In this document: one piece after another, positions 1 to 64,000 of the stretch | Numbering within the stretch: the stretch's first letter is position 1 | How the letters are laid out: each line of letters starts with the position of its first letter | NCBI RefSeq assembly: GCF_008806595.1 | Contig: NZ_VZRB01000019.1 | Span: 62,001-126,000, forward strand | Length of the DNA: 64,000 nucleotides | Origin: Streptomyces luteolifulvus | GTDB lineage: Bacteria > Actinomycetota > Actinomycetes > Streptomycetales > Streptomycetaceae | Reading direction: 5' to 3' | The notes under the pieces: model-generated | Seen by the model: only the letters and a program-made list of their open reading frames with translations | What the model was told of the DNA's origin: nothing | Databases searched by the model: none | Program-made: the position numbers and the translations under genes

Positions 1-774
1 GTCGCCTCACATCACGCCGACGACCAGCAGCCCGTCGTCCTGGAGGCGGATTCGGTCAGTTGCGGACCCCGCCTTCGCGACGTCACCATAAGCCTGCGCG
101 CGGGCGAGATCATGGGTGTTGCCGGTCTCGTCGGCTCCGGCCGGACCAGGCTCTGCCGAGTGCTCAGCGGTGCCGAGAAGCCCACGAGCGGACGCCTTCG
201 CCTTCGCGGCAACCAGGTGTCCTTCACAACCCCGCGCAAGGCCATCGCTCACGGCGTGGCACTCATACCGGAGGACCGCAAACACCAAGGACTGAGCCTG
301 TCTGCACCGCTGACGTGGAACCTGTGCCTCATGGCCATGCACCGCCGACTGGGCCGCTGGGGCGTCGTACCACGCAGTGCGGTCCGGCGCCTGAGCACAC
401 GCCTCGTCGAGGACTTGGAAATCTCCCCGGGCAACATCGACGCCAACGCCGCGACACTCAGCGGCGGCAACCAGCAGAAGGTCGTCCTCGGCAAGACGTT
501 TGCCGCCAATCCCGACGTGCTCATCATCGACCAGCCCACCGCCGGCGTCGACATCGGCACAAAGGCACAGATCCACCGTCTCCTGCGCGAGCGCGCCGAC
601 GCCGGCGCCGCCGTCCTCGTCGTCTCGGACGACCTGGAAGAGCTGTACGCGCTCGGTGACCGCTTCCACGTCCTACGGCAAGGGCGAACCGTCTGGCAGG
701 GCACCTCGGCCGACGTCACCCACGAGCAACTGGTGCAGCTCATCTCCTCAGGTTCGTCGCAAGAAAGTGCCTGA
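1..774 (+). CDS. sugar ABC importer ATP-binding protein, C-terminal half (partial)
   Basis: The frame is open from base 1, so the start and first ATPase domain lie outside the window. The visible 257 residues are the second nucleotide-binding domain of an RbsA/MglA-type sugar importer ATPase. This domain shows a Walker A variant GLVGSGRT (about residues 42-49), signature LSGGNQQK (about 153) and Walker B VLIIDQPTAGVD (about 173). The GGNQQK form of the signature is characteristic of the ribose/galactose class, which energises uptake of monosaccharides at the inner face of the membrane. No permease or binding protein follows, so partners should lie upstream. Substrate cannot be told from this part. 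Confidence 0.9.
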   Translation, partial: VASHHADDQQPVVLEADSVSCGPRLRDVTISLRAGEIMGVAGLVGSGRTRLCRVLSGAEKPTSGRLRLRGNQVSFTTPRKAIAHGVALIPEDRKHQGLSLSAPLTWNLCLMAMHRRLGRWGVVPRSAVRRLSTRLVEDLEISPGNIDANAATLSGGNQQKVVLGKTFAANPDVLIIDQPTAGVDIGTKAQIHRLLRERADAGAAVLVVSDDLEELYALGDRFHVLRQGRTVWQGTSADVTHEQLVQLISSGSSQESA

Positions 775-1121
775 ACCGCCGACTTGTATGGGGGTAGCGG
801 GACGCGGTCGGGTTGGCCGCTCGTAGCGTGCCGTAGGACGCCGGGCCGGGTGACTCGTGAACCGTCTGCCGCCCTTCAAGGCTGGCTCTCCCGGGGTATG
901 ACGCCGGTCCGGAGCCCGTCCGCGGTCTGACTCAACAGGGCCGTGTCCCGGCCGGTAGGTTCCGGAAGTCGGCGTGTCGGCCGTGGCTGCCCTGTCGTCC
1001 GGCGTGGGGCAGGGTGCGGGGTGCGGTCCTCTTCCCCGAGGTGGTGGCCGTCGCCGGGTCCTGTGACCGCCGCCAGCACGCCATCGACACGGTCTTGAAG
1101 TCACGGGCATCATCAGTTTAC

Positions 1122-1143
1122 TGGTCATGACCAGAACCTACCA
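1122..1143 (-). promoter_or_regulatory. operator-like site 1 upstream of the Ser/Thr kinase
   Basis: On the minus strand this reads TGGT-N6-TGGT-N4-ACCA; the inner part TGGTCATGACCA is a perfect palindrome. It ends 20 bases before the kinase start. Site 6 at 36575 is nearly identical: 25 of 26 bases match, including the flank ending CCAATTG. The core fits the TGGT-N4-ACCA arrangement bound by DasR-type HutC regulators; a role here is inferred from position and recurrence. The rest of the gap from 775 to 1121 holds nothing I recognise. Confidence 0.7.
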
Positions 1144-1163
1144 ATTGCGGGGAGTCGACGCGT

Positions 1164-3020
1164 ATGAATACCGCCGGAACGAACGGCCACTTGAAGCCGC
1201 TGGGCCCTGAGGATCCGAGGGAGATGGCCGGTTACCCGCTGCTCGCCAGAGTTGGCGAGGGCGGCATGGGGACGGTGTACCTCTCCCGTACGCGGGGCAA
1301 CCAGCTCGTCGCCCTGAAAGTGATCCGCCGTGACTACGCCCAGGACCAGGCGTTCCGCCGCCGTTTCGAGCAGGAGGCGAACGCCGCCCGCCAGGTGCGC
1401 GGCTACCACATCGTCCCGGTCGTCGACCACGACACGAGCGGGGCGCAGCCGTGGCTGGCCACGACGTACGTCCCCGGCCTCGCCCTGGACGAGGTGCTGG
1501 CCGTGTACGGGCCACTGTCGCTGCACGCGGCGCTGCAGTTGACCGGCTGCGCGGCGGAGGCGCTGCACGCCGTGCACAAGGCCGCGGTGATCCACCGCGA
1601 CATGAAGCCCAGCAACATCCTCATCGGCTCGCAGGGGCCCTGGGTCATCGACTTCGGCATCGCCCGGGCCGCCGACGCCACCCAGCTCACCCGCAGCGGC
1701 GGGCTCATCGGCACGCCGCAGTTCATGTCGCCGGAGCACGCGAGCGGCCGGGACCTCACACCCGCGACCGACATCTTCTCGCTCGGCCTGATCGCGGCGG
1801 TGGCCGCGACCGGCCGCCACCCTTATGGAGACGCCGGTGCCATCACACTGGCCACCCAGATCGCCAACACCGAGAACCGGCCGCCGGACCTGACCGGCTA
1901 CCCAGAGCCGCTGCGGACGATCCTGGAGCGCTGCCTGGCAGCCGACCCCGGGACGAGACCCACCGCCGCCGAACTGACCACGTTGTGCGAGGAGTTGAGC
2001 GGACGGCCGCTGCGGGACTTCACCGACTGGCTTCCGGCACCGGTCGCGGCGGACATCGCAGAGCGGGAGCGGCTCGCCGAGCAGCCGCACGGCATGGGGA
2101 CGACCGTACCAACGGGTGCGGCGGGCGGGACCGTACCTCCGGTTGCGGGCCCTGCGGCGAGTCCCTCCGGGTATACACCCACGTACGTGCCCCAGCCTCC
2201 CAAGAGCCCCGCGCAGACCTCGCACCAGGCGTGGGCTCAGCTCACACAGGCCGCCCCGCCCGGGCCCGTACCGCCCCCGCCCCCCGGGCTGGCAACGGGG
2301 GTCGGGAGGGGAACAGGGCCGGGGTCGGCAGCCGGATCCGGGACGCGGCCCCACACCGGACTGGCGTACCGGCCGCAGAGCGCCGCCCCCCTCAGCCGGA
2401 CTCCCCTGGTCATCGGAGCCACCGCCCTGGCCCTGGTGGTGATCACCGCGGCGGCCATGCTCTTCAAAGACAATGACGACGATGACGGGAACGGCACGCA
2501 GACCCAGGCGAGCACCGGGCAGCAGACCTCGTCGGCCCAGCGGTCCCCGACACCGGACTCCACCACAACACCCACCGGCGCCGCTACGGGGTCGTCCATA
2601 AGACCGGTCGCGGACTCGCTTCTCGTCCAGGACCAGCCGTTCGTCATCCACTGGCCCACGACGGGCTACGTCGACGTCGACATAGACACTCCGAAGGCGA
2701 TCCCCGCACCCTCGGATTCGGATCCCGCGGCCATCGAATGGTTCTACTCCTTGTATGGACCGGAGTTCGGTTTCGTGACCCCCACCGGCATCAGCGCGGG
2801 CAAGGATCCCGAGCAATGCAGGGCGGCAGTCGACAGCAACGCCCTGCCGGGCAAGCTCGACAGCCAACAGATCGAGAACACCCTCACAGAGGGAGCGGTG
2901 CTCTGCACCGTGACCAAGCAGGAGAATCTCGCGATGATGGAGATCACCGACGTCACCGGCAAGAGGGGGAAGTGGGATTTCCAGGGGAAGGTCACCGTCT
3001 GGGGCACGGTTTCTCGCTGA
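1164..3020 (+). CDS. membrane-anchored Ser/Thr protein kinase
   Basis: A 618-residue Hanks-type kinase. The N-terminal catalytic domain (about residues 20-280) has the glycine loop VGEGGMGTVY, lysine in ALKVI, catalytic loop HRDMKPSN, DFG in DFGIARA and the activation-segment SPEH motif. A Pro/Gly-rich linker follows (about 300-410), then one membrane helix (about 413-433, LVIGATALALVVITAAA). The roughly 185-residue outer part begins Thr/Ser-rich and has no PASTA repeats I can see. The start is ATG with GGGGAG upstream. Family knowledge suggests autophosphorylation and phosphorylation of cytoplasmic regulators. The operator-like site 20 bases upstream ties it to the PTS regulon, which is unusual for such kinases; the ligand is unknown. 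Confidence 0.9.
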   Translation: MNTAGTNGHLKPLGPEDPREMAGYPLLARVGEGGMGTVYLSRTRGNQLVALKVIRRDYAQDQAFRRRFEQEANAARQVRGYHIVPVVDHDTSGAQPWLATTYVPGLALDEVLAVYGPLSLHAALQLTGCAAEALHAVHKAAVIHRDMKPSNILIGSQGPWVIDFGIARAADATQLTRSGGLIGTPQFMSPEHASGRDLTPATDIFSLGLIAAVAATGRHPYGDAGAITLATQIANTENRPPDLTGYPEPLRTILERCLAADPGTRPTAAELTTLCEELSGRPLRDFTDWLPAPVAADIAERERLAEQPHGMGTTVPTGAAGGTVPPVAGPAASPSGYTPTYVPQPPKSPAQTSHQAWAQLTQAAPPGPVPPPPPGLATGVGRGTGPGSAAGSGTRPHTGLAYRPQSAAPLSRTPLVIGATALALVVITAAAMLFKDNDDDDGNGTQTQASTGQQTSSAQRSPTPDSTTTPTGAATGSSIRPVADSLLVQDQPFVIHWPTTGYVDVDIDTPKAIPAPSDSDPAAIEWFYSLYGPEFGFVTPTGISAGKDPEQCRAAVDSNALPGKLDSQQIENTLTEGAVLCTVTKQENLAMMEITDVTGKRGKWDFQGKVTVWGTVSR

Positions 3021-3398
3021 CCTTGAACACGTGATGTCTTGATCACACGGACGTTCTCCAGCGGGGCCGACATGGAGTCGGCCATGACGATCAGCTCCAG
3101 GTCCAGTCCAGACGTCAGGTGCGTTTTCTGCCCCGGCTGCGCACCGGAGCCCGCGCAAGGAGCGCCCCATCAGTCCCGATCTTGTGGCTCAGCATGACCT
3201 CATTGAGGCAACCCCCTTGATCGACGTACGGCGGGACAGCGTCACACCGAATCCGCGGTCCGGGTGGCCGAGGGAGCAATGCTCAGGACTTGTGGATCGG
3301 CTCCCCGGGAGCACCCGAAGGGCGTACCTTCCCGGGTGATTGATCGACAAGTCACCGAGTAGGCCCACGTTCGCAGCCCGGGTCGGGGAAGCACGCCC
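3021..3398. other. gap with an unrecognised minus-strand coding remnant
   Basis: No intact gene. On the minus strand between about 3040 and 3200 short open stretches read like protein (for example GLDLELIVMADSMSAPLENV) but switch frame and have no start or end. I could not assign a family. It probably belongs to the mobile-element debris that continues to 4.4 kb. Confidence 0.3.
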
Positions 3399-4065
3399 GT
3401 GCTCAGCGTAGTGAACGCCGACGGTTCGACCGAGTCCGGCTCCTTGATCGACGAGATCGTGCGCGAGGGCGCTCGCCGGATGCTCGCCGCCGCGCTGGAG
3501 GCCGAGGTCAACCAGTACATAGCCGAGTTGGCCACCGAGACGGACGAGGCCGGGCCGCCTGGTGGTCCGCATCGGCCACCACCGGCCCCGCACCGTGACC
3601 ACCGCCGCAGGTCCCGTCGAGGTCACGGCCCTGCGCGTGAACGACAAGCGGGCGGACGCGGCCACCGGAGAACGGATGCGGTTCTCCTCGGAGATCCTGC
3701 CGCCGTGGTACCGCAAGTCGCCCAAGGTCAGCCAGGTGCTGCCGCTGCCCTACCTGCACGGGTTGTCCTCGGGGACTTCGTGCCCGCGCTCGAGCAGTTC
3801 CTCGGCTCGGCGGCCGGCCTGTCGCCGGCCACCGTGACCCGGCTGACGAAGCAGTGGCAGGACGACCACGCCGCTTTCCAGCAGCGCGACCTCGCCGACA
3901 GCGACTACGTGTACGTGTGGGCGACGGGGTGCACCCCAAGGTCCGGCTCGGGCAGGCGCACTCCTGCGTCCTGGTGCTGATGGGTGTACGCCTGGACGGC
4001 ACTCAGGAGCTGATCGCGCTGGCCGAGGGGCTGCGGGAGTCGACCGAGTCTCCGGAAACGACCTC
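3399..4065 (+). pseudogene. IS256 (mutator) family transposase remnant
   Basis: The N-terminal half of an IS256-type transposase can be followed through three frames. LIDEIVREGARRMLAAALEA (from about 3444) is followed in a second frame by VEVTALRVNDKRAD and SSEILPPWYRK. Then come ALEQFLGSAAGLSPATVTRL and, in a third frame, VWADGVHPKVRLG-type sequence and VLVLMGVRLDGTQELIAL. Homology stops near 4065, so the C-terminal catalytic part is missing. At least two frameshifts plus a truncation make it non-functional. Confidence 0.8.
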
Positions 4066-4083
4066 TGAGGTCCAGGGCGCCGC

Positions 4084-4200
4084 TGGCCACTCGACCGTGA
4101 GTCCCATCGCCCTGCTTCTTCCAGCTCGGCGATCAACTGAGGCCAGGTGGCCGCGATTCCGGGGTGGAGGTGTAGCGAGTCGATCTCGACGGGGTTACCC
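4084..4200 (-). pseudogene. NUDIX hydrolase C-terminal fragment
   Basis: The minus strand encodes EIDSLHLHPGIAATWPQLIA followed by ELEEAGR. This closely matches the C-terminal end of the NUDIX gene at 33601-34058 (EIDSLRLHPGFAATWPRLIA, ELDAAGR). The surrounding bases are also similar, so this is a diverged copy of the same locus. The catalytic Nudix box is absent. Confidence 0.65.
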
Positions 4201-4216
4201 ATGGGCGGGCGGTGCC

Positions 4217-4345
4217 TGTGTGGCTGATCATGCGCGTGAGAGCGAAGCCGGCGGGGCGACGTCTGGAGTGCACCGAAGGACTCGGCAACGTTCCGGCGCT
4301 GTGTCCCCTGCTCGCCTTCGTCGACGACCACTGGCGCTCCTGACT
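4217..4345 (+). pseudogene. fused debris: WD40-protein start plus NUDIX core fragment
   Basis: From 4220 the plus strand reads (GTG) ADHARESEAGG, almost the same as the start of the WD40 protein at 34328-36472 (MADHARESEAGW). After a short gap, in the same orientation, comes EGLGNVPALCPLLAFVDDH, matching EELGSVPALSPVLTFVDDH of the NUDIX protein at 33.6 kb. The neighbouring NUDIX C-terminus (4084-4200) is on the other strand, so the copy has been rearranged. Confidence 0.6.
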
Positions 4346-4466
4346 CGACCAGACTGACCAGCGGGGACCATACCGCCGTTACGGGCGGCCGCCACGAGTC
4401 TTGTCCCCTCGGTGAAGATGCTGGCGCGTGAGTCCGTCCGCGCCGGTCGACACCGCCCATGGCGCG

Positions 4467-4949
4467 TCAATGAGAACGGCCCGGCCACCTGGCGTGGCGC
4501 TCAAGATCGGATCGTGCAGCATCAAGAAACGCGTTGCGCGTCGGGTGCAGGAAGTCGCGGACCGGCTGAGCCCCCGGACCGTGCCAGAGCAGATGATTGA
4601 CCGTCTGGGCGAACGCGTGAGCGGGCTGCGCAACAGTCGGCTGGCACAGCATGTGCAGTGTCTTCTGCGCCGCCCAGAGGCGATCCTGGACAGCCTCTGC
4701 CCTTCGGCGCCACTCGTCATCATCTGTGCGTACCGGGTGTTGCTCCATCGCGGTGCGTTCAGCTTCCTGCGCTATTTCGAGGAAGGTGACGAGGTAGGAC
4801 AGCCGCTCGTTGCGTCGAGCCTCCTGCCGCGTCGCGTGGTGTTGGCGATCCTGCGCGCGGTGACTTACCCATTGTGCTGCGAACGAAAGCGCGCCTCCGA
4901 CGGTCACACCGATCAGGGCAATGGCCGATGTCCATGCTTGTGTTCCCAT
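4467..4949 (-). CDS. small membrane protein, one N-terminal helix
   Basis: 160 residues with an N-terminal hydrophobic helix (about residues 7-27, SAIALIGVTVGGALSFAAQW) followed by a charged, mostly helical cytoplasmic region rich in Arg/Glu. The start is ATG preceded by a good GGAGGGG ribosome site. Similar short proteins with one membrane helix and a coiled tail are common in Streptomyces, but I cannot assign a function. It stands alone between gene debris and the RsbW-like gene. Confidence 0.7.
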   Translation of the reverse strand: MGTQAWTSAIALIGVTVGGALSFAAQWVSHRAQDRQHHATRQEARRNERLSYLVTFLEIAQEAERTAMEQHPVRTDDDEWRRRAEAVQDRLWAAQKTLHMLCQPTVAQPAHAFAQTVNHLLWHGPGAQPVRDFLHPTRNAFLDAARSDLERHARWPGRSH

Positions 4950-5181
4950 GGCCCCTCCACGAACTCAATGCAAGTCCCGACACGTTCGGTGCGGGCAGGA
5001 CGGCTTCCCTCTCGCCGATCGGAGCTGCGTGCCGGGTCCGGTCCACGCCCCGCGAGATCAGGGAAGGCGATGGCTTGTCGGTGCGCGCAATACGGGCTCA
5101 TCCGCACCGAGCGCCGTCCCGCCCCCACGTGTGTCGCCGCAGCCGCAGGCCGGGCCATGCCTGGGCAGGGGGAAGCCGTAG

Positions 5182-5682
5182 TCAAGGACACAGCTCAGCC
5201 CATCGTGTAGCGCCCCTTTCATGTGTGACGGTGCCGTGGCACGTGGCGAGGGCGGCGACGATGTACATCCCGCGGCCGTGTTCGTCCCTCGGGTCGGTGT
5301 GCGAGGGCAGGGGGGGCTGTGGGCCACCGTCGGTGACCTCGATGCGAAGGGCGCCCCATCGCGTGCAGCGGACCCGCAGGGCTGCCGGCGGGAGAGCGTG
5401 GACGACGGCATTGGTGACCAGCTCGGAGATGATGAGAAGCGCGTCGTCGCATGCCGAGGGCGGCACGTGCAGACGCGCAAGGAAGTTGTGCGCGAGGCGG
5501 CGGATCCGGCTGACGTCTTCGGCGCCGGTGCCCATCAGGACGAGGTACCCGGCTTCTTTGTCATCCGTGCCGGGCCAGGGTCCGTGGCGCTGGGCCTGAC
5601 CGGAACCGGCGGCCGTGACGCTGGGATCCGCGTCGAGCAGTTGCACCGGCCCGGTCGGTTCAGGGAGTACTTGGGTAGTCAT
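5182..5682 (-). CDS. RsbW/SpoIIAB-like ATP-binding regulatory protein
   Basis: 166 residues with a GHKL ATPase fold of the anti-sigma-kinase type. After a variable N-terminus come the N box ISELVTNAVVHA (about 94-105), G1 box VTDGGPQPP and G2 box DEHGRGMYIV. Such proteins bind ATP and either phosphorylate STAS antagonists or sequester sigma factors. The ATG at 5682 is chosen because it starts the family-like region and sits behind GGAAGGCGCGAGG. Operator-like site 2 lies about 55 bases upstream in the same orientation. A STAS protein and SpoIIE-type phosphatase occur at 18.7-20.4 kb and could be partners; that link is inference. Confidence 0.85.
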   Translation of the reverse strand: MTTQVLPEPTGPVQLLDADPSVTAAGSGQAQRHGPWPGTDDKEAGYLVLMGTGAEDVSRIRRLAHNFLARLHVPPSACDDALLIISELVTNAVVHALPPAALRVRCTRWGALRIEVTDGGPQPPLPSHTDPRDEHGRGMYIVAALATCHGTVTHERGATRWAELCP

Positions 5683-5736
5683 GACAACCTCGCGCCTTCC
5701 GCAGGGGGCCGAGCGGTCTCCCGACCCCCCCCTTAC

Positions 5737-5758
5737 TGGTACTAACCAGATATGACCA
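5737..5758 (-). promoter_or_regulatory. operator-like site 2 upstream of the RsbW-like gene
   Basis: The minus strand reads TGGT-N6-TGGT-N4-ACCA with TC before the second TGGT, the same architecture as the other sites. It points toward the RsbW-like gene and ends 55 bases before its ATG. Confidence 0.65.
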
Positions 5759-5850
5759 GATTGAACCCCGGGTGGAGAGGTTGTCAATTGGGTCCAAGGA
5801 GTTTTTTCGGGATACCTCAGGGCGAACGGCGCGGAGGGGGATGGCATGCA

Positions 5851-6841
5851 TCAGCGGCCGCTCCGCATCCGGGCACGGAAGGCCCGACGATGCTCCCTTT
5901 GGATTTGCTGCAGGGGGTCGCCGTCGAGTTCCCAGGGCCAGCTGGTGGCGACTGCCGAGATCGCCTCGAAAACCGGCCATGCCTCGCGCGGGCGCGTGGC
6001 TTGCATCAGGACGTAGGCGAGGAGGTTGAGGTCGGCGAGTGCGGCTGCGTGCGTGAGGTAGCCCGGCTGCGGCCAGGTCTTAAGGGCTTGGTCGACGACC
6101 GCGAGCTCCTGCGGCTGGTTCCAGTGCCGGTGCGCGGTCAGCGCCGGGATCCCGCCTGCCGTCAGGACCCGGCGGTACCGGTCGAGGGAGGAGGTCAGGC
6201 CGAGGGCTGTCACGGGACTCCCTGAAGGCACGGTGATAGCGACGGAGTCGAGGAATTGCACGGTCAGGGCGTTTGAGCCGCATTCCTCCGGAGAGACGTA
6301 GTGCAGCATCTGCAGGTGCGCTTCCCGATTCCAGGGGTCGCGTGCCTTGACGGCTTCCCACACCGGCTGCACGGCCCTCCCGGGGGCTCGCTGCAGCCGC
6401 TGGCAGCTGAGCAGGGCAATCCAGGGGGCAGGGTCCGGGGGCGCGAGCTCCGCCGCGCCCCCGGACCACGTTTACGGTGCCTTCGATGTCGAGGCCCGCG
6501 CCGGTGGAGCGGGCCCGGTGGAGGTCGGCGAACACCTGGAGGAGCAGGGCGTCGGCGTTGGTGGGATCCCGGTTTCGCCACTGGCGGGCGAGGACGGGGG
6601 CTTGGGGCAGGGCGCTCAACACGAGCAGGCGGTGCATGCGCCGGTCCCAGTCGTGTCCGGGGTCGCGCAGTGCCTGTTCGATGGGGTAGGTGAGGGCGCC
6701 ACGGTCGTTGGCTTCGGCCAGGTTGTCGCCCTGGGCGGCGATCTGGGCCTCAAGGTGGGTCAGGGAGCGGGCGAGCTGGCTGTCGTCCAGTGGTGGGCAC
6801 AGTCGGCGCGGTGGTCTTGGGCGTCGTGTTCGGGGCCACAT
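5851..6841 (-). pseudogene. helical (TPR-like) protein with one frameshift
   Basis: Two frames join to about 330 residues. The N-terminal part runs from ATG 6841 (with AAGGA upstream) through LEAQIAAQGDNLAEANDRGA and LLLQVFADLHRARSTG. The C-terminal part runs through VWEAVKARDPWNREAHLQML and LALGLTSSLDRYR-like helices to 5851. The break is at 6458-6462, where the coding strand has GGGGG; removing one G restores a smooth reading (VVRGAAELAPPDPAPW). It may be a real pseudogene or a sequencing error. The alpha-helical pattern resembles TPR-like proteins of Streptomyces; function unknown. It is the last gene of the minus-strand run from 10670. Confidence 0.6.
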
Positions 6842-6955
6842 GGTCACCTGGTCCTTCCATCCGGTGGTGTGGTGCGGCAGCGGACCGGTTTTCCGCTGCC
6901 GCACGGCGGCAATCCGGCTGCCCTTGGGCCTGGGGGGAGGCGTCCCCGCAAGGGC

Positions 6956-7873
6956 TCAGCTCACCTTGGCCGGGGCCGCGTCCATGGCTGTCGCGGCGTG
7001 CAAAGCCGCTCCGAGGAGCCCAGCGTCCGCGCCCAGGGGGAGATCTCCACGGCTGGTGCGGTCCGCCAGGCCAGCCCTAGTTGCAGGCTCCTGCGGACAG
7101 GCGCGGCGAGGCGGTCTCCGGCCGCTGTCATTCCGCCCGCCAGGACGATGCGTTGGTGATCGAGCAGGAGGGTCGAGGTGACCAGTGCCCGGCCGAGGGC
7201 GTCTGTCGCCTCGGCCCAGACGCGGGCGGCGACAGGGTCGGTGTCCAGGCTCGCGGTGATGTCGGCGGCGGTGTCCGCGCTGTTGCCGGTGCGGGCGGTA
7301 GCGGCGGACCAGGGCGCCGGCTGCCGTGTAGGCCTCGACGCATCCGCGCTGGCCGCAGGCGCACAGTTCGCCATCGGCGTGGACAGGGATGTGGCCGAAC
7401 TCCCCGGCAGTGCCGGTCCCGCCTCGTGTCAGACGGCCGTTGCTGACGATGCCCGCGGCCAGGCCGGTGCCGAGCACGACCACGAGCAGGTCGCTCAGGC
7501 CGGCGCCGAGCCCGTGCTGCCGCTCGGCCAGGCAGGCGGCCCGGACATCGTGCTCGAGGGTGACGGGCAGGCGTACGGCGTCGGCGGCAGCTGCGGCCAG
7601 GGGTGTGTCGCGCAGGCCGAGGTTCGATGCGAAGCGGATGATCCCGGCGTCGGTGTCGATCAGCCCGGGAGCGCAACGGCCGACGGGCCTGACACCAGGG
7701 CGGATGAGGACGGTGGCCGCCTTGATGACCGCAGCAGTGACGGCGTCGGGCCCCTTCGGGACAGGGGTGGGCAGCCGTAGCGTTTCCTCGGCGATCCCGT
7801 GGGCCCCGTAGCGGGCTGCTTTGATCGTGGTGCCGCCGAGATCGACGGCGACCACGTGTGCGGGGCGTGTCAT
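6956..7873 (-). pseudogene. ROK-family sugar kinase with two compensating frameshifts
   Basis: The N-terminal part has the ROK ATP motif VAVDLGGTTIKA, the catalytic region NLGLRDTPL and LEHDV, and the zinc-binding ROK signature CACGQRGCVEAY. After residue about 195 the frame goes wrong until the last 25 residues (LGADAGLLGAALHAA). The missing middle (TGNSADTAADITASLDT, IVLAGGMTAAGDRL) is intact in another frame between about 7294 and 7038. An extra C near 7293-7295 and a missing C near 7036-7040 on the coding strand explain it. If read correctly it would be a glucokinase/N-acetylglucosamine-kinase-type enzyme. Its ATG overlaps the nagB stop. Confidence 0.75.
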
Positions 7874-8652
7874 CAGTACCTTTGGCCGACGGGCTTGTGG
7901 CGGGCGATGCAGCGGTAGTAGGCCTGCTGCTCCAGCCGGGAGGCGGCGATTTCGTCCACCACGACGGTGACGTGGGGGTGCAGCTGGAGGACCGAGGCGG
8001 GGCAGGCCGCGGTCACGGGGCCTTCGACGGCAGCGGCCACCGCGCGGGCCTTGTGCGGGCCGGTGGCGACGAGCACGAGGTGGGATGCGTCGCCGATCGT
8101 TGCGAGGCCCTGGGTGATCACGTGGCGGGGCACGCCCTCGATGCTGCCGAAGAAGCGTGCCTTGTCACGGCGGGTGTCGTCGGTGAGGGTCTTGAGCCGG
8201 GTGCGTGAGGCCAGTGAGGAGCCCGGCTCGTTGCAGCCGATGTGACCGTTGACCCCGATTCCGAGTATCTGCAGGCCGACGGGCCCGGCCTCGGTGAGGC
8301 AGCGCTCGAAGCGGCGCGCTTCCGCAGCGGGGTCGGGCGCTGTGCCGGACGGCAGATGGAGCCGCGCAGGGTCGAGGTCGACATGATCGGCCAGTTCGCG
8401 TTGTATGACGTGGGCAAAGGAGTGCGGGTGAGCGGGCGGGAGACCGACATACTCGCCGAGCAGGAAGGCCTCGACGCCGGCGAAGCTGAGGCCCTCGTGG
8501 CGATGGCGGCGGGCCAGGTCCCGGTAGACGCCCAGGGGCGAGGAGCCCGTGGCCAGGCCCAGCGTCCTCATACCGTCCGCCAGCGCCTGGTGGACGATGC
8601 CGGCGACCGTGCGGTCGGCGTCGTCCGCGTCAGGGCGGATCACCACCTCCAT
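7873..8652 (-). CDS. nagB: glucosamine-6-phosphate deaminase-like protein with altered active site
   Basis: 259 residues, full length for NagB, which converts glucosamine-6-phosphate to fructose-6-phosphate and ammonia in aminosugar use. Conserved blocks are present: LGLATGSSPLGVY near the N-terminus, GIGVNGHIGCNEPGSSLASR in the middle, and PASVLQLHPHVTVVVDE near the end. The key block normally DEYVGLP reads GEYVGLP (GGC codon): the Asp that acts as general base in the E. coli enzyme (Asp72) is Gly. The second acidic position is Asn, as in many Gram-positive enzymes. It may have lost or changed activity. The start is 1 base after the truncated EI gene, and the stop overlaps the ROK kinase start. 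Confidence 0.88.
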   Translation of the reverse strand: MEVVIRPDADDADRTVAGIVHQALADGMRTLGLATGSSPLGVYRDLARRHRHEGLSFAGVEAFLLGEYVGLPPAHPHSFAHVIQRELADHVDLDPARLHLPSGTAPDPAAEARRFERCLTEAGPVGLQILGIGVNGHIGCNEPGSSLASRTRLKTLTDDTRRDKARFFGSIEGVPRHVITQGLATIGDASHLVLVATGPHKARAVAAAVEGPVTAACPASVLQLHPHVTVVVDEIAASRLEQQAYYRCIARHKPVGQRY

Positions 8653-8653
8653 C

Positions 8654-9115
8654 TCAGACCTCCCGCTGTTCGCTGCCTGCGGGCAGGAACGTCCGGCTCA
8701 TCCGCTGCGCGGTGGCGCGCGCCGCGTCCGGTTCCCTGGCGTAGAGCGCACTCGCGGCCAGGTTCTTGCACTGCTCCGAGGTGAGACGGGCAAGTGCACC
8801 ACGGACCGCGGCGACGGCCGGGGCGGCCATGGAGAGGCTGCTTGCACCCAGCCCGGCAAGGACGGGGGCAAGCAATGGGTCGGCGGCCACGTCACCGCAT
8901 GCGTCGGCGCTTGCCCTTCCGCCGTCCGCAAGGGTGGACAGCTGCGCGGTCACTTCGGCCAGGGCCGGTCGTATCCGCTGGACTTCGTGGGCGGGGTTCT
9001 CCCCCGGCGCTTGTTCGGGATCGGGGATGACCGGCGGCGTCATGCGGGCCAGGGGTGCACACGGCAGCCCGGGGCTGACGCCGTAGCCGGTCATCGTGGT
9101 GGGGGTGGGGCTCAC
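8654..9115 (-). CDS. ptsI: internally deleted PTS enzyme I (mini-EI)
   Basis: 153 residues from a GTG start overlapping the HPr stop. The first 50 residues resemble the EI N-terminus (GYGVSPGLPCAPLARM). The last 80 resemble the EI C-terminus: DACGDVAADPLLAPVLAGLG with the conserved Cys region, then SSLSMAAPAV. Normal EI is about 550 residues; roughly 400 are missing, including the phosphorylated-His domain and most of the PEP-binding barrel. It cannot act as a normal EI. The frame across the junction is clean and the gene keeps its coupled place in the operon, so either a selected small protein or a deletion remnant is possible. Confidence 0.75.
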   Translation of the reverse strand: MSPTPTTMTGYGVSPGLPCAPLARMTPPVIPDPEQAPGENPAHEVQRIRPALAEVTAQLSTLADGGRASADACGDVAADPLLAPVLAGLGASSLSMAAPAVAAVRGALARLTSEQCKNLAASALYAREPDAARATAQRMSRTFLPAGSEQREV

Positions 9116-9378
9116 GCGTCGAGTTCCTTGCTCAGCAAGTCGGCCAGTTCGTCCAGGACGGCCTCGGCTTGTTCGCCTTCTGCCGCCAGGGTGACCTGGT
9201 CGCCGTAGCCGGCGGCGAGCGTCATGACGCCGAGGACGCTGTCGGCGGCCACTGGGTGCTTGCCCGCGGTGGCGATCGCGACCGGCAGGGGCGCTCGGGA
9301 GGCGGCCTGGACAAAGGTGGCGGCGGGCCTGGCGTGCAGGCCGCTGCGAAAGCCGGTGGAGACGACGCGCTGCGCCAT
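9112..9378 (-). CDS. ptsH: HPr phosphocarrier protein
   Basis: 88 residues, the normal HPr length. The active-site His is in GLHARPAATF (His15-type) and the conserved Ser region reads AADSVLGVMTLA (Ser46-type). HPr takes phosphate from EI and passes it to EIIA. The start is ATG behind AAGGATT. It lies between EIIC and the truncated EI in one minus-strand operon. Because the neighbouring EI is disabled, it would need a housekeeping EI from elsewhere. Streptomyces usually has one general HPr, so this looks like a pathway-specific paralogue. Confidence 0.92.
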   Translation of the reverse strand: MAQRVVSTGFRSGLHARPAATFVQAASRAPLPVAIATAGKHPVAADSVLGVMTLAAGYGDQVTLAAEGEQAEAVLDELADLLSKELDA

Positions 9379-9425
9379 GAACGGGAATCCTTAATCGAAG
9401 GGGACGGGGGCCATTGCGCAGTCGG

Positions 9426-10670
9426 TCACGCCGCGGGCTGGGGCCGGAGGTCAGAATCGGTTTCCGGGTTGTCCTGGTTGTCGTCCTCGCGGCCGGGGGT
9501 GCGCAGGTTGAAGCGGCGGATGACGAAACGGAACAGCACGTAGTAGAGGACGGCGTAGCCCAGGCCGATGGGGATCAGCAGGAGCGGGTCGGTGGCCTTG
9601 CCCCAGTTGAGGACGTAGTCGATGAGGCCGGAGGAGAAGGTGAACCCGTGGTGGATGTCGAGGGCGTTGACCAGCGCGAGCGACGTTCCCGTCAGCACGG
9701 CGTGGACCAGGTACAGGGGCCAGGCGACGAAGAAGAAGGCGAACTCGATCGGCTCGGTGATACCGGTGAGGAAGCTGGTGAGTGCGGCCGAGAGCATGAT
9801 CCCGCCGACGGCCTTGCGGTGCTCGGGCCGGGCCTCGCGCCAGATGGCCAGGGCGGCAGCGGGAAGGGCGAACATCATGATCGGGAAGAACCCGGTCATG
9901 AAGATGCCTGCCTCGGGATCGCCGGCGAAGAACCGGTTCAGATCCCCGTGCTTGCCCTCGTAGTCGCCGAGGATGAACCACACGACGGAGTTGAGGATGT
10001 GGTGCAGGCCGAACGGGATGAGCAGCTTGTTCGCCGTTCCGTAGATGCCGCCGCCGACGATGCTGTTCTCGTCGACGGCCTCGCCGACAGCGGTGAGGCC
10101 GTTGTTGAACAGCGGATACACCAGGCTCATCAGGACCCCGACCACCAGTGCGGTGAAGGCGGTCAGGATGGGCACGAGCCGGCGGCCGCTGAAGAAGCCG
10201 AGATAGGGCGGTAGCGCGGTGCGGTAGAAGCGCTGCCAGAGCATCGCGGCCAGCAGACCGATGACGATGCCGCCGAGGACTCCGAAGTTGACGACGGCCT
10301 GCTCGCCCGCGAGGTCCTTCTTCCCCTCCAGGACGACCGGGGACATCGCGGTGAAGACGCCGTCGAGGACGAGGTAGCCGACCACCGCGGCCAGTGCTGT
10401 GGAGCCGTCCGCCTTCTTGGCGAACCCGATCGCGATGCCGACCGCGAAGATCAGCGGCAGGTGCGTGAACAGGGCTCCGCCGGCGGCGGAGATCACGTGG
10501 GCGGTGTCCTTCAGGGCGGAGAACCGGCCCAGGACGTCGTCCTGCCCCAGCCGGAGCAGCAGACCCGCGGCGGGCAGCGTGGCGATCGGCAGCATCAGGC
10601 TGCGGCCGAGTTTCTGCAGGCCGGCCAGGCCCGGACGGCGGCCTGCGGATGTGGACGTGTCGGTGCTCAT
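9426..10670 (-). CDS. PTS enzyme IIC, N-acetylglucosamine/glucose class
   Basis: 414 residues with about ten membrane helices. The family motif GITEPIEFAFFF is present, as are the His-containing IPFGLHHILNSVVW and the sugar-site region LDIHHGFTFSSG. The length and the lack of an attached IIB domain match the NagE2-type permease of Streptomyces, which works with separate EIIB and EIIA proteins; those are encoded at 26.8-27.5 kb here. It transports sugar with phosphorylation across the membrane. First gene of the minus-strand operon EIIC-HPr-miniEI-NagB-ROK; operator-like site 3 is about 92 bases upstream. The exact sugar is not certain, but the NagB and ROK neighbours suggest an aminosugar. 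Confidence 0.92.
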   Translation of the reverse strand: MSTDTSTSAGRRPGLAGLQKLGRSLMLPIATLPAAGLLLRLGQDDVLGRFSALKDTAHVISAAGGALFTHLPLIFAVGIAIGFAKKADGSTALAAVVGYLVLDGVFTAMSPVVLEGKKDLAGEQAVVNFGVLGGIVIGLLAAMLWQRFYRTALPPYLGFFSGRRLVPILTAFTALVVGVLMSLVYPLFNNGLTAVGEAVDENSIVGGGIYGTANKLLIPFGLHHILNSVVWFILGDYEGKHGDLNRFFAGDPEAGIFMTGFFPIMMFALPAAALAIWREARPEHRKAVGGIMLSAALTSFLTGITEPIEFAFFFVAWPLYLVHAVLTGTSLALVNALDIHHGFTFSSGLIDYVLNWGKATDPLLLIPIGLGYAVLYYVLFRFVIRRFNLRTPGREDDNQDNPETDSDLRPQPAA

Positions 10671-10761
10671 GACGAACCTCGAAGGTGAGCGGAGGATGGG
10701 AGGCGCGGAGAGCCGGGCAGGAATGCAGCAGCGCGCGGGCTACTGATAAGCCGAACCCAGT

Positions 10762-10783
10762 TGGTATTGTCTGGTCATGACCA
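10762..10783 (+). promoter_or_regulatory. operator-like site 3 between EIIC and the GntR gene
   Basis: Plus strand TGGT-N6-TGGT-N4-ACCA with the palindrome TGGTCATGACCA at its right end. It lies 92 bases upstream of EIIC (minus strand) and could control the EIIC operon. The inner 12 bases are the same as in sites 1 and 6. Confidence 0.7.
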
Positions 10784-10919
10784 GTTGCCCCACAGGATGG
10801 CCCTGGGGGAAGGGCATGTCAATGCCCTGGGGCGGCAGAAGTCCAGTCCGGCGCGACGCGCGCATCCTCCACCCCTGGCGGGCACGGGCAACGCCGCTGC
10901 GGAACAGCGAGCACATGCA

Positions 10920-10941
10920 TGCTGCATACTGGTAGTAACCA
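10920..10941 (+). promoter_or_regulatory. weaker operator-like site 4 upstream of the GntR gene
   Basis: Contains TGGTAGTAACCA (10930-10941), a good TGGT-N4-ACCA core. The third half-site, 10 bases to the left, is TGCT instead of TGGT. It ends 45 bases before the GntR start, a place suited to autoregulation. Confidence 0.5.
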
Positions 10942-10986
10942 TCCAGGGGGCGTGACGGAGCCTCCGGAATCGAAAGTGGGGTCGCA

Positions 10987-11715
10987 GTGACTGCACAGCA
11001 GATCGCCGGCAAGGGCATGCTGCCCAAACACGCGCAGCTGCGCGCGATCCTCGTCGACATGTGCACCAACCAGCTCTCCCCCGGCGATGCACTGCCCAGC
11101 GAGCGGAAGTTGTGCATCGACCACGGGGTCAGCCGGGTGACGGTGCGCGAAGCCCTGGGCCAGCTGGTGGCGGAGGGCCTGGCCGTGAGGGTGCACGGGC
11201 GCGGCACCTTCGTCGCCGAACGCACCCACCGCTCAGAACTGGGCCTGGCCTCCTTCCACGAGGACATGCGTCGGCTTGGGCTGGAGCCGGGCACCGTGGT
11301 CCTCTCCATCAACCAGGAGCCCCCCACGCCGGCCACCGCCCAAGCCCTGCGGATGACCGAGGAACAGCAGGCCTGGCACGTCCGCCGCCTCCGGCTGGCC
11401 GACAGGACGCCCATCTGCGTCGAGGACGCCTGGTACGACGCGCAGCTCCTGCCCGATCTGGACTCGGTCGATTTCACTGCCTCCGTCTACGACACCCTCG
11501 ACTCCCGCTTCGGACTCCCCGTCGACCGAGCGGAACAGACCGTCGGAGCCGGCCCTGCCTCCACGGAGACAGCCGCACTGCTGGGCATCCCCAAGGGAAC
11601 TGCCGTCATGACCTTCGACCGCATCGCCTTCAGCGGCGAGCAGCCCGTCGAGCACGCATACTCCTGGTTCCGCGCCGACCGCTACCAGCTGCACATGACC
11701 CTCTCCGATCACTGA
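10987..11715 (+). CDS. GntR/HutC-family regulator, DasR paralogue
   Basis: 242 residues. The N-terminal winged helix (about 10-75) shows LPSERKLCIDHGVSRVTVRE and GLAVRVHGRGTFVAE, the GntR DNA-binding pattern. The C-terminal UTRA effector domain includes LASFHEDMRRLGLEPG, LLPDLDSVDFTASVYDTL and ALLGIPKGTAVMTFDRIAF. The fold matches DasR, which responds to glucosamine-6-phosphate-type ligands, but sequence differences show a paralogue. The start is GTG behind GTGGGG. It is divergent from the EIIC operon and has operator-like sites on both sides of its promoter. I infer that it binds the 22-bp motif spread over the window. A degraded relative lies at 26400-26600. Confidence 0.92.
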   Translation: MTAQQIAGKGMLPKHAQLRAILVDMCTNQLSPGDALPSERKLCIDHGVSRVTVREALGQLVAEGLAVRVHGRGTFVAERTHRSELGLASFHEDMRRLGLEPGTVVLSINQEPPTPATAQALRMTEEQQAWHVRRLRLADRTPICVEDAWYDAQLLPDLDSVDFTASVYDTLDSRFGLPVDRAEQTVGAGPASTETAALLGIPKGTAVMTFDRIAFSGEQPVEHAYSWFRADRYQLHMTLSDH

Positions 11716-12025
11716 CCCCGCTACGGCCCAACTGCCCCCCGACCGGACACAGGGGACGACAGGATCCCCCTCGTCACCAGCGGCTGAGCCCGTCCTACCT
11801 CCAAGCGTGGGTCTGAGCTGGTCATTCGTAAGATCGGCGGACCCAGAGGTTCTGGGTATGGCTGTGAGCCTGTCGCCGTTGGATGGCTCAAAGAACTTGG
11901 CCGCCCGGAGCCCCGCGACGACTCGACCGCTCATCGGGATACGTGACTCGATCGCTGTGCAGGCCAACGACGGCGAGGTCGTCTGCGGGACCGTGTGTGG
12001 CGAGCTGGCGGAGGTGACCGTACCC
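11716..12025. other. gap without recognisable gene
   Basis: Nothing assignable: no full gene, no operator-like site and no clear terminator. It ends at an IS110 fragment. Confidence 0.5.
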
Positions 12026-12156
12026 AGATCCGGGCCGGAGTGGACATCGGCAAGGAACACCACCACTGCGTGGTGTTCGACGAGCGGGGTGAACGCCTCC
12101 TTACCCGCCGGGTCCTCGACGACGAACCAGCGCTGCTGAAGCTGATCGCAGACGTA
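12026..12156 (+). pseudogene. IS110-family transposase N-terminal fragment
   Basis: Reads IRAGVDIGKEHHHCVVFDER, then GERLLTRRVLDDEPALLKLI, the start of an IS110-type transposase with the first catalytic Asp in VDIGKEHH. Homology stops after about 43 residues and the frame is then lost. Confidence 0.75.
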
Positions 12157-12287
12157 TGTGCTCTACTCACGCGGTCTTCCACAACGCCCTGGACATCGCC
12201 GCGCACGCACCTCACGGCCAGGGATCAAAACCACCTACTGAGCCGTGGACCGCGCCCTATCGTGCGGGTGGAGTTGAGATCTTGATC

Positions 12288-12398
12288 TCGAACCAGGCAC
12301 TGCGGCCGGCCTGGCTGGGCGTCGGTGGAGCCGTCGGATCATCAGCGTGAGGGCGGCCCAAGTGGTCAGTGATTCGCTCATCTCGGGCAGACGTTCGT
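12288..12398 (-). pseudogene. possible IS5-type transposase C-terminal fragment
   Basis: The minus strand reads EMSESLTTWAALTLMIRRLH, similar to the tail of Streptomyces IS5-group transposases (WAA..LMIRRL). Too short for certainty. The rest of 12157-12508 holds nothing I recognise. Confidence 0.35.
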
Positions 12399-12508
12399 CA
12401 TCGCGGCACGAGGGTCCGCGTGATCCACGACCACGAGCACGCTCGCACTACACCGCTCGATAACGTCCTGCCGCTCGCCAGCAGTCGTGGACCCCACTTC
12501 CCTGATGA

Positions 12509-14074
12509 TTGAGCGAGTTCAAGCGTCAGGGGAGGCGTTGGTTGAACGAGTGGCATGTGGTGCGTGTGCCGGATCCGGAACGCTGGGGGACGCTGCCGCC
12601 TGAGGGGGTCCTGGGGGTACAGGACCTGCCGGCGGCGGTCGCCTGGATCGGTCTGCGGCCGGGTGATCCGGTGTTCGTGGCGCCGGACGGCACGGTCGAC
12701 CGGGATCTGCTGGACTTCGTCCGCTCCCACGAGTTTCGGAACCTGGAGCGGGAGACGAAGCGGAACTACGCGACGGACATCCGCCCGCTGCTGACCTTTC
12801 TGTCTGCGCGGCGGGTGCCGTGGCGGAGGGCGACGCGGCAGGACCTGGCGGACTACCGGCACTGGAGGTGCCGGGCTGCGGAGAATCCCGGCCGGATCGG
12901 CGGGACGAAGTGGGACCGGGAGGCGTCCGCGTTCACCAAGCTGTTCCGATGGGCAAAGGTCTACCCGCTGCCGGTGGACGTCTCGCGGAGCGAGGACCGG
13001 GCTCCGGACTCGGTGAGCTCGCGGGTGCTGTGGCTGACGCCGCGGACCTGGGGCTTGTGGTCGGACATCGGGCTGCGCGGCCACAGCCGCGCCGGGTTTC
13101 CGGCACCCGGGTGGGAGTCACGGACGGAGCTGCGCAACACCAGCTTCGTGCAGCTGCTGCTCAGCTCCGGCCTGCGCCGGCAGGAGGGCGGCGCGCTGCT
13201 CACTTTCGAGTTGCCCAGCCGGCGCCTGCGCTTTGGCCGCTACTGCCACGGTCACGTCGCCGCGGCGCTCACCCGGGCGAAACAGAGCCGGGTCTTCTAC
13301 GCGTCCATCGACGCGGTCGGCCAGGTCGAGGCTTACGTGGAGTCGGAGCGGGCCTGGGCGGTGCAGCGCGCCCAGGCGGCGGGCCGCTACGACCGGCTCC
13401 CCATGATGCGGCTGGTCACGAAGGTGACCCGCGGGCTGAAGCCGCGGATCGAGTGGGTCGACGCCGACGGTATCGTCGGCGGACAGGAACTTGGCCGCCT
13501 GGACTGGCGCGAGCGGCAGTGGCTGTTCCTCGAAGGGCCGGACGGGCCGGAGCCTGCATGGTTGTGGCTGACTGAGCAGGGCCTGCCCATGGTCCCGGAC
13601 CGGTGGAACGGCGTGTTCAGGGCCGCGAACCTGCGGTGCGAAGAGGTCCTGCTCACCGAGGAGGAGCGGCAGATCAGCCGGGAGTTCCGGCTGGCGGAGG
13701 TCCGCGGGAAGAGCCCGCACGCCACCCCGCATGCCGCGCGGCACTCGTACGCCCTCTACATGCTGGTGGTGCTGAACCAGCTGATGGACTCCCGCTACGG
13801 GCTCACCGCCGCGGACCGGCGGGACTTCGCCCTGCTGTTCGGTGACCCGTGGTGGCTGGTGAAGACCCTCCTCGGGCACGCGGACGTGGAGATCACGAAA
13901 CGGCACTACCTCGCGCCAGTCGCGCACCTGCAGCTGGAGTCGATCCTCGCGGCCGCCGAGACCGACGACGACCAGGAGCAACAAGTCGAGGACCTGGACG
14001 GCGTGTTCGCACGGCTGGCCCGGGAGTCGGAGGGCATCCAGGACATCGACCGGCTGCTGGAGGCAGGCTCGTGA
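12509..14074 (+). CDS. tyrosine recombinase A of a three-recombinase cassette
   Basis: 521 residues. The catalytic domain has LLSSGLRRQEGG (first Arg), PHAARHSYALYM (His-x-x-Arg) and LLGHADVEITKRHYLAP (GH and nucleophilic Tyr), so the Arg-His-Arg-His-Tyr set looks complete. The N-terminal half carries a core-binding region (ERETKRNYATDIRPLLTFLS). The TTG start at 12509 is the longest choice; a later GTG is possible. The stop overlaps the next gene by GTGA. The operon of three large recombinases and one small protein recalls Tn554-type tnpABC elements. Confidence 0.85.
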   Translation: MSEFKRQGRRWLNEWHVVRVPDPERWGTLPPEGVLGVQDLPAAVAWIGLRPGDPVFVAPDGTVDRDLLDFVRSHEFRNLERETKRNYATDIRPLLTFLSARRVPWRRATRQDLADYRHWRCRAAENPGRIGGTKWDREASAFTKLFRWAKVYPLPVDVSRSEDRAPDSVSSRVLWLTPRTWGLWSDIGLRGHSRAGFPAPGWESRTELRNTSFVQLLLSSGLRRQEGGALLTFELPSRRLRFGRYCHGHVAAALTRAKQSRVFYASIDAVGQVEAYVESERAWAVQRAQAAGRYDRLPMMRLVTKVTRGLKPRIEWVDADGIVGGQELGRLDWRERQWLFLEGPDGPEPAWLWLTEQGLPMVPDRWNGVFRAANLRCEEVLLTEEERQISREFRLAEVRGKSPHATPHAARHSYALYMLVVLNQLMDSRYGLTAADRRDFALLFGDPWWLVKTLLGHADVEITKRHYLAPVAHLQLESILAAAETDDDQEQQVEDLDGVFARLARESEGIQDIDRLLEAGS

Positions 14075-15800
14075 CCGGGCGGGGACGGCGGGCCGTCCTG
14101 CCGCCGGCCGACCACCGCACCGAGCCGCTCCTGGCCCCCGACGGGCTCGTGGTGACGGTCGTCAACAACGCGGGATACACGAAGGCGTTCGACTTCGCTG
14201 AGCTGCCGGTCCCCGAGCCGATGCAGGGGTCGCTGGCGACGGTGTTCGCCGCCCGGGCGCCAGGATGGACCAGCCACGCGACCGCCCAGGGCTACTGGAT
14301 CGCGCTGAACGCGTTCGCCCGGTTCGTCGCCGAACTGGACCAGCCTCCCGAGGACCTGGGGGATCTGACCACCGCCCAGCTCAAGCGCTGGCGCGCCCGG
14401 CACATCGCCACCAACACCGGCAAGAGCGTGCTGCGGCAGATCAGGCCGTTGCTGACGGCAGATCCGCGGCTGGCCAGCGGGCCGGTCGCGGAGGAACTGG
14501 CCCGGCGCATCCCCAGCCCGAGGCCGGTCGAGAAGTCCTATGACAAGCAGGAACGGGAGCGGGTGGTGCTGGCCGCACAGCGGCAGTTCCGGTCCGCGCT
14601 GCTGCGGATCCGGGAGAACACACGCCTGCTGGAGAGCTGGCGCGCCGGCGAGCTGGTGGAGGGCAGCCGGGAATGGCGGATCGGCCGGATCCTCGATCAC
14701 CTCGCGCGCACCGGCGAAGTGCCCACCACGATCACCTCGGGCGGACATCACTGCGTGAAGAACCGCGTGCTGCTGGGAGGCAGCGGAGCGGAGTCCACAT
14801 GGGGCCGGTTGTTCTTGTCGCGCTCGGAGCTCACGGCACTGGCGGTGCTGCTGACCGACCGGTTCGGGTGGAATCTCTCCGTCTACGACTGCCTGCCGGC
14901 ACCGACCCGGGCGCCGTCGGTCGGCGAGACAGCCTCGGTGACCTACCAGCTGCAGATCGAAAAGCGCCGCAAGGGCCGCGGCCACTGGTTCTCCACGGAG
15001 AACATCACCGACTCCGGGGCCGACTCCGCCGGGCGGCTGATCACCCAGGCGCTGGAGGCCACCGCTCACGGCCGTGCACTGGCCGCACGCCTCGATCCAG
15101 GCATACGGCTGCTGATGGTCGCGCGGATGCACTACCCCACGCGCCGGCACCAGCACACGGAGCGGCCCCGGCCGGTGGGCCCGCTGGCCTTCGGTGTCGG
15201 CCATGGCGATGCGCAGTGGTGGGCGCAACGGCACGGGCTGGGCGGAGCTCCGTTCCGGCGTACCCGACGGACGACCGTGACGCGCGAGGGCCGCCCCCTT
15301 CAACACTCCCCAGGCACGCATCAAAGCGTCTACATGCTCCCCGACGAGCAGGTGCAACGCGCCTCACAGAGCGTCTTCGAGGCCGGCGCCAGCGAGGCCC
15401 TCGCCCAGGCACGGGCCGTGGTGTTCGCCGGCCACGTCGTGGGCGCGCCGGATCCTGCCCACCAGCAGACGGTGACCGGGGACTGCGCGGACGAGACGTC
15501 CAGCCCCTGGCCTGGCCCGGAGGGCGGCTGCACCGCAGACTTTCTGCTCTGCCTGGCCTGCCCCAACGCCCGTGTCCACCCTGGGCATCATCCCCGGCTC
15601 GCCCACCTGCACCAGGTCCTGCAGAGCCTGCGATCCCCTCTGCCCGATGGCGCGTGGCAGCAACGATGGGGCGAGCACGCACTGCGGCTCGATGACCTGC
15701 GCGACAAGGTCGGGCCCACGGCCTGGACAGCGGCCCTGGCCCGGGTGGACGACGCTGACCGCACTCTGATCCACCTCCTGGTGAAGGGAGAACTCACCCC

Positions 15801-15804
<4 letters not shown>
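14071..15804 (+). CDS. recombinase B of the three-recombinase cassette
   Basis: 577 residues from GTG 14071, overlapping both neighbours by GTGA. The N-terminal part (TSHATAQGYWIALNAFARFV, AQLKRWRARHIATNTGKSVL) resembles the SAM-like DNA-binding domain of tyrosine recombinases. The C-terminal part is hard to match: I do not see a clear His-x-x-Arg or Gly-His motif. It has a Cys/His group CTADFLLCLACPNARVHPGH that could bind zinc. Its place between two clear recombinases suggests it acts with them. It may be a degenerate family member with a structural or DNA-binding role; this is inference. Confidence 0.75.
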
Positions 15805-18340
<2,536 letters not shown>

Positions 18341-18691
18341 CGCGTGCGGCGGTTTGGGCACGCGAGAGCGGCCGCGGGCGCACCATGACACCGGGCCCGA
18401 CGTCACCACCCCGGTTAGAGCGAGCCTTCGATCCCCGATCCAGGAATCGCTTCGGTCCAGCGGCGCCGGGCTTCGCAGCGCATGGCCGGGAGCCTGTCCA
18501 GAGGACTGTGGCTGTGCGACGATGGCCGGACAAGAGATTGACCGGTGTCCTGCCGCCGCGGTTGCGGGGGGCCGGTTCACGGGTTCCGGAAATCGCCCCT
18601 TTCACGGGCATCCTGTCCCGCCATCGCCGCCGGGACGCCCTTGCGGGCGCGGCCTTGGGCTCATGACCCCCTTAACGAGGGGGCGCTCACC
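18341..18691. other. gap after the recombinase cassette
   Basis: No gene recognised. The right end of the recombinase element should be in or near this stretch, but I could not define terminal repeats or a target-site duplication by eye. Confidence 0.4.
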
Positions 18692-19030
18692 TTGCTCATC
18701 ACGACCACGATCGATGACGGCGCGGCTGTCATCAGCCCGCGCGGAGAGATCGACTTCGACGCCCTGCCTGGCCTGCTCGCCGCCGCCCGAGAGCTGCCGC
18801 AGTCCGTCACCCAGGTGACCTGGGATCTGCGTCAGGCCCTGTTCATGGACATCGCCGGCCTCCACCTGCTCATCCAGCAGCGGCTGGCATGCCTGGACAC
18901 GGACCGGACACTGACCGTCACCGGGCTGAGCCAGCAGCCGCTGAGGCTGATACGACTGGCTCAGCAACTCTTCCCCGCCGGGGACTGGGGCGACTTCCTT
19001 CCCGGCGGCCTATGGGCGACTGCCGCCTGA
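18692..19030 (+). CDS. STAS-domain (anti-anti-sigma-like) protein
   Basis: 112 residues from TTG 18692 behind a strong GAGGGGG. STAS pattern: VISPRGEIDFDALPGLLAAA, then QALFMDIAGLHLLIQQ. In SpoIIAA/RsbV the motif is D-S-S/T-G with the phosphorylated Ser; here it is D-I-A-G, so the usual switch Ser is missing. This suggests a constitutively binding antagonist or a different partner. It faces the SpoIIE-type phosphatase gene that converges on it. Confidence 0.82.
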   Translation: MLITTTIDDGAAVISPRGEIDFDALPGLLAAARELPQSVTQVTWDLRQALFMDIAGLHLLIQQRLACLDTDRTLTVTGLSQQPLRLIRLAQQLFPAGDWGDFLPGGLWATAA

Positions 19031-19178
19031 TGATGGCCAGTTGCCGGGTCCGGCTCGGTCCTCCCGGTTGGGCAGACGCCGTCGCGGTGAGGGGTGGGAG
19101 AAAAGGGCCCGGAGCCTCAACAAGCGACTGTTTCCCGAACCTGGTGTCGGCGTACGCCTCGTCGGTGGCCGTGTCGGT

Positions 19179-20417
19179 TCAATCCATGGTGGCGAGGTGG
19201 TCGGCGGCGCCGCCGCGCCACTCGGTCAGGAAGAGCGTTGCGTCGTCGCTGGTACTCCCCCCGCGTTGCTGTTTCAGGCTGTGGGACAAGGAGCGCACCG
19301 TCGCTCGCACTCCTTCTCCCGCCTGCTCCGTGCGGTTGACGCAGTCGATGAGTTGTTCCTCGCCGAACTGCTCGCCGCCGGCCTCGTGTTCCTCGATCAC
19401 CCCGTCGGTGAAGCACAGCACACGGTCGCCGCGCTGCAGCGTCAGCTCGCTGATCTGGGGTTGTTCGCCGCCGAAGCCGACCGGCAGGGTGGTGGGGCCG
19501 TGAAGTTGCCGGATGACCTCGCGGTTGCGGATCAGCAGCGGTGCGGGATGGCCTGCGTTGACCCACTGCAGATGACCGGTGGTGATGTTCAGGTGCATCA
19601 TCTGCGCGGTGACGAAGTGGTCGGGCCCGAACTGCTCGGCGATGGCCCGGTCCATGAACGCGTAGATCTCGGCCAGGCCGATGCTGGCGCGTCGGGCGTG
19701 CCGGTAGGCACCGATGGCGACGGTCGCCATCGTGGCGGCGTCCAGGCCGTGGCCCATCGCGTCGATCATGGCGAGGTGCAGGATGTCGCCGTTGAGCGCG
19801 TAGTCGAAGCTGTCCCCGGCGACGTTGTAGGCAGGCTCGAGGATGCCGGCCACCGCGACCTGCGGTACGGCCATCGCCAGCGGCGGCATCAGGGACCACT
19901 GGATCTCCGCGGCCACGCTCATCGGTTCCAGGCGGCGGGCGAGGAAGAACTGGTCGGTGTAGCTGTGCTTGGTGACCAGCATGTCGGCAACGAGGCCGGC
20001 GAGCCTGCGCAGAAGACGCCGGTCGTTGTCATCGACGGCGTCCAGGGTGAGCGCCATCACCCCCACCTGGTCGCTGCCGTCCAGCAACGGCAGGTACATC
20101 CGGACTCCCTCGGCCTGCGGCACCTCGACCGGGGTCGCACGCAGGAAGGCGGTGCCCGCGTGGGAGTCATCGATCGGCTCGGGCTCGCCGACGACCAGCC
20201 GCGTGCCGGGCAGGGGCACCAGCTGCTGCTGCCCGTAGTCCTGCAAGAGGATGGAGACGTCCCGGCCACCGACCCGGCTCATCTCCTCCGCGATCAGCGG
20301 GGCGATCAGCTGCGGCGGCATCTCATGTGCCCGGTCGAGCAGTACGCCCAACAGCCGTTCACCGAAGCCTTCCGACCGGTCCACCGCGCTGTTGTCAGGC
20401 CGTTCACCGTCCGCCAT
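19179..20417 (-). CDS. SpoIIE/RsbU-type PP2C phosphatase with sensor domain
   Basis: 412 residues from ATG 20417. A GAF-like sensor region (about 55-170) is followed by a SpoIIE PP2C domain. Visible metal-binding motifs are VAGDSFDYALNGD, MIDAMGHGLDAATM, VNAGHPAPLLI, LCFTDGVIEEH and TSDDATLFL. Family role: dephosphorylation of STAS antagonists to release sigma factors. A STAS gene converges on it and an RsbW-like ATPase gene lies at 5.2 kb. A C-terminal copy of this gene persists as debris at 22701-23040. Confidence 0.88.
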   Translation of the reverse strand: MADGERPDNSAVDRSEGFGERLLGVLLDRAHEMPPQLIAPLIAEEMSRVGGRDVSILLQDYGQQQLVPLPGTRLVVGEPEPIDDSHAGTAFLRATPVEVPQAEGVRMYLPLLDGSDQVGVMALTLDAVDDNDRRLLRRLAGLVADMLVTKHSYTDQFFLARRLEPMSVAAEIQWSLMPPLAMAVPQVAVAGILEPAYNVAGDSFDYALNGDILHLAMIDAMGHGLDAATMATVAIGAYRHARRASIGLAEIYAFMDRAIAEQFGPDHFVTAQMMHLNITTGHLQWVNAGHPAPLLIRNREVIRQLHGPTTLPVGFGGEQPQISELTLQRGDRVLCFTDGVIEEHEAGGEQFGEEQLIDCVNRTEQAGEGVRATVRSLSHSLKQQRGGSTSDDATLFLTEWRGGAADHLATMD

Positions 20418-20591
20418 ACCCGCGTCGTCCTTGTCTGCCTCCAGTGGTTTCACCGGGCACGGTGGACGCCCGTCTCGATGACCCCGCGGACCCGCTCGAA
20501 GACCCACTGACGCGATCTGTACACACGGACTCCTGACACGACCGTGGTCAACCCGCACAGCCTGCCCCGGCCAACCAGCCCTACGAGCCCA

Positions 20592-20945
20592 TTACGCCAA
20601 CAGCGGCATGTCACACCCGGCCACAGCTGGCGCGCTCCTCCCATGAGGGCGTGAGGTCATGGCCGTCAGATCTCCGTCGGCATGGCTTTCGGTGCGGCTG
20701 CCGACCGGCGATCTGCTGCTCGTCAGCCAGGAGCGGGCGGGTCCGGCCGGCGTTTCGGTGGCGACCGTGAGATGGAGCCTGGGGCCGCCGCCCGGGGCCG
20801 GGTAGCTGCGCTGCTCAGTCCCGGCGATGCAGTGCCGCAGGGCCTCGGCCACCGCACGATAGGTCTCAGGAGAGGCCGCGACAATGCGGACTTCTGCCCG
20901 TCCGGTCGCCCGCAGGGCCTCGGTGCCGCTCTTGATCGTTCTCAA
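20592..20945 (-). CDS. small paralogous protein A
   Basis: 117 residues from a TTG start behind AAGGA. The core RAEVRIVAASPETYRAVAEA, then GTEQRSYPAPGGGPRLHLTV, is clearly related to the protein at 23665-23916. The C-terminal 30 residues have no counterpart there. The function is unknown; the family always sits near DUF5994 genes in this window. Last gene of a minus-strand group with a small membrane protein and DUF5994. Confidence 0.7.
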   Translation of the reverse strand: MRTIKSGTEALRATGRAEVRIVAASPETYRAVAEALRHCIAGTEQRSYPAPGGGPRLHLTVATETPAGPARSWLTSSRSPVGSRTESHADGDLTAMTSRPHGRSAPAVAGCDMPLLA

Positions 20946-20996
20946 GGGAGTGCTGTCCTTTTGGCGGGGGCGGGGAGCCGGCCGGCGGAAGGTCCG

Positions 20997-21206
20997 TCAT
21001 CGGGCGATGCCCGTGTGGTCGACCGGGGAGGCCGGCGTGGGCGGCGGCCTGTGGTGCTTGCCGCGACGTCGGCCGACGCCGGGCAGGACGTCGCTGTAGT
21101 GGTGGGCGGCGATGCGTGCGTCGTGCTGGGCGTTGAGCAGATGGATCAGGCGCACGCCCACGGCGACGGCGATGAGCAACGCCGCGATGAAGACGATGGT
21201 CCCCAT
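20997..21206 (-). CDS. 69-residue membrane protein
   Basis: ATG 21206, 5 bases after the DUF5994 stop. One N-terminal helix MGTIVFIAALLIAVAVGVRL followed by a basic tail. Likely an inner membrane protein co-expressed with the DUF5994 gene. No family recognised. Confidence 0.6.
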   Translation of the reverse strand: MGTIVFIAALLIAVAVGVRLIHLLNAQHDARIAAHHYSDVLPGVGRRRGKHHRPPPTPASPVDHTGIAR

Positions 21207-21211
21207 GACGG

Positions 21212-21793
21212 TCACCCCTGGGTGTTTCCGGGCGCGGGCTCGGGCATGACGGTCAGCCCGATGTGCCCGTAGGGCGACATGCACGCCCCGCCCTCGGCCT
21301 CCCAGGCGTCTTCCCAGTCCCGGCTGTCTCGCATGCCGCGTCCTATGGCGGCCTCGTTGGCCATCAGGACACCTGCCTTGAGGACGCTGCCGGGGATCGC
21401 GGCCGCGGCCATCAGCCGGGCCGCGGCGGCGGGCTCGGTCTCCGGCGGGATCACCAACAGGTCCCAGCGGCCGACAGTGAAGGAGAGCAGGATCAGCTTG
21501 TCCGCGTCCTGTTCGGTGAACCATCCGACGTGCACGCTGCGGCCGCCGTCCACAGGCACCTTGCGGGGGATGACGGGCCAGCGGCTGGGATTCACGGTGA
21601 CGTGGGTGATGCGGCCCCAGGGATCATGGAGGGCCGCCGTCAGCGGCGGAAGCTCCGCGGTCAGATCGCGGCTGTAGGGCCACCAGGCGCCATCGAGCTG
21701 GCCTGCGAGTGTGGTCTTCGGTGTGAGCGACAAGCGCACCGGAAGCCTTGGGGCGAGGTCGCGCGGCGTGGTGCGGTCGAGGGTCGTGGTCAT
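21212..21793 (-). CDS. DUF5994 family protein, copy 1
   Basis: 193 residues. Family hallmarks: LDGAWWPYSRDLTAELPPLT (about 33-52), WGRITHVTVNPSRWPVIPRK and GRWDLLVIPPETEPAAAARL. The function of DUF5994 is unknown; the proteins are common in Streptomyces, often in multiple copies near regulators. It has the longest C-terminal tail of the copies in this window. First gene of a three-gene minus-strand group. Confidence 0.82.
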   Translation of the reverse strand: MTTTLDRTTPRDLAPRLPVRLSLTPKTTLAGQLDGAWWPYSRDLTAELPPLTAALHDPWGRITHVTVNPSRWPVIPRKVPVDGGRSVHVGWFTEQDADKLILLSFTVGRWDLLVIPPETEPAAAARLMAAAAIPGSVLKAGVLMANEAAIGRGMRDSRDWEDAWEAEGGACMSPYGHIGLTVMPEPAPGNTQG

Positions 21794-22046
21794 GGTGCGG
21801 ACCTGCCCCCGGGCTGCCCGTCGGCAGCCCGGTGTTTGTTGATCGCCGGGAACGGCACCTGCGTGGAAGCTGGTGTTCGAAATGCTCCCGGTCCTTTAAC
21901 TCTACTCCTGCACGATGCCCCAAACCGTTTTGTGACCAGGCGCTTTCGGCAGTACGGCCACAGGCCGGCGCAGCGACGACGAGCGGCGGCGCGCAAGATC
22001 CGTGGTACGGCCCTGACGGCGGACGGCCGTCAGGCAGCGATGTTCC

Positions 22047-22230
22047 TCAGGTGAGGCTCCCGGCTGCATCCCCTCGGCCGCCAAACGCTGCGTCGGCCTC
22101 CGCCACGGTGCCATGGACCTGCAGGACCTGATCGGCGCCCGTCATCTCCAGGATCCGCAGCAGCGGCTGCGGCACACACGCCAGCACCAGCTCGACATCG
22201 CTCAACGCGGCCCGCCGGGAAGCCCTGAGC
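22047..22230 (-). pseudogene. STAS-domain C-terminal fragment
   Basis: The minus strand reads LVLACVPQPLLRILEMTGAD, then VLQVHGTVAEADAAF, the last helices of a STAS antagonist. The N-terminal part with the phosphorylation site is missing and the upstream frame is unrelated. Confidence 0.55.
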
Positions 22231-22364
22231 AGCAAACGGCCCCGGTGAAACCGCCGGGGCCGTCCTTTCAGGCGCAACACGTGAGAGTGCGCAACCCACA
22301 CTCCACGGTATACCTGCTGACCGGGCCCAGCAGCCGGCAGCGTCCGGGCGGTGGCAGAGTGCCG

Positions 22365-22613
22365 CTATTCCGCATTACCGCGCCACTGTCCCTGGACACG
22401 GAACCAGAGTCCGGGAGCGTAGATCGATTCGACGACAGCGGCTTCGCCTTTGGTCACCTTGAGGATCCGCAATGCGCCGCTCGGAAGCAGGTCGTACTCG
22501 TACGTGGCGGGCGACTCACCTTCGGTGATGTCGGCGTAAGTGATATCTGCAGCCGCCAGCTCCGCGTATTCCTTGGGGGGCCGGTTCTCCACCAGCTTGA
22601 TGAACACGCTCAT
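22365..22613 (-). CDS. 82-residue acidic protein of unknown function
   Basis: Starts at ATG 22613 (MSVFIKLVENRPPKEYAELA). The composition is soluble, with alternating strands such as YEYDLLPSGALRILKV and GLWFRVQGQW. No family recognised. It lies between a STAS remnant and a phosphatase remnant, but itself looks intact. Confidence 0.55.
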   Translation of the reverse strand: MSVFIKLVENRPPKEYAELAAADITYADITEGESPATYEYDLLPSGALRILKVTKGEAAVVESIYAPGLWFRVQGQWRGNAE

Positions 22614-22700
22614 ACCTCGACGATAGATCCCTCGCGGTTTTCTCGCGTGACATGCCAGAGTCACCGCCCGCGGCCGCATCACCTGGCGGGCGGTATCGGC

Positions 22701-23040
22701 TCACTCCAGGGTGGCAAGGTGGTCGGCGGCACCCTCGCGCCACTCGATCAGGAAGAGGGTCGCGTCGTCGCTGGTGATCCCGCCCCGCTTCCGGATCAGG
22801 GTGTGGGAGAGGGAGCGCACCACCGCCCGAACCCCTTTCTCGGCGTGCTCGATGCGGTTGACCCAGGCGATGAGTTGCTCCTCGCCGAACTGCTCGCCGC
22901 GGACATCGTGCTCCTCGATCAGCCGTCGGTGAAGCACAGCACCCGGTCGCCGACTTGGAGCGTCTGCTCGCTGAGCTGGGGCTCGTCGCCGCCGAAGCGG
23001 ACGATGTGGAGCTCGACGCACGGGTCATTTCGGGCTGCTT
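22701..23040 (-). pseudogene. SpoIIE-type phosphatase C-terminal remnant
   Basis: In one frame IVRFGGDEPQLSEQTLQVGD leads to RVLCFTDG. In the next frame EEHDVRGEQFGEEQLIAWVN and TSDDATLFLIEW follow to a stop at 22701. This matches the end of the phosphatase at 19179-20417, ending with nearly the same residues (ADHLATLE against ADHLATMD). The catalytic N-terminal two thirds are gone and one frameshift is present. Confidence 0.75.
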
Positions 23041-23109
23041 CGACACCGCGAACATCCCTGGTACGGGACCGGCCCGACGGTCGCCTCGGCTGACCGCCGT
23101 CACGTCTCC

Positions 23110-23485
23110 GACGCTGCCCGGTCAGTGCCGGTGTCAATGAGGATCTGTTCGGCCGGAGTCACGTTGTCGGCGCGGACGGCTTCGGCCATCGCGGCGCGCG
23201 CCGCGTCGGGCGTCGCATGCGGCGGGATCACGAGGTCGGCAGTTCTTCCCAAGCGGCGGTGTCCAGGCCGATACGTGTGATCGGCCCAAGGTGCTCGGTC
23301 AGCGCGGCGATCAGCGCGGGAAGCTCGACGGCGATGTCACGTGACCGAGGCCACCATGCCCCGTCGAGAACTCCCTGCCGGTCGTGAGTCGTCTCCAGCC
23401 GTATGACAGCCGTCCCGGCCTTCACCGCCTGGTGGACGGTGTCCGGCAGGAGCCTCGTCACGCGTGGGGAGTCGGCGTCGGGCAT
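23110..23485 (-). pseudogene. DUF5994 copy 2 with internal deletion
   Basis: The N-terminal part has VLDGAWWPRSRDIAVELPAL and LGPITRIGLDTAAW. The frame then stops, and a different frame gives DLVIPPHATPDAARAAMAEA. About 40 residues between the two conserved blocks are missing, so the copy is broken. Confidence 0.7.
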
Positions 23486-23664
23486 CGCACTCGCCTACCT
23501 GTCTGCCAGCGAGAAACGCAAAGTAGGTTCTTCGTTTCACGGTACTCCGCGGCTCGCGGCGGCCGGGAAGCACGGCGGGCGCACGGGTGGGCTGCAAGAA
23601 GCGCCGGAGTAGAGTGAAAGATCGAGTCCACTGAGCAGATCCGTGCCCACACAACGAGGTCGCC

Positions 23665-23916
23665 ATGCAGCCCGCGGAAACACCCTCGGACGGGCACGCC
23701 GACGTACGCATCGTCGCCGCCTCCCCCGAGGTCGCCCGTCGCGTCGCGGAGGTTCTCCGCCGCTGCTTCGCCACCACCGAGCAGCGCAGCTATCCTGCGG
23801 GCTCCACGGGAGGGACGCGTCTCCAACTCACCGTGGACACCACGCGCGCGGCGGAACCGGCGCGGTCCTGGCTGGAGACCAGCCGCTCCTCGGGGGAGGA
23901 CCGCCGACCGCAGTGA
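23665..23916 (+). CDS. small paralogous protein B
   Basis: 83 residues from ATG 23665. The core ADVRIVAASPEVARRVAEVL, then TTEQRSYPAGSTGGTRLQLT, is shared with the protein at 20592-20945. No function known. It is followed by a DUF5994 gene in the same direction, mirroring the arrangement at 20.6-21.8 kb. Confidence 0.7.
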   Translation: MQPAETPSDGHADVRIVAASPEVARRVAEVLRRCFATTEQRSYPAGSTGGTRLQLTVDTTRAAEPARSWLETSRSSGEDRRPQ

Positions 23917-24069
23917 GGCGATGCCCAGGAGCGGTCCTTTCGGCCTCTTCGGGGAGTAGCGTGAACTCATTGGGAGCATTTCGCACATCGGCCCCGATGC
24001 CGGTGTCGTTCCTGGTGAGCAACGGTACCGGGCAACTGCCCACGCGCAGGGGTCCGGAGACGGGTTCGT

Positions 24070-24597
24070 ATGATGTCCGCGACCACCGACCATCTCCCGC
24101 TGTATGCCGTGCCCTTCAGGGTGCCGACCGCGCGCCTCGCACTGAAAGCCGTGAGTCCCTCCCCCGGGCGGGGCGAGTTGGACGGGGCCTGGTGGCCTCG
24201 CTCCCGTGACCTGACACATGAGCTCACCGCGCTGGCCGACGTACTGGACCCGTTGTGGGGACGGATCACCCGTGTCGCCGTCAACCCCCGCTACTGGCCG
24301 ATCATCCCGCGCAAGATCTTCGTCAACGGCCATGTGGTGAAGGTCGGTTGGTTCACCTCTGAGCTGGATCCGCACAAGATCCTGCTGCTGTCCTACACGG
24401 CCGGCCGCTGGGACCTCCTGGTGATTCCGCCGGAGACCAGTGCCCCCTCGGCCGCCCGGCTGATGGCCGCCGCGAGCGCGAGCACCGGCCCGCAGCTGAC
24501 CGCGACCGCTCTCATGACGGCGGAGCAGGCCAACGACACTTCCTCGTCGTACGCGGCCGACACCGGACGGCCCGGTCGACTGGTGGCGGGGATGTGA
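24070..24597 (+). CDS. DUF5994 family protein, copy 3
   Basis: 175 residues. Conserved blocks are GELDGAWWPRSRDLTHELTA, WGRITRVAVNPRYWPIIPRK and GRWDLLVIPPETSAPSAARL. ATG 24070 is followed by a second Met, either of which could start. Close to copy 1 in sequence. Confidence 0.82.
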   Translation: MMSATTDHLPLYAVPFRVPTARLALKAVSPSPGRGELDGAWWPRSRDLTHELTALADVLDPLWGRITRVAVNPRYWPIIPRKIFVNGHVVKVGWFTSELDPHKILLLSYTAGRWDLLVIPPETSAPSAARLMAAASASTGPQLTATALMTAEQANDTSSSYAADTGRPGRLVAGM

Positions 24598-24660
24598 CGA
24601 ACGGCGTCACCGCCCTGGCCGTCAGTGGGGATGGGCCGGGCAGTCTGTGAGGGGGCCGGA

Positions 24661-25059
24661 TCAGGCGGGAACGCCCGCGGCGGCTGCCATGAGCGGTTCG
24701 GCGGCCTCCACGGTCGTATCCGGAGGCACGACCAGCAGGTCCCAGCGCCCCCGGCCGGGAGCGAGCAGGACGATGGTGTGCGGGGCGGGTGCCGTCAGGC
24801 TTCTGTGCAATCGTACGACCTGGTTGGCCACGAGCATCCGGCCGGGCGGCATGGACCACATGGGTCCGTTGACCGTGGCGCTGCTGATGTTGCCCCACGC
24901 GCGGGGCAATCCGGCAAGCAGCCGGGGGAGTTCGGCGAGTAGGTCGTACGAGCGCGGCCACCACGCTCCGTCGATGCGCCGGGGCGTGCCCCCCTGGGGC
25001 GCCAGGCGCAGGCGCAGGACGGGGTGGGAGGGAAGCGGAGGTTGCAGTGCGGTGGTCAT
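24661..25059 (-). CDS. DUF5994 family protein, copy 4 (short)
   Basis: 132 residues from ATG 25059. Conserved blocks are IDGAWWPRSYDLLAELPRLL, ISSATVNGPMWSMPPGRM and GRWDLLVVPPDTTVEAAE. It converges on copy 3, with 63 bases between the ends. Confidence 0.82.
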   Translation of the reverse strand: MTTALQPPLPSHPVLRLRLAPQGGTPRRIDGAWWPRSYDLLAELPRLLAGLPRAWGNISSATVNGPMWSMPPGRMLVANQVVRLHRSLTAPAPHTIVLLAPGRGRWDLLVVPPDTTVEAAEPLMAAAAGVPA

Positions 25060-25102
25060 GACGGGCTCCTGGCAACTGGCATACGCGGATGAATGTGTGG
25101 CG

Positions 25103-25327
25103 TCAGGCGCGACGGGCGGCGACGCTGGCCGGAGTCGGCTGGCGCACGTCGTACACCCAGCCGAGGCGTTCGAGGAGGCGGATGACGGCGGCCGACGGTT
25201 CGTTCTGGCCGCGGTCGACGCCGTGCCGGGCGCTGGTGGGGTCGGCGTGGTGGAGGTTGTGCCGGCTCTCGCCGAGGCAGAGTCCGACGGAATCGCCGTC
25301 ATGGACACAGGGGAAATGGAACGACAT
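25103..25327 (-). CDS. 74-residue small protein
   Basis: ATG 25327, MSFHFPCVHDGDSVGLCLGE, with Cys and His residues near the N-terminus and a helical segment AAVIRLLERLGWVYDVRQP. It is likely co-transcribed with DUF5994 copy 4, which starts 43 bases after its stop. Function unknown. The gap 25328-25545 holds nothing recognised. Confidence 0.55.
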   Translation of the reverse strand: MSFHFPCVHDGDSVGLCLGESRHNLHHADPTSARHGVDRGQNEPSAAVIRLLERLGWVYDVRQPTPASVAARRA

Positions 25328-25545
25328 GCGGGGCTCCTCGGCCTCGGTTGCGGATGGCGCGGCCAGGGTCAGGCCCGTGATGGGAGCCGCGAGGACGAGA
25401 CCGGTCCGATACCGGCATGCGAAGGTCCCTCGCTGCCTTCACCGTACTCCCGCACGCTCCGAAACGAGACGGGCCGATCACGTGGCACCGCGTTGACGCG
25501 GACCGTCGCCGGACATCGACTGGCAGCTGGCAGCACGACGTAGGG

Positions 25546-25830
25546 TCATGCCACTCCGCTCACCACCGTGGTGGCTGCGCAGGAGAGCGTGGCCCGGGGC
25601 ACGATCTCTTCCAGCGCCCGCCATAGAGCAGCCGTATCCACATCGCAGCCGGTCTCATCGATGAGCTCCAGCTCCTCGATGACCACCTTCGAGATCCGGG
25701 CCGCGATTTGTGCCGCCCTCTCCATCCTCGGCAGGGTCGACAGGCGCTGCTTGTCGGTGGACCGCTTCGCGGTGCCGATCACCTTGGTGGCCATCAGGAT
25801 CTCGAACAGCTCCAGGGCCCCGTCCCGGCC
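25546..25830 (-). pseudogene. Tn3-type transposase (DUF4158-like) fragment
   Basis: About 94 residues, ALELFEILMATKVIGTAKRS followed by LSTLPRMERAAQIAARI, resemble the DUF4158 helical region of Tn3-family transposases (ALELLDLLMATEL..KA). Nothing before or after fits the family, so this is a fragment. Confidence 0.45.
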
Positions 25831-25960
25831 TGCGCGGACAGCCGGTTCGGCGGGATCTGCTTCACCTTGCGGTGGCCCAGATGGAAGGCGGCAGAGAGCT
25901 TCCGATGTGAACACAACGACTTGACAGGGAACCGGACCAACATGCCTCAAGGAGTGCGTC

Positions 25961-26341
25961 GTGCATTGGACAGGATGGGTCGTTGTGACCCTTGTTGTGA
26001 TCATCGGCGGATGGATGCTGTTCGACGGCCTGCACGCCCTGCTCAGCGGGGATTTCGTCACGCCGACGAGCGCACCACACGCGGGCCGGCTCGGACCGTG
26101 GGCAGGCCTGCTGTCCGCAGCGGGGCTCGACCCGCGGTCGATGCCGGTCAAGGTCGCGTTTGTCGGATACGCCAGTGCCTACCTCGCTGCCGGCATCGCA
26201 TTCGCCGCACGGGTGCAGGGGGCGTGGTGGGCGGTGCTCATCCTTGCCGGACTGGGCCTGTGGTATCTGCCGTTCGGTACCGTGGCCAACCTCGCGGTGG
26301 TCGCCCTTGTGCTCGCGCCGGCACTGCGAACACCGGCATAG
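25961..26341 (+). CDS. three-helix membrane protein
   Basis: 126 residues from GTG 25961. Three hydrophobic helices: VVVTLVVIIGGWMLFDGLHA, VGYASAYLAAGIAFAARV and AVLILAGLGLWYLPFG through VALVLAPAL. Likely integral membrane protein without recognised family. It looks intact amid debris. Confidence 0.65.
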   Translation: MHWTGWVVVTLVVIIGGWMLFDGLHALLSGDFVTPTSAPHAGRLGPWAGLLSAAGLDPRSMPVKVAFVGYASAYLAAGIAFAARVQGAWWAVLILAGLGLWYLPFGTVANLAVVALVLAPALRTPA

Positions 26342-26399
26342 CGGCACTCGACAGAGCAGATCTGGGCCGCTCGTCCCCCAAACCGGCCACCGGGGCGCC

Positions 26400-26600
26400 C
26401 GTCTCGCCGACGTCCTGCCCTCACTGCAGAGCATCGACTTCACGGCATCCGTCCACCAGACGCCGACCGCCCGCTTGCGGTACCGCCTGGACCGCACAAA
26501 ACGCGCAGTCATGGGCGGATCCGGCGTCTTTGGCAGTGGCCGCACCACCAGGCATCCCAGGCACACCCGTCACGACCATCGGCTCCATCCCCACAGTGGT
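26400..26600 (+). pseudogene. GntR/HutC regulator C-terminal remnant
   Basis: One frame reads LADVLPSLQSIDFTASVHQT, then ARLRYRLDRTKRAV. Another reads LAVAAPPGIPGTPVTTIGSI. These align with LLPDLDSVDFTASVYDTLDS, FGLPVDRAEQTV and TAALLGIPKGTAVMTFDRI of the regulator at 10987-11715. Only the second half of the effector domain survives, with a frameshift. It points toward operator-like site 5 and the EIIB operon, as if that operon once had its own regulator. Confidence 0.65.
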
Positions 26601-26696
26601 GACCGTCTGGCCGAGTCTCGCAACCACTCGGCGACCGCCGATCAATTGACCTGCTCATGACATATTTGCAAACCGAACCCTCCCCGCGCTATCTTC

Positions 26697-26725
26697 TGGT
26701 CAGGTCTGGTAATTACCACTATGAT
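26697..26725 (+). promoter_or_regulatory. operator-like site 5 and probable promoter of the EIIB operon
   Basis: 26697-26718 is TGGT-N6-TGGT-N4-ACCA with core TGGTAATTACCA. A -10-like TATGAT at 26720-26725 is separated by exactly 17 bases from TGGTCA at 26697-26702, which can serve as a -35. The operator would then fill the space between both promoter elements, as expected for repression. The EIIB start is at 26778. Confidence 0.65.
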
Positions 26726-26777
26726 TTCGGCGTCCCGCGAAGCGCCGTCCGGCACGCTCATCCATCGAGGGGCACAC

Positions 26778-27008
26778 ATGTCCAAAGCGCAGTTGATCGT
26801 CGAAGGGCTCGGCGGTGCCGGGAACATCGCCGACATCGAGGCCTGCATCACCAGGCTCCGCACCGAGGTGAACGACGCGAACGCCGTCGACGTCGGCGCC
26901 CTGAAGAAGGCAGCGGCTCTGGGAGTCCTCGTCTCAGCCGGTGTCGTACAGGTGGTCGTGGGTCCGGATGCGGACTCGCTGGCCGAGGACATCAAGGAGC
27001 TGCAGTGA
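26778..27008 (+). CDS. PTS enzyme IIB, GlcNAc/glucose class
   Basis: 76 residues from ATG 26778 (MSKAQLIVEGLGGAGNIADI). The phosphorylated Cys is in EACITRLR, followed by VDVGALKKAAALGV and VQVVVGPDADSLAEDI, the usual IIB pattern. It takes phosphate from EIIA and gives it to sugar bound by EIIC. Its length matches free-standing IIB proteins that work with IIC-only permeases, such as that at 9426-10670. The stop overlaps EIIA by GTGA. Confidence 0.9.
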   Translation: MSKAQLIVEGLGGAGNIADIEACITRLRTEVNDANAVDVGALKKAAALGVLVSAGVVQVVVGPDADSLAEDIKELQ

Positions 27009-27469
27009 GACTTGCGGTCCATGCCCCGCTGTCCGGGACCCTCGCCGCGCTCGGCAACGTCCCGGACCACGTCTTCGCCGCTCAGCTGGTGGGCTCCGGA
27101 ATGGCGGTGGAGCCCGATGACGACACCGGGCCCATCGACGTCGCGGCCCCCGTCGCCGGCCAGGCCGCCACGGTACGCCCGCACGCGTTCGTCATCCGGA
27201 CCGACAGCGGGTCGGCCGTCCTGGTGCACCTGGGCATCGACACCGTCCGGCTGAACGGAGAGGGGTTCCGCACCCATGTCGCCGAAGGAGAACAGGTCGA
27301 GGCCGGCCGGAATCTGATCACGTTCGACCCCGGCGCAGTCCGCGCCCGCGGTCTGTCCGCGATGTGCCCCGTCGTCGTCCCCGACAGCGCTCCCGGATCT
27401 GCACAGGCACCGTCGACCACCGCAGTGGTGCGGGCCGGGGCACTGATGTTCACCTGGGCCGCGCCGTGA
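27005..27469 (+). CDS. PTS enzyme IIA, Crr/glucose class
   Basis: 154 residues from GTG 27005. Features: APLSGTLAALGNVPDHVFAA, GSGMAVEPDD, VAAPVAGQAATVRPHAFVI and the active-site His in VLVHLGIDTVRLNG. EIIA accepts phosphate from HPr and passes it to EIIB. In this class it can also regulate other permeases. It is translated together with EIIB and the HAD phosphatase through GTGA overlaps. Confidence 0.9.
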   Translation: MRLAVHAPLSGTLAALGNVPDHVFAAQLVGSGMAVEPDDDTGPIDVAAPVAGQAATVRPHAFVIRTDSGSAVLVHLGIDTVRLNGEGFRTHVAEGEQVEAGRNLITFDPGAVRARGLSAMCPVVVPDSAPGSAQAPSTTAVVRAGALMFTWAAP

Positions 27470-28230
27470 CGGCCGCCCGCCGCGGCATCCCGAGGCAGGG
27501 GGGCGCACACGGTCCCGACCCCCGGGACCGGTGCGAGGCAGTCCTGCTGGACCTGGACGGAACCCTCGTCCTCAGCGAAGAGGTCCACCGCCTCGCCTGG
27601 CAGGCGTTCTTCGACACCTGGGGCGTCACGGTGAGTGACGCCGACTACGAACAGCACTACATGGGACGGCGGCCCAGCGACGTCATCGCCGCCGTTCCCG
27701 GGCCCTGGACGGGCACCGACGCAGCAGCCGTGCTCTCCACCATGACCGCCTTCACGCTGGAACACGCCGGCAGCGTGAAGGTCGTGCCCGGCGCTGCCGC
27801 ACTCATCCAGCAACTGCGCGTGAAGTACCCGCTGGCCGTCATCACCAGCGCCAGCGCCCCGTGGGCGCAGCACCTCCTCGACAAGGTCCTCGGCGTACGG
27901 CACCTGGTCGACGTGGTCATCACCTCCGAGGACACCACCGCGGGCAAGCCCTCCCCCGAGGGCTATCTGAGAGCCTGCGCGGCACTGCGCGCCCGCCCCG
28001 AGCACTGCCTGGCCTTCGAAGACTCGCCGTCCGGGGTCCGCGCCCTGGCCGCCGCAGGAGTGCGGGACATCGTCGGCATCACCACCACCGCCGCCGCAGC
28101 CGACCTCACCGGAGCCGGAGCGCGCTGGACCATTCCCGACCTCACCTCCGCCCGCCTGCGCACCATCCGTGACGCCCTCCAGGCACGCACTGCGGCAGGA
28201 CGAAGCAACGAGAAGGAGAACCGAGCATGA
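27466..28230 (+). CDS. HAD-family phosphatase, beta-phosphoglucomutase-like
   Basis: 254 residues from GTG 27466. HAD motifs: AVLLDLDGTLVLSEEVH (nucleophile and acid Asp), VITSASAPWAQHLLD, TAGKPSPEGYLRAC (Lys) and CLAFEDSPSGVRAL (metal Asp). A cap domain follows motif I. Members are sugar-phosphate phosphatases or beta-phosphoglucomutases. Position after EIIB-EIIA suggests it acts on the sugar phosphate delivered by the PTS; the exact reaction is unknown. Confidence 0.88.
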   Translation: MTAARRGIPRQGGAHGPDPRDRCEAVLLDLDGTLVLSEEVHRLAWQAFFDTWGVTVSDADYEQHYMGRRPSDVIAAVPGPWTGTDAAAVLSTMTAFTLEHAGSVKVVPGAAALIQQLRVKYPLAVITSASAPWAQHLLDKVLGVRHLVDVVITSEDTTAGKPSPEGYLRACAALRARPEHCLAFEDSPSGVRALAAAGVRDIVGITTTAAAADLTGAGARWTIPDLTSARLRTIRDALQARTAAGRSNEKENRA

Positions 28231-29249
28231 GCAGACTCGATGTGGCGCTGATCGGGGCCGGCTTCATCGCCCGCACGCACATGGCGGCCTGGATCGCCCT
28301 CGGCGCACGCATCCGCATCTTCTCCACCGACGGCCAAGCCGCCCTGCTCGCCGAGGAGTTCGGCCTCACCGAGGCCGCCTCCCTCCCAGCAGCCCTGGAC
28401 GGAGCGGCCATCGCCGACATCTGCACCCCCACCACCACCCACCACGACATCGCCCTGGCCGCGTTCGAGGCGGGTGCACACGTCCTGTGCGAGAAGCCGC
28501 TCGCCCTGACACCCAAGGACGCCCAGCACATGTCCGACGCCGCGCACGAGGCGGGACGCCTGCTCTACCCCGGACACGTCGTGCGGTTCTTCCCCGCCTA
28601 CGTCCGCCTCCATGACGCCGTCACCTCCGGGGCACTCGGGCGCGTGGCCATGGCCCGCTTCACCCGCACCGGCCGCTACCCGACCTGGAGCAACTGGTTC
28701 ACCGACCCCGCCCTGTCCGGAGGCATCGTCACCGACCAGATGCTCCACGACATGGACATCGCCCGGTGGCTCTTCGGCGACGTCGTCACCGTCCACGCCA
28801 CCCAGCGCGGCCGCCCCCACGCCCCCGAGGGGCCCGTGGCCACCGGCAGCGCCACCCTCACCCATCAATCCGGCGTGATCTCCCAGGTCCTGGGCGTATG
28901 GGGCCCGCCTGCCACCCCCTTCCGATACACCTTCCACATCGCCGGCTCCCACGGCACCCTCACCCACGACTCCCTCGCCCACCCGTCCTTGCGCGTGACC
29001 GGCGCAGCCGGCGCGCAAGGCGACGGCGTGCCAACAGGTGACTTCGGCGAAGACCCCTTCGCCACGCAGATACGCGAGTTCGCCGCAGCCTTCCAGGGCG
29101 GCCCCGCCCCCCGGGTCAGCGCCCTCGACGGCGTAGCCGCCGTCCGCATCGCCGCTGCCGCACGGCAGTCCGCGGCTACCGGTCTGGCCGTCGCCGTCGC
29201 CGTCGACGACGCGTACCCGCTCACGCTCACGGAAGGAAGCCCCCGATGA
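28227..29249 (+). CDS. Gfo/Idh/MocA oxidoreductase 1
   Basis: 340 residues. N-terminal Rossmann fold VALIGAGFIARTHMAAWI, then the family motif HVLCEKPLALTPKDAQ and the C-terminal domain with GGIVTDQMLHDMDIARWLFG, including the conserved His region. Such enzymes oxidise or reduce hydroxyls of sugars, inositols or sugar derivatives with NAD(P). The ATG overlaps the HAD stop. It is paired with a second family member, so together they may carry out an oxidation-reduction or epimerisation of the imported sugar. Confidence 0.9.
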   Translation: MSRLDVALIGAGFIARTHMAAWIALGARIRIFSTDGQAALLAEEFGLTEAASLPAALDGAAIADICTPTTTHHDIALAAFEAGAHVLCEKPLALTPKDAQHMSDAAHEAGRLLYPGHVVRFFPAYVRLHDAVTSGALGRVAMARFTRTGRYPTWSNWFTDPALSGGIVTDQMLHDMDIARWLFGDVVTVHATQRGRPHAPEGPVATGSATLTHQSGVISQVLGVWGPPATPFRYTFHIAGSHGTLTHDSLAHPSLRVTGAAGAQGDGVPTGDFGEDPFATQIREFAAAFQGGPAPRVSALDGVAAVRIAAAARQSAATGLAVAVAVDDAYPLTLTEGSPR

Positions 29250-30271
29250 AGGTCGCCCTCCTCTCCTTCGCGCACGTCCACGCAGCGACGTACATCCAGC
29301 TGCTGCGCGACCGCAGCGACATCGAACTCATCGTGACCGACCCCGACGCCGAACCCGGCGACCCCACACGCGGCAAGACCCTCGCAGACGAACTCGGCGT
29401 CCCCTACCGGGCCGACTACGAAGAAGCCCTCGCCGAACGCCCCCGAGCCGTCATCATCACCAGCGAGAACACCCGCCACCGGCAACTCGTCGAGCAGGCC
29501 GCCGCGGCCGGTGCTCACATCCTGTGCGAGAAGCCCCTGGCCACCACCGAAGAGGACGCACGCGCCATGATCGACGCCTGCCAGCAGGCCGGCGTCAGCC
29601 TCATGACCGCCTACCCCGTACGCTTCCACCCGGCCTTCACCGCCCTGCGGCACAGCACCACAGACGGCTCACTCGGCCGGCTCCTGAGCGTCCACGGTGT
29701 CAACAACTCCTCCCCGCCCGCCCTGGAACGCTCCTGGTTCACCGACCCCGCACTCTCCGGCGGCGGCGCCATCATGGACCACACCGTCCACATCGCCGAC
29801 CTCATCGACGTCCTCCTCGACGGCGAACAGCCCACCCACGTCTACGCCGCCGCAAATGAACACCTCTCCCCCGCCCACGAAGGGGCAGCAGAAGCCGTTG
29901 AGACCGCCGGCCTGATCACCCTCACCTACCCGCGCGGCCTCGTCACCACCATCGACTGCAGTTGGAGCCACCCCGCCACCCACCCCACCTGGGGCGGCCT
30001 CACCCTCACCTGCGTCACCGAACGCGCCCTCGTCGAGTTCGACGCCTTCCCACCCCTCCTCACCGGCTACGACACCTCCCGCGCCACACCCCGCTGGGAA
30101 CCTGCCGCCACCGACCTCGACGCGGCCATGCTCAACAGCTTCCTCACCGCCGCCCGCACCGGACAGCGCGCCCACCCCGACGGACACGCAGGTCTACGGA
30201 CGCTGCGTATCGTCCTGGCCGCCTACGAATCCCTCCGCACCGGCCAGCCCGCCACTATCACAGCAGCCTGA
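29246..30271 (+). CDS. Gfo/Idh/MocA oxidoreductase 2
   Basis: 341 residues. Begins MKVALLSFAHVHAATYIQLL, without the usual GxGxxG, followed by ILCEKPLATTEEDARAMI and PALSGGGAIMDHTVHIADLI. The N-terminal SFAHVHA form occurs in a subgroup of the family. The ATG overlaps the stop of oxidoreductase 1. About 30 residues around GLITLTYPRGLVTTI also survive as a fragment at 36740-36822. Substrate unknown. Confidence 0.88.
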   Translation: MKVALLSFAHVHAATYIQLLRDRSDIELIVTDPDAEPGDPTRGKTLADELGVPYRADYEEALAERPRAVIITSENTRHRQLVEQAAAAGAHILCEKPLATTEEDARAMIDACQQAGVSLMTAYPVRFHPAFTALRHSTTDGSLGRLLSVHGVNNSSPPALERSWFTDPALSGGGAIMDHTVHIADLIDVLLDGEQPTHVYAAANEHLSPAHEGAAEAVETAGLITLTYPRGLVTTIDCSWSHPATHPTWGGLTLTCVTERALVEFDAFPPLLTGYDTSRATPRWEPAATDLDAAMLNSFLTAARTGQRAHPDGHAGLRTLRIVLAAYESLRTGQPATITAA

Positions 30272-30303
30272 CCGGCCCACGAAACACCACCCACCGCCCA
30301 GAG

Positions 30304-30319
30304 CCGCCAGAGCTGGCGG
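30304..30319 (+). terminator. short hairpin after the EIIB operon
   Basis: CCGCCA-GAGC-TGGCGG, a 6-bp GC stem 33 bases after the last stop of the operon. There is no T-run, so it is at most a weak Streptomyces-type terminator. Confidence 0.35.
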
Positions 30320-30452
30320 GTGAGCACATGCCCGCACACGTGGCCGCCCGCCTCGCGTCGAGCAACCCCCACCGCACGCCGCGCCGCATGACCAACGAAC
30401 TCGTGTTCAACTGCGCCTATCTGCGCGTGAAGAAGGGAGTGCAGAGTCCGTC

Positions 30453-32399
30453 ATGTCTGATGACCTGCGAAAGGGCGGCTCGCACAATGGATCCGCGGCG
30501 GCAGAGGGGCAGGTGACCGATCCCGCATTCTGGGTGCACGCCGATCCCAGTGAGGCAATGGCGTTGCTGGATGCAGCGCCGGCTTCCAGCCCTCTGCCGA
30601 TCGCTGCGGTGTACCGGGCGTCGGCGCATGTGCATCGTGAGGCAGGTGCGGGATTGCGTCGTCAGTTGCTGTCGCTCGATGCGGCCCGTTACGGGTACCG
30701 GGCGTTGTCGGAGCGGATCAACGCCGTGCCGGTGAAGGGCACGCCTGCGGCGCGGTGGGGTGTGGAGTGGGCCACCGGTGCCCAGCTCGATTCCCGGCTC
30801 CGGCATGCCCTGATCGGCCACTTCGGTGTGGTGCGTGGGGTGGCGATGACGGTGGTGAACGGCCGCCCCGTCGCCGTCACCGGTGGCGAGGACGCCACGC
30901 TGCGGCTGTGGGACCTGACCACCGGCCAGCAGCTCGGCGAACCGCTGGCCCACACAAGCCGGGTGGGGTCGGTGGCGACGGCGGTGGTGGACGGCCGCCC
31001 CATCGCCGTTAGCGGCGCTGAGGACGGGCGGCTGCGCGTCTGGGACCTGGCCACAGGCCAGCAATTCGGCGAACCCCTGAGGGGCCACCGGGACGCGGTG
31101 CCGGCGCTGGCAACGGCGGTGGTGAACGGCCGCCCCGTCGCGGTCAGCGGTAGCTGGGACGGAATGGTGCAGATCTGGGATCTGACTACCCGCCAGCAGG
31201 TGGGCGAACCCCTGAGGGGGCACAGCCATTTCGTGACCGCGGTGGCTATAGGGGTGGTGAACGGCCGCCCCTTCGCGGTCACCGGCAGCTTCGACAGGAC
31301 GGTCCGGGTGTGGGACCTCACCGACCACCGACAGCTCGGCGAACCCCTCAACGGCCACACCAGAGGGGTGGGGTCGGTGACAACAGGGGTGGTGGACGGC
31401 CGTCCCGTCGCCCTCAGCGGCGCTGGGGACGGCACGGTCCTGGTGTGGGACCTGACCGACCACCGACAGATTGGCAAACCCCTGAACTGCCACACTGAGG
31501 AGGTGGGAGCGGTGGCAATAAGCGTGGTCGACGGCCGGCCCGTCGCGGTCACCGGCAGCTTCGACAGGACGGTCCGGATGTGGGACTTGGCCACCCGCCG
31601 ACAGCTCGGCGCACCCCTCGACGCCCACAGCAGAGTGGTAGGGGCGGCAACGGGGGTGGTCAACGGCCGCCCCGTCATCATCACCGGCGCTGAGTTCGGC
31701 GGTCCGCGGGTGTGGGACCTGACCGTCGGCCAGCAGGCCTGCAAGCCACTGATCGGCCCCACCAACATGGTGAAGGCCGTGGCAACAGGCGTGGCGGACG
31801 GCCGCCCGGTCGCCGTCACCGGCAGTTGGGACGACGCGGCGTGGATCTGGACGGTGCTGATCTGGGACCTGGCAACCGGCCGGCAGCTCGGCAGACTTCC
31901 ACAAAGCAGAGTGGTGGAGGCCGTGACGACAGGGGTGGTGGACGGCCGCTCCGTCGCGGTCACCGGCAGCCGGGATGGAACGGTCCGGATCTGGGATCTG
32001 GCCACCAGGCGGCAGCACGGGGAGCAGCTGCATGTCGACGTCCACAGTCCGCTATCGGCTCTGACAACAGGGGTGGTGGACGGCCGCCCTGTCGGCATCA
32101 CCGGCTTGGGCGACGGACCGTTGCGGGTGTGGAACCTGGCCACTGGCCAGCAGCTCGGCAAGCCCCTGAACGGCCACACCCAATGGGTGTCGTCCGTGGC
32201 AACAGGGATGGTGAACGGCCGCGTCGTCGCAGTCACCGGCAGCTTCGACAGGACGGTGCGAGTCTGGGACCTCACCACCTGCCAGCAGGCCGGGGAGGAG
32301 CTGGTGTTCCCCACAGCCGTAGGGGCCGTGGCGGTGGCCCCGGACGGGCGGCTGGTGGTCTGCTTCGGACGGGAGATCGCCGTCCTCTCCCTCCGCTGA
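30453..32399 (+). CDS. WD40 beta-propeller protein 1
   Basis: 648 residues, ATG behind GAAGGGAG. A helical N-terminal domain (about 25-130, with AAVYRASAHVHREAGAGLRR and LLSLDAARYGYRAL) is shared with the WD40 protein at 34328-36472. About eleven propeller units follow, each with a GRPVAVTG-type strand and a final WDLTTGQQLGEPL-type strand. No signal peptide or membrane helix, so cytoplasmic. Propellers are binding scaffolds; no catalytic domain is attached. Strong similarity between repeats suggests recent repeat expansion. It follows the PTS operon by 180 bases, but no operator-like site precedes it. Confidence 0.88.
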   Translation: MSDDLRKGGSHNGSAAAEGQVTDPAFWVHADPSEAMALLDAAPASSPLPIAAVYRASAHVHREAGAGLRRQLLSLDAARYGYRALSERINAVPVKGTPAARWGVEWATGAQLDSRLRHALIGHFGVVRGVAMTVVNGRPVAVTGGEDATLRLWDLTTGQQLGEPLAHTSRVGSVATAVVDGRPIAVSGAEDGRLRVWDLATGQQFGEPLRGHRDAVPALATAVVNGRPVAVSGSWDGMVQIWDLTTRQQVGEPLRGHSHFVTAVAIGVVNGRPFAVTGSFDRTVRVWDLTDHRQLGEPLNGHTRGVGSVTTGVVDGRPVALSGAGDGTVLVWDLTDHRQIGKPLNCHTEEVGAVAISVVDGRPVAVTGSFDRTVRMWDLATRRQLGAPLDAHSRVVGAATGVVNGRPVIITGAEFGGPRVWDLTVGQQACKPLIGPTNMVKAVATGVADGRPVAVTGSWDDAAWIWTVLIWDLATGRQLGRLPQSRVVEAVTTGVVDGRSVAVTGSRDGTVRIWDLATRRQHGEQLHVDVHSPLSALTTGVVDGRPVGITGLGDGPLRVWNLATGQQLGKPLNGHTQWVSSVATGMVNGRVVAVTGSFDRTVRVWDLTTCQQAGEELVFPTAVGAVAVAPDGRLVVCFGREIAVLSLR

Positions 32400-32779
32400 C
32401 ACCCGGCCCGCCCCCGCCGGACAGAAAAACGAAAACCGGCCCCAGACGGGAACAGCCTGGCCTCCGTCACCACCGAGACCGGGCCTCGACCGCCGCGCCC
32501 ACCGGAGCCCTGCCCTCCTGACCAGCACCGAGGCCCACCGCAGGCCTGAAGCTCCTGGCACCACCACGACACGACACCCGCGCCAACGACGCAGGGCAGA
32601 GCACGTGTCCGCCCAAGCTGGTGTGCCGGTCACCTCCGCCCCAGCACACAACCAGCAGTCCCCTACAGCAGAAGGAAGGCTACGCACAGGCCATCTGGCG
32701 AATCATGGGCGCCACCGGAACTGCGCCGGCAACGTGGTTCCTTCCTCAGCCGTGCCCTTCGGCCGCACCACTGCACGGG

Positions 32780-32915
32780 CAAGCATCAAGACCGAGCCAG
32801 ACAACCCGGCCAAGCCCATACCCTCTGCGGACGGGAGAGTCCTCGTCCAGCCAGCCCCGTTCGACCAGACGCTTCAGCTTCGAGCGAGTCCCCTCGGTCT
32901 TCGCTGTCTCTCGAA
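32780..32915 (-). pseudogene. C-terminal fragment of an IS-associated accessory protein
   Basis: The minus strand reads EGTRSKLKRLVERGWLDEDS, similar to VEGVRSKAKRLAARG at the end of the protein encoded at 51742-52152. Only about 40 residues are recognisable. The remainder of 32400-32943 holds no other feature I can support. Confidence 0.4.
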
Positions 32916-32943
32916 ACGAGCCGCGCCCAAAGGAGATACGACG

Positions 32944-33114
32944 ATGACGAGAATAGTCGGGTTCGCCATCGCCGCCGTCCTCTTGTCGGCCGTGGTGGTG
33001 TTTGTTTACATGCTGATTGACCTCATACGTGAGCGTGCCGTCGACGAGGCGGCATGGCGGGGGGCAGGAACGTGGCGCCCAGACGAGGACGACCATCCAG
33101 CGCGGCCGGAGTGA
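32944..33114 (+). CDS. 56-residue membrane protein
   Basis: ATG 32944 behind an excellent AAGGAG at 7-8 bases spacing. One N-terminal helix (TRIVGFAIAAVLLSAVVVFV, YMLIDLI) and a charged tail with Asp/Glu/Pro. Too short to assign; the strong ribosome site argues it is real. Confidence 0.6.
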   Translation: MTRIVGFAIAAVLLSAVVVFVYMLIDLIRERAVDEAAWRGAGTWRPDEDDHPARPE

Positions 33115-33600
33115 AGATGACCGCGTCCTCATCGCCGTGTTGACACCCGCACAAACCTCGTCGGCAAGGCGGGCGTCCCCCTTGGAGGGGCGGAACGCGG
33201 CGGTGACGGACGTCGACGCCTGAGCCCAGCGCCACCGGGAGCTCCACCACTGGTGTACGGCATGCCCGCTGCCGGTCGCGGCGATGGTGCAGCCGTGCTG
33301 CAGGCCGACCCTGTCAGGATTGACGATCCGGCACGTTTGCCTGCGGGGGTGCACGGCGCGCGGGTGTCGCAGCAGACGTGGTCCGGACCGCGTCGGGTAC
33401 GTCAACGAGGACCTGCGCCAGCCCGAGGAGGAGGAGTCGGCCGACGCAGAATCCTCGTCGCCCCGCAGGGCGGCCTCGCGGAAGAGGACTTGGCCAGGAG
33501 GGGACGGGACTGTGTCGACCCTGGCAGACGCCCTGCCGAAGAGGGCCGTAACGACCCGTGCCGACTGAGGGCCAGAACGCTGACCACTCGACCGTGAGTC
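33115..33600. other. gap without assignable gene
   Basis: Open frames exist on both strands but none has a plausible start with ribosome site, known motif or consistent codon bias. I see no operator-like site or repeat. Probably gene debris. Confidence 0.35.
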
Positions 33601-34058
33601 TCATCGTCCGGCGGCGTCCAGCTCGGCGATCAACCGAGGCCACGTGGCGGCGAATCCGGGGTGGAGGCGCAGCGAGTCGATCTCGGCGGGGGGGGGTACC
33701 ACCTGTGCGCGACGCCTTCACCGTCGCCACGTTGTCGGAAGCATGGCTCCACGGCGTCCGCGACGACGGTGTGGTACGCCCATCCGCCGTGGTCATCGAC
33801 GAAGGTGAGGACAGGAGACAGTGCCGGAACACTGCCGAGTTCTTCGGCGAACTCCCGGCGGGCCCCGTCCCACGGGGTTTCATCGGCTCTCAGCGCGCCA
33901 CCGGGGATGCTCCAGGTGCGGCCGTGGTGGACCCGCCAGGAGCGGCGCTGAAGCAGGAATCGAGGGCCTTGGCGCAGGAGAAGCCCCGCGGCGCCCTGCG
34001 GGCCCCAGTGACGGCATCCGCGCCGGTCCCTGACGTATCCGTGACTGCTGTCGGCCAT
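33601..34058 (-). pseudogene. NUDIX hydrolase with frameshift in a G tract
   Basis: Starts at ATG 34058 (MADSSHGYVRDRRGCRHWGP). The Nudix box is complete: GGALRADETPWDGARREFAE followed by ELG, fitting G-x5-E-x7-REUXEEXGU. The frame breaks at an eight-base homopolymer (33686-33693 region). In another frame the C-terminus continues EIDSLRLHPGFAATWPRLIA to a stop at 33601. With one or two bases corrected it would be a normal 150-residue NUDIX pyrophosphatase. The break may be a sequencing error. Related fragments occur at 4084-4345. Confidence 0.72.
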
Positions 34059-34291
34059 TAAGACTCCTGTTGCGGGTGCCGATGACGAACAGATGGGCGA
34101 ACAGCGGACCAAGGGACACGTAGCTCAGCGCACTGTTCAGGCCGTGCGTCAGATCAGGGTTGGCGTCGACACCGGCCCCTCTCCCGGCCCACCAGGTCCG
34201 GCAGCCGCTTGAGAGCCTCACCACGTGAGCGCCGACTTCACCGGCCGGTCCACCCGTAAGAGGTGCAAACCGACCTGCTCGAAAGGGAAGC

Positions 34292-34316
34292 GGGCCCCGG
34301 ATCAGTGTCCGGGCCC
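34292..34316 (-). terminator. GC-rich hairpin after WD40 protein 2
   Basis: GGGCCC-C-GGA, loop TCAGTG, TCC-GGGCCC: nine base pairs with one bulged C, 12 bases after the WD40 stop at 34328. A U-less terminator of the kind used by Streptomyces is likely. Confidence 0.55.
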
Positions 34317-34327
34317 CTGGCACGGTC

Positions 34328-36472
34328 TCAGCGGGGGGCCAGGGCCGCGATGTCCGAGCCGAAACCGACCACCAGCCGCCCCTCCGGCGCCACCGCCAGG
34401 CCCCAGATGCTGGCGGGAAAGGTGTACGTGCCGGTCTGCCGCCCCGTGGTCGCGTCCCACACCCGTACGGTTCCGTCGTCGCCTCCGGCGGCGACGACCA
34501 GGCGGCCGTCGAGCATCCCCGCTGCCCCTGCCCGAACCTTGCTGGTGTGTCCCGTCATAGGCGGCCCTATTTGTTCACCCGTGGCCATGTCCCACAGATG
34601 GACCGTTTGTGTCAAGCGGCCGGTCAGGACGACGTTGCGGCCTTCGAGCGTTTCCAGGGCCAGCGGCTTGCCTTCATGCGGCGCCACTCCGATCCATCGG
34701 CGCACGGTCAGGTCCCACACACGTCCACGCCAGTCCACGGCAACGAAGCGTCCGTCCAGTACCGCGAAGAATTCGATGTTCGAGCTGGTGTACTCGGTCG
34801 TCGTCCGTCCGTGCAGCTGTTCCCGGGTGGTCAGGTCCCAGACCTGCACTGTCTTCTCCTGCCACCGGCCGCGCGTGATGAGGGTGAGCCGTCCGTCCAC
34901 CATCCCCACCGTCAGCAGGTTCACTGAACTGGTGTCGCCGATCAGGGGCTCGGCAAGCTGCGCCCCGCTGTCGAGGTCCCAGATCCGTACCGAGCCGTCG
35001 TCGCCACCGGTGACGATCACGGGACGGCCCTCCACGACGGCCGTGGTGAACCCTGTCACGGGGCCCACGTGACGACTAAGTGGGCTGCCCGCCTCCGTTT
35101 CGCCGTCGAGGTCCCAGATCCGTACCGAGCCGTCGTCGCCACCAGTGACGGCGAGGTGACGCCCCCTCACCACCGCCGTCGCCGCTCCCCTCACAGTCCC
35201 TTCGTGGCCGATGAGCGGCGGGTACAGATGCCGGAGGGTGGACAGATCCCACACCTCGACCCGCCCATGGCGTGCCAGGAGGGCGGCGGGGCGGCCATGG
35301 AGCATCCTCAAGGCCGCCGCCTGTACGCCCCAAACGGGCTCACCCACTTGCTCGCCCGTGGCCAGGTTCCAGATGCAACCCGCGTAGGAGTTGGCGCTGA
35401 TGGCCATCGGGCATTCGAACGTCGGGTCCGTCGCTAGGAGGCTCGTCATGGTGTTGAGGTCCAGGGTGACGCACCGGTGTAAGCGGTGTACCTCCCCGTC
35501 GCCGTCTCTGACGGCCCTCGGGCGGCCGGACGCCGGGTCTGTGACTACGCAAGACTCCCCGGCGTGGTCGCCCAGGGTGCCGAACTCCCGTCCCGTGACC
35601 AGGTCCCACGCCCTGACGGTTCCGGGTGTGACCGGGTCCCACGCCCTGCCGCTTCCATAGGAATCGCCGGTGACAGCGACCAGACGGCCGTGCAGCAGCG
35701 CCGTCGCCAGGGCAGCCACGGTACCGGTGCGAATGGTCAAGAGCTCACCGCTCTGGGTGGGGGCGGCCAGATCCCACACCCGTACCACGCCGTCGGTGCT
35801 GCCGCTGATGACGACCGGCCGGCCCTCGACCAGTCCGGTGGCGAGCGAGTTGACCCGGGAATCGTCGTTGGCTAGGTATGCGCCGACCGGTTCTCCCTCA
35901 GCGAGGTCCCACACCCGGACAGTCCCGTCGGAGCCGCCGGTGACAGCGACGGGACGGCCGTCCAGCACCGCCGTCGCCAGAGCAGGCGCGGTATCGGTGT
36001 GATCGGTTGCGGCCTTGCCGAGCTTCCTGCCCGAGGCCAGATCCCACCAGTGCAGCGTGCCGTCCCCGCAGCCGGCGACAGCGATTCCACGGCCCTCCAC
36101 GACCACCGTCGCCACCACACCCGCGTTGGCCGGCGCAGGCAACGCATACCGCAGCCGGGAGTCCAGGCCGGTACCGGTCGCCCACTGCACGATCCATGGA
36201 TCATCCGTTTCCTGGCAGACGGCCACCTTGCGAATCTCTGCTGCCAGTTGTGGCTGTCCGTACCGGGCGGCGTCCAGCGCCAGCAACTGCCGCCGCACTC
36301 CCGCCGCTGCCCGCCGGTGCACAGCTCCCGACGCCTCGTACACCGACACCAACAGCTGGGATCCGTCAAGCAACGCCCTGACCCGGTCCGGGTCACCCTT
36401 CACCAGCACCTCAGGAGGCACACTCCAGGCTTCCGCCCAGCCCGCTTCGCTCTCACGTGCATGATCAGCCAT
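34328..36472 (-). CDS. WD40 beta-propeller protein 2
   Basis: 714 residues. N-terminal helical domain (about 20-130: VSVYEASGAVHRRAAAGVRR, LLALDAARYGQPQLAAEI) homologous to protein 1, then about twelve WD-type units ending in WDLATG-like strands. The start is ATG 36472, MADHARESEAGW. Operator-like site 6 lies 102 bases upstream in the same orientation. Its repeats are more diverged than those of protein 1. Cytoplasmic scaffold of unknown partners; in Streptomyces such propellers often accompany kinases, and the kinase at 1.2 kb has a nearly identical upstream element. Confidence 0.88.
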   Translation of the reverse strand: MADHARESEAGWAEAWSVPPEVLVKGDPDRVRALLDGSQLLVSVYEASGAVHRRAAAGVRRQLLALDAARYGQPQLAAEIRKVAVCQETDDPWIVQWATGTGLDSRLRYALPAPANAGVVATVVVEGRGIAVAGCGDGTLHWWDLASGRKLGKAATDHTDTAPALATAVLDGRPVAVTGGSDGTVRVWDLAEGEPVGAYLANDDSRVNSLATGLVEGRPVVISGSTDGVVRVWDLAAPTQSGELLTIRTGTVAALATALLHGRLVAVTGDSYGSGRAWDPVTPGTVRAWDLVTGREFGTLGDHAGESCVVTDPASGRPRAVRDGDGEVHRLHRCVTLDLNTMTSLLATDPTFECPMAISANSYAGCIWNLATGEQVGEPVWGVQAAALRMLHGRPAALLARHGRVEVWDLSTLRHLYPPLIGHEGTVRGAATAVVRGRHLAVTGGDDGSVRIWDLDGETEAGSPLSRHVGPVTGFTTAVVEGRPVIVTGGDDGSVRIWDLDSGAQLAEPLIGDTSSVNLLTVGMVDGRLTLITRGRWQEKTVQVWDLTTREQLHGRTTTEYTSSNIEFFAVLDGRFVAVDWRGRVWDLTVRRWIGVAPHEGKPLALETLEGRNVVLTGRLTQTVHLWDMATGEQIGPPMTGHTSKVRAGAAGMLDGRLVVAAGGDDGTVRVWDATTGRQTGTYTFPASIWGLAVAPEGRLVVGFGSDIAALAPR

Positions 36473-36574
36473 GCAGACACCGCCCGCCCATGGGAGCCAC
36501 TACGGCCACTTGCAGCGAAACCGAGTCTGAGCCCCGGCCGCAGCGATCACATGTGGCCACCCAGCAATCCAGAA

Positions 36575-36596
36575 TGGTCATGACCAGACCCTACCA
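36575..36596 (-). promoter_or_regulatory. operator-like site 6 upstream of WD40 protein 2
   Basis: The minus strand has TGGT-N6-TGGT-N4-ACCA with the palindrome TGGTCATGACCA. Together with its flank it differs from site 1 at only one of 26 bases, suggesting common origin by duplication. Confidence 0.7.
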
Positions 36597-36739
36597 ATTG
36601 CTCGAGGATATCGACATCGCCGCCTGAATGAGGGTGCGATTTCGCCGTGCCGCCACACCAGGCCGAAGTATGCCGACACGAGGGACCGAGAGCCACCAAC
36701 CCACCGATGACGCAGGCAGGTTGGAAGAGGGCCGAGAAA

Positions 36740-36822
36740 CCGGGGGTGGAGTCCGCCGACCTGATCACCCTCACCTACCCGCGCGGGCTCGTCGCCACCA
36801 TGCGACTCCAACTGGAGCCGCT
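36740..36822 (+). pseudogene. fragment of Gfo/Idh oxidoreductase 2
   Basis: Reads ESADLITLTYPRGLVATMRL, matching ETAGLITLTYPRGLVTTIDC in the protein at 29246-30271; the DNA is also very similar. Only about 25 residues remain. It lies just beyond site 6, next to WD40 protein 2, mirroring the intact order oxidoreductase 2 - WD40 protein 1. Confidence 0.65.
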
Positions 36823-36827
36823 CGAGG

Positions 36828-37143
36828 GGACGAGGCCGCTCCCCTCAGCGGTGATCACCGGAATCAGCGGATGCAGCGTCCCGGCACGCCCAAGCAGTTG
36901 TTCGACCTCAGCCAATCTTGAATCCGTGCCGTCGCCGTCACCCGTACACGTGAGCATCACGGTCACCAGGGCCTGTCTGAGCTCGCACGCGTTCGCCGCG
37001 TCCGCGTCCGCGATCAGCGTGCCCTCGGCAGCCAGCCTCCACCCGACCAGCCACTCGGCCATGGTGCCGGCGTCGGTGAGCCGCTCCGAACGCCCGTCGA
37101 CCGGGCATGTGTTGACGTCATCTACGGCCAGCTCGCTCTCCCC
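36828..37143 (-). pseudogene. ABATE-domain (CGNR zinc-finger) protein fragment
   Basis: The minus strand encodes GESELAVDDVNTCPVDGRSE, DAGTMAEWLVGWRLA and CELRQALVTVMLTCTGDG, the pattern of the ABATE domain at the start of CGNR zinc-finger regulators. The C-terminal CGNR motif is absent and there is no proper start. Confidence 0.5.
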
Positions 37144-37542
37144 GGCGTGGGACTGCTGGCTGCGACCAAGCACGCCATCGAAGGCATGTCCGACGCACTG
37201 GCAGCCGAAGTGGCGCCCCTGGGGATCACCGTCACTCTCGTCGAGCCCGCCCCACTGCGACACCGTTCCTGTCCAATCTGGAGTTCGCCGAGACCGCCGA
37301 GGACTACGACCAGACCGTACGCGCGGTGCAGAAGACACTGGGCTGGGCTATCTTCCCCCGAGGCGTTCTGCGACCCGGCCAGGACCGCTCAGGTCATCCT
37401 GGGAGCGGTCAACTCCGCAACACCCCCGCGCCGGCTTGCCCTGGGCAAGCCGGGCGGAGACCGATCTGCGCGCGCCGCGCTGACAGCCCGTCTGCAGGAC
37501 CTGGACGAGCGGGCCGAGGCCACCCGAAGCGTCGACGCCTAG
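37120..37542 (+). pseudogene. short-chain dehydrogenase C-terminal fragment
   Basis: GLLAATKHAIEGMSDALAAE, then VAPLGITVTLVEPAP, contains the Lys of the SDR Y-x3-K region; the Tyr position reads Leu or Ala. After a frameshift FAETAEDYDQTVRAVQ appears in one frame, and FCDPARTAQVILGAVN with RRLALGKPGG in another, to a stop at 37542. The NAD-binding N-terminus is missing. It begins where the ABATE fragment ends, consistent with a deletion joining divergent genes. Confidence 0.6.
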
Positions 37543-37639
37543 AGCTGCGGCGGGTCGTGACGACCACCCCGCCGCCACGACCTGCCGCTTCCCGTCGTCG
37601 CACGAACCGTCCCTCCCCTCGTGGCGTGGAGCCCGTGAT

Positions 37640-37985
37640 TGCAGGGGAAGTTGGGAGTCACGGGGTCCAAGCAACCGCGTACGACGCGGAGTTCCGTGAG
37701 GGTGCTGTACACATCGTGATCGAGACCGGGAAGCCATCCCGGAGGTCGCCGAGGAACTCGGCGTCAACCCGGGCGCGCTGCACAGCTGGGTCTCGCGCTG
37801 GCGCCGCAACGGGTCGGCGACGTCCGACCGCGCCGCGGAGCCGGCGGGCGGCTGCGCCGGGAGACGGCGGAAAAGGACAAGCGCATCCGTGAGCTGGAGA
37901 TGGTAGGGCGTGGTGTGCTCAAGCGATGCATGGCCCTCTGGGTGAAGCGACCGAGGAGAAGGCGTGGCCTACCTCAAGCAGCCCG
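37640..37985 (+). pseudogene. IS3-family OrfA remnant
   Basis: YDAEFREGAVHIVIETGK is followed in another frame by IPEVAEELGVNPGALHSWVS and KDKRIRELEM, the helix-turn-helix and leucine-zipper parts of IS3 OrfA. At least one frameshift; no OrfB follows. Confidence 0.7.
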
Positions 37986-38028
37986 CCCGACTGGGGAGTT
38001 GCGCCTATAGCCATCACAGGCTACGTTG

Positions 38029-38050
38029 TGGTTCGGTCTGGTAATAACCA
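38029..38050 (+). promoter_or_regulatory. operator-like site 7 upstream of a truncated secreted protein
   Basis: TGGT-N6-TGGT-N4-ACCA with core TGGTAATAACCA and GTC before the second TGGT, as in sites 3, 5 and 6. It lies 143 bases upstream of the gene at 38194, in the same orientation. Confidence 0.65.
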
Positions 38051-38193
38051 GTTGAGTTTTCTGGTGGTGCCCCCTCGCTGAAAGCGAAGCTCAACTGGCA
38101 CAAGATCGTCCACTGATAATCGTCTGCGCTCCGAACGCAAGCGCCACACCCGAACGCCAGAAAGCTTCCGTTATGAGGAGCACACGCCCAGCC

Positions 38194-38570
38194 ATGAACC
38201 GACGCGACTCCCTGAAGATCGCAGCCGTCGGCATACTGTCAGCCACCGGCCTCGGAACCGGCTGCGCGGCAGCTGATCGGACCCCCACCGACGCATCCGC
38301 CGCCCCGAGCACTCGCCCGCAGAACTCGACGACACCCGCGCCCACCGTGTCTGACGCGGGCACCGCGGCCAGTACGACCGGGCCGTCCAAATCGACTCCG
38401 CCGTCCAGCCCGAGCGCGGCTTCCAAAACGACGCCTTCCACTGCTGCGCCCCGCATGAGGGGGCTGAACAACCGTTCATCGCAGTTTGCGGCCATCTGCT
38501 ACGACAACCATTTAGAGAACCTATCGTCCTACGCCCGACCAGGCGCCCTGGTAGTAGCCGGCCGCACCAA
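38194..38570 (+). pseudogene. secreted (lipo)protein N-terminus, truncated
   Basis: ATG 38194 behind GAGGAG. Signal sequence MNRRDSLKIAAVGILSATGL with twin Arg and a Cys shortly after (GLGTGCAA), followed by a Ser/Thr/Pro-rich linker of about 65 residues and then APRMRGLNNRSSQFAA. Around 38570 the frame enters recombinase debris, so the functional domain has been lost. With operator-like site 7 upstream it was probably a regulon member, perhaps a sugar-binding or hydrolytic exoprotein; this is inference. Confidence 0.5.
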
Positions 38571-38584
38571 CTACGCCCACCGTG

Positions 38585-39390
38585 CCTTCACGCACCGGCG
38601 AACTGCCCGCCGGCTTCGCCAGCGACGTCCGAGCCTGGCTGCTGATCCTGCTCGACACGGTCCCGCACCTGTCTCTACGTCTACTTCGGTTGTGTCCGGC
38701 CCTTGCTGGAGAACTGGGCGACGACCCGCGGGCACCTGCGCGAGATCACCGTCGTCGACGTCACGACCGCGCTGTCACCCCTGCGTGGATGGCAGCGTCG
38801 CAACGCCATCGAGGCACTGCGCTCACTGTTCCGCTTCGCCAAGAAGCGCGGCCTGATCTTCGCCAACCCCACCACCCGCCTCAAGACCGAAGACATCCCG
38901 CGCAGCGGCTGATCGTCGCCCTAGCTGCCGTCCACGCCGCCCGCGCCACAGCCATCCGACGCCTCACCTTGGACGACCTCGACTTACCCAACCGTCGGAT
39001 CACCATCGCCGGACACGCCCAGCGGCTCGGCGAACTGCCCTACCAGACCCTGCTGGCCTGGCTCGCCCAGCGCCGGGTCACCTGGCCGAAGACCCCCAAC
39101 CGGCACGTATTGATCAACGCGAAGACAGCCCTGGGAACCGGGCCCGTCAGCCCCGAATACCTCAAGCGGCACCTGCTGCACCAGGGCGTCTACCTCGAAC
39201 GCATCCGCGGCGACCGGGTACTTCACGAAGCTCTGACCCTCGGCGCCGATCCGCTGCACCTCGCCATGGTCTTCAACCTGTCCCACACCGCCGCGAGCCG
39301 CTATGCGGCCATCGCCCAGAACCTGCTCGACGACCAGACCGGGCAGACCGGGCAGACCGCCGAGAGTGAGTACTGGGGGCTGAGGAACAT
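38585..39390 (+). pseudogene. site-specific recombinase remnant
   Basis: Pieces of an integrase-like protein in several frames: LRGWQRRNAIEALRSLFRFA, KKRGLIFANPTTRLK, then AVHAARATAIRRLTLDDLDL, VLINAKTALGTGPVSP and LHLAMVFNLSHTAASRYAAI. The RATAIRRL stretch matches the first-Arg box, but the His/Tyr boxes are degraded. Frameshifts near 38670 and 38905. Confidence 0.65.
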
Positions 39391-39476
39391 GCGTGTCAGA
39401 TCGTGCGCTATCACGCGGCAACGTCCCTCCCTTGCCGGTAAGTTGTGGGCAACAGTCGCGATGAGGGGCCGAGGCC

Positions 39477-40460
39477 ATGGAGAGCGATCACATCGAGATC
39501 GTCCGAGCCGTCGAGTCGGATGTGGCGCGCATCGCCGAGATCGCCGCATCCCGCAGCCTGGACGGTGCCCACCCGTCCACGGCGCCCCGCGACGGGTTCC
39601 TCGTCTCGGGCTATACCGTCGACACCTACCGGGCGCGGCTCGCTACGGCCGAGCACTTCTACGTGGCGCGCAAGGGCAGCAACGTGGTCGGCTTCCTGCT
39701 CGCGTACAGCGACCAGCGCATCGAGTCCGACGAGTGGTTGAACCATCACATCAAGACGACCCTGGGAAATTTCCTGGTCATCAAGCAGGTGTGCGTAGAG
39801 CGGGAATCGGCCCGCCTGGGCATCGGCTCACGGCTGTACCACCATGTCCTAGAGCAGTGGACCACCAGTCCGGTGATCGCCGCGGTCGTCTCCGACCCAC
39901 CCAATGAGGCATCCACGCTCTTCCACCGAAAGCTCGGGTTCGAAGAGCTGACCCGCCTTACGCCTCCCGACGGCAGGCAGCGCACGGTGTGGGTGCGGCG
40001 CAAGGCCCGTGAGGCGATGCTGCAGGTGCAGTACTCGGTTGCCGTGGACCTCTACAAACACGAGGATACGACCAACTGGCACAAGCTCAACAACTTCTTC
40101 TACATCACCGCGGGCCTCGCGGCAGCGATGGCGTTTTCTCTGAGCAAGGACAGCGGGGAGTCGGAGCCGCTGTCCCGCGGGCTGGCGATCGTCCTCTCCG
40201 TTATCGGCTTAGGCGCCTCGATGGCCTTCTCCCAGATGCTGCGCTTCGGCCGCCGCTACCTCCTGGCCCGCAAACAGGCGGTCATAGAACTTGAGGAGTA
40301 CATGGCCTGGCACGGTGGGCAGCGGATAGTGGCACGGGAGGCGGGCGAGAGCGGCAACGGGTGGCTGAAGTCGTCTCCCACCGGTCTCATCATGGTGCTG
40401 CTGCCGATCCTGGTGGCGCTGTGCTGGCTGGCGATGCTGAGCGTACTGATCGCGGTGTAG
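39477..40460 (+). CDS. GNAT acetyltransferase fused to a membrane domain
   Basis: 327 residues, ATG behind GAGGGGCCGAGG. Residues 1-165 are a GNAT domain: FLVIKQVCVERESARLGIGS contains the acetyl-CoA loop (R-x-G-I-G-S), then ASTLFHRKLGFEEL. Residues 185-327 have two membrane helices in a hairpin (NNFFYITAGLAAAMAFSLS, LAIVLSVIGLGASMAFSQML), a charged segment (RRYLLARKQAVIELEEYM) and a third helix at the C-terminus (LIMVLLPILVALCWLAMLSV). The membrane half recalls small helical effector domains such as SLATT-type, but I cannot confirm the family. Intact and alone amid debris. Confidence 0.82.
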   Translation: MESDHIEIVRAVESDVARIAEIAASRSLDGAHPSTAPRDGFLVSGYTVDTYRARLATAEHFYVARKGSNVVGFLLAYSDQRIESDEWLNHHIKTTLGNFLVIKQVCVERESARLGIGSRLYHHVLEQWTTSPVIAAVVSDPPNEASTLFHRKLGFEELTRLTPPDGRQRTVWVRRKAREAMLQVQYSVAVDLYKHEDTTNWHKLNNFFYITAGLAAAMAFSLSKDSGESEPLSRGLAIVLSVIGLGASMAFSQMLRFGRRYLLARKQAVIELEEYMAWHGGQRIVAREAGESGNGWLKSSPTGLIMVLLPILVALCWLAMLSVLIAV

Positions 40461-40818
40461 ACCGGCTGGGGGACTGTGGGGGCGGGCCTGGAGATAACGG
40501 CGTCGCTTCGCGCGGTCGGGACCGGGTAGATCCGCAGCTCACCGTCACGGTACCGCAAATAACGGCGCATGATCCGGGGGAAGACTTCAGGCCAGCGCGA
40601 CCGCCGACGCTCCGTCAGCCCCTTGCCAGGGGCGACGAGGGCTTAGCGCACGATCTGACAACTTCGTACTCTGCCGATCAGCAGCAAGGAACCCACCGCA
40701 CTTTCGAGCACATCTCCAGAAAACACCGTGGGTTCCCGGTGAAAGTCCCTCAGTCACGCTGAATTCACTGCGGACGTGGCGGTAAGAACCGTGTCACCGA
40801 TCCTGCTGGCTTATTCGG
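40461..40818. other. gap without assignable gene
   Basis: A short minus-strand stretch (IMRRYLRYRDGELRIYPVP near 40510-40570) looks protein-like but is not a complete gene. Nothing else recognised; the IS1182 remnant begins at 40819. Confidence 0.3.
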
Positions 40819-41855
40819 TCACGCAGCGAGGGAGAGGTCGAGGCGGGCAAGGTGGCTGACGCGGGTGCGGTCGAGCGGGTGGCCGTTCCACCAGGCATCG
40901 AGGCGAATGAGGTTGAGCGCAACGGCGGAGAAGACGTGCTCCAGGTGGGTCTTCTGGAGGCCGAGGTAGCGGGCACGTCTCATCCCGGTGACTGCGACGG
41001 CCTGGTGGATGGTTCCTTCGATGCCCGCGCGGGTTCCGTACTTGGCTCGCCACTGCTCGTCGCCCTGCTGGAGGCGGGCATGGTCGAGGACTTCTTGCAG
41101 CTCGCGGGGTTGCAGGGAGAGGGTCCGGCCGCCGGTCTTCGAGCGGGTGCACTGGTCGCGCACCGGGCAGGGGCGGCATGTCTCCTTGTCGAACTTGATG
41201 ACGATGGCCTTGGTGCCGCGCAGGGTGGCGGGGCTCCACCAGGTGCTGGTGTCCCCGCGTGGACAGGTGGCCTGCCGCTTGTCCCAGTCGAGGGTGAACG
41301 CGGTGCGGTCGAAGCCAGCGCCGGCACGTGCCTGGGGTGAGCTGTTCATCAGGACCGGGGTGACCAGGGTGACCCCGAAGTTCTTCTTCATGCCCACGAT
41401 CAACTCGGCGGAAGGGTAACGGGAGTCGAGGAAGTGCTCGGCGGGCAGGAGATCGCGGGCGGCGAGCATGTGATGGACCGGTTCGGTCATTTCCGCGTCG
41501 GTCACTGTGGCGTCGGTGGGCGCGATGCCGGTGATCAAGCGCGGCGGCGGTCCGTCTGCTCCAGGGATCAGCGACTGGCCGCCGGCAGCAGCGTCCTGGT
41601 TATCGGGATCGTCGCCGGACTCGCTGATGTGGATCTTGTAGCCGGTCCACAGGAGCCCTGTTTGAGGCCGTAGCGCGCGTCGGTGTCGTACGGAGAGGCC
41701 AGCCGCAGTCTGCCGGGCGCCGGTGGATGCCAGGAGTGGGTCCGCGGGCCATAGCGTTCGGCCCATTCCCGAACGGGTACCGCCTCGGCCAGCCAGTCCG
41801 GGGCCGCGCAGGCCAGCGTCTCCAGTGCGGCCCGCAGCGTCTCCCCGGCCAGCGG
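40819..41855 (-). pseudogene. IS1182-family transposase remnant
   Basis: The C-terminal two thirds are readable: WTGYKIHISESGDDPDNQ, TEPVHHMLAARDLLPAEHFL, TCRPCPVRDQCTRSKTGGRT (the Cys cluster of the family) and EGTIHQAVAVTGMRRARYLG. Just upstream another frame gives LAGETLRAALETLACAAPDW, VPVREWAERYGPR and SPYDTDARYGLKQG. The N-terminus is missing and a frameshift lies near 41650. Confidence 0.8.
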
Positions 41856-41862
41856 GCGAGCT

Positions 41863-42222
41863 GAACTCCTCCTGCGCCCGCGCCGCGACCTCCAGTGCGG
41901 CGTAGGCCGCGTGGGACTTGCCGGACCAGTGCGGTCCCAGGAGCAGCAGGCGGGCGGTGTCGCCGGCCAAGATGGTGGAGCACCACTGGGCGATGGCGGG
42001 ATGTGGGTCTCGGCATCGCGGGGACAACGGGCATCGGCACAGCGTATGTGGCTGCGCAGCCAGCGGTCTGGTGGGTCTGGCGCCGTGCTCTGCTGATTGG
42101 TTGGGGGCGCGAGTCGGGTCTGATCGCCTGCCGACCGCCAGCCACTTGTTGATCGCTGCGACCAGTCGGCGAGGGAGGACCACGAGAACGATGCGAGCCG
42201 TGGTGTGACCGTACCGGCACAA
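41863..42222 (-). pseudogene. ATP-binding protein fragment (Walker A)
   Basis: About 120 residues with HPAIAQWCSTILAGDTARLL, then the P-loop LLGPHWSGKSHAAYAALEVA. It then joins the IS1182 remnant. It resembles DnaC/IstB-like helicase-loader ATPases of actinomycete plasmids and phages. Walker B is not present. Confidence 0.5.
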
Positions 42223-42861
42223 TGACGATTGCGGGGGAAGTTCGGAAATCGATCACTGTTTCGGAACCGGACAGGCGAAGGACGCACGGATTTCTGGTGA
42301 GAACCGATCAGAAGGTTTGGTCGAATGGGCACAAGGCCACCACGCTCACACTGATGTCTGGGCGTTCCAGGGTCGCTCACTCAACGAATGTGCGCCATCC
42401 GCGGAGTGGGCTCGGACGAAATCCGATCAACGAGCCTCCCGAGACACCAACGCCCAACGTCCGGCGCAAGCACAAGCGCCAATGACAAACGACCGCCGCC
42501 GGTATGAGAATTCCCTGCAACCGAGGTCCGCCCAGGACGCGCACGTCGCCGTGGCACTGCGCCGGCCACGAGTCGAGCGCTCGCACACTGCCGCAGGTCA
42601 TCCGTCGAATACCGCCGAGTCGATGGGCAATTCGGCGAGGGAGCCGACTCGGCCTTCACCGAATCCATTCTGCAGGACTGCGGGCGGAGCTTGCACCGGT
42701 CGGGAGTGTAAACATGGCGTTACCGTAACCGCACAAATATCGTCGCGCATACGTGAGCATTCTTAGATCCCACATGCGGTCTTGTACGGCAATAACGCGG
42801 CCCCTACGGTAAGTCTGCGGAGCGCGGCGCGTGTTCACACAATATAGGAGAGGTGGGGCTT
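42223..42861. other. long region upstream of narG
   Basis: No gene. It is less GC-rich than its surroundings, especially 42700-42850, and should hold the nar promoter. I could not identify a convincing DevR/OsdR-type or FNR-type box by eye. The last bases, TATAGGAGAGGTGG, include the narG ribosome site. Confidence 0.5.
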
Positions 42862-45800
42862 GTGTCCGATTCCTCGAATGGCAGGCCCACGGCGCAAGAG
42901 GTCAGGTCGGACACCGACATCGAAGATTCCCTCCTTCGCATCGGCCGGCATTTCCAGCGCGGCGAGACCTCGGCCGACCTCCGGACGGTGCACAAGATCG
43001 GCGGCAGGTCAGCGGATGTCTTCTACCGGGACCGCTGGGCCTACGACAAGGTGGTGCGGTCCACGCACGGGGTGAACTGCACAGGCTCGTGCTCGTGGAA
43101 GGTCTACGTCAAGGACGGCATCATCACCTGGGAGGCGCAGCAGACCGACTACCCGTCGATCGGCCCCGACAAGCCCGAGTACGAACCCCGAGGTTGTCCC
43201 CGCGGCGCGTCGTTCTCCTGGTACACCTACTCCCCCGCACGAGTCCGCTACCCCTATGTGCGCGCGGCTCTGCTCGAACTCTATCGGGAGGCCAAGCAGC
43301 GGCTCGGGGATCCCGTGCTGGCCTGGTCGGACATCGTCGACGACCCGGAGAAGGCGCGCAGGTACAAGTCCGCACGTGGCAAAGGCGGGTTCGTACGGGC
43401 CGAGTGGTGGGAGGCCGCCGAGATCGCCGCCGCCGCGCATGTGCACACGATCCGGCGGCACGGACCCGACCGGGTCGCGGGGTTCTCGCCCATACCCGCG
43501 ATGTCGATGGTGAGTCACGCCGCCGGCGCCCGGTTCATCTCGCTGATCGGCGGTTCGATGCTGTCGTTCTACGACTGGTACGCCGACCTGCCGGTGGCAT
43601 CGCCGCAGGTGTTCGGCGACCAGACTGACGTACCGGAGTCCGCCGACTGGTTCGACGCGGGTTATCTGATCATGTGGGGCTCCAACGTCCCGGTGACCCG
43701 CACACCTGACGCGCACTACATGACCGAGGCACGCTACCGGGGCCAGAAGGTCGTCGTGGTCTCCCCGGACTACGCGGACAACACCAAGTTCGCCGACGAG
43801 TGGCTGCCCGCGCGGCCGGGCACCGACGCGGCACTGGCGATGTCCATGGGTCACGTCATCCTCAAGGAGTTCTTCGTCGACAAGGTGACCCCTCGGTTCA
43901 CCGATTACGTGAAGCGCTATACCGACCTGCCGTTCCTGGTCACTCTCGCCGAACGCGAAGGCGGTGTCGGCTACGTCCCGGGCAAGTTCCTCACCGCCGC
44001 CGACCTGGGCGAGACCGGCGAGGGCGCCGAGTTCAAGACCGTCCTGCTGGACGCCGACGGCGCCCCTGTCGTCCCCGGCGGGTCGCTCGGTCACCGGTTC
44101 ACGGATTCCGGGCAGGGCAAATGGAATCTGGATCTCGGTGAGGTCGACCCGCTGTTGTCGCTGCACAGCCCTGGCCGCGCCCCGGACGCGCTGACCGTCG
44201 CCCTGCCCCGGTTCGACGCGAGCGACACCGCCGAAGGGGCCGCCGACCCGGGCGTACTGCACCGCGGCGTCCCCACGCGGATCGTCGGCGGACACCGCGT
44301 GACCACCGTATTCGACCTGCTGCTCGCCCAGTACGGCGTGCACAGGGCCGGGCTCCCCGGCAACTGGCCCGCCGGATACGACGAGGCGTCACAGCCGTAC
44401 ACCCCCGCCTGGCAGGAGCCGATCACCGGAGTACCGGCGAAGGCCGCCGAGCGGATCGCCCGCGAGTTCGCCGACAACGCCGAGCGTTCCGGCGGCCGTT
44501 CGATGATCCTCATGGGAGCGGGCACCAACCACTGGTTCCACTCCGACCAGATCTACCGCTCGTTCCTGGCGCTGACGATGCTCACCGGCTGCCAGGGCGT
44601 CAACGGCGGCGGCTGGGCCCATTACGTCGGCCAGGAGAAATGCCGGCCGATCACGGGCTGGGCGACGCTCGCCTTCGGTCTCGACTGGCAGCGGCCACCG
44701 CGCCAGATGCAGGGCACGGTGTACTGGTACCTGGCCACGGACCAGTGGCGCTACGACCCGTTCACGTCCCAGACGATGGCATCTCCGCTGGCCACCGGGC
44801 GCTTCGCGGGACGCACCGCGGCCGACAACATCGCCCTGGCCAGCCGGCTGGGCTGGATGCCGAGCTACCCGACGTTCAACCGCAACCCGCTGGATCTGGC
44901 GGACGAGGCCGCGCGGCTGGGCAAGGACGGCCCGCAGCACGTGGTGGACGGCCTGAAGTCCGGACACCTGCGCTTCGCCTGCGAGGATCCGGACGCGCCG
45001 GAGAACTTCCCACGCGTGCTCACCGTCTGGCGCGCCAACCTGCTCGGCTCCTCCGCCAAGGGCAACGAGTACTTCCTGCGCCATCTGCTGGGCACCGACT
45101 CCAACCTGCAGGCCACCGATCGCGAAGGCGTCCGGCCTGAGGAGGTCACCTGGCGGGACGAAGCACCCGTCGGCAAGCTGGACCTGCTGCTCTCGCTGGA
45201 CTTCCGGATGACCAGCACCACCCTGTTCTCCGATGTGGTGCTGCCCGCGGCCACCTGGTACGAGAAGCACGACCTGTCCAGCACGGACATGCACCCCTAC
45301 GTGCACGCGTTCTCCCCGGCGATCTCGCCGCCGTGGGAGGCCAAGACCGACTTCGAGGCCTTCCACCGGATCGCCCGCGGCTTCTCCTGGCTTGCCGAGA
45401 AGCATCTGGGCGTGCGCAAGGACATCGTCGCTGTGCCGCTGACGCACGACACCGCCGACGCCACCGCACAGCCGGGAGGCCGCGTGTGCGACTGGAAGGC
45501 GGGCGAGTGCGAGCCGATACCCGGCAAGACGATGCCCCGGCTGGTCGTGGTCGAACGCGATTACCCGGCCCTCGCCGAGAAGATGGCCGCGCTCGGCCCG
45601 CTGGTGGACACTCTCGGCCTGACCACCAAGGGCGTGACGGTCCACCCGGACGCGGAGGTGGACCAACTGGGGGCCGTCAACGGCGTCGTCGCAAAGGGAG
45701 TCGCCGCGGGCAGGCCGAAACTGGCCAAGGACACCCATGCCGCGGAGGCGATCCTGGCGCTGTCCGGCACCACCAACGGCCGCCTCGCCACCGAGGGCTT

Positions 45801-46590
45801 TCAGGCCCTTGAGCGGCGGACCGGCACCAGGCTCGCCGACCTCGCCGCCGAGAACGAAGCCAAGCGGATCACCTTCGCGGACACGCAGGCGCGGCCCGTA
45901 CCGGTGATCACCTCGCCGGAGTGGTCCGGCAGCGAGACCGGCGGCCGGCGCTACGCCCCCTTCACCATCAACACCGAGCGGCTCAAGCCCTGGCACACGC
46001 TGACCGGTCGGCAGCACTTCTTCCTCGACCACGACTGGATGTTCGAACTCGGTGAGCAACTGCCCGTCTTCCGGCCGCCGCTGGACATGACGGCGTTGTT
46101 CGCCGAACCCGCCGTCGGCGCGACCGGCGAGGCCGGGGTGACCGTCCGCTACCTCACTCCGCACTCGAAGTGGTCGATCCACTCCGCGTACCAGGACAAC
46201 CTGCACATGCTGACGCTGTCCCGGGGCGGGCAGGCGATCTGGATGTCCGATGTGGACGCGGCGAAGATCGGCGTCAAGGACAACGACTGGATCGAGGCGG
46301 TCAACCGCAACGGCGTCGTCGTCGCCCGGGCCATCGTCAGCCACCGGATGCCCGAGGGGACCGTGTTCATGTACCACGCCCAGGACCGCGCGGTGGACGT
46401 GCCGCGCACCGAGAAGACCGGCAAACGCGGCGGCATCCACAACGCGCTCACCCGGTTGATGATCAAGCCGTCGCATCTGATCGGCGGCTACGCCCAGCAG
46501 TCGTTCGCGATCAACTACCACGGTCCGACGGGCAACCAGCGCGATGAGGTCACGACGATCCGCCGCAGGGGCCAGGAGGTGCGGTACTGA
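42862..46590 (+). CDS. narG: respiratory nitrate reductase alpha subunit
   Basis: 1242 residues from GTG 42862. An earlier GTG at 42853 overlaps the AGGAGAGG ribosome site and is less likely. Molybdenum bis-MGD catalytic subunit that reduces nitrate to nitrite with electrons from NarH. The N-terminal [4Fe-4S] binding pattern is seen in STHGVNCTGSCSWKVYVKDG and YEPRGCPRG. Molybdopterin-domain motifs include MWGSNVPVTRTPDAHY and GCQGVNGGGWAHYVGQEKCR. No twin-Arg leader is evident, as for cytoplasm-facing NarG. First gene of narGHJI; the stop and narH start overlap. Confidence 0.97.
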   Translation: MSDSSNGRPTAQEVRSDTDIEDSLLRIGRHFQRGETSADLRTVHKIGGRSADVFYRDRWAYDKVVRSTHGVNCTGSCSWKVYVKDGIITWEAQQTDYPSIGPDKPEYEPRGCPRGASFSWYTYSPARVRYPYVRAALLELYREAKQRLGDPVLAWSDIVDDPEKARRYKSARGKGGFVRAEWWEAAEIAAAAHVHTIRRHGPDRVAGFSPIPAMSMVSHAAGARFISLIGGSMLSFYDWYADLPVASPQVFGDQTDVPESADWFDAGYLIMWGSNVPVTRTPDAHYMTEARYRGQKVVVVSPDYADNTKFADEWLPARPGTDAALAMSMGHVILKEFFVDKVTPRFTDYVKRYTDLPFLVTLAEREGGVGYVPGKFLTAADLGETGEGAEFKTVLLDADGAPVVPGGSLGHRFTDSGQGKWNLDLGEVDPLLSLHSPGRAPDALTVALPRFDASDTAEGAADPGVLHRGVPTRIVGGHRVTTVFDLLLAQYGVHRAGLPGNWPAGYDEASQPYTPAWQEPITGVPAKAAERIAREFADNAERSGGRSMILMGAGTNHWFHSDQIYRSFLALTMLTGCQGVNGGGWAHYVGQEKCRPITGWATLAFGLDWQRPPRQMQGTVYWYLATDQWRYDPFTSQTMASPLATGRFAGRTAADNIALASRLGWMPSYPTFNRNPLDLADEAARLGKDGPQHVVDGLKSGHLRFACEDPDAPENFPRVLTVWRANLLGSSAKGNEYFLRHLLGTDSNLQATDREGVRPEEVTWRDEAPVGKLDLLLSLDFRMTSTTLFSDVVLPAATWYEKHDLSSTDMHPYVHAFSPAISPPWEAKTDFEAFHRIARGFSWLAEKHLGVRKDIVAVPLTHDTADATAQPGGRVCDWKAGECEPIPGKTMPRLVVVERDYPALAEKMAALGPLVDTLGLTTKGVTVHPDAEVDQLGAVNGVVAKGVAAGRPKLAKDTHAAEAILALSGTTNGRLATEGFQALERRTGTRLADLAAENEAKRITFADTQARPVPVITSPEWSGSETGGRRYAPFTINTERLKPWHTLTGRQHFFLDHDWMFELGEQLPVFRPPLDMTALFAEPAVGATGEAGVTVRYLTPHSKWSIHSAYQDNLHMLTLSRGGQAIWMSDVDAAKIGVKDNDWIEAVNRNGVVVARAIVSHRMPEGTVFMYHAQDRAVDVPRTEKTGKRGGIHNALTRLMIKPSHLIGGYAQQSFAINYHGPTGNQRDEVTTIRRRGQEVRY

Positions 46591-48275
46591 TGAGGGTCAT
46601 GGCACAGCTGGCCATGGTGATGAACCTGGACAAGTGCATCGGCTGCCACACCTGCAGCGTCACCTGCAAGCAGGCGTGGACCAACCGCGGCGGCGTCGAG
46701 TACGTCTGGTTCAACAACGTGGAGACCCGGCCCGGACAGGGATATCCGCGCCAGTACGAGAACCAGGACAAGTGGCGCGGCGGCTGGGAGCTGTCCAAGC
46801 GCGGCAAGCTGCGGCTGCGCACCGGCTCCCGGCTGAAGCGGCTGCTGAACATCTTCGCCAACCCGGACCTGCCGACCGTGTCGGACTACTACGAGCCGTG
46901 GACGTACGACTACGAGAACCTGCTCTCCGCGCCGCCGTCGGACACCACACCCGTGGCCCGGCCCAAGTCACTGATCACCGGCGAGGACACCAAGGTCACC
47001 TGGGGAGCCAACTGGGACGACGACCTGGGCGGCGGCCCGGAGCAGATCGGCCGGGACCCGCTGCTGACCAAGGTGTCCGAGCAGGTCAAGCTCGAGTTCG
47101 AGCAGACGTTCATGTTCTATCTGCCACGGATCTGCGAGCACTGCCTCAACCCGTCCTGCGCGGCGTCCTGTCCGTCCGGTGCGATCTACAAGCGCAGCGA
47201 GGACGGCATCGTCCTGGTCGACCAGGACCGCTGCCGCGGCTGGCGGCAGTGCGTGACCGGCTGCCCGTACAAGAAGATCTACTTCAACCACAAGACCGGC
47301 AAGGCCGAGAAGTGCACGTTCTGCTACCCCCGCGTCGAGGTCGGCATCCCGACCGTCTGCTCGGAGACCTGCGTCGGGCGACTGCGCTACATCGGCGTTC
47401 TGCTCTACGATGCCGACGCGGTGCTGGAAGCCGCCTCGGCCGAGGATGACCAGGACCTCTACCCGGCCCAGCTGGGCGTGTTCCTCAACCCCCACGACCC
47501 GCGGGTGATCGCCGAGGCCGAGCGGGCGGGCATCTCGGGCGAGTGGATCGAGGCGGCGCAGAACTCGCCCGTCTACCGGCTGATCGTCGACTACCAGGTC
47601 GCGCTGCCGCTGCACCCGGAATACCGCACCATGCCGATGGTCTGGTACGTGCCGCCGCTGTCACCCGTGGTCGACGTGCTCGCCGGGACCGGCCATGACG
47701 GCGAGGACGCAGACAACCTCTTCGGCGCGATCGACGCCTTGCGCATCCCGGTGGAGTACCTGGCGCACCTGTTCACCGCGGGTGACGTCGGGCCCGTCCG
47801 TGCCGCGCTGCAACGACTCGCGGCGATGCGCTCGTACATGCGCCGGATCAACCTCGGCGAGCCGACCACGCCGGAGATCGCCGAGTCGGTGCGCCTCACA
47901 CCGGACGAGGTCGAGGCCATGTACCGGCTGCTGGCGATCGCCAAGTACGAGGAGCGCTACGTGATCCCCAATGGTGCGGCGGCAGACGCGCACCGTCTTG
48001 ACGCGATCGCCACGGGGTGCAGCCTGGACGGCGACGGCGGACCGGGGATGACCGCCTTCGACACGATGGCCGAGAAATTCCACCTCACCGACAGCCTCAC
48101 AGACACCAATGGCGCCGGACCCGAGGAGAAGCGAGGGCGTATCAACCTGCTGAACTGGGACGGCCGGCGCACCGACGGCCTGTTCCCGGCCCGGACCCCC
48201 CAGGCCCCACAGGAAGCGGGCGGCTCGGCTTCTGATGACGCCGAGCAGGCGCCGACGGCGGAGGGGGTCCGGTGA
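46590..48275 (+). CDS. narH: respiratory nitrate reductase beta subunit
   Basis: 561 residues. Four Fe-S clusters are bound by Cys groups: CIGCHTCSVTCKQAW, CEHCLNPSCAASCPSGA, CRGWRQCVTGCPYKK (Trp in one position, typical of the [3Fe-4S] site) and CTFCYPRVEVGIPTVC with SETCVGR. Passes electrons from NarI haems to NarG on the cytoplasmic face. The C-terminus has an Asp/Glu-rich tail longer than in enterobacteria. The start overlaps the narG stop; the end overlaps narJ. Confidence 0.97.
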   Translation: MRVMAQLAMVMNLDKCIGCHTCSVTCKQAWTNRGGVEYVWFNNVETRPGQGYPRQYENQDKWRGGWELSKRGKLRLRTGSRLKRLLNIFANPDLPTVSDYYEPWTYDYENLLSAPPSDTTPVARPKSLITGEDTKVTWGANWDDDLGGGPEQIGRDPLLTKVSEQVKLEFEQTFMFYLPRICEHCLNPSCAASCPSGAIYKRSEDGIVLVDQDRCRGWRQCVTGCPYKKIYFNHKTGKAEKCTFCYPRVEVGIPTVCSETCVGRLRYIGVLLYDADAVLEAASAEDDQDLYPAQLGVFLNPHDPRVIAEAERAGISGEWIEAAQNSPVYRLIVDYQVALPLHPEYRTMPMVWYVPPLSPVVDVLAGTGHDGEDADNLFGAIDALRIPVEYLAHLFTAGDVGPVRAALQRLAAMRSYMRRINLGEPTTPEIAESVRLTPDEVEAMYRLLAIAKYEERYVIPNGAAADAHRLDAIATGCSLDGDGGPGMTAFDTMAEKFHLTDSLTDTNGAGPEEKRGRINLLNWDGRRTDGLFPARTPQAPQEAGGSASDDAEQAPTAEGVR

Positions 48276-48991
48276 GCCCACTTCCGAAGAATCCGCTCAG
48301 GCCGGGCAAGCGGGGGACCGAGACCACCTCGCCCGAGCAACTGTCCGAACGTCAACGGCGGATCGTCTGGCGGATCGCCGCGCTACTGCTGGACTATCCG
48401 ACCCGGCAGACACTGGACCTGCTGGAGGACATGGCGGCGGCCGCCGGTTCCGTACCGGCACCGGCGGGCCCGGCCCTGGTGTCCTTCGTGGACAGCGCTC
48501 GGCGGACCTCGCCAATGGAACTGGCCGCGCACTACGTGGAGACCTTCGACCTGCGGCGCCGCAGCTGCCTGCACCTGTCCTATTACGCCTACGGCGACAC
48601 GCGCAAGCGCGGCATGGCGCTGCTGCGGTTCAAGCACGCGTACAAGGCGGCGGGCGTCGCGCTGGGCGACCACGAACTCCCCGACCATCTCGCCGTGGTG
48701 CTGGAGTTCGCCGCGGGCGTCGACCCCACGTCCGGACGGCGGCTGCTCCTTGAATACCGGCCCGTCGTGGAGTTGCTCCGGCTCTCCCTTGTGGACAGTG
48801 GGTCAGCGTATGCGCACGTGCTCGGCGCGGTGTGCGCGACCCTGCCCGAGCTGGGCACGGCCGACCGGCGCCGGATCGCCGAACTGGCCGCGCAGGGCCC
48901 GCCCGAGGAAGAGGTCGGCCTGGAGCCGTTCGCAATGGATCCGCTCACGATGGAGCCGACGGCGCAGGCCGAGATGGGAGGACGCCGGTGA
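48272..48991 (+). CDS. narJ: nitrate reductase assembly chaperone
   Basis: 239 residues from GTG 48272. TorD/NarJ-type helical chaperone: RIAALLLDYPTRQTLDLLED, then AAHYVETFDLRRRSCLHLSY and GMALLRFKHAYKAAG. It inserts the Mo cofactor into NarG and is not part of the final complex. The DLRRRSCLHLSYY stretch is a family hallmark. It overlaps narH and narI by short GTGA-type overlaps. Confidence 0.94.
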   Translation: MSPLPKNPLRPGKRGTETTSPEQLSERQRRIVWRIAALLLDYPTRQTLDLLEDMAAAAGSVPAPAGPALVSFVDSARRTSPMELAAHYVETFDLRRRSCLHLSYYAYGDTRKRGMALLRFKHAYKAAGVALGDHELPDHLAVVLEFAAGVDPTSGRRLLLEYRPVVELLRLSLVDSGSAYAHVLGAVCATLPELGTADRRRIAELAAQGPPEEEVGLEPFAMDPLTMEPTAQAEMGGRR

Positions 48992-49728
48992 TCACCTTGC
49001 TCTGGCTCGCCGCGCCCTACGTGGCGCTCACCTCCTTCGTGCTAGGCCACATCTGGCGCTACCGCCATGACCAGTTCGGCTGGACGACGCGGTCCTCGCA
49101 GCTCTACGAGAGCAGGTTGCTGCGGCTGGGCAGCCCGCTGTTCCACTTCGGACTGCTTGCGGTGATCGGTGGGCACGCCATGGGCATCCTGATCCCGGCG
49201 AGCTGGACCGAGTTCGCCGGCATCTCCGAAGGGACGTACCACTTCGTCTCGGTGTCGGCGGGCACACTGTCCGGCCTGACTACGGTGGCGGGCCTGGCGA
49301 TTCTGCTCTACCGCCGGGTGACCGTGCCCGCCGTGCGCAAGGCCACCACGGCCAACGACAAAGTCATGTACGCGCTGCTCGCCACCGCGATGGCGACCGG
49401 GATGCTGAACACCGTCGGCAGCAACCTCATCGGTGGCGGCTACGACTACCGCGCGACCGTCTCGCCCTGGTTCCGCAGCCTGTTCTCGCTGAACCCGCAG
49501 CCGGAACTGATGACCGGCGTTCCGATCAGCTTCCAGGTGCACAACCTCGCGGTGCTCTCCCTGCTGGCGATCTGGCCGTACACACGCCTGGTGCACGTCT
49601 TCAGCGCACCGCTCGGCTATCTGGTGAGGCCGTATGTGGTGTACCGCAGCCGAGACCCGCAAGGCCCCGACGCCCGCCGCTATGCGCGCGCATGGGAGAC
49701 GCCGAGCGCGCCACCCACGCGGCGCTGA
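48988..49728 (+). CDS. narI: nitrate reductase gamma subunit (cytochrome b)
   Basis: 246 residues from GTG 48988. Five membrane helices; haem-ligand His residues in SPLFHFGLLAVIGGHAMG and FQVHNLAVLSLLAIWPYTRL followed by VHVFSAP. Oxidises menaquinol and passes electrons to NarH. Last gene of the operon; a strong hairpin follows 14 bases after the stop. Confidence 0.95.
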   Translation: MITLLWLAAPYVALTSFVLGHIWRYRHDQFGWTTRSSQLYESRLLRLGSPLFHFGLLAVIGGHAMGILIPASWTEFAGISEGTYHFVSVSAGTLSGLTTVAGLAILLYRRVTVPAVRKATTANDKVMYALLATAMATGMLNTVGSNLIGGGYDYRATVSPWFRSLFSLNPQPELMTGVPISFQVHNLAVLSLLAIWPYTRLVHVFSAPLGYLVRPYVVYRSRDPQGPDARRYARAWETPSAPPTRR

Positions 49729-49741
49729 CCGCGCACCCCGC

Positions 49742-49767
49742 GGGGCTCCGGGAACCCCCGGGGCCCC
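49742..49767 (+). terminator. strong hairpin terminator after narI
   Basis: Eleven-base stem GGGGCTCCGGG / CCCGGGGCCCC with an AACC loop and one T-G pair, 14 bases after narI. No T-run, as usual in Streptomyces. Confidence 0.7.
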
Positions 49768-49915
49768 GGGTCGCACGCCTCGCGTTCAACGCAGGTCGGC
49801 CCGCACGGGCCACCGCACACCCGGCCACCCACCGGCAGTTACTCAGCCCGGAGCCGCACGTCTTGGGCCTCCTGAGTACCGGTGGAGATGTCGCAATCCA
49901 CACCGAACCGGTCCC

Positions 49916-51435
49916 GGTGGTTTGTTAGACCGGGCAGTAGAGGTCAAAGGTCTGCCGCTGCCGACGGTGTTGATCAGCTCCTGGAGTGCTTCGGGCGGGG
50001 GCTTCGTCGACCATGCCCGCCAGTAGCGTTGCAGCATGACCCAGGGCGTCAGCCAGCCACGGACGGCGCGGAGTGCCTTGGGCCAGCAGGCCGGTTGGGG
50101 CTGCTGGGACCCGGGTTCTCCCCCTCTCTAACGGGCTTGGCGGTGCGCCAGGACCGGGCGGCTGGTGGGCTGGGGCGGGCGGGGGCGGGGCGAACCAGGT
50201 GTTCCAGCAGAAGCTGAATGCGCAGTTCACGAGGGCCTGGTGACGCTGGATGGCGGCATCGGAGCGGACCTGGAAGTCGGCCCAGCCGAGTTCGTCCTTG
50301 ACCTGTTTGTAGCTCTGCTCGACCCAGTGCCGCAGTCCGTAGATCCGCACGATTTCGGCGAGGGCGGCGGCCGGGTAGGGCGATGCGGTGACGCGTGGGG
50401 AGCCCGGGCGGGGCAGGTCGGTGGCCAGGTACCAGGTCGCCTTGGCCGGCAGGGTGGCCGGGTCGCCGGTGGCCACCACCAGGCGGACGTTGCCGTCCGG
50501 GCCCCACCAGCCCAAGGAGGCCTCGGCGGCCCACCAGGTGGCGGTGTGCCCGTCGCGGAAGGTGCGCTCGATGCGCGACCAGTCCCCGGGATGTTCCGCA
50601 TCCTGCCAGGTCAGGAGGCGGGCGGCGTCGACGGGGGTGTGGGTGTCGGGGCCGTAGGCCCAGGTGCCGTGCCGGGGCTTGAGGGCCATCACGAACGGCA
50701 GGCCGTCAGCGTGTAAGTCTGAGCGGAAGCTGTCCTGGTCGCCGTAGGCGCAGTCGGCGGTCACCGCGCGGAAGACCAGCCCGGTGGCCTTGGCCCGGGC
50801 GGCCAGGTCGGCCGCGATCTGTAGTTTGGTGCGAAAGCCCGGGTCGTTCTTGCCGCGGGGGAAGTGATGGGCCGGGGTGTAGGGGCGGGCGTGCACGGGG
50901 TAGTAGACGCGCTCGTCCGCCCAGCAGGTGGTCACGGTGACCACACCTCGGTCGATCTTCCCGACCGAGCCGAGATACTGCTTGCCCACGTGCGCGGTCG
51001 CCGTCCCGTCCTTGCGGTCGCCGGAGTCATCCACCACCAGGACACCGTCCGGGTGCGGGGCGGTGGCCGGGTCGGCCAGCAGCAGCTCCAGCCGGCGGGC
51101 GTTGACCGCGTCCTGGCTCCAGGTCGACTCGGACAGGAAGAACTGCAGCCGCTGCACGGCCGCATGCTGGGCACCGGCCACCGGTTCGGCGCTAGCCAGA
51201 CAGGTCAGTGTCTTGTTGCGATCGCGGGGCAGCAGCAGCCCGGCCAGGTACTCGCGAAACCCACGCCGCTGGGCCAGCGTTCCGAAGAGATCATCGAAGC
51301 GGACGGCGTACGCTTCAAGCGGACCTGGCGCGGGCGGACACGGCATCCGTTTCGTCATCTCGGGCTCTCCAGGCCGTAGTTGACGCCTTCACCTCACGGC
51401 CTACTCCCGCGCGGACCCGCCGTCAACAAACCACC
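49916..51435 (-). mobile_element. IS701-family insertion sequence
   Basis: Bounded by inverted repeats: GGTGGTTTGTTAGAC at 49916-49930, and GTCAACAAACCACC at 51422-51435, which is the reverse complement apart from one extra base. It encloses a full-size transposase gene. The right end cuts directly into an XRE/DUF5753 regulator gene, so the element interrupted that gene or formed a junction with it. Confidence 0.75.
49925..51358 (-). CDS. IS701-family transposase
   Basis: 477 residues. DDE nuclease signs are VLVVDDSGDRKDGTATAHVG, VFRAVTADCAYGDQDSFRSD and IYGLRHWVEQSYKQVKDELG, with the final Glu-containing region. The last 70 residues look out of frame: an alternative frame after the C/G homopolymer at 50120-50124 gives ALRAVRGWLTPWVMLQRYWR, much closer to family C-termini. 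The element may thus be inactive, or the base run may be misread. Confidence 0.88.
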   Translation of the reverse strand: MTKRMPCPPAPGPLEAYAVRFDDLFGTLAQRRGFREYLAGLLLPRDRNKTLTCLASAEPVAGAQHAAVQRLQFFLSESTWSQDAVNARRLELLLADPATAPHPDGVLVVDDSGDRKDGTATAHVGKQYLGSVGKIDRGVVTVTTCWADERVYYPVHARPYTPAHHFPRGKNDPGFRTKLQIAADLAARAKATGLVFRAVTADCAYGDQDSFRSDLHADGLPFVMALKPRHGTWAYGPDTHTPVDAARLLTWQDAEHPGDWSRIERTFRDGHTATWWAAEASLGWWGPDGNVRLVVATGDPATLPAKATWYLATDLPRPGSPRVTASPYPAAALAEIVRIYGLRHWVEQSYKQVKDELGWADFQVRSDAAIQRHQALVNCAFSFCWNTWFAPPPPAPAHQPPGPGAPPSPLERGRTRVPAAPTGLLAQGTPRRPWLADALGHAATLLAGMVDEAPARSTPGADQHRRQRQTFDLYCPV

Positions 51436-51763
51436 GCCAGCAAGCTGCGCACCCAGGCCGGCCTGAACGGCGGAAAGTTCACCGAGCTACTCACTGTCAG
51501 CGCTCCAAGGACACCAGGCAGGAGAACGGCAAGCAGACCGCGACCGCCGAGGACCTCGACACGTCGGCGCAGGCAGCCGGCGCTGAATCCGAGGCCGCAG
51601 AACTCAAGAGCCGGTTGCGCGGGATGGAGTCCCGGGCCCGGTCGTGGCGGCGCCAGCTCGCCGCCGGACATCGTGGCGTCCAGGAGCGGTACGTCGCCGA
51701 GTACCGGCGCACCGCCACCGTGCGCGGCTACGAAGCCACCGTCATCCCCGCGCGGCCAGACGC
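51436..51763 (+). pseudogene. XRE regulator with DUF5753 domain, truncated at both ends
   Basis: Begins at the IS701 border with SKLRTQAGLNGGKFTELL (part of the HTH). After a frameshift it continues QENGKQTATAEDLD, AAELKSRLRGMESRARSWRR and VAEYRRTATVRGYEATVIP, the start of the DUF5753 domain. It stops abruptly near 51763. A typical Streptomyces regulator gene destroyed by IS insertion and deletion. Confidence 0.7.
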
Positions 51764-52152
51764 TTCGCCTTCGACCGCACCCCTTCCACCTTCGCTGGGA
51801 CCGGCTCCAGCCCGGTAGCCGCCGCGAGTTGCCGACAGTCCATCGCTGCTGCGCGCGTCCCGTTCCCACCGGCCACGTCCATGATCCGCGGGTAGTCCGC
51901 GAGAACCGTCAGGGCGCGTCCTTCCTGCCAGTGCGGCACCACCGAACCGGGCACCGCCGCCGTGACCTGCACCGGCCGTTCGTCGGCCCCCACGACTGGC
52001 GGCACGTCCTCACCACCGCGAGGCTCCGCCAGAACCTCCCCCACCGTCTCACGGGCGATCACGAACCGCTCCCACACGGCCTCCCCCTCCAGCCACACGG
52101 CCTGGAGAGCCTCCACCCGCTGCCGAGCGGCGCGTTCACGCTCCTCCAGCAA
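51742..52152 (-). CDS. IS-associated coiled-coil accessory protein (probably truncated)
   Basis: 136 residues from ATG 52152. An N-terminal coiled coil (MLEERERAARQRVEALQAVW, VIARETVGEVLAEP) is followed by a winged-helix-like part LAAATGLEPVPAKVEGVRSK with AKRLAARG. Streptomyces genomes carry many related proteins next to IS elements; these usually continue GW..SPG after the last motif, so the C-terminus is cut here. A fragment of another member is at 32780-32915. Function unknown. Confidence 0.5.
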   Translation of the reverse strand: MLEERERAARQRVEALQAVWLEGEAVWERFVIARETVGEVLAEPRGGEDVPPVVGADERPVQVTAAVPGSVVPHWQEGRALTVLADYPRIMDVAGGNGTRAAAMDCRQLAAATGLEPVPAKVEGVRSKAKRLAARG

Positions 52153-52196
52153 CCCCCATCACCGACGGCATCCCGGCTCCTCCACCGAAGAGACGG

Positions 52197-52550
52197 ATGG
52201 CCCTCTACCAGCGGTTCCTCGAATTGGTCGAGGAAGCCAATCCCGCCGGGGACGTCTACGTGATCACGGACAACCTGTCCTCGCACAGCAGCGTGTCCAG
52301 CCGCACCTGGCTCGAGGACCACCCACGCATCAAGCACGCCTTCATCCCTGTCGGCGCCTGCTGGCTCAACCTCCAAGAAGGCTGGTGGCATCTTCCGTAA
52401 GACCGCCCTGGCCGGCCGCTCGTTCGGCGACCGCGACACATCAGCCACGCGACCCAGGTCGCCACTGACCAGCTCAACTGCCGCGCGCCCGTGGATCTGG
52501 GGCAGACCCGCACCACCCACCAGGCCCTCTACGACCCCGCTATTCGTACG
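52197..52550 (+). pseudogene. IS630-family transposase fragment
   Basis: GDVYVITDNLSSHSSVSSRT, then AFIPVGACWLNLQEGWW, contains the second Asp and the family W-L-N block. After a frameshift IFRKTALAGRSF and TDQLNCRA-like remnants follow. The N-terminal domain and first Asp are missing. Confidence 0.7.
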
Positions 52551-52671
52551 TCCTTTGCGGAATCCAGCAGGAGTCGACCGGGTGGCCGACACCCACCCGA
52601 CCATGCGCAAGGTCAAGGTGGACATCAGCTAAGGAGCAACTCGTCGGGCATGCCTTCGACAAAAAGCCCTA

Positions 52672-54138
52672 TCAGTGGCTCACCACCGTCGCCTGGCGTG
52701 CGGCCGGTACCGCGTCGCGTCGGTTGTTGGCACTGAGCTCGTGCAGGATCTCCTCCACGCTCTGTTTGGCGTCGCCGAAGAGCATGCTGCTGTTCTCGCG
52801 GAAGAAGAGGGGGTTCTGCACGCCTGCGTAGCCGGAGGCCATGGAGCGCTTGAAGACGATGACCTGCTCGGCTTCCCAGACCCGCAGCACCGGCATGCCG
52901 GCGATCGGGCTGCCCGGGTCCTCGGTCGCGGCGGGGTTGACGGTGTCGTTCGCGCCGATGACCAGCACGACGGAGGTGTCGGCGAAGTCGTCGTTGATCT
53001 CGTCCATCTCCAGGACGATGTCGTAGGACACCTTCGCCTCGGCCAGCAGCACATTCATGTGCCCGGGCAGGCGCCCGGCGACAGGATGGACGCCGAAGCG
53101 GACCGCGACGCCCCGCTCGCGCAGTTGCCGCGTCAGCTCCGCGACCGGTTGCTGGGCCTGGGCGACGGCCATGCCGTAGCCGGGCGTGATGATCACCGAG
53201 CGGGCCTGGGCCAGCATCTCGGCTGCCTGCGCGGCCCGCACCTCGCGGTGCTCGCCGTGGTCCTCCTCGTGCCCGGACGGCGCCGCGATGCCGAAACCGC
53301 CCATGATGACGGAGAGGAAGGACCGGTTCATCGCCTTGCACATGATGTAGGAAAGGTAGGCGCCGGAGGAGCCCACCAGTGCGCCGGTGACGATGAGCAG
53401 GTTGTTGTCGAGCAGGAAGCCGGCCGCGGCCGCCGCCCAGCCCGAGTAGCTGTTCAGCATGGACACGACGACCGGCATGTCGCCGCCACCGATCGAGGCG
53501 ACGAGGTGCCAGCCGAGCGCCAGCGCCAGCACGGTCACCGCGATCGTCAGTGGAAGGTTCGGGCTGATCGTGAACCAGACGGTCAGCACGACGAACGCCG
53601 CGAGGGCGCCAATGTTCAGCGCGTTCTTGCCCGGCAGCATCAAGGGACGGGACTTGATGCGCGCCGAGAGTTTCAGGAACGCGACGATCGAGCCGGTGAA
53701 CGTGACCGCGCCGATGAAGATCCCGATGAACACCTCGGCGTGGTGGATGCCCAGCAGGTCGGCGCCGATCCGGGTCTGGGCCGTGCCGTGGGACTCCACC
53801 TCCAGGTAGCTGTTCCAGCCCACCAGTACCGCGGCGAGGCCTACGAAGCTGTGCAGGACAGCGATCAGTTCGGGCATCTGCGTCATCTCGACGCGGCGGG
53901 CCCGCCACAGGCCCGTCATCGCGCCGAGCGCCATCGCCAGCAGGATCAGCGCGACCGCTCCGGCGGTGATGCTCTGCGCCGCCACAACCACGGTGGCGAC
54001 CAGGGCGAGGGCCATGCCGGCGATGCCGTAGACGACGCCGGCGCGTGAGGTGCGGTGCTGGGACAGGCCGGCCAGACTGAGGATGAACAACAGGGCGGCG
54101 ACCAGGTCGGCAGCGTGTGAAGCCGTCAGGGAGGTCAT
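52672..54138 (-). CDS. pntB: NAD(P) transhydrogenase beta subunit
   Basis: 488 residues. Many membrane helices in the first 280 residues (for example [15 protein letters not shown] and MVVSM-type stretches). The NADP-binding domain III at the C-terminus shows [38 protein letters not shown] and [14 protein letters not shown]. With PntA it couples proton flow to hydride transfer from NADH to NADP. It starts 7 bases after pntA ends. Confidence 0.95.
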
Positions 54139-54144
54139 CTCGGC

Positions 54145-55701
54145 TCAGCCTTTCGAGAACATGGACAGCATGCGGCGGGTCACGGCGAAGCCTCCGAAAA
54201 TGTTGACGCTGGTCAGCAGGATCGCCGCGAACGACAGTGTGGTGACGATCCAGCTCTCGTGCCCGATCTGCAGCAAGGCGCCGATCACGACGATCCCGGA
54301 GATCGCGTTGGTCACCGACATCAGCGGGGTGTGCAGCGCATGGTGCACCTTGCCGATGACGTAATAGCCGATCACCACCGCCAGCGCGAACACGGTGAAG
54401 TTGCCCGCGAGTTGCGCCGGAGCGAAGGCCACCAGCAGGAACATCGCGAGCATCCCGAGCCCGATCAGGCCGAAGCGCCCCGCAGGCGTCAGCTTCGACT
54501 GCTTTGGTTCGGGTGCTTCGGGTGCGGGCGTGGGCTGCGCGGCGGGCGCGGCCGAGACCGCGACGGGCGGCGGCGGCCAGGTGACGTCTCCGTCGCGCAC
54601 CACGGTCACCGCCCGCTGCACAACGTCGTCGAAGTCGACCGTCAGATGCCCGTCCTTGCCGGGAGTGAGCAGCTTCAGCAGGTTCGCCAGGTTGGTGCCG
54701 AACAGCTGCGAGGCCTGGGCCGGGAGCCGGGAGGCCAGGTCGGTGTAGCCGATGACGGTGACGCCGTTGTCGGTCACCACCGTCCGCCCCGGCACGGTGC
54801 CCTCGACGTTGCCGCCCATCGCGGCGGCCATGTCGACAATGACGCTGCCCGGCTTCATCACAGCCACGTCCTCGGCCGTCAGCAGGCGCGGCGCCGGACG
54901 GCCCGGGATCAGCGCGGTGGTGATCACGATGTCTACGTCCTCGGCCTGCTCGCGGTAGAGCTCGGCGGCAGCGCGGTCGTAGTCGGCGGAGGTCGCCTTG
55001 GCATAGCCGTCGGTGCTCGCCTCCTGAGCGGCTTCCACCGGCAGGTACTCGCCGCCCAGCGACTTCACCTGGTCCGCGACCTCCGGCCGCGGGTCAGTGG
55101 CGCGCACGATCGCGCCGAGGCTGGAAGCGGCACCGATCGCCGCAAGACCGGCCACACCTGCGCCGGCCACCAGCACCTTCGCCGGAGGCACCTTGCCAGC
55201 CGCAGTGACCTGGCCTGTGAAGAACCGTCCGAAGACGTGCGCGGCCTCGATGACCGCGCGGTAGCCGGCGATGTTCGCCATCGAAGACAGCACGTCCATC
55301 GACTGCGCCCGCGAGATGCGCGGCACCGCGTCCAGCGCCAGGGCGGTCACCCCGGCGTCGGCGAGCGCCTGAAGCAACTCGGGCTTTTGCGCTGGGGCCA
55401 GCAGAGCGACCACGGCCGCACCCCTTGGCAACCGGCGGATCTCCGCGTCGGAGGGGGCGTTCACCTTCAGAACGACATCCACGTCCCAGGCCTCGCCGAT
55501 CGCCGCGCCGGCATCGGCGTACGCCTGGTCACCGAAGCCGGAGGCCTCACCGGCACCGGACTCGACGACGACCTCGTAACCGAGGCCCAGCAGGAGTCGT
55601 ACCGTCACCGGGGTCGCCGCGACCCGCGTCTCCCCGGAGACGGACTCGGCCACAACGCCGACGCGGTGAGGAGGATGGTGTGAGGGTTTTTGAGCAGACA
55701 T
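54145..55701 (-). CDS. pntA: NAD(P) transhydrogenase alpha subunit
   Basis: 518 residues from ATG 55701 with ACAGGAC upstream; a TTG 18 bases earlier is possible. Domain I for NAD has [57 protein letters not shown] and [20 protein letters not shown]. The C-terminal 140 residues carry membrane helices ([30 protein letters not shown]), so PntAA and PntAB are fused as in E. coli. First gene of a two-gene operon. Confidence 0.95.
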
Positions 55702-56526
55702 GTCCTGTATCTCTGTCAAAGGAAGGTGCGAAAGCGGGATCTGCGTTCGGGGGAGTGACGACGTCCTGCCCCGTGATCGCTGGAACCTAACCCGTCAGAC
55801 GAGTACGGGCCAACGCCAACAGACGGTGACGTGATTCACCTTGCGGTACTGGCCGAGAATGTTCGGACAACGTGGGACCACACCAGCCAGCCTTGTGCGC
55901 TTGGGGCCGCTCCGCCTTGCCGTGGCGGCCCATCTGACGGTGCATCCGTCGGCTCGGAAGGATCAGGAACGCCTATAGACATGTGAGGGGCGGGCGGTTC
56001 ATCGGGCGCGGCCATGCGCGGAGGCCTGCGTGGACAGTCCAGGCCACGCCCCGCGGCCGCAGGGTTGCCGCTGAACGGCGGCACCGGCGTCGACCGGCGC
56101 GATCACCGGCAGCCTCGGGAACGCCAGGTCGCAGTGAGCCACTTGGGCAAGGGTGGACGCCGACAGCATTCCAGCGTTGGGATCCTTGTCTGTGGTCTGT
56201 CGTCTGCGGGCATGATGAGCGCGGACGCTGTGCAGTGTCAGGCACAAAGGTCACGACAGCTTCAGCGGCGCCAGAGTGCCCGCCGCAAGGTTGTCAGCCC
56301 CATGTGGATCGACGTCAACAGCGCCCTGCCGCCACAGGCAACGCCTGGTGGGGCGGTTTGACTGTCACTCACAAATCGGGACAGCGTCGAGGTGTTCGCA
56401 GTGGCCGACGTGCTGCTGAGGGTGATCGGCCTTCCTTGGGCTGCGCATCAACTGTGATCACCGACACACTCCCGCAATACCTACTGGTCGGTATGCTGCC
56501 GCGAGCCATACACGACAGGAGGCGGG
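55702..56526. other. long gap upstream of pntA
   Basis: No supported gene. It should include the pntA promoter. Near the right end, CTACTGGTCGGTATGC (56480-56495) resembles a TetR-type operator in front of the truncated oxidoreductase at 56527. Confidence 0.4.
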
Positions 56527-56655
56527 ATGTCTGCGACCAACCGCCAGATCCGTTTGGCCTCCCGCCCGGTGGGCGAAGTGAAACCCGCGGACGGGAAGCA
56601 CCGTTCCGGGCCCGTCGAGGAGCCCGGAGGTAGACATCTCCAGCCAGACCTTGTT
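56527..56655 (+). pseudogene. NADP-dependent oxidoreductase (CurA-like) N-terminal fragment
   Basis: ATG 56527 behind GGAGGCGGG. MSATNRQIRLASRPVGEVKP followed by VEEPGGRHLQPDLVL matches the start of CurA-type MDR oxidoreductases. Homology ends after about 43 residues at the border with IS110 debris. An ACTGGTCGGTAT-type palindrome upstream suggests TetR control of the former gene. Confidence 0.55.
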
Positions 56656-56734
56656 CTGCGCGGTGTGGCGGAGGGGCAGACATCCAATGCCGTTGATCTG
56701 TCAAGCGGCAACGGGGAGTTGTCGGTCCGCCGAT

Positions 56735-56880
56735 GCGGGGAAGGCAGTCGCTTCGTCGTAGCGGATGCGTTTGGTGAGGCAGTGCTGGAGGCAGCCGATC
56801 ATGCGATTGAAAAGGTTGCGCCGGGCGGCGGTGTGGCGGCCTCCGTCGTTGCGCCGCCGGTCGTAGTGGGTCTTGGCCGC
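56735..56880 (-). pseudogene. IS110-family transposase C-terminal fragment
   Basis: The minus strand reads AKTHYDRRRNDGGRHTAARR, then NLFNRMIGCLQHCLTK, matching the end of IS110/IS116-type transposases (HY..RR..G..H..A.RNL.NR). No catalytic part remains. From 56881 to 57099 nothing is assignable. Confidence 0.6.
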
Positions 56881-57099
56881 CGCCCCTCCGGGGGACCTCG
56901 GCTGGCGGCGAAGCCGCGGTTGGCGAAGGCGTCCCGTACGGTCACGGCGTCTACCGGCTGTGGAGCGAGCAGCTGAGCCTCGTCACCGAGCACGGCGTCG
57001 ACCTGGATGCGGCGGCGATGTGGTGAGCGCTGGAGACGGAGATCCGGCCGCGGGACGAGGTCGAGTCCGCGGCCACGCTGCTGGATGAGCTGCTGCCGC

Positions 57100-57309
57100 C
57101 GGGCGACGACGAGGCCCGACCAGGGGGCCGGCGTTCTGGTCGTAGGCGACGTCGGTGGCGTTGGGGCTCCACCGGTGGATGGCAAACACATCGCTGATGA
57201 GGTCGTCGACCGGTGCGGGGGCGGCGTCGACCCATGCGCGCCTGGTGAAGGCGAAATCCGACGCGTTCAGGATTTCGAAGCGGTCGTGTTCGCGGGTCGT
57301 GCTGCTCAA
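57100..57309 (-). pseudogene. SRPBCC (polyketide cyclase/START-like) N-terminal fragment
   Basis: ATG 57309: FEILNASDFAFTRRAWVDAA, then ISDVFAIHRWSPNATDVAYD, the beginning of an SRPBCC lipid-trafficking or cyclase domain. After about 65 residues the frame turns to low-complexity sequence. It is divergent from the XRE gene at 57444. Confidence 0.55.
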
Positions 57310-57443
57310 GGCGTTCCTCCTGTACGAGTGCGGGACGCGGTGGGACTCAGCTCATCGCCGCTCGGGCCGGGGAGCCAGTCCCGCTGGTGCCTATCCCCGG
57401 CGGGGAGAGGCTGTGCGTCGCGGGTCGGCACATACTCGGTGCC

Positions 57444-58097
57444 ATGAACGGGACATCACAGCTCGGGGACTTCCTGCGGATGCGGCGCTCCCAGCTGCGA
57501 CCCGAGGAGGCCGGCGTACCTACCTACGGGGAGCGCCGGCGGGTGCCGGGTCGTCGCCGTGAGGAGCTGGCGCTGCTCGCGGGGGTGAGCGCCTCCTCCT
57601 ACGCCCGCCTGGAGCAGGGGCACTCGCTGGGCGCCTCGCCCGAAGTGCTGGACGCGATCGCCCGGGCCCTGCAGCTGGACGAGTCCGAGTGCCGGCATCT
57701 GTACGACCTGGCCCGACGGACCAAGCCCCGCAGCGGGCGGCGCCCAGCGCCCGAGCGAGTGACGGAGGCGACCGCCCAACTGCTGGAGGCGCTCGGGGAC
57801 GTTCCCATCGTGATCGGCCGACGCAGTGACGTCCTGGCGTGGAACCGGCTGGGCCACGCGCTGTTCGCCGGACACCTCGACCCCGATGCCCCGGACGTAC
57901 CGGCGGAGCGCCCCAACATGGCCAGGCTGGTGTTCCTCGACGCCCACACCCGCAGCCTGTACGCGGACTGGCCGGGCAAGGCCATGGCGGTAGTGGGGAA
58001 TCTGCGCCTGGTGGCGACCCAATACCCGCAGGACGCCGCACTGCACAGGCTGCTGGGCGAGCTGAGTGCGAAGAGCGAGGACTTCGCCTCGATGTAG
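57444..58097 (+). CDS. XRE-family regulator (MmyB-like), C-terminally shortened
   Basis: 217 residues from ATG 57444. N-terminal HTH: LGDFLRMRRSQLRPEEAG and RRRREELALLAGVSASSYAR (in parts), then the MmyB-like ligand domain DVPIVIGRRSDVLAWNRLGH and WPGKAMAVVGNLRLVATQYP. Relatives usually continue about 60 residues beyond the KSEDF motif with a conserved W..H/HP segment; here the protein ends KSEDFASM, so it is probably truncated by the debris that follows. DNA-binding regulator of an adjacent oxidoreductase-type gene in related genomes. Confidence 0.8.
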   Translation: MNGTSQLGDFLRMRRSQLRPEEAGVPTYGERRRVPGRRREELALLAGVSASSYARLEQGHSLGASPEVLDAIARALQLDESECRHLYDLARRTKPRSGRRPAPERVTEATAQLLEALGDVPIVIGRRSDVLAWNRLGHALFAGHLDPDAPDVPAERPNMARLVFLDAHTRSLYADWPGKAMAVVGNLRLVATQYPQDAALHRLLGELSAKSEDFASM

Positions 58098-58104
58098 GCC
58101 GGCC

Positions 58105-58656
58105 ACCGGGTCGCGGCGACCGCGGCGGTGACCCGGTCCTTGCCGGCGGCCACCGCGTCGTAGCGGGCGAGCTCCGCGTCGGCGCGGTCAGCCGTTCGCC
58201 GACGTCCGCCCGCAGGTCCGCGGCGCGCGCCGCGAGCCCGGTCAGGAACGCGATCACCGCGTCCTCGGTCAACGTGAGATCCAGGCCATGCGGATCGAAT
58301 GCGGTGATCGGCTGCAGGGCGCCGACGTCGTGCAGCAGCCCGGACAGGGTCGTGCGGTGCGTCTTCGCGATCGCCTCCATCCCGGAGAGGCGGACGTCGA
58401 ACGTGGCGCGGCGGTTGGCCACGATTCCCCGCAGCTGCTGTGGCGTGCGCGGCCGTGGGCTGGTCGGCGTGGTGGTCAGCAGCCGCTCGGCCTGCTGCAG
58501 CAGGCCGAACCTGGCCCTCGGCAGGAGTACCGCGGGCAGCGCGTCGTCGGCCCTGATCTTTGCGTCCGCCGCGGCCGGCGTGACCGTCATGCGGTCGGCC
58601 ACCGCGTCCACGGCCGCGAGCACTTCACGGAACTGGTCGTGCCGCCACTGCGCCAA
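58105..58656 (-). pseudogene. helical protein fragment, unknown family
   Basis: Readable over about 160 residues: WRHDQFREVLAAVDAVADRM, RFGLLQQAERLLTTTPTSP and AAIAKTHRT-like helices through LTLTEDAVIAFLTGLAARAA. The frame then changes near 58185 and ends with VAATRWPAYIEAKSSLF. No start codon fits and no family is recognised; mainly alpha-helical and coiled coil. Confidence 0.4.
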
Positions 58657-58800
58657 TTCGCCGGCAAGGGCATCGACCCGACGGCATCACCGACTCCAGC
58701 CACCCCCTACAGCGAGGCCGGCGAGGTCCGGCCCCTGACGGACCCCGGCCATGCGAGTGCGGGACGGGGGCCACCGGCCCCGGACACCGGGCGCTCCTGC

Positions 58801-58827
58801 GTAATGCAGCACGGTGTGGTGCATTAC
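58801..58827. repeat. perfect inverted repeat near the tRNA-like element
   Basis: GTAATGCA at 58801-58808 and TGCATTAC at 58820-58827 with CAC and GTG also pairing inside, giving 11 pairs around a 3-base loop with one mismatch. It could be an operator palindrome, or a hairpin ending the minus-strand RNA element at 58847-58966. Confidence 0.6.
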
Positions 58828-58846
58828 GAGCTGAAGGTGCGGCTGC

Positions 58847-58966
58847 GGACGCCGACGGGATTCGAACCCGCGGACGAGGACGAGCAAGGCCCGCCCGCGC
58901 CTCATCAGTCGTCGCGCGAAGGGCCTTCCGCGCGACGATCGCAATGGGCCGCTCTGCCACGGCGCC
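58847..58966 (-). ncRNA. tRNA-like element with abnormal anticodon region
   Basis: On the minus strand the 5' acceptor strand GGCGCCG (58960-58966) pairs with CGGCGTC (58848-58854). The T arm GCGGG-TTCGAAT-CCCGT is canonical, and a D-arm-like GGCAGAGCGGCCCATTGC follows the acceptor as in Ser-type tRNAs. Between D and T arms are about 75 bases. They fold as a 10-bp hairpin (TCGTCGCGCG / CGCGCGACGA) and a second stem (GATGAGG / CCTCGTC), without a normal 7-base anticodon loop with T33. Outside, GGCTGCGG and CCGCAGCC extend the acceptor helix. A tRNA pseudogene or an unusual tRNA-like RNA. Confidence 0.5.
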
Positions 58967-59015
58967 GCAGCCTGCCAGGACCACGCGATCCCGGTCCCCC
59001 GACCCTAGTGCCGCA

Positions 59016-60147
59016 TCAGGCAACGTTCGCTCTGTTCACGATCTCGCGAAGGCGTTTGTCAGCGGCGTACTTGTTCCGCCAGATGATGTAGCGGCGGATC
59101 ATGCTGCCCTGTTCCTTGTGGCTGGCGTGGTCGGTGCCGTCGAGGACGAAGTAGCGCAGGCGGTGAACTGGGCCTCGATGCGGTTCAGCCACGAACTGTT
59201 GGTGGGTGTGTGGGCGAACTCGACGTTGTTGGCTGCCGCCCAGTCGCCGACCCGGGTGTCCCTCGTGGTGGTCATGTGCGGGGAGAAGTTGTCGAGCACG
59301 ATCGCGATCCGGATTCTGGGTGGGTACAGGCTGCGCAGGTAGCGGCAGAACTCGAGGAACCTCGTCCGGTTCTTCTTCGGCTTGATGTGCCCGTAGAGCT
59401 TGTCCTTGCCCAGGTCGTAGGCGACGAGCAGGGCCTGACGCAGTGCGGGCGGGTGTAGGTCGCCGGGCGGCGGTGCCTCGGCTCGCGGTCGGGATCCTTG
59501 TGTCGTCCGCCGCGCTCCGCCCACTGCCGGCCCGGGCGGGGCTGTAGGTTGAGCGGCCCGAACTCGTCCATGCACAAGACGACTTCGGGCTCGACTTCCT
59601 CGGGTATGACCTCGCCGTCAGCGATCGCGTAGAGATGCTCGATGCGGGCGTTCTTGGCCGCGTAGTCCGGGTCGCGTGAGGTCTTCCAGGTCTTTATGCG
59701 TTGAAACGAGACGCCCTCCTCGCGGAGCAGGACCCGAAAGCCCTCGTGGCTGATGTCGTCGACCACCCCCTCGGCGACCAGGAAGTCGGCCAGCTTGGCC
59801 AGGCTCCAGGTCGAGAACGGCAGGCCGTGCTCGGCCGACCTAGACTTGGCGATCTTCTTGATTTCCCGGCGTTCTGGGAGGGTGAACGTCCTTGGCCGGC
59901 CGCCCTTGTACTTGGGGTAGAGCGAGTCGAAGCCGTCGGCGTTGAAGTTGTGGATCACGTCCCGGATCCGGTCCGCACTGGTGAACTTCACCTCGGCGAT
60001 CTACGCCACGGGCATGCCCTGCGCGGATAACACCACCATCTGGGCCCGCCGCCAGGTCACCACCGAACCGGTGCCCCTGCGGATGATCCGCAGCAACCGC
60101 CTGCCCTCGTCGTCATCAATCTCCCGGACCCGCAGACGTTCAGCCAC
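59016..60147 (-). pseudogene. IS630-family transposase with amber stop and frameshift
   Basis: Almost full length from GTG 60147: AERLRVREIDDDEGRRLLRI, then SAQGMPVA followed by TAG where relatives have Lys. It continues IAEVKFTSADRIRDVIHNFN, VVLCMDEFGPLNLQPRPGRQ (first Asp), and after a frameshift near 59460 IRIAIVLDNFSPHMTT, HTPTNSSWLNRIEAQFTA and EIVNRANVA to a stop at 59016. All DDE parts are present, but the gene cannot be translated as one protein. Confidence 0.82.
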
Positions 60148-60159
60148 CTGATCATTCTG

Positions 60160-61094
60160 GCCGTCCGGCGCCCCCCGCGCGGCGACAGCCTTCCCCCCAA
60201 CGCGCGGGCGCGGCGGATAGCAACTCCAGGACCATCTGCGAGCCGGTCCCAGTCATCCTCGTCCTCGACAACGTGACCGACGCGGCCCCCGTCGTTTCCC
60301 TGCCGCCCGCGGCACCGGGCAGCACAGCGATTCATCACCAGCCGCCCGGCTCTGCCCTCGTCCAGGGCGCGGAACGGGTGAAGGTCGAACCGCTGCCCGA
60401 CACGCAGCCGCTGCGACTGTTCGAACGCATCATCGACGCCGAGCGCGACGCCGCGGACACCCTCGTAAGAGGGCCACTGAGCGAGCACGCCGGACTTGCT
60501 CGCCGACGAAAGGCGGCGCATCTCGCAGCCGGAGCGCCAACTGGCCGGCGAGGACATCGGAGTACGCAGCAGCTTCGGGATCAGCTACCCGGCACCGCGC
60601 AAGGACACCCGCCGGCCGTTCCGGTACCTCGGCCCGCTCGCCGGAGCCGACTTCGTGCCCGAACTGGCCGCGCTGCGCCGGCATAGGAGAGCCCGAGTGG
60701 GTACGGCGCATCGCCATCGTCGTCAACGTGGGCATCGGCACCGGCCTGACCTGCACCTCGCCCACGCACGCCGCCCTGGACGTGGACTGCATCGGCCGCG
60801 TGGACTTCAGGCCGCCCGCCGACCCCAACATCAAGGCCAGGGCCATCGCCGGGCTGTACCGGCACACCGGGATCCGTGGGGAATCTCCGTGCCGTCGGCC
60901 AGGGCCGGGCCGACGGCCCCGACGGACTCGCCCGCGCCTGCGGAGTCAGCGTCCAATAGCCACACCCCACCCCCACACCCGAAGAACCCGCTCCGCCGAC
61001 GCCCCTGTTCGTGATCCTCAGCCGACAGCAGATTCCTCCTGCGGATGTGTCCGTCTGGGCCCGGCGATCATGTCTCGGTCGCTAGAGTTCAGCC
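60160..61094. other. gene debris without assignable family
   Basis: Protein-like pieces on the plus strand in changing frames (FERIIDAERDAADTLVRGPL near 60420, GISYPAPRKDTRRPFRYLGP near 60590, RPPADPNIKARAIAGLYRHT near 60820) do not form a gene, and I cannot name their families. Confidence 0.3.
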
Positions 61095-61330
61095 ATGACA
61101 GGCCGAGCGACTCCCTCCGACAGCCTGTCCAGCGTGCGTGCGGTTCTGGTGGGGGTTTCGAACTATCCGAGCATTCCCGCCTCGGACTGTGCGAGCGTTC
61201 GCGTCTCTGACGACATTGACGCCCTGCACTCCGCGCTCGGTTCGGCGCGAGCAGGCGAACTGCTGGTGGTCTACTACGCCGGCCACGGCCTGACAGTTGA
61301 GGAAGAGCACGAACGCCTGCCGGCGAACGT
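61095..61330 (+). pseudogene. caspase-like (peptidase C14) fragment
   Basis: ATG 61095 begins an open frame to 61787. Residues 14-30 (VRAVLVGVSNYPSIPA) and 52-72 (ARAGELLVVYYAGHGLTVEE) match the first strand and the catalytic His block (YAGHG) of bacterial metacaspases. Between them about 40 residues are missing and no catalytic Cys block follows; the remaining 160 residues look unrelated. Probably a degraded protease gene rather than an active one. Confidence 0.5.
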
Positions 61331-61838
61331 CCAAGCGATGGGCCAGTTGAGCACAACACAGCTCCTGAGCATGGCTCTGGGGCTTCAGGGCGCGAAATCC
61401 GCCCTCGACGACGCCCAAGCACATTGGCCCGCCGCTGACCTGACGCGCCGGCTGCTCTGTTCCTCGGAAGAAGAAACTCGGCTGCCGTCGATCACTACGT
61501 CGCTCACGGGTCCAACGGCCGTTGCGCAGCCTGGCCCGCTCCCCACCGGGGAGGTATTGGCCCACACTGCCGAGATCGTTCAACTCCTCTGGCTGGCCAC
61601 GGTAGATCTCCTGGCTGAGAGCCTTGGATCTCACCGTTACGAGTTCGACTCTCACGCACCACCCCACGCATCAACCGCGTGCGGCGTGATCAAACTCGCT
61701 GCCCCCGCAATTCCCAGGGCACCTGGACAACCGGCCCCTCCGCGGGGCTCATCCGGTCCATTCAGCTCAATCGCGCCAGCAGCCTGACCTCTTCCGGCGG
61801 GCCCTGAGGCGCGCCATAAACAGGACGAGGTTCTTCAG

Positions 61839-62066
61839 GTGGTCAGGTTCGATCTTCAGGCAGGTGCGATCGAGCTGTCGGGACGCGTGCCGCTGCCGCT
61901 GCTTTTGGCGGTTGTGCTGCTCGTGAGCGTTCCGCTGGCGATCGGGTGGATCTGGGTAGCCCGGCAGCTCCGCGCCAAGGCCCGGACGCTGCTGGATGGG
62001 CTGCGCATCCGGGTGTGGCAATGGCTGCTGCGCCACCCGACAGACCGGGATGATCGGCCCTGCTGA
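61839..62066 (+). CDS. small membrane protein, uncertain
   Basis: 75 residues from a GTG start. One long helix PLPLLLAVVLLVSVPLAIGW followed by a basic amphipathic tail (LRAKARTLLDGLRIRVWQW). No strong ribosome site. Could be a real small protein or the end of a lost gene. Confidence 0.35.
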   Translation: MVRFDLQAGAIELSGRVPLPLLLAVVLLVSVPLAIGWIWVARQLRAKARTLLDGLRIRVWQWLLRHPTDRDDRPC

Positions 62067-62688
62067 CAATCAATGCCCGCCGGGGCCGCCGGACAGGCGG
62101 TCCAGTGGGCGCAGCGGACGTGCAGGAGGTCAGCCAGTCGAGCAGGTCCTCGTGGCTGCGGCGACAGGCGGCGAGGACGCGGCGCAAGACATCTGGCAGC
62201 CAGGCTCGAGGCCGCCCCAGACGATAATGGCGCCGGCTTCAAGGATGCAGCTGCCGGAGTTGTTCGCCCCCATGGAGGGGGCAGCCGGGCTGCCCGTAAG
62301 CGTCAGCGGTGTGGCCGGGATACTCACGGACGACGCGTAAGCCTTCCAGCCCCGGCCCGCACCGCCGGCGGGAGTCAGATTCGGCGCCGGCCAGACAAGA
62401 GCCGGCCCTGACCGTTTCACATGGGGTCCCGCAGCGATCACAGGGGGGCCGTCACGGCGCGTCATGCCAGCAGGGGCCTGTCTCCGCGACATGTCCCGTA
62501 CTTCGTTCAGCCGCTGCTCCTACCCACGGAACCCTCACTTCGTCGAGTGCGGCACCGGTCAGGCCGGGCAGGTCTGCCGCAACGCGGCGCGGAGCGCTTC
62601 GCTTGATGTGCGAAAGCCCGGGCTGGCGACACACATTCAACGTCTCGCCGTGCATGCGCTCTCGGTGAAGGCTCCGTACGGTGACCGG
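62067..62688. other. gap without assignable gene
   Basis: No protein-like frame with motif or ribosome site and no operator-like site. It precedes the membrane protein at 62689. Confidence 0.35.
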
Positions 62689-63231
62689 ATGGACAGTTCT
62701 GTCGTCTTCAACGTGGTAACCACCGCCATCGCCGTCGTGGCAGTGGTGACCTCCATCGTGTTCAGCGTGCGGCAGGCCCGTATCGCCCGGCATGCCAACC
62801 ACATATCGGTGATGGTCGACCTGCTCGCGGAGTTCCGGTCCGCCCAGTTTCACGAACAGCACGACTACGTGTGCACGCGTCTGGGGGCGGAGCACGACCC
62901 GGAGGCCGGAGTGCGCGGGCTGCCGGGTGAGGCCAAGGCGGCCTTCTACAACATCGTTTACTACTACCAGTCCTTCGCCAACCTCGCAGTCTTCGGGCTG
63001 CTCGACGAAACCCTGATGGTCACGGTCCTGCGGACCCGGATCACCTCCGTCTGGCAGGCCGTCCGGCCATTCGTGGAGCGGGAGCGGGAGTTGCGGGGCG
63101 AGGGCGGCGGAACGTATCTGTCGATCTTCGAGGAACTGGCCCGGCTTGCGGCGGAGCTGCCGCCGGAACATGTCCGGGACCAAATGGCCGAGACGCGGCG
63201 CCGCCTTACCCGCCTGAGAATGATGCGCTGA
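62689..63231 (+). CDS. membrane protein with N-terminal helix (DUF4760-like)
   Basis: 180 residues from ATG 62689. N-terminal membrane helix VVFNVVTTAIAVVAVVTSIV. A cytoplasmic helical region follows: ISVMVDLLAEFRSAQFHEQH, AFYNIVYYYQSFANLAVFGL and IFEELARLAAELPPEHVRDQ. The pattern of one helix followed by an EFRS..FH..R/H region is that of DUF4760-type proteins, whose function is unknown. Looks intact; a longer upstream reading to 62464 has no ribosome site. Confidence 0.7.
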   Translation: MDSSVVFNVVTTAIAVVAVVTSIVFSVRQARIARHANHISVMVDLLAEFRSAQFHEQHDYVCTRLGAEHDPEAGVRGLPGEAKAAFYNIVYYYQSFANLAVFGLLDETLMVTVLRTRITSVWQAVRPFVERERELRGEGGGTYLSIFEELARLAAELPPEHVRDQMAETRRRLTRLRMMR

Positions 63232-63464
63232 AGCGCCAAGGCTTGATTCTGTCGGGGATCTTGGAGTTTCCCGATACGACGGCGTGATCAACGGGCATGC
63301 CCGGGCCTGTTCCGCAGGCCGATGCAGTAGTTGAAGTGTCTGTAGTCGCTTCGTCCCCGTTCCGGTGATCAAGTCCCTTCTCTGACCGCGCGGAGCGCGC
63401 GGGCGAGCAACCCGGACGGTACGACAGCAACATGGGTGCCGGACCGGCTGAACGACCCGTGCCA

Positions 63465-64000
63465 CGACGAGGACTTGGCCGGCTGGTACCCGCACAACGG
63501 CCGTCCCGGTCTCTCGCCCGCCCAGCCCGGCCCAAGACCAGGATCCTCGCCGCCGGCGAGGACGCCTGCCGGCTGCTGGAGCGCCTCCACCGGCACGCAC
63601 CGGGCTACCGGCCCGGCCCTCGGACCGAGGCCCCGCCGCAGATCGTCATGGAGAACTACCACCGCGACGCGGCAGGCCGCCTGCGCTGGCGCACCGCCGA
63701 CGACGGCGGACTGCCGCCCTCCTCCTCGACGATCGTCTCCCCCTACGACACCACGGCGCGCTACGTCCGTCCCGGGCACATCATCCGCTGGAAGGGCGTC
63801 GCCGCACATGTCACCGAGACGTGTGCCTCCGGCAGCGCCCACGTGATCACGGACGTGGCCACCACCTCGGCCGCCACGAACGACACCCAAGCCCTGGCCC
63901 GGTATCCACACCCGCCTGGCCCGTCGCGGGCTGGTGCCCGCCGAGCAGCTGGTCGAAGGCGTCAACACCCGCGAACACCAGGCGATAGGATCCGGGCATG
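63465..64000 (+). pseudogene. IS1182-like transposase, partial at window end
   Basis: Reads ILAAGEDACRLLERLHRHAP, then QIVMENYHRDAAGRLRWRTA, IVSPYDTTARYVRPGHIIRW and SAHVITDVATTSAATNDTQA. After a frameshift near 63905 it continues TRLARRGLVPAEQLVEGVN. The family matches IS1182 transposases; the element runs out of the window and already carries a frameshift. Confidence 0.7.

Follow-up and report, generated by a model that had tools for sequence, protein, structure and literature searches.

PTS enzyme I (EI; PtsI; TIGR01417, PF05524 and PF02896) is the closest described relative of the protein considered here, and bacterial pseudogenes, which include deletion remnants, offer a second comparison. 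In E. coli, EIN is given as residues 1-249 and contains the HPr site, and the EI C-terminal domain is said to dimerise (PMC8295985). Domain loss in PTS proteins has also been described: FPr is presented as a product of EI domain loss (PMC2405797).

The gene that we studied lies in a 64,000-nucleotide stretch of Streptomyces luteolifulvus DNA (the window) and encodes a short protein, mini-EI, which resembles PTS enzyme I in having both of its ends and in following HPr, but lacks 409 residues, including the phospho-His and the PEP-binding motifs. It is like a pseudogene deletion remnant in that a redundant gene has been internally deleted and later genes of the operon are frameshifted; unlike such remnants, it has kept its frame and its distance from the genes on either side, and this is seen in three strains. 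As in the FPr case, an EI part has been lost and another EI can probably serve; however, FPr lost a whole domain of a fusion and the rest works, whereas mini-EI consists of fragments of both domains. We believe, with a probability of about 0.82, that mini-EI is a non-catalytic leftover of a redundant EI gene whose frame was kept by chance or for nagB translation.

The open reading frame, the Pfam matches and the mapping of the junction agree on an EI-derived frame of 153 residues that begins with GTG. PF05524 matches the N end over positions 1-70 of 121 (27.9 bits; curated cut-off 24.4), and PF02896 matches the C end over positions 219-291 of 293 (31.4 bits; curated cut-off 22.8). Together with the identity of each end to the corresponding operon EI of S. 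wuyuanensis (Table 1), these matches establish descent from an EI gene; the TIGR01417 score is 42.3 bits, under the cut-off of 341.7. Relative to the S. wuyuanensis operon EI, the joint falls at codon 70-71 and 1227 nt, or 409 codons, are gone in frame. These limits (2-70 and 481-553) were reproduced when the genome was searched separately with the S. wuyuanensis EI as query. The phospho-His motif GGPTxHTAILAR (GG-x-T-x-H-T-A-I-x-A-R) falls in the deleted stretch, as do GLFRTEF and VRTLDAGxDKP, which we take to be PEP-binding motifs of the EI C-terminal barrel. The 3' part retains the conserved Cys, as ACGD here and VCGE in relatives. Without the phospho-His, the PEP site and most of either domain, mini-EI is, judged from its sequence, unable to act as an EI. 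Its GC content by codon position (0.75/0.62/0.82) is coding-like when compared with that of full EIs (0.74-0.76/0.54/0.85-0.87). An earlier note on this DNA had described a 153-residue frame with both EI ends, a retained Cys region, the absence of about 400 residues with the phosphorylated His and a position between HPr and NagB, and all of this we confirm; the HPr stop overlaps the mini-EI start as GTGA, and one base separates the EI stop from the nagB ATG. The note put the ends at the first 50 and last 80 residues. Both ends are indeed kept, but their true lengths are about 70 and 83.

Table 1. Features of the operon in the window, with the evidence for each.
Feature	Position	Strand	Evidence
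Downstream gene, broken by +1 near 6467	5851..6841	-	DNA alignment
ROK sugar kinase, broken	6956..7873	-	DNA alignment; PF00480 covers residues 8-194 only
NagB (glucosamine-6-phosphate deaminase)	7873..8652	-	PF01182, residue comparison, PDB alignment
mini-EI, internally deleted enzyme I remnant, 153 aa	8654..9115	-	ORF, Pfam ends, junction mapping
mini-EI, retained 3' part (last 83 EI codons + stop)	8654..8905	-	68% identity to S. wuyuanensis EI 481-553, DNA
mini-EI, retained 5' part (EI codons 1-70)	8906..9115	-	75% identity to S. wuyuanensis EI 2-70, cut point
HPr, 88 aa, GLHARPA motif intact	9112..9378	-	PF00381 (81.5 bits), alignment
EIIC, 414 aa, open frame	9426..10670	-	PF02378 (241.6 bits)
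Divergent GntR/UTRA regulator	10987..11715	+	PF07702, PF00392
EIIB of same cluster, displaced by insert	26778..27005	+	88% to S. wuyuanensis EIIB; PF00367
EIIA of same cluster	27005..27466	+	Comparison with S. wuyuanensis; PF00358

A deletion of this kind could be produced by an error of assembly or sequencing, since the source is a 9.03 Mb draft in 105 contigs and the one-base indels in two neighbouring genes, which rest on this one draft assembly, could be errors. We consider this highly improbable for the EI joint itself. The site lies inside a 165 kb contig, a clean in-frame joint across 409 codons is unlikely as an error, and two other genomes, one being a two-contig assembly, carry other deletions of the same gene. 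Moreover, a genome search at E <= 1e-8 did not turn up the deleted EI middle at another place; the EI query otherwise matched EI-like proteins of 36-49% identity, or parts of larger PEP-enzyme frames.

The same operon, defined by a NagB match at E <= 1e-105, was present in 5 of 392 sampled Streptomyces genomes. In two of them, S. wuyuanensis (G034; 562 residues) and G218 (557 residues), a full-length EI stands between HPr and NagB. Both contain the phospho-His and PEP motifs, with Gly for Ser before the His in S. wuyuanensis. The remaining three carry in-frame internal deletions that leave 153 residues in the window, 97 in G285 and 46 in ISL-10. The pieces retained differ: 70 and 83 codons in the window, about 44 and 53 in G285, and in ISL-10 about 40 codons and a few before the stop. 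Only roughly the first 40 codons are common to all three remnants. The deletion removed 1227 nt in the window and 1395 nt in G285; in ISL-10 the frame measures 141 nt against 1689 nt in S. wuyuanensis, a difference of 1548 nt. A related cluster in Nocardia otitidiscaviarum comprises EIIC, HPr followed by a full EI, NagB, EIIB and EIIA; EI and NagB are about 1.2 kb apart there, and ROK had no match. We infer that full-length EI is the ancestral form in this operon because S. wuyuanensis, G218 and N. otitidiscaviarum all carry it.

These comparisons bear on the two possibilities that the earlier note had left side by side, a simple deletion and a regulatory decoy. A full-length EI in this position in relatives was one of two observations, the other being a lack of expression, that it had named beforehand as together speaking against its proposal. 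S. wuyuanensis and G218 have such an EI, and this supports a simple deletion, one that in addition recurs and stays in frame. Its suggestion that related operons might encode equally short EI proteins holds in part: shortened EIs exist (97 and 46 residues), but the 153-residue form does not recur, and the three shortened operons carry three different remnants. Among the EI frames listed for the 392 genomes, with up to nine candidates scored per genome, we found no conserved mini-EI family, and the shortest EI apart from the remnants had 464 residues.

Further searches were made for the operon and for precedents. No sixth copy appeared in a draw from the family (2/394), a draw among relatives of S. 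wuyuanensis (3/395) or a second draw from the genus (5/390), all of which overlap with the first genus draw of 392, and NagB identity was below 60% in all 111 matching plasmid records. A search with HPr in GTDB genomes gave at least 312 matches, the best 80 of which were taken to a tblastn locus scan; among these 80, EIIC, HPr, EI (full or remnant), NagB, ROK, EIIB and EIIA occurred together only in the two Streptomyces copies that were already known, and N. otitidiscaviarum had the whole set except ROK. Among the papers listed for coupling-preserving gene loss, truncated EI or Streptomyces ptsI pseudogenes, none was pertinent as judged by titles and the beginnings of abstracts.

How often EI was lost can be read from trees of the concatenated GntR, EIIC, HPr and NagB of the five operons. 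The window, ISL-10 and S. wuyuanensis form a clade without G285 and G218 (support 100 in the DNA version and 92 in the protein version), within which the window groups with ISL-10 (89 and 73). Single-gene trees were weaker, and the order inside clades was not consistent among all of them. Because S. wuyuanensis and G218 are full-length and G285 falls outside the clade, G285 lost its EI independently and the deletion arose at least two times, unless transfer has restored a full EI. The window and ISL-10 could have had an initial deletion in common or have begun with separate ones. By chance, three events would all be in frame with a probability of 1/27, and two independent ones with a probability of 1/9.

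The operon EI appears in genomes that have another. The genome of the window strain encodes a 556-residue PtsI adjoining an EIIA gene, the arrangement described as crr-ptsI for S. coelicolor (PMC4398421), and, besides the remnant and PtsI, two EI-like proteins at 36-37% identity. It also has three further HPr matches and a second NagB (53% identity). A full PtsI lies outside the operon in all five genomes. Full-length EI-like matches outside the operon number 3, 2 and 2 in the genomes with deletions and 1 each in the two with an intact operon EI; with five genomes, this excess where the operon EI is deleted is suggestive only.

Each remnant also preserves its joints with the neighbouring genes. 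The EI stop sits one base before the nagB start in all five operons, and the three remnants all keep the overlap with HPr (GTGA/ATGA), the one-base gap to nagB, the ends next to the neighbouring genes and an open frame throughout. If the frame were shifted, translation of the remnant would end at least 44 nt before nagB or run into it. This geometry fits a putative dependence of nagB on upstream translation, and it suggests a stronger form of our explanation: in at least two lineages EI may have become a short translated bridge from HPr to nagB, a cis-acting leader whose coding DNA is kept for being translated and whose protein product is irrelevant. We consider this idea less likely than not. 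There are three cases, of which two or three are independent, and nagB has its own ribosome-binding-like site, GGAGG, six bases before its ATG and inside the mini-EI 3' end (the corresponding site is weaker in ISL-10). With this site within the EI end, nagB may not need coupling. In addition, the NagB proteins of the window and ISL-10 lack a conserved Asp.

Asp72 of E. coli NagB has a catalytic role. In the PDB alignment, it corresponds to residue 66, which is Gly (GGC) in the window, Ala (GCC) in ISL-10 (L039, 5774-6553) and Asp in S. wuyuanensis, G285, G218, Nocardia and the second NagB of the window genome. The residue lost in the window and ISL-10 is the conserved Asp of the DEYVGL motif; codon counts for the window NagB show no relaxation, and a literature search on NagB Asp72 gave no matching paper. 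If the change from Asp to Gly makes NagB inactive, present-day selection for nagB translation is doubtful.

Other parts of the window operon have changed as well. Alignment of the ROK DNA with four relatives places a +1 near 7295 and a -1 near 7039; with the downstream gene also frameshifted, 5851-7873 is broken, and the upstream EIIC, HPr, mini-EI and NagB are all open. The operon-end gene (328 residues at L037, 1576-2562) is present in all five operons and broken in the window, and its intact relative has no match in Pfam or NCBIfam. The best NCBIfam match of EIIC is TIGR01998 (GlcNAc IIBC), at 472.9 bits under a cut-off of 553.2. About 15 kb separate GntR from EIIB in the window (11720-26692), compared with about 0.6 kb in S. 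wuyuanensis. This insert has an integrase-like gene (12557-14074) with a weak Phage_int_SAM_1 match, and two large adjoining frames (13849-15804 and 15801-17936) without Pfam or NCBIfam matches. In G285, an in-frame internal deletion has joined EIIB and EIIA into one 127-residue frame (L040, 2229-2612), which makes it the second in-frame loss in this cluster.

Nonsynonymous and synonymous changes on the window branch were compared with those on the others in six uncorrected Fisher tests. EIIA was the only one of the six below 0.05 (12:3 vs 19:24 in the pooled others, p = 0.033, uncorrected), and against S. wuyuanensis alone its p was 0.12. We found no relaxation in GntR, EIIC, HPr, NagB and EIIB taken together (32:50 vs 70:111, p = 1.0) or in the six genes including EIIA (44:53 vs 89:135, p = 0.39). 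The window operon is decaying, as the frameshifts, the NagB change and the EIIA count indicate, but since its branch as a whole shows no relaxation by codon counts, the decay is recent or partial. The retained EI ends (16:7 in the window; 35:23 in the two full-length EIs; p = 0.61) give no sign either way. The absence of measurable relaxation, in these ends and in the pooled genes, counts against our explanation.

The codon counts of the EI ends would suit a regulatory decoy, a small and stable protein that would damp phosphotransfer by binding HPr or by forming a dimer with full EI. Such a protein would also be consistent with the open, coding-like frame, with its place between HPr and nagB, and with part of its predicted structure. 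AlphaFold2, run on mini-EI alone with an alignment of 14 sequences (mean pLDDT 71, pTM 0.54), gave ten-residue block means of 80-94 for residues 71-140, dropping to 69 and 49 at the end. However, residues 1-70 had low-confidence means of 47-64, and they are only a part of the HPr-binding domain (PMC8295985); the poor prediction of this partial EIN piece speaks against HPr binding by mini-EI. The C-terminal piece, derived from a dimerising domain, might conceivably interact with full EI. Relatives retain different, smaller pieces, and the surrounding operon is decaying. We dismissed the decoy as the main reading because the remnants share no EI segment past about 40 codons and residues 1-70 are poorly predicted; the decoy proposed in the earlier note is thus unsupported, and we regard it as quite improbable.

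Based on these results, we propose a model for the leftover EI. The operon would once have had its own EI, and a housekeeping PtsI elsewhere could feed the operon HPr instead. The spare EI lost 409 internal codons in frame in the window, and it shrank in two other strains by different deletions, with the frame, the HPr overlap and the nagB spacing kept. As long as the operon was used, selection probably removed deletions that ran into HPr or nagB, or that ended translation far from the nagB start. The window operon is now decaying further. The kept frame and spacing in three strains are real, and we infer selection for nagB translation as their cause; chance may nevertheless account for the kept frames.

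In sum, mini-EI most likely reflects the ordinary erosion of a spare gene and is not a new regulatory protein. The mildly interesting part is the parallel, coupling-preserving pattern of the deletions. If frame and spacing are not selected, the locus cautions that a short 'mini enzyme' in an operon may be no more than a deletion remnant. If they are selected, the operons would form a natural series of 562, 557, 153, 97 and 46 residues in which polar effects shape the loss of a redundant gene in an operon.
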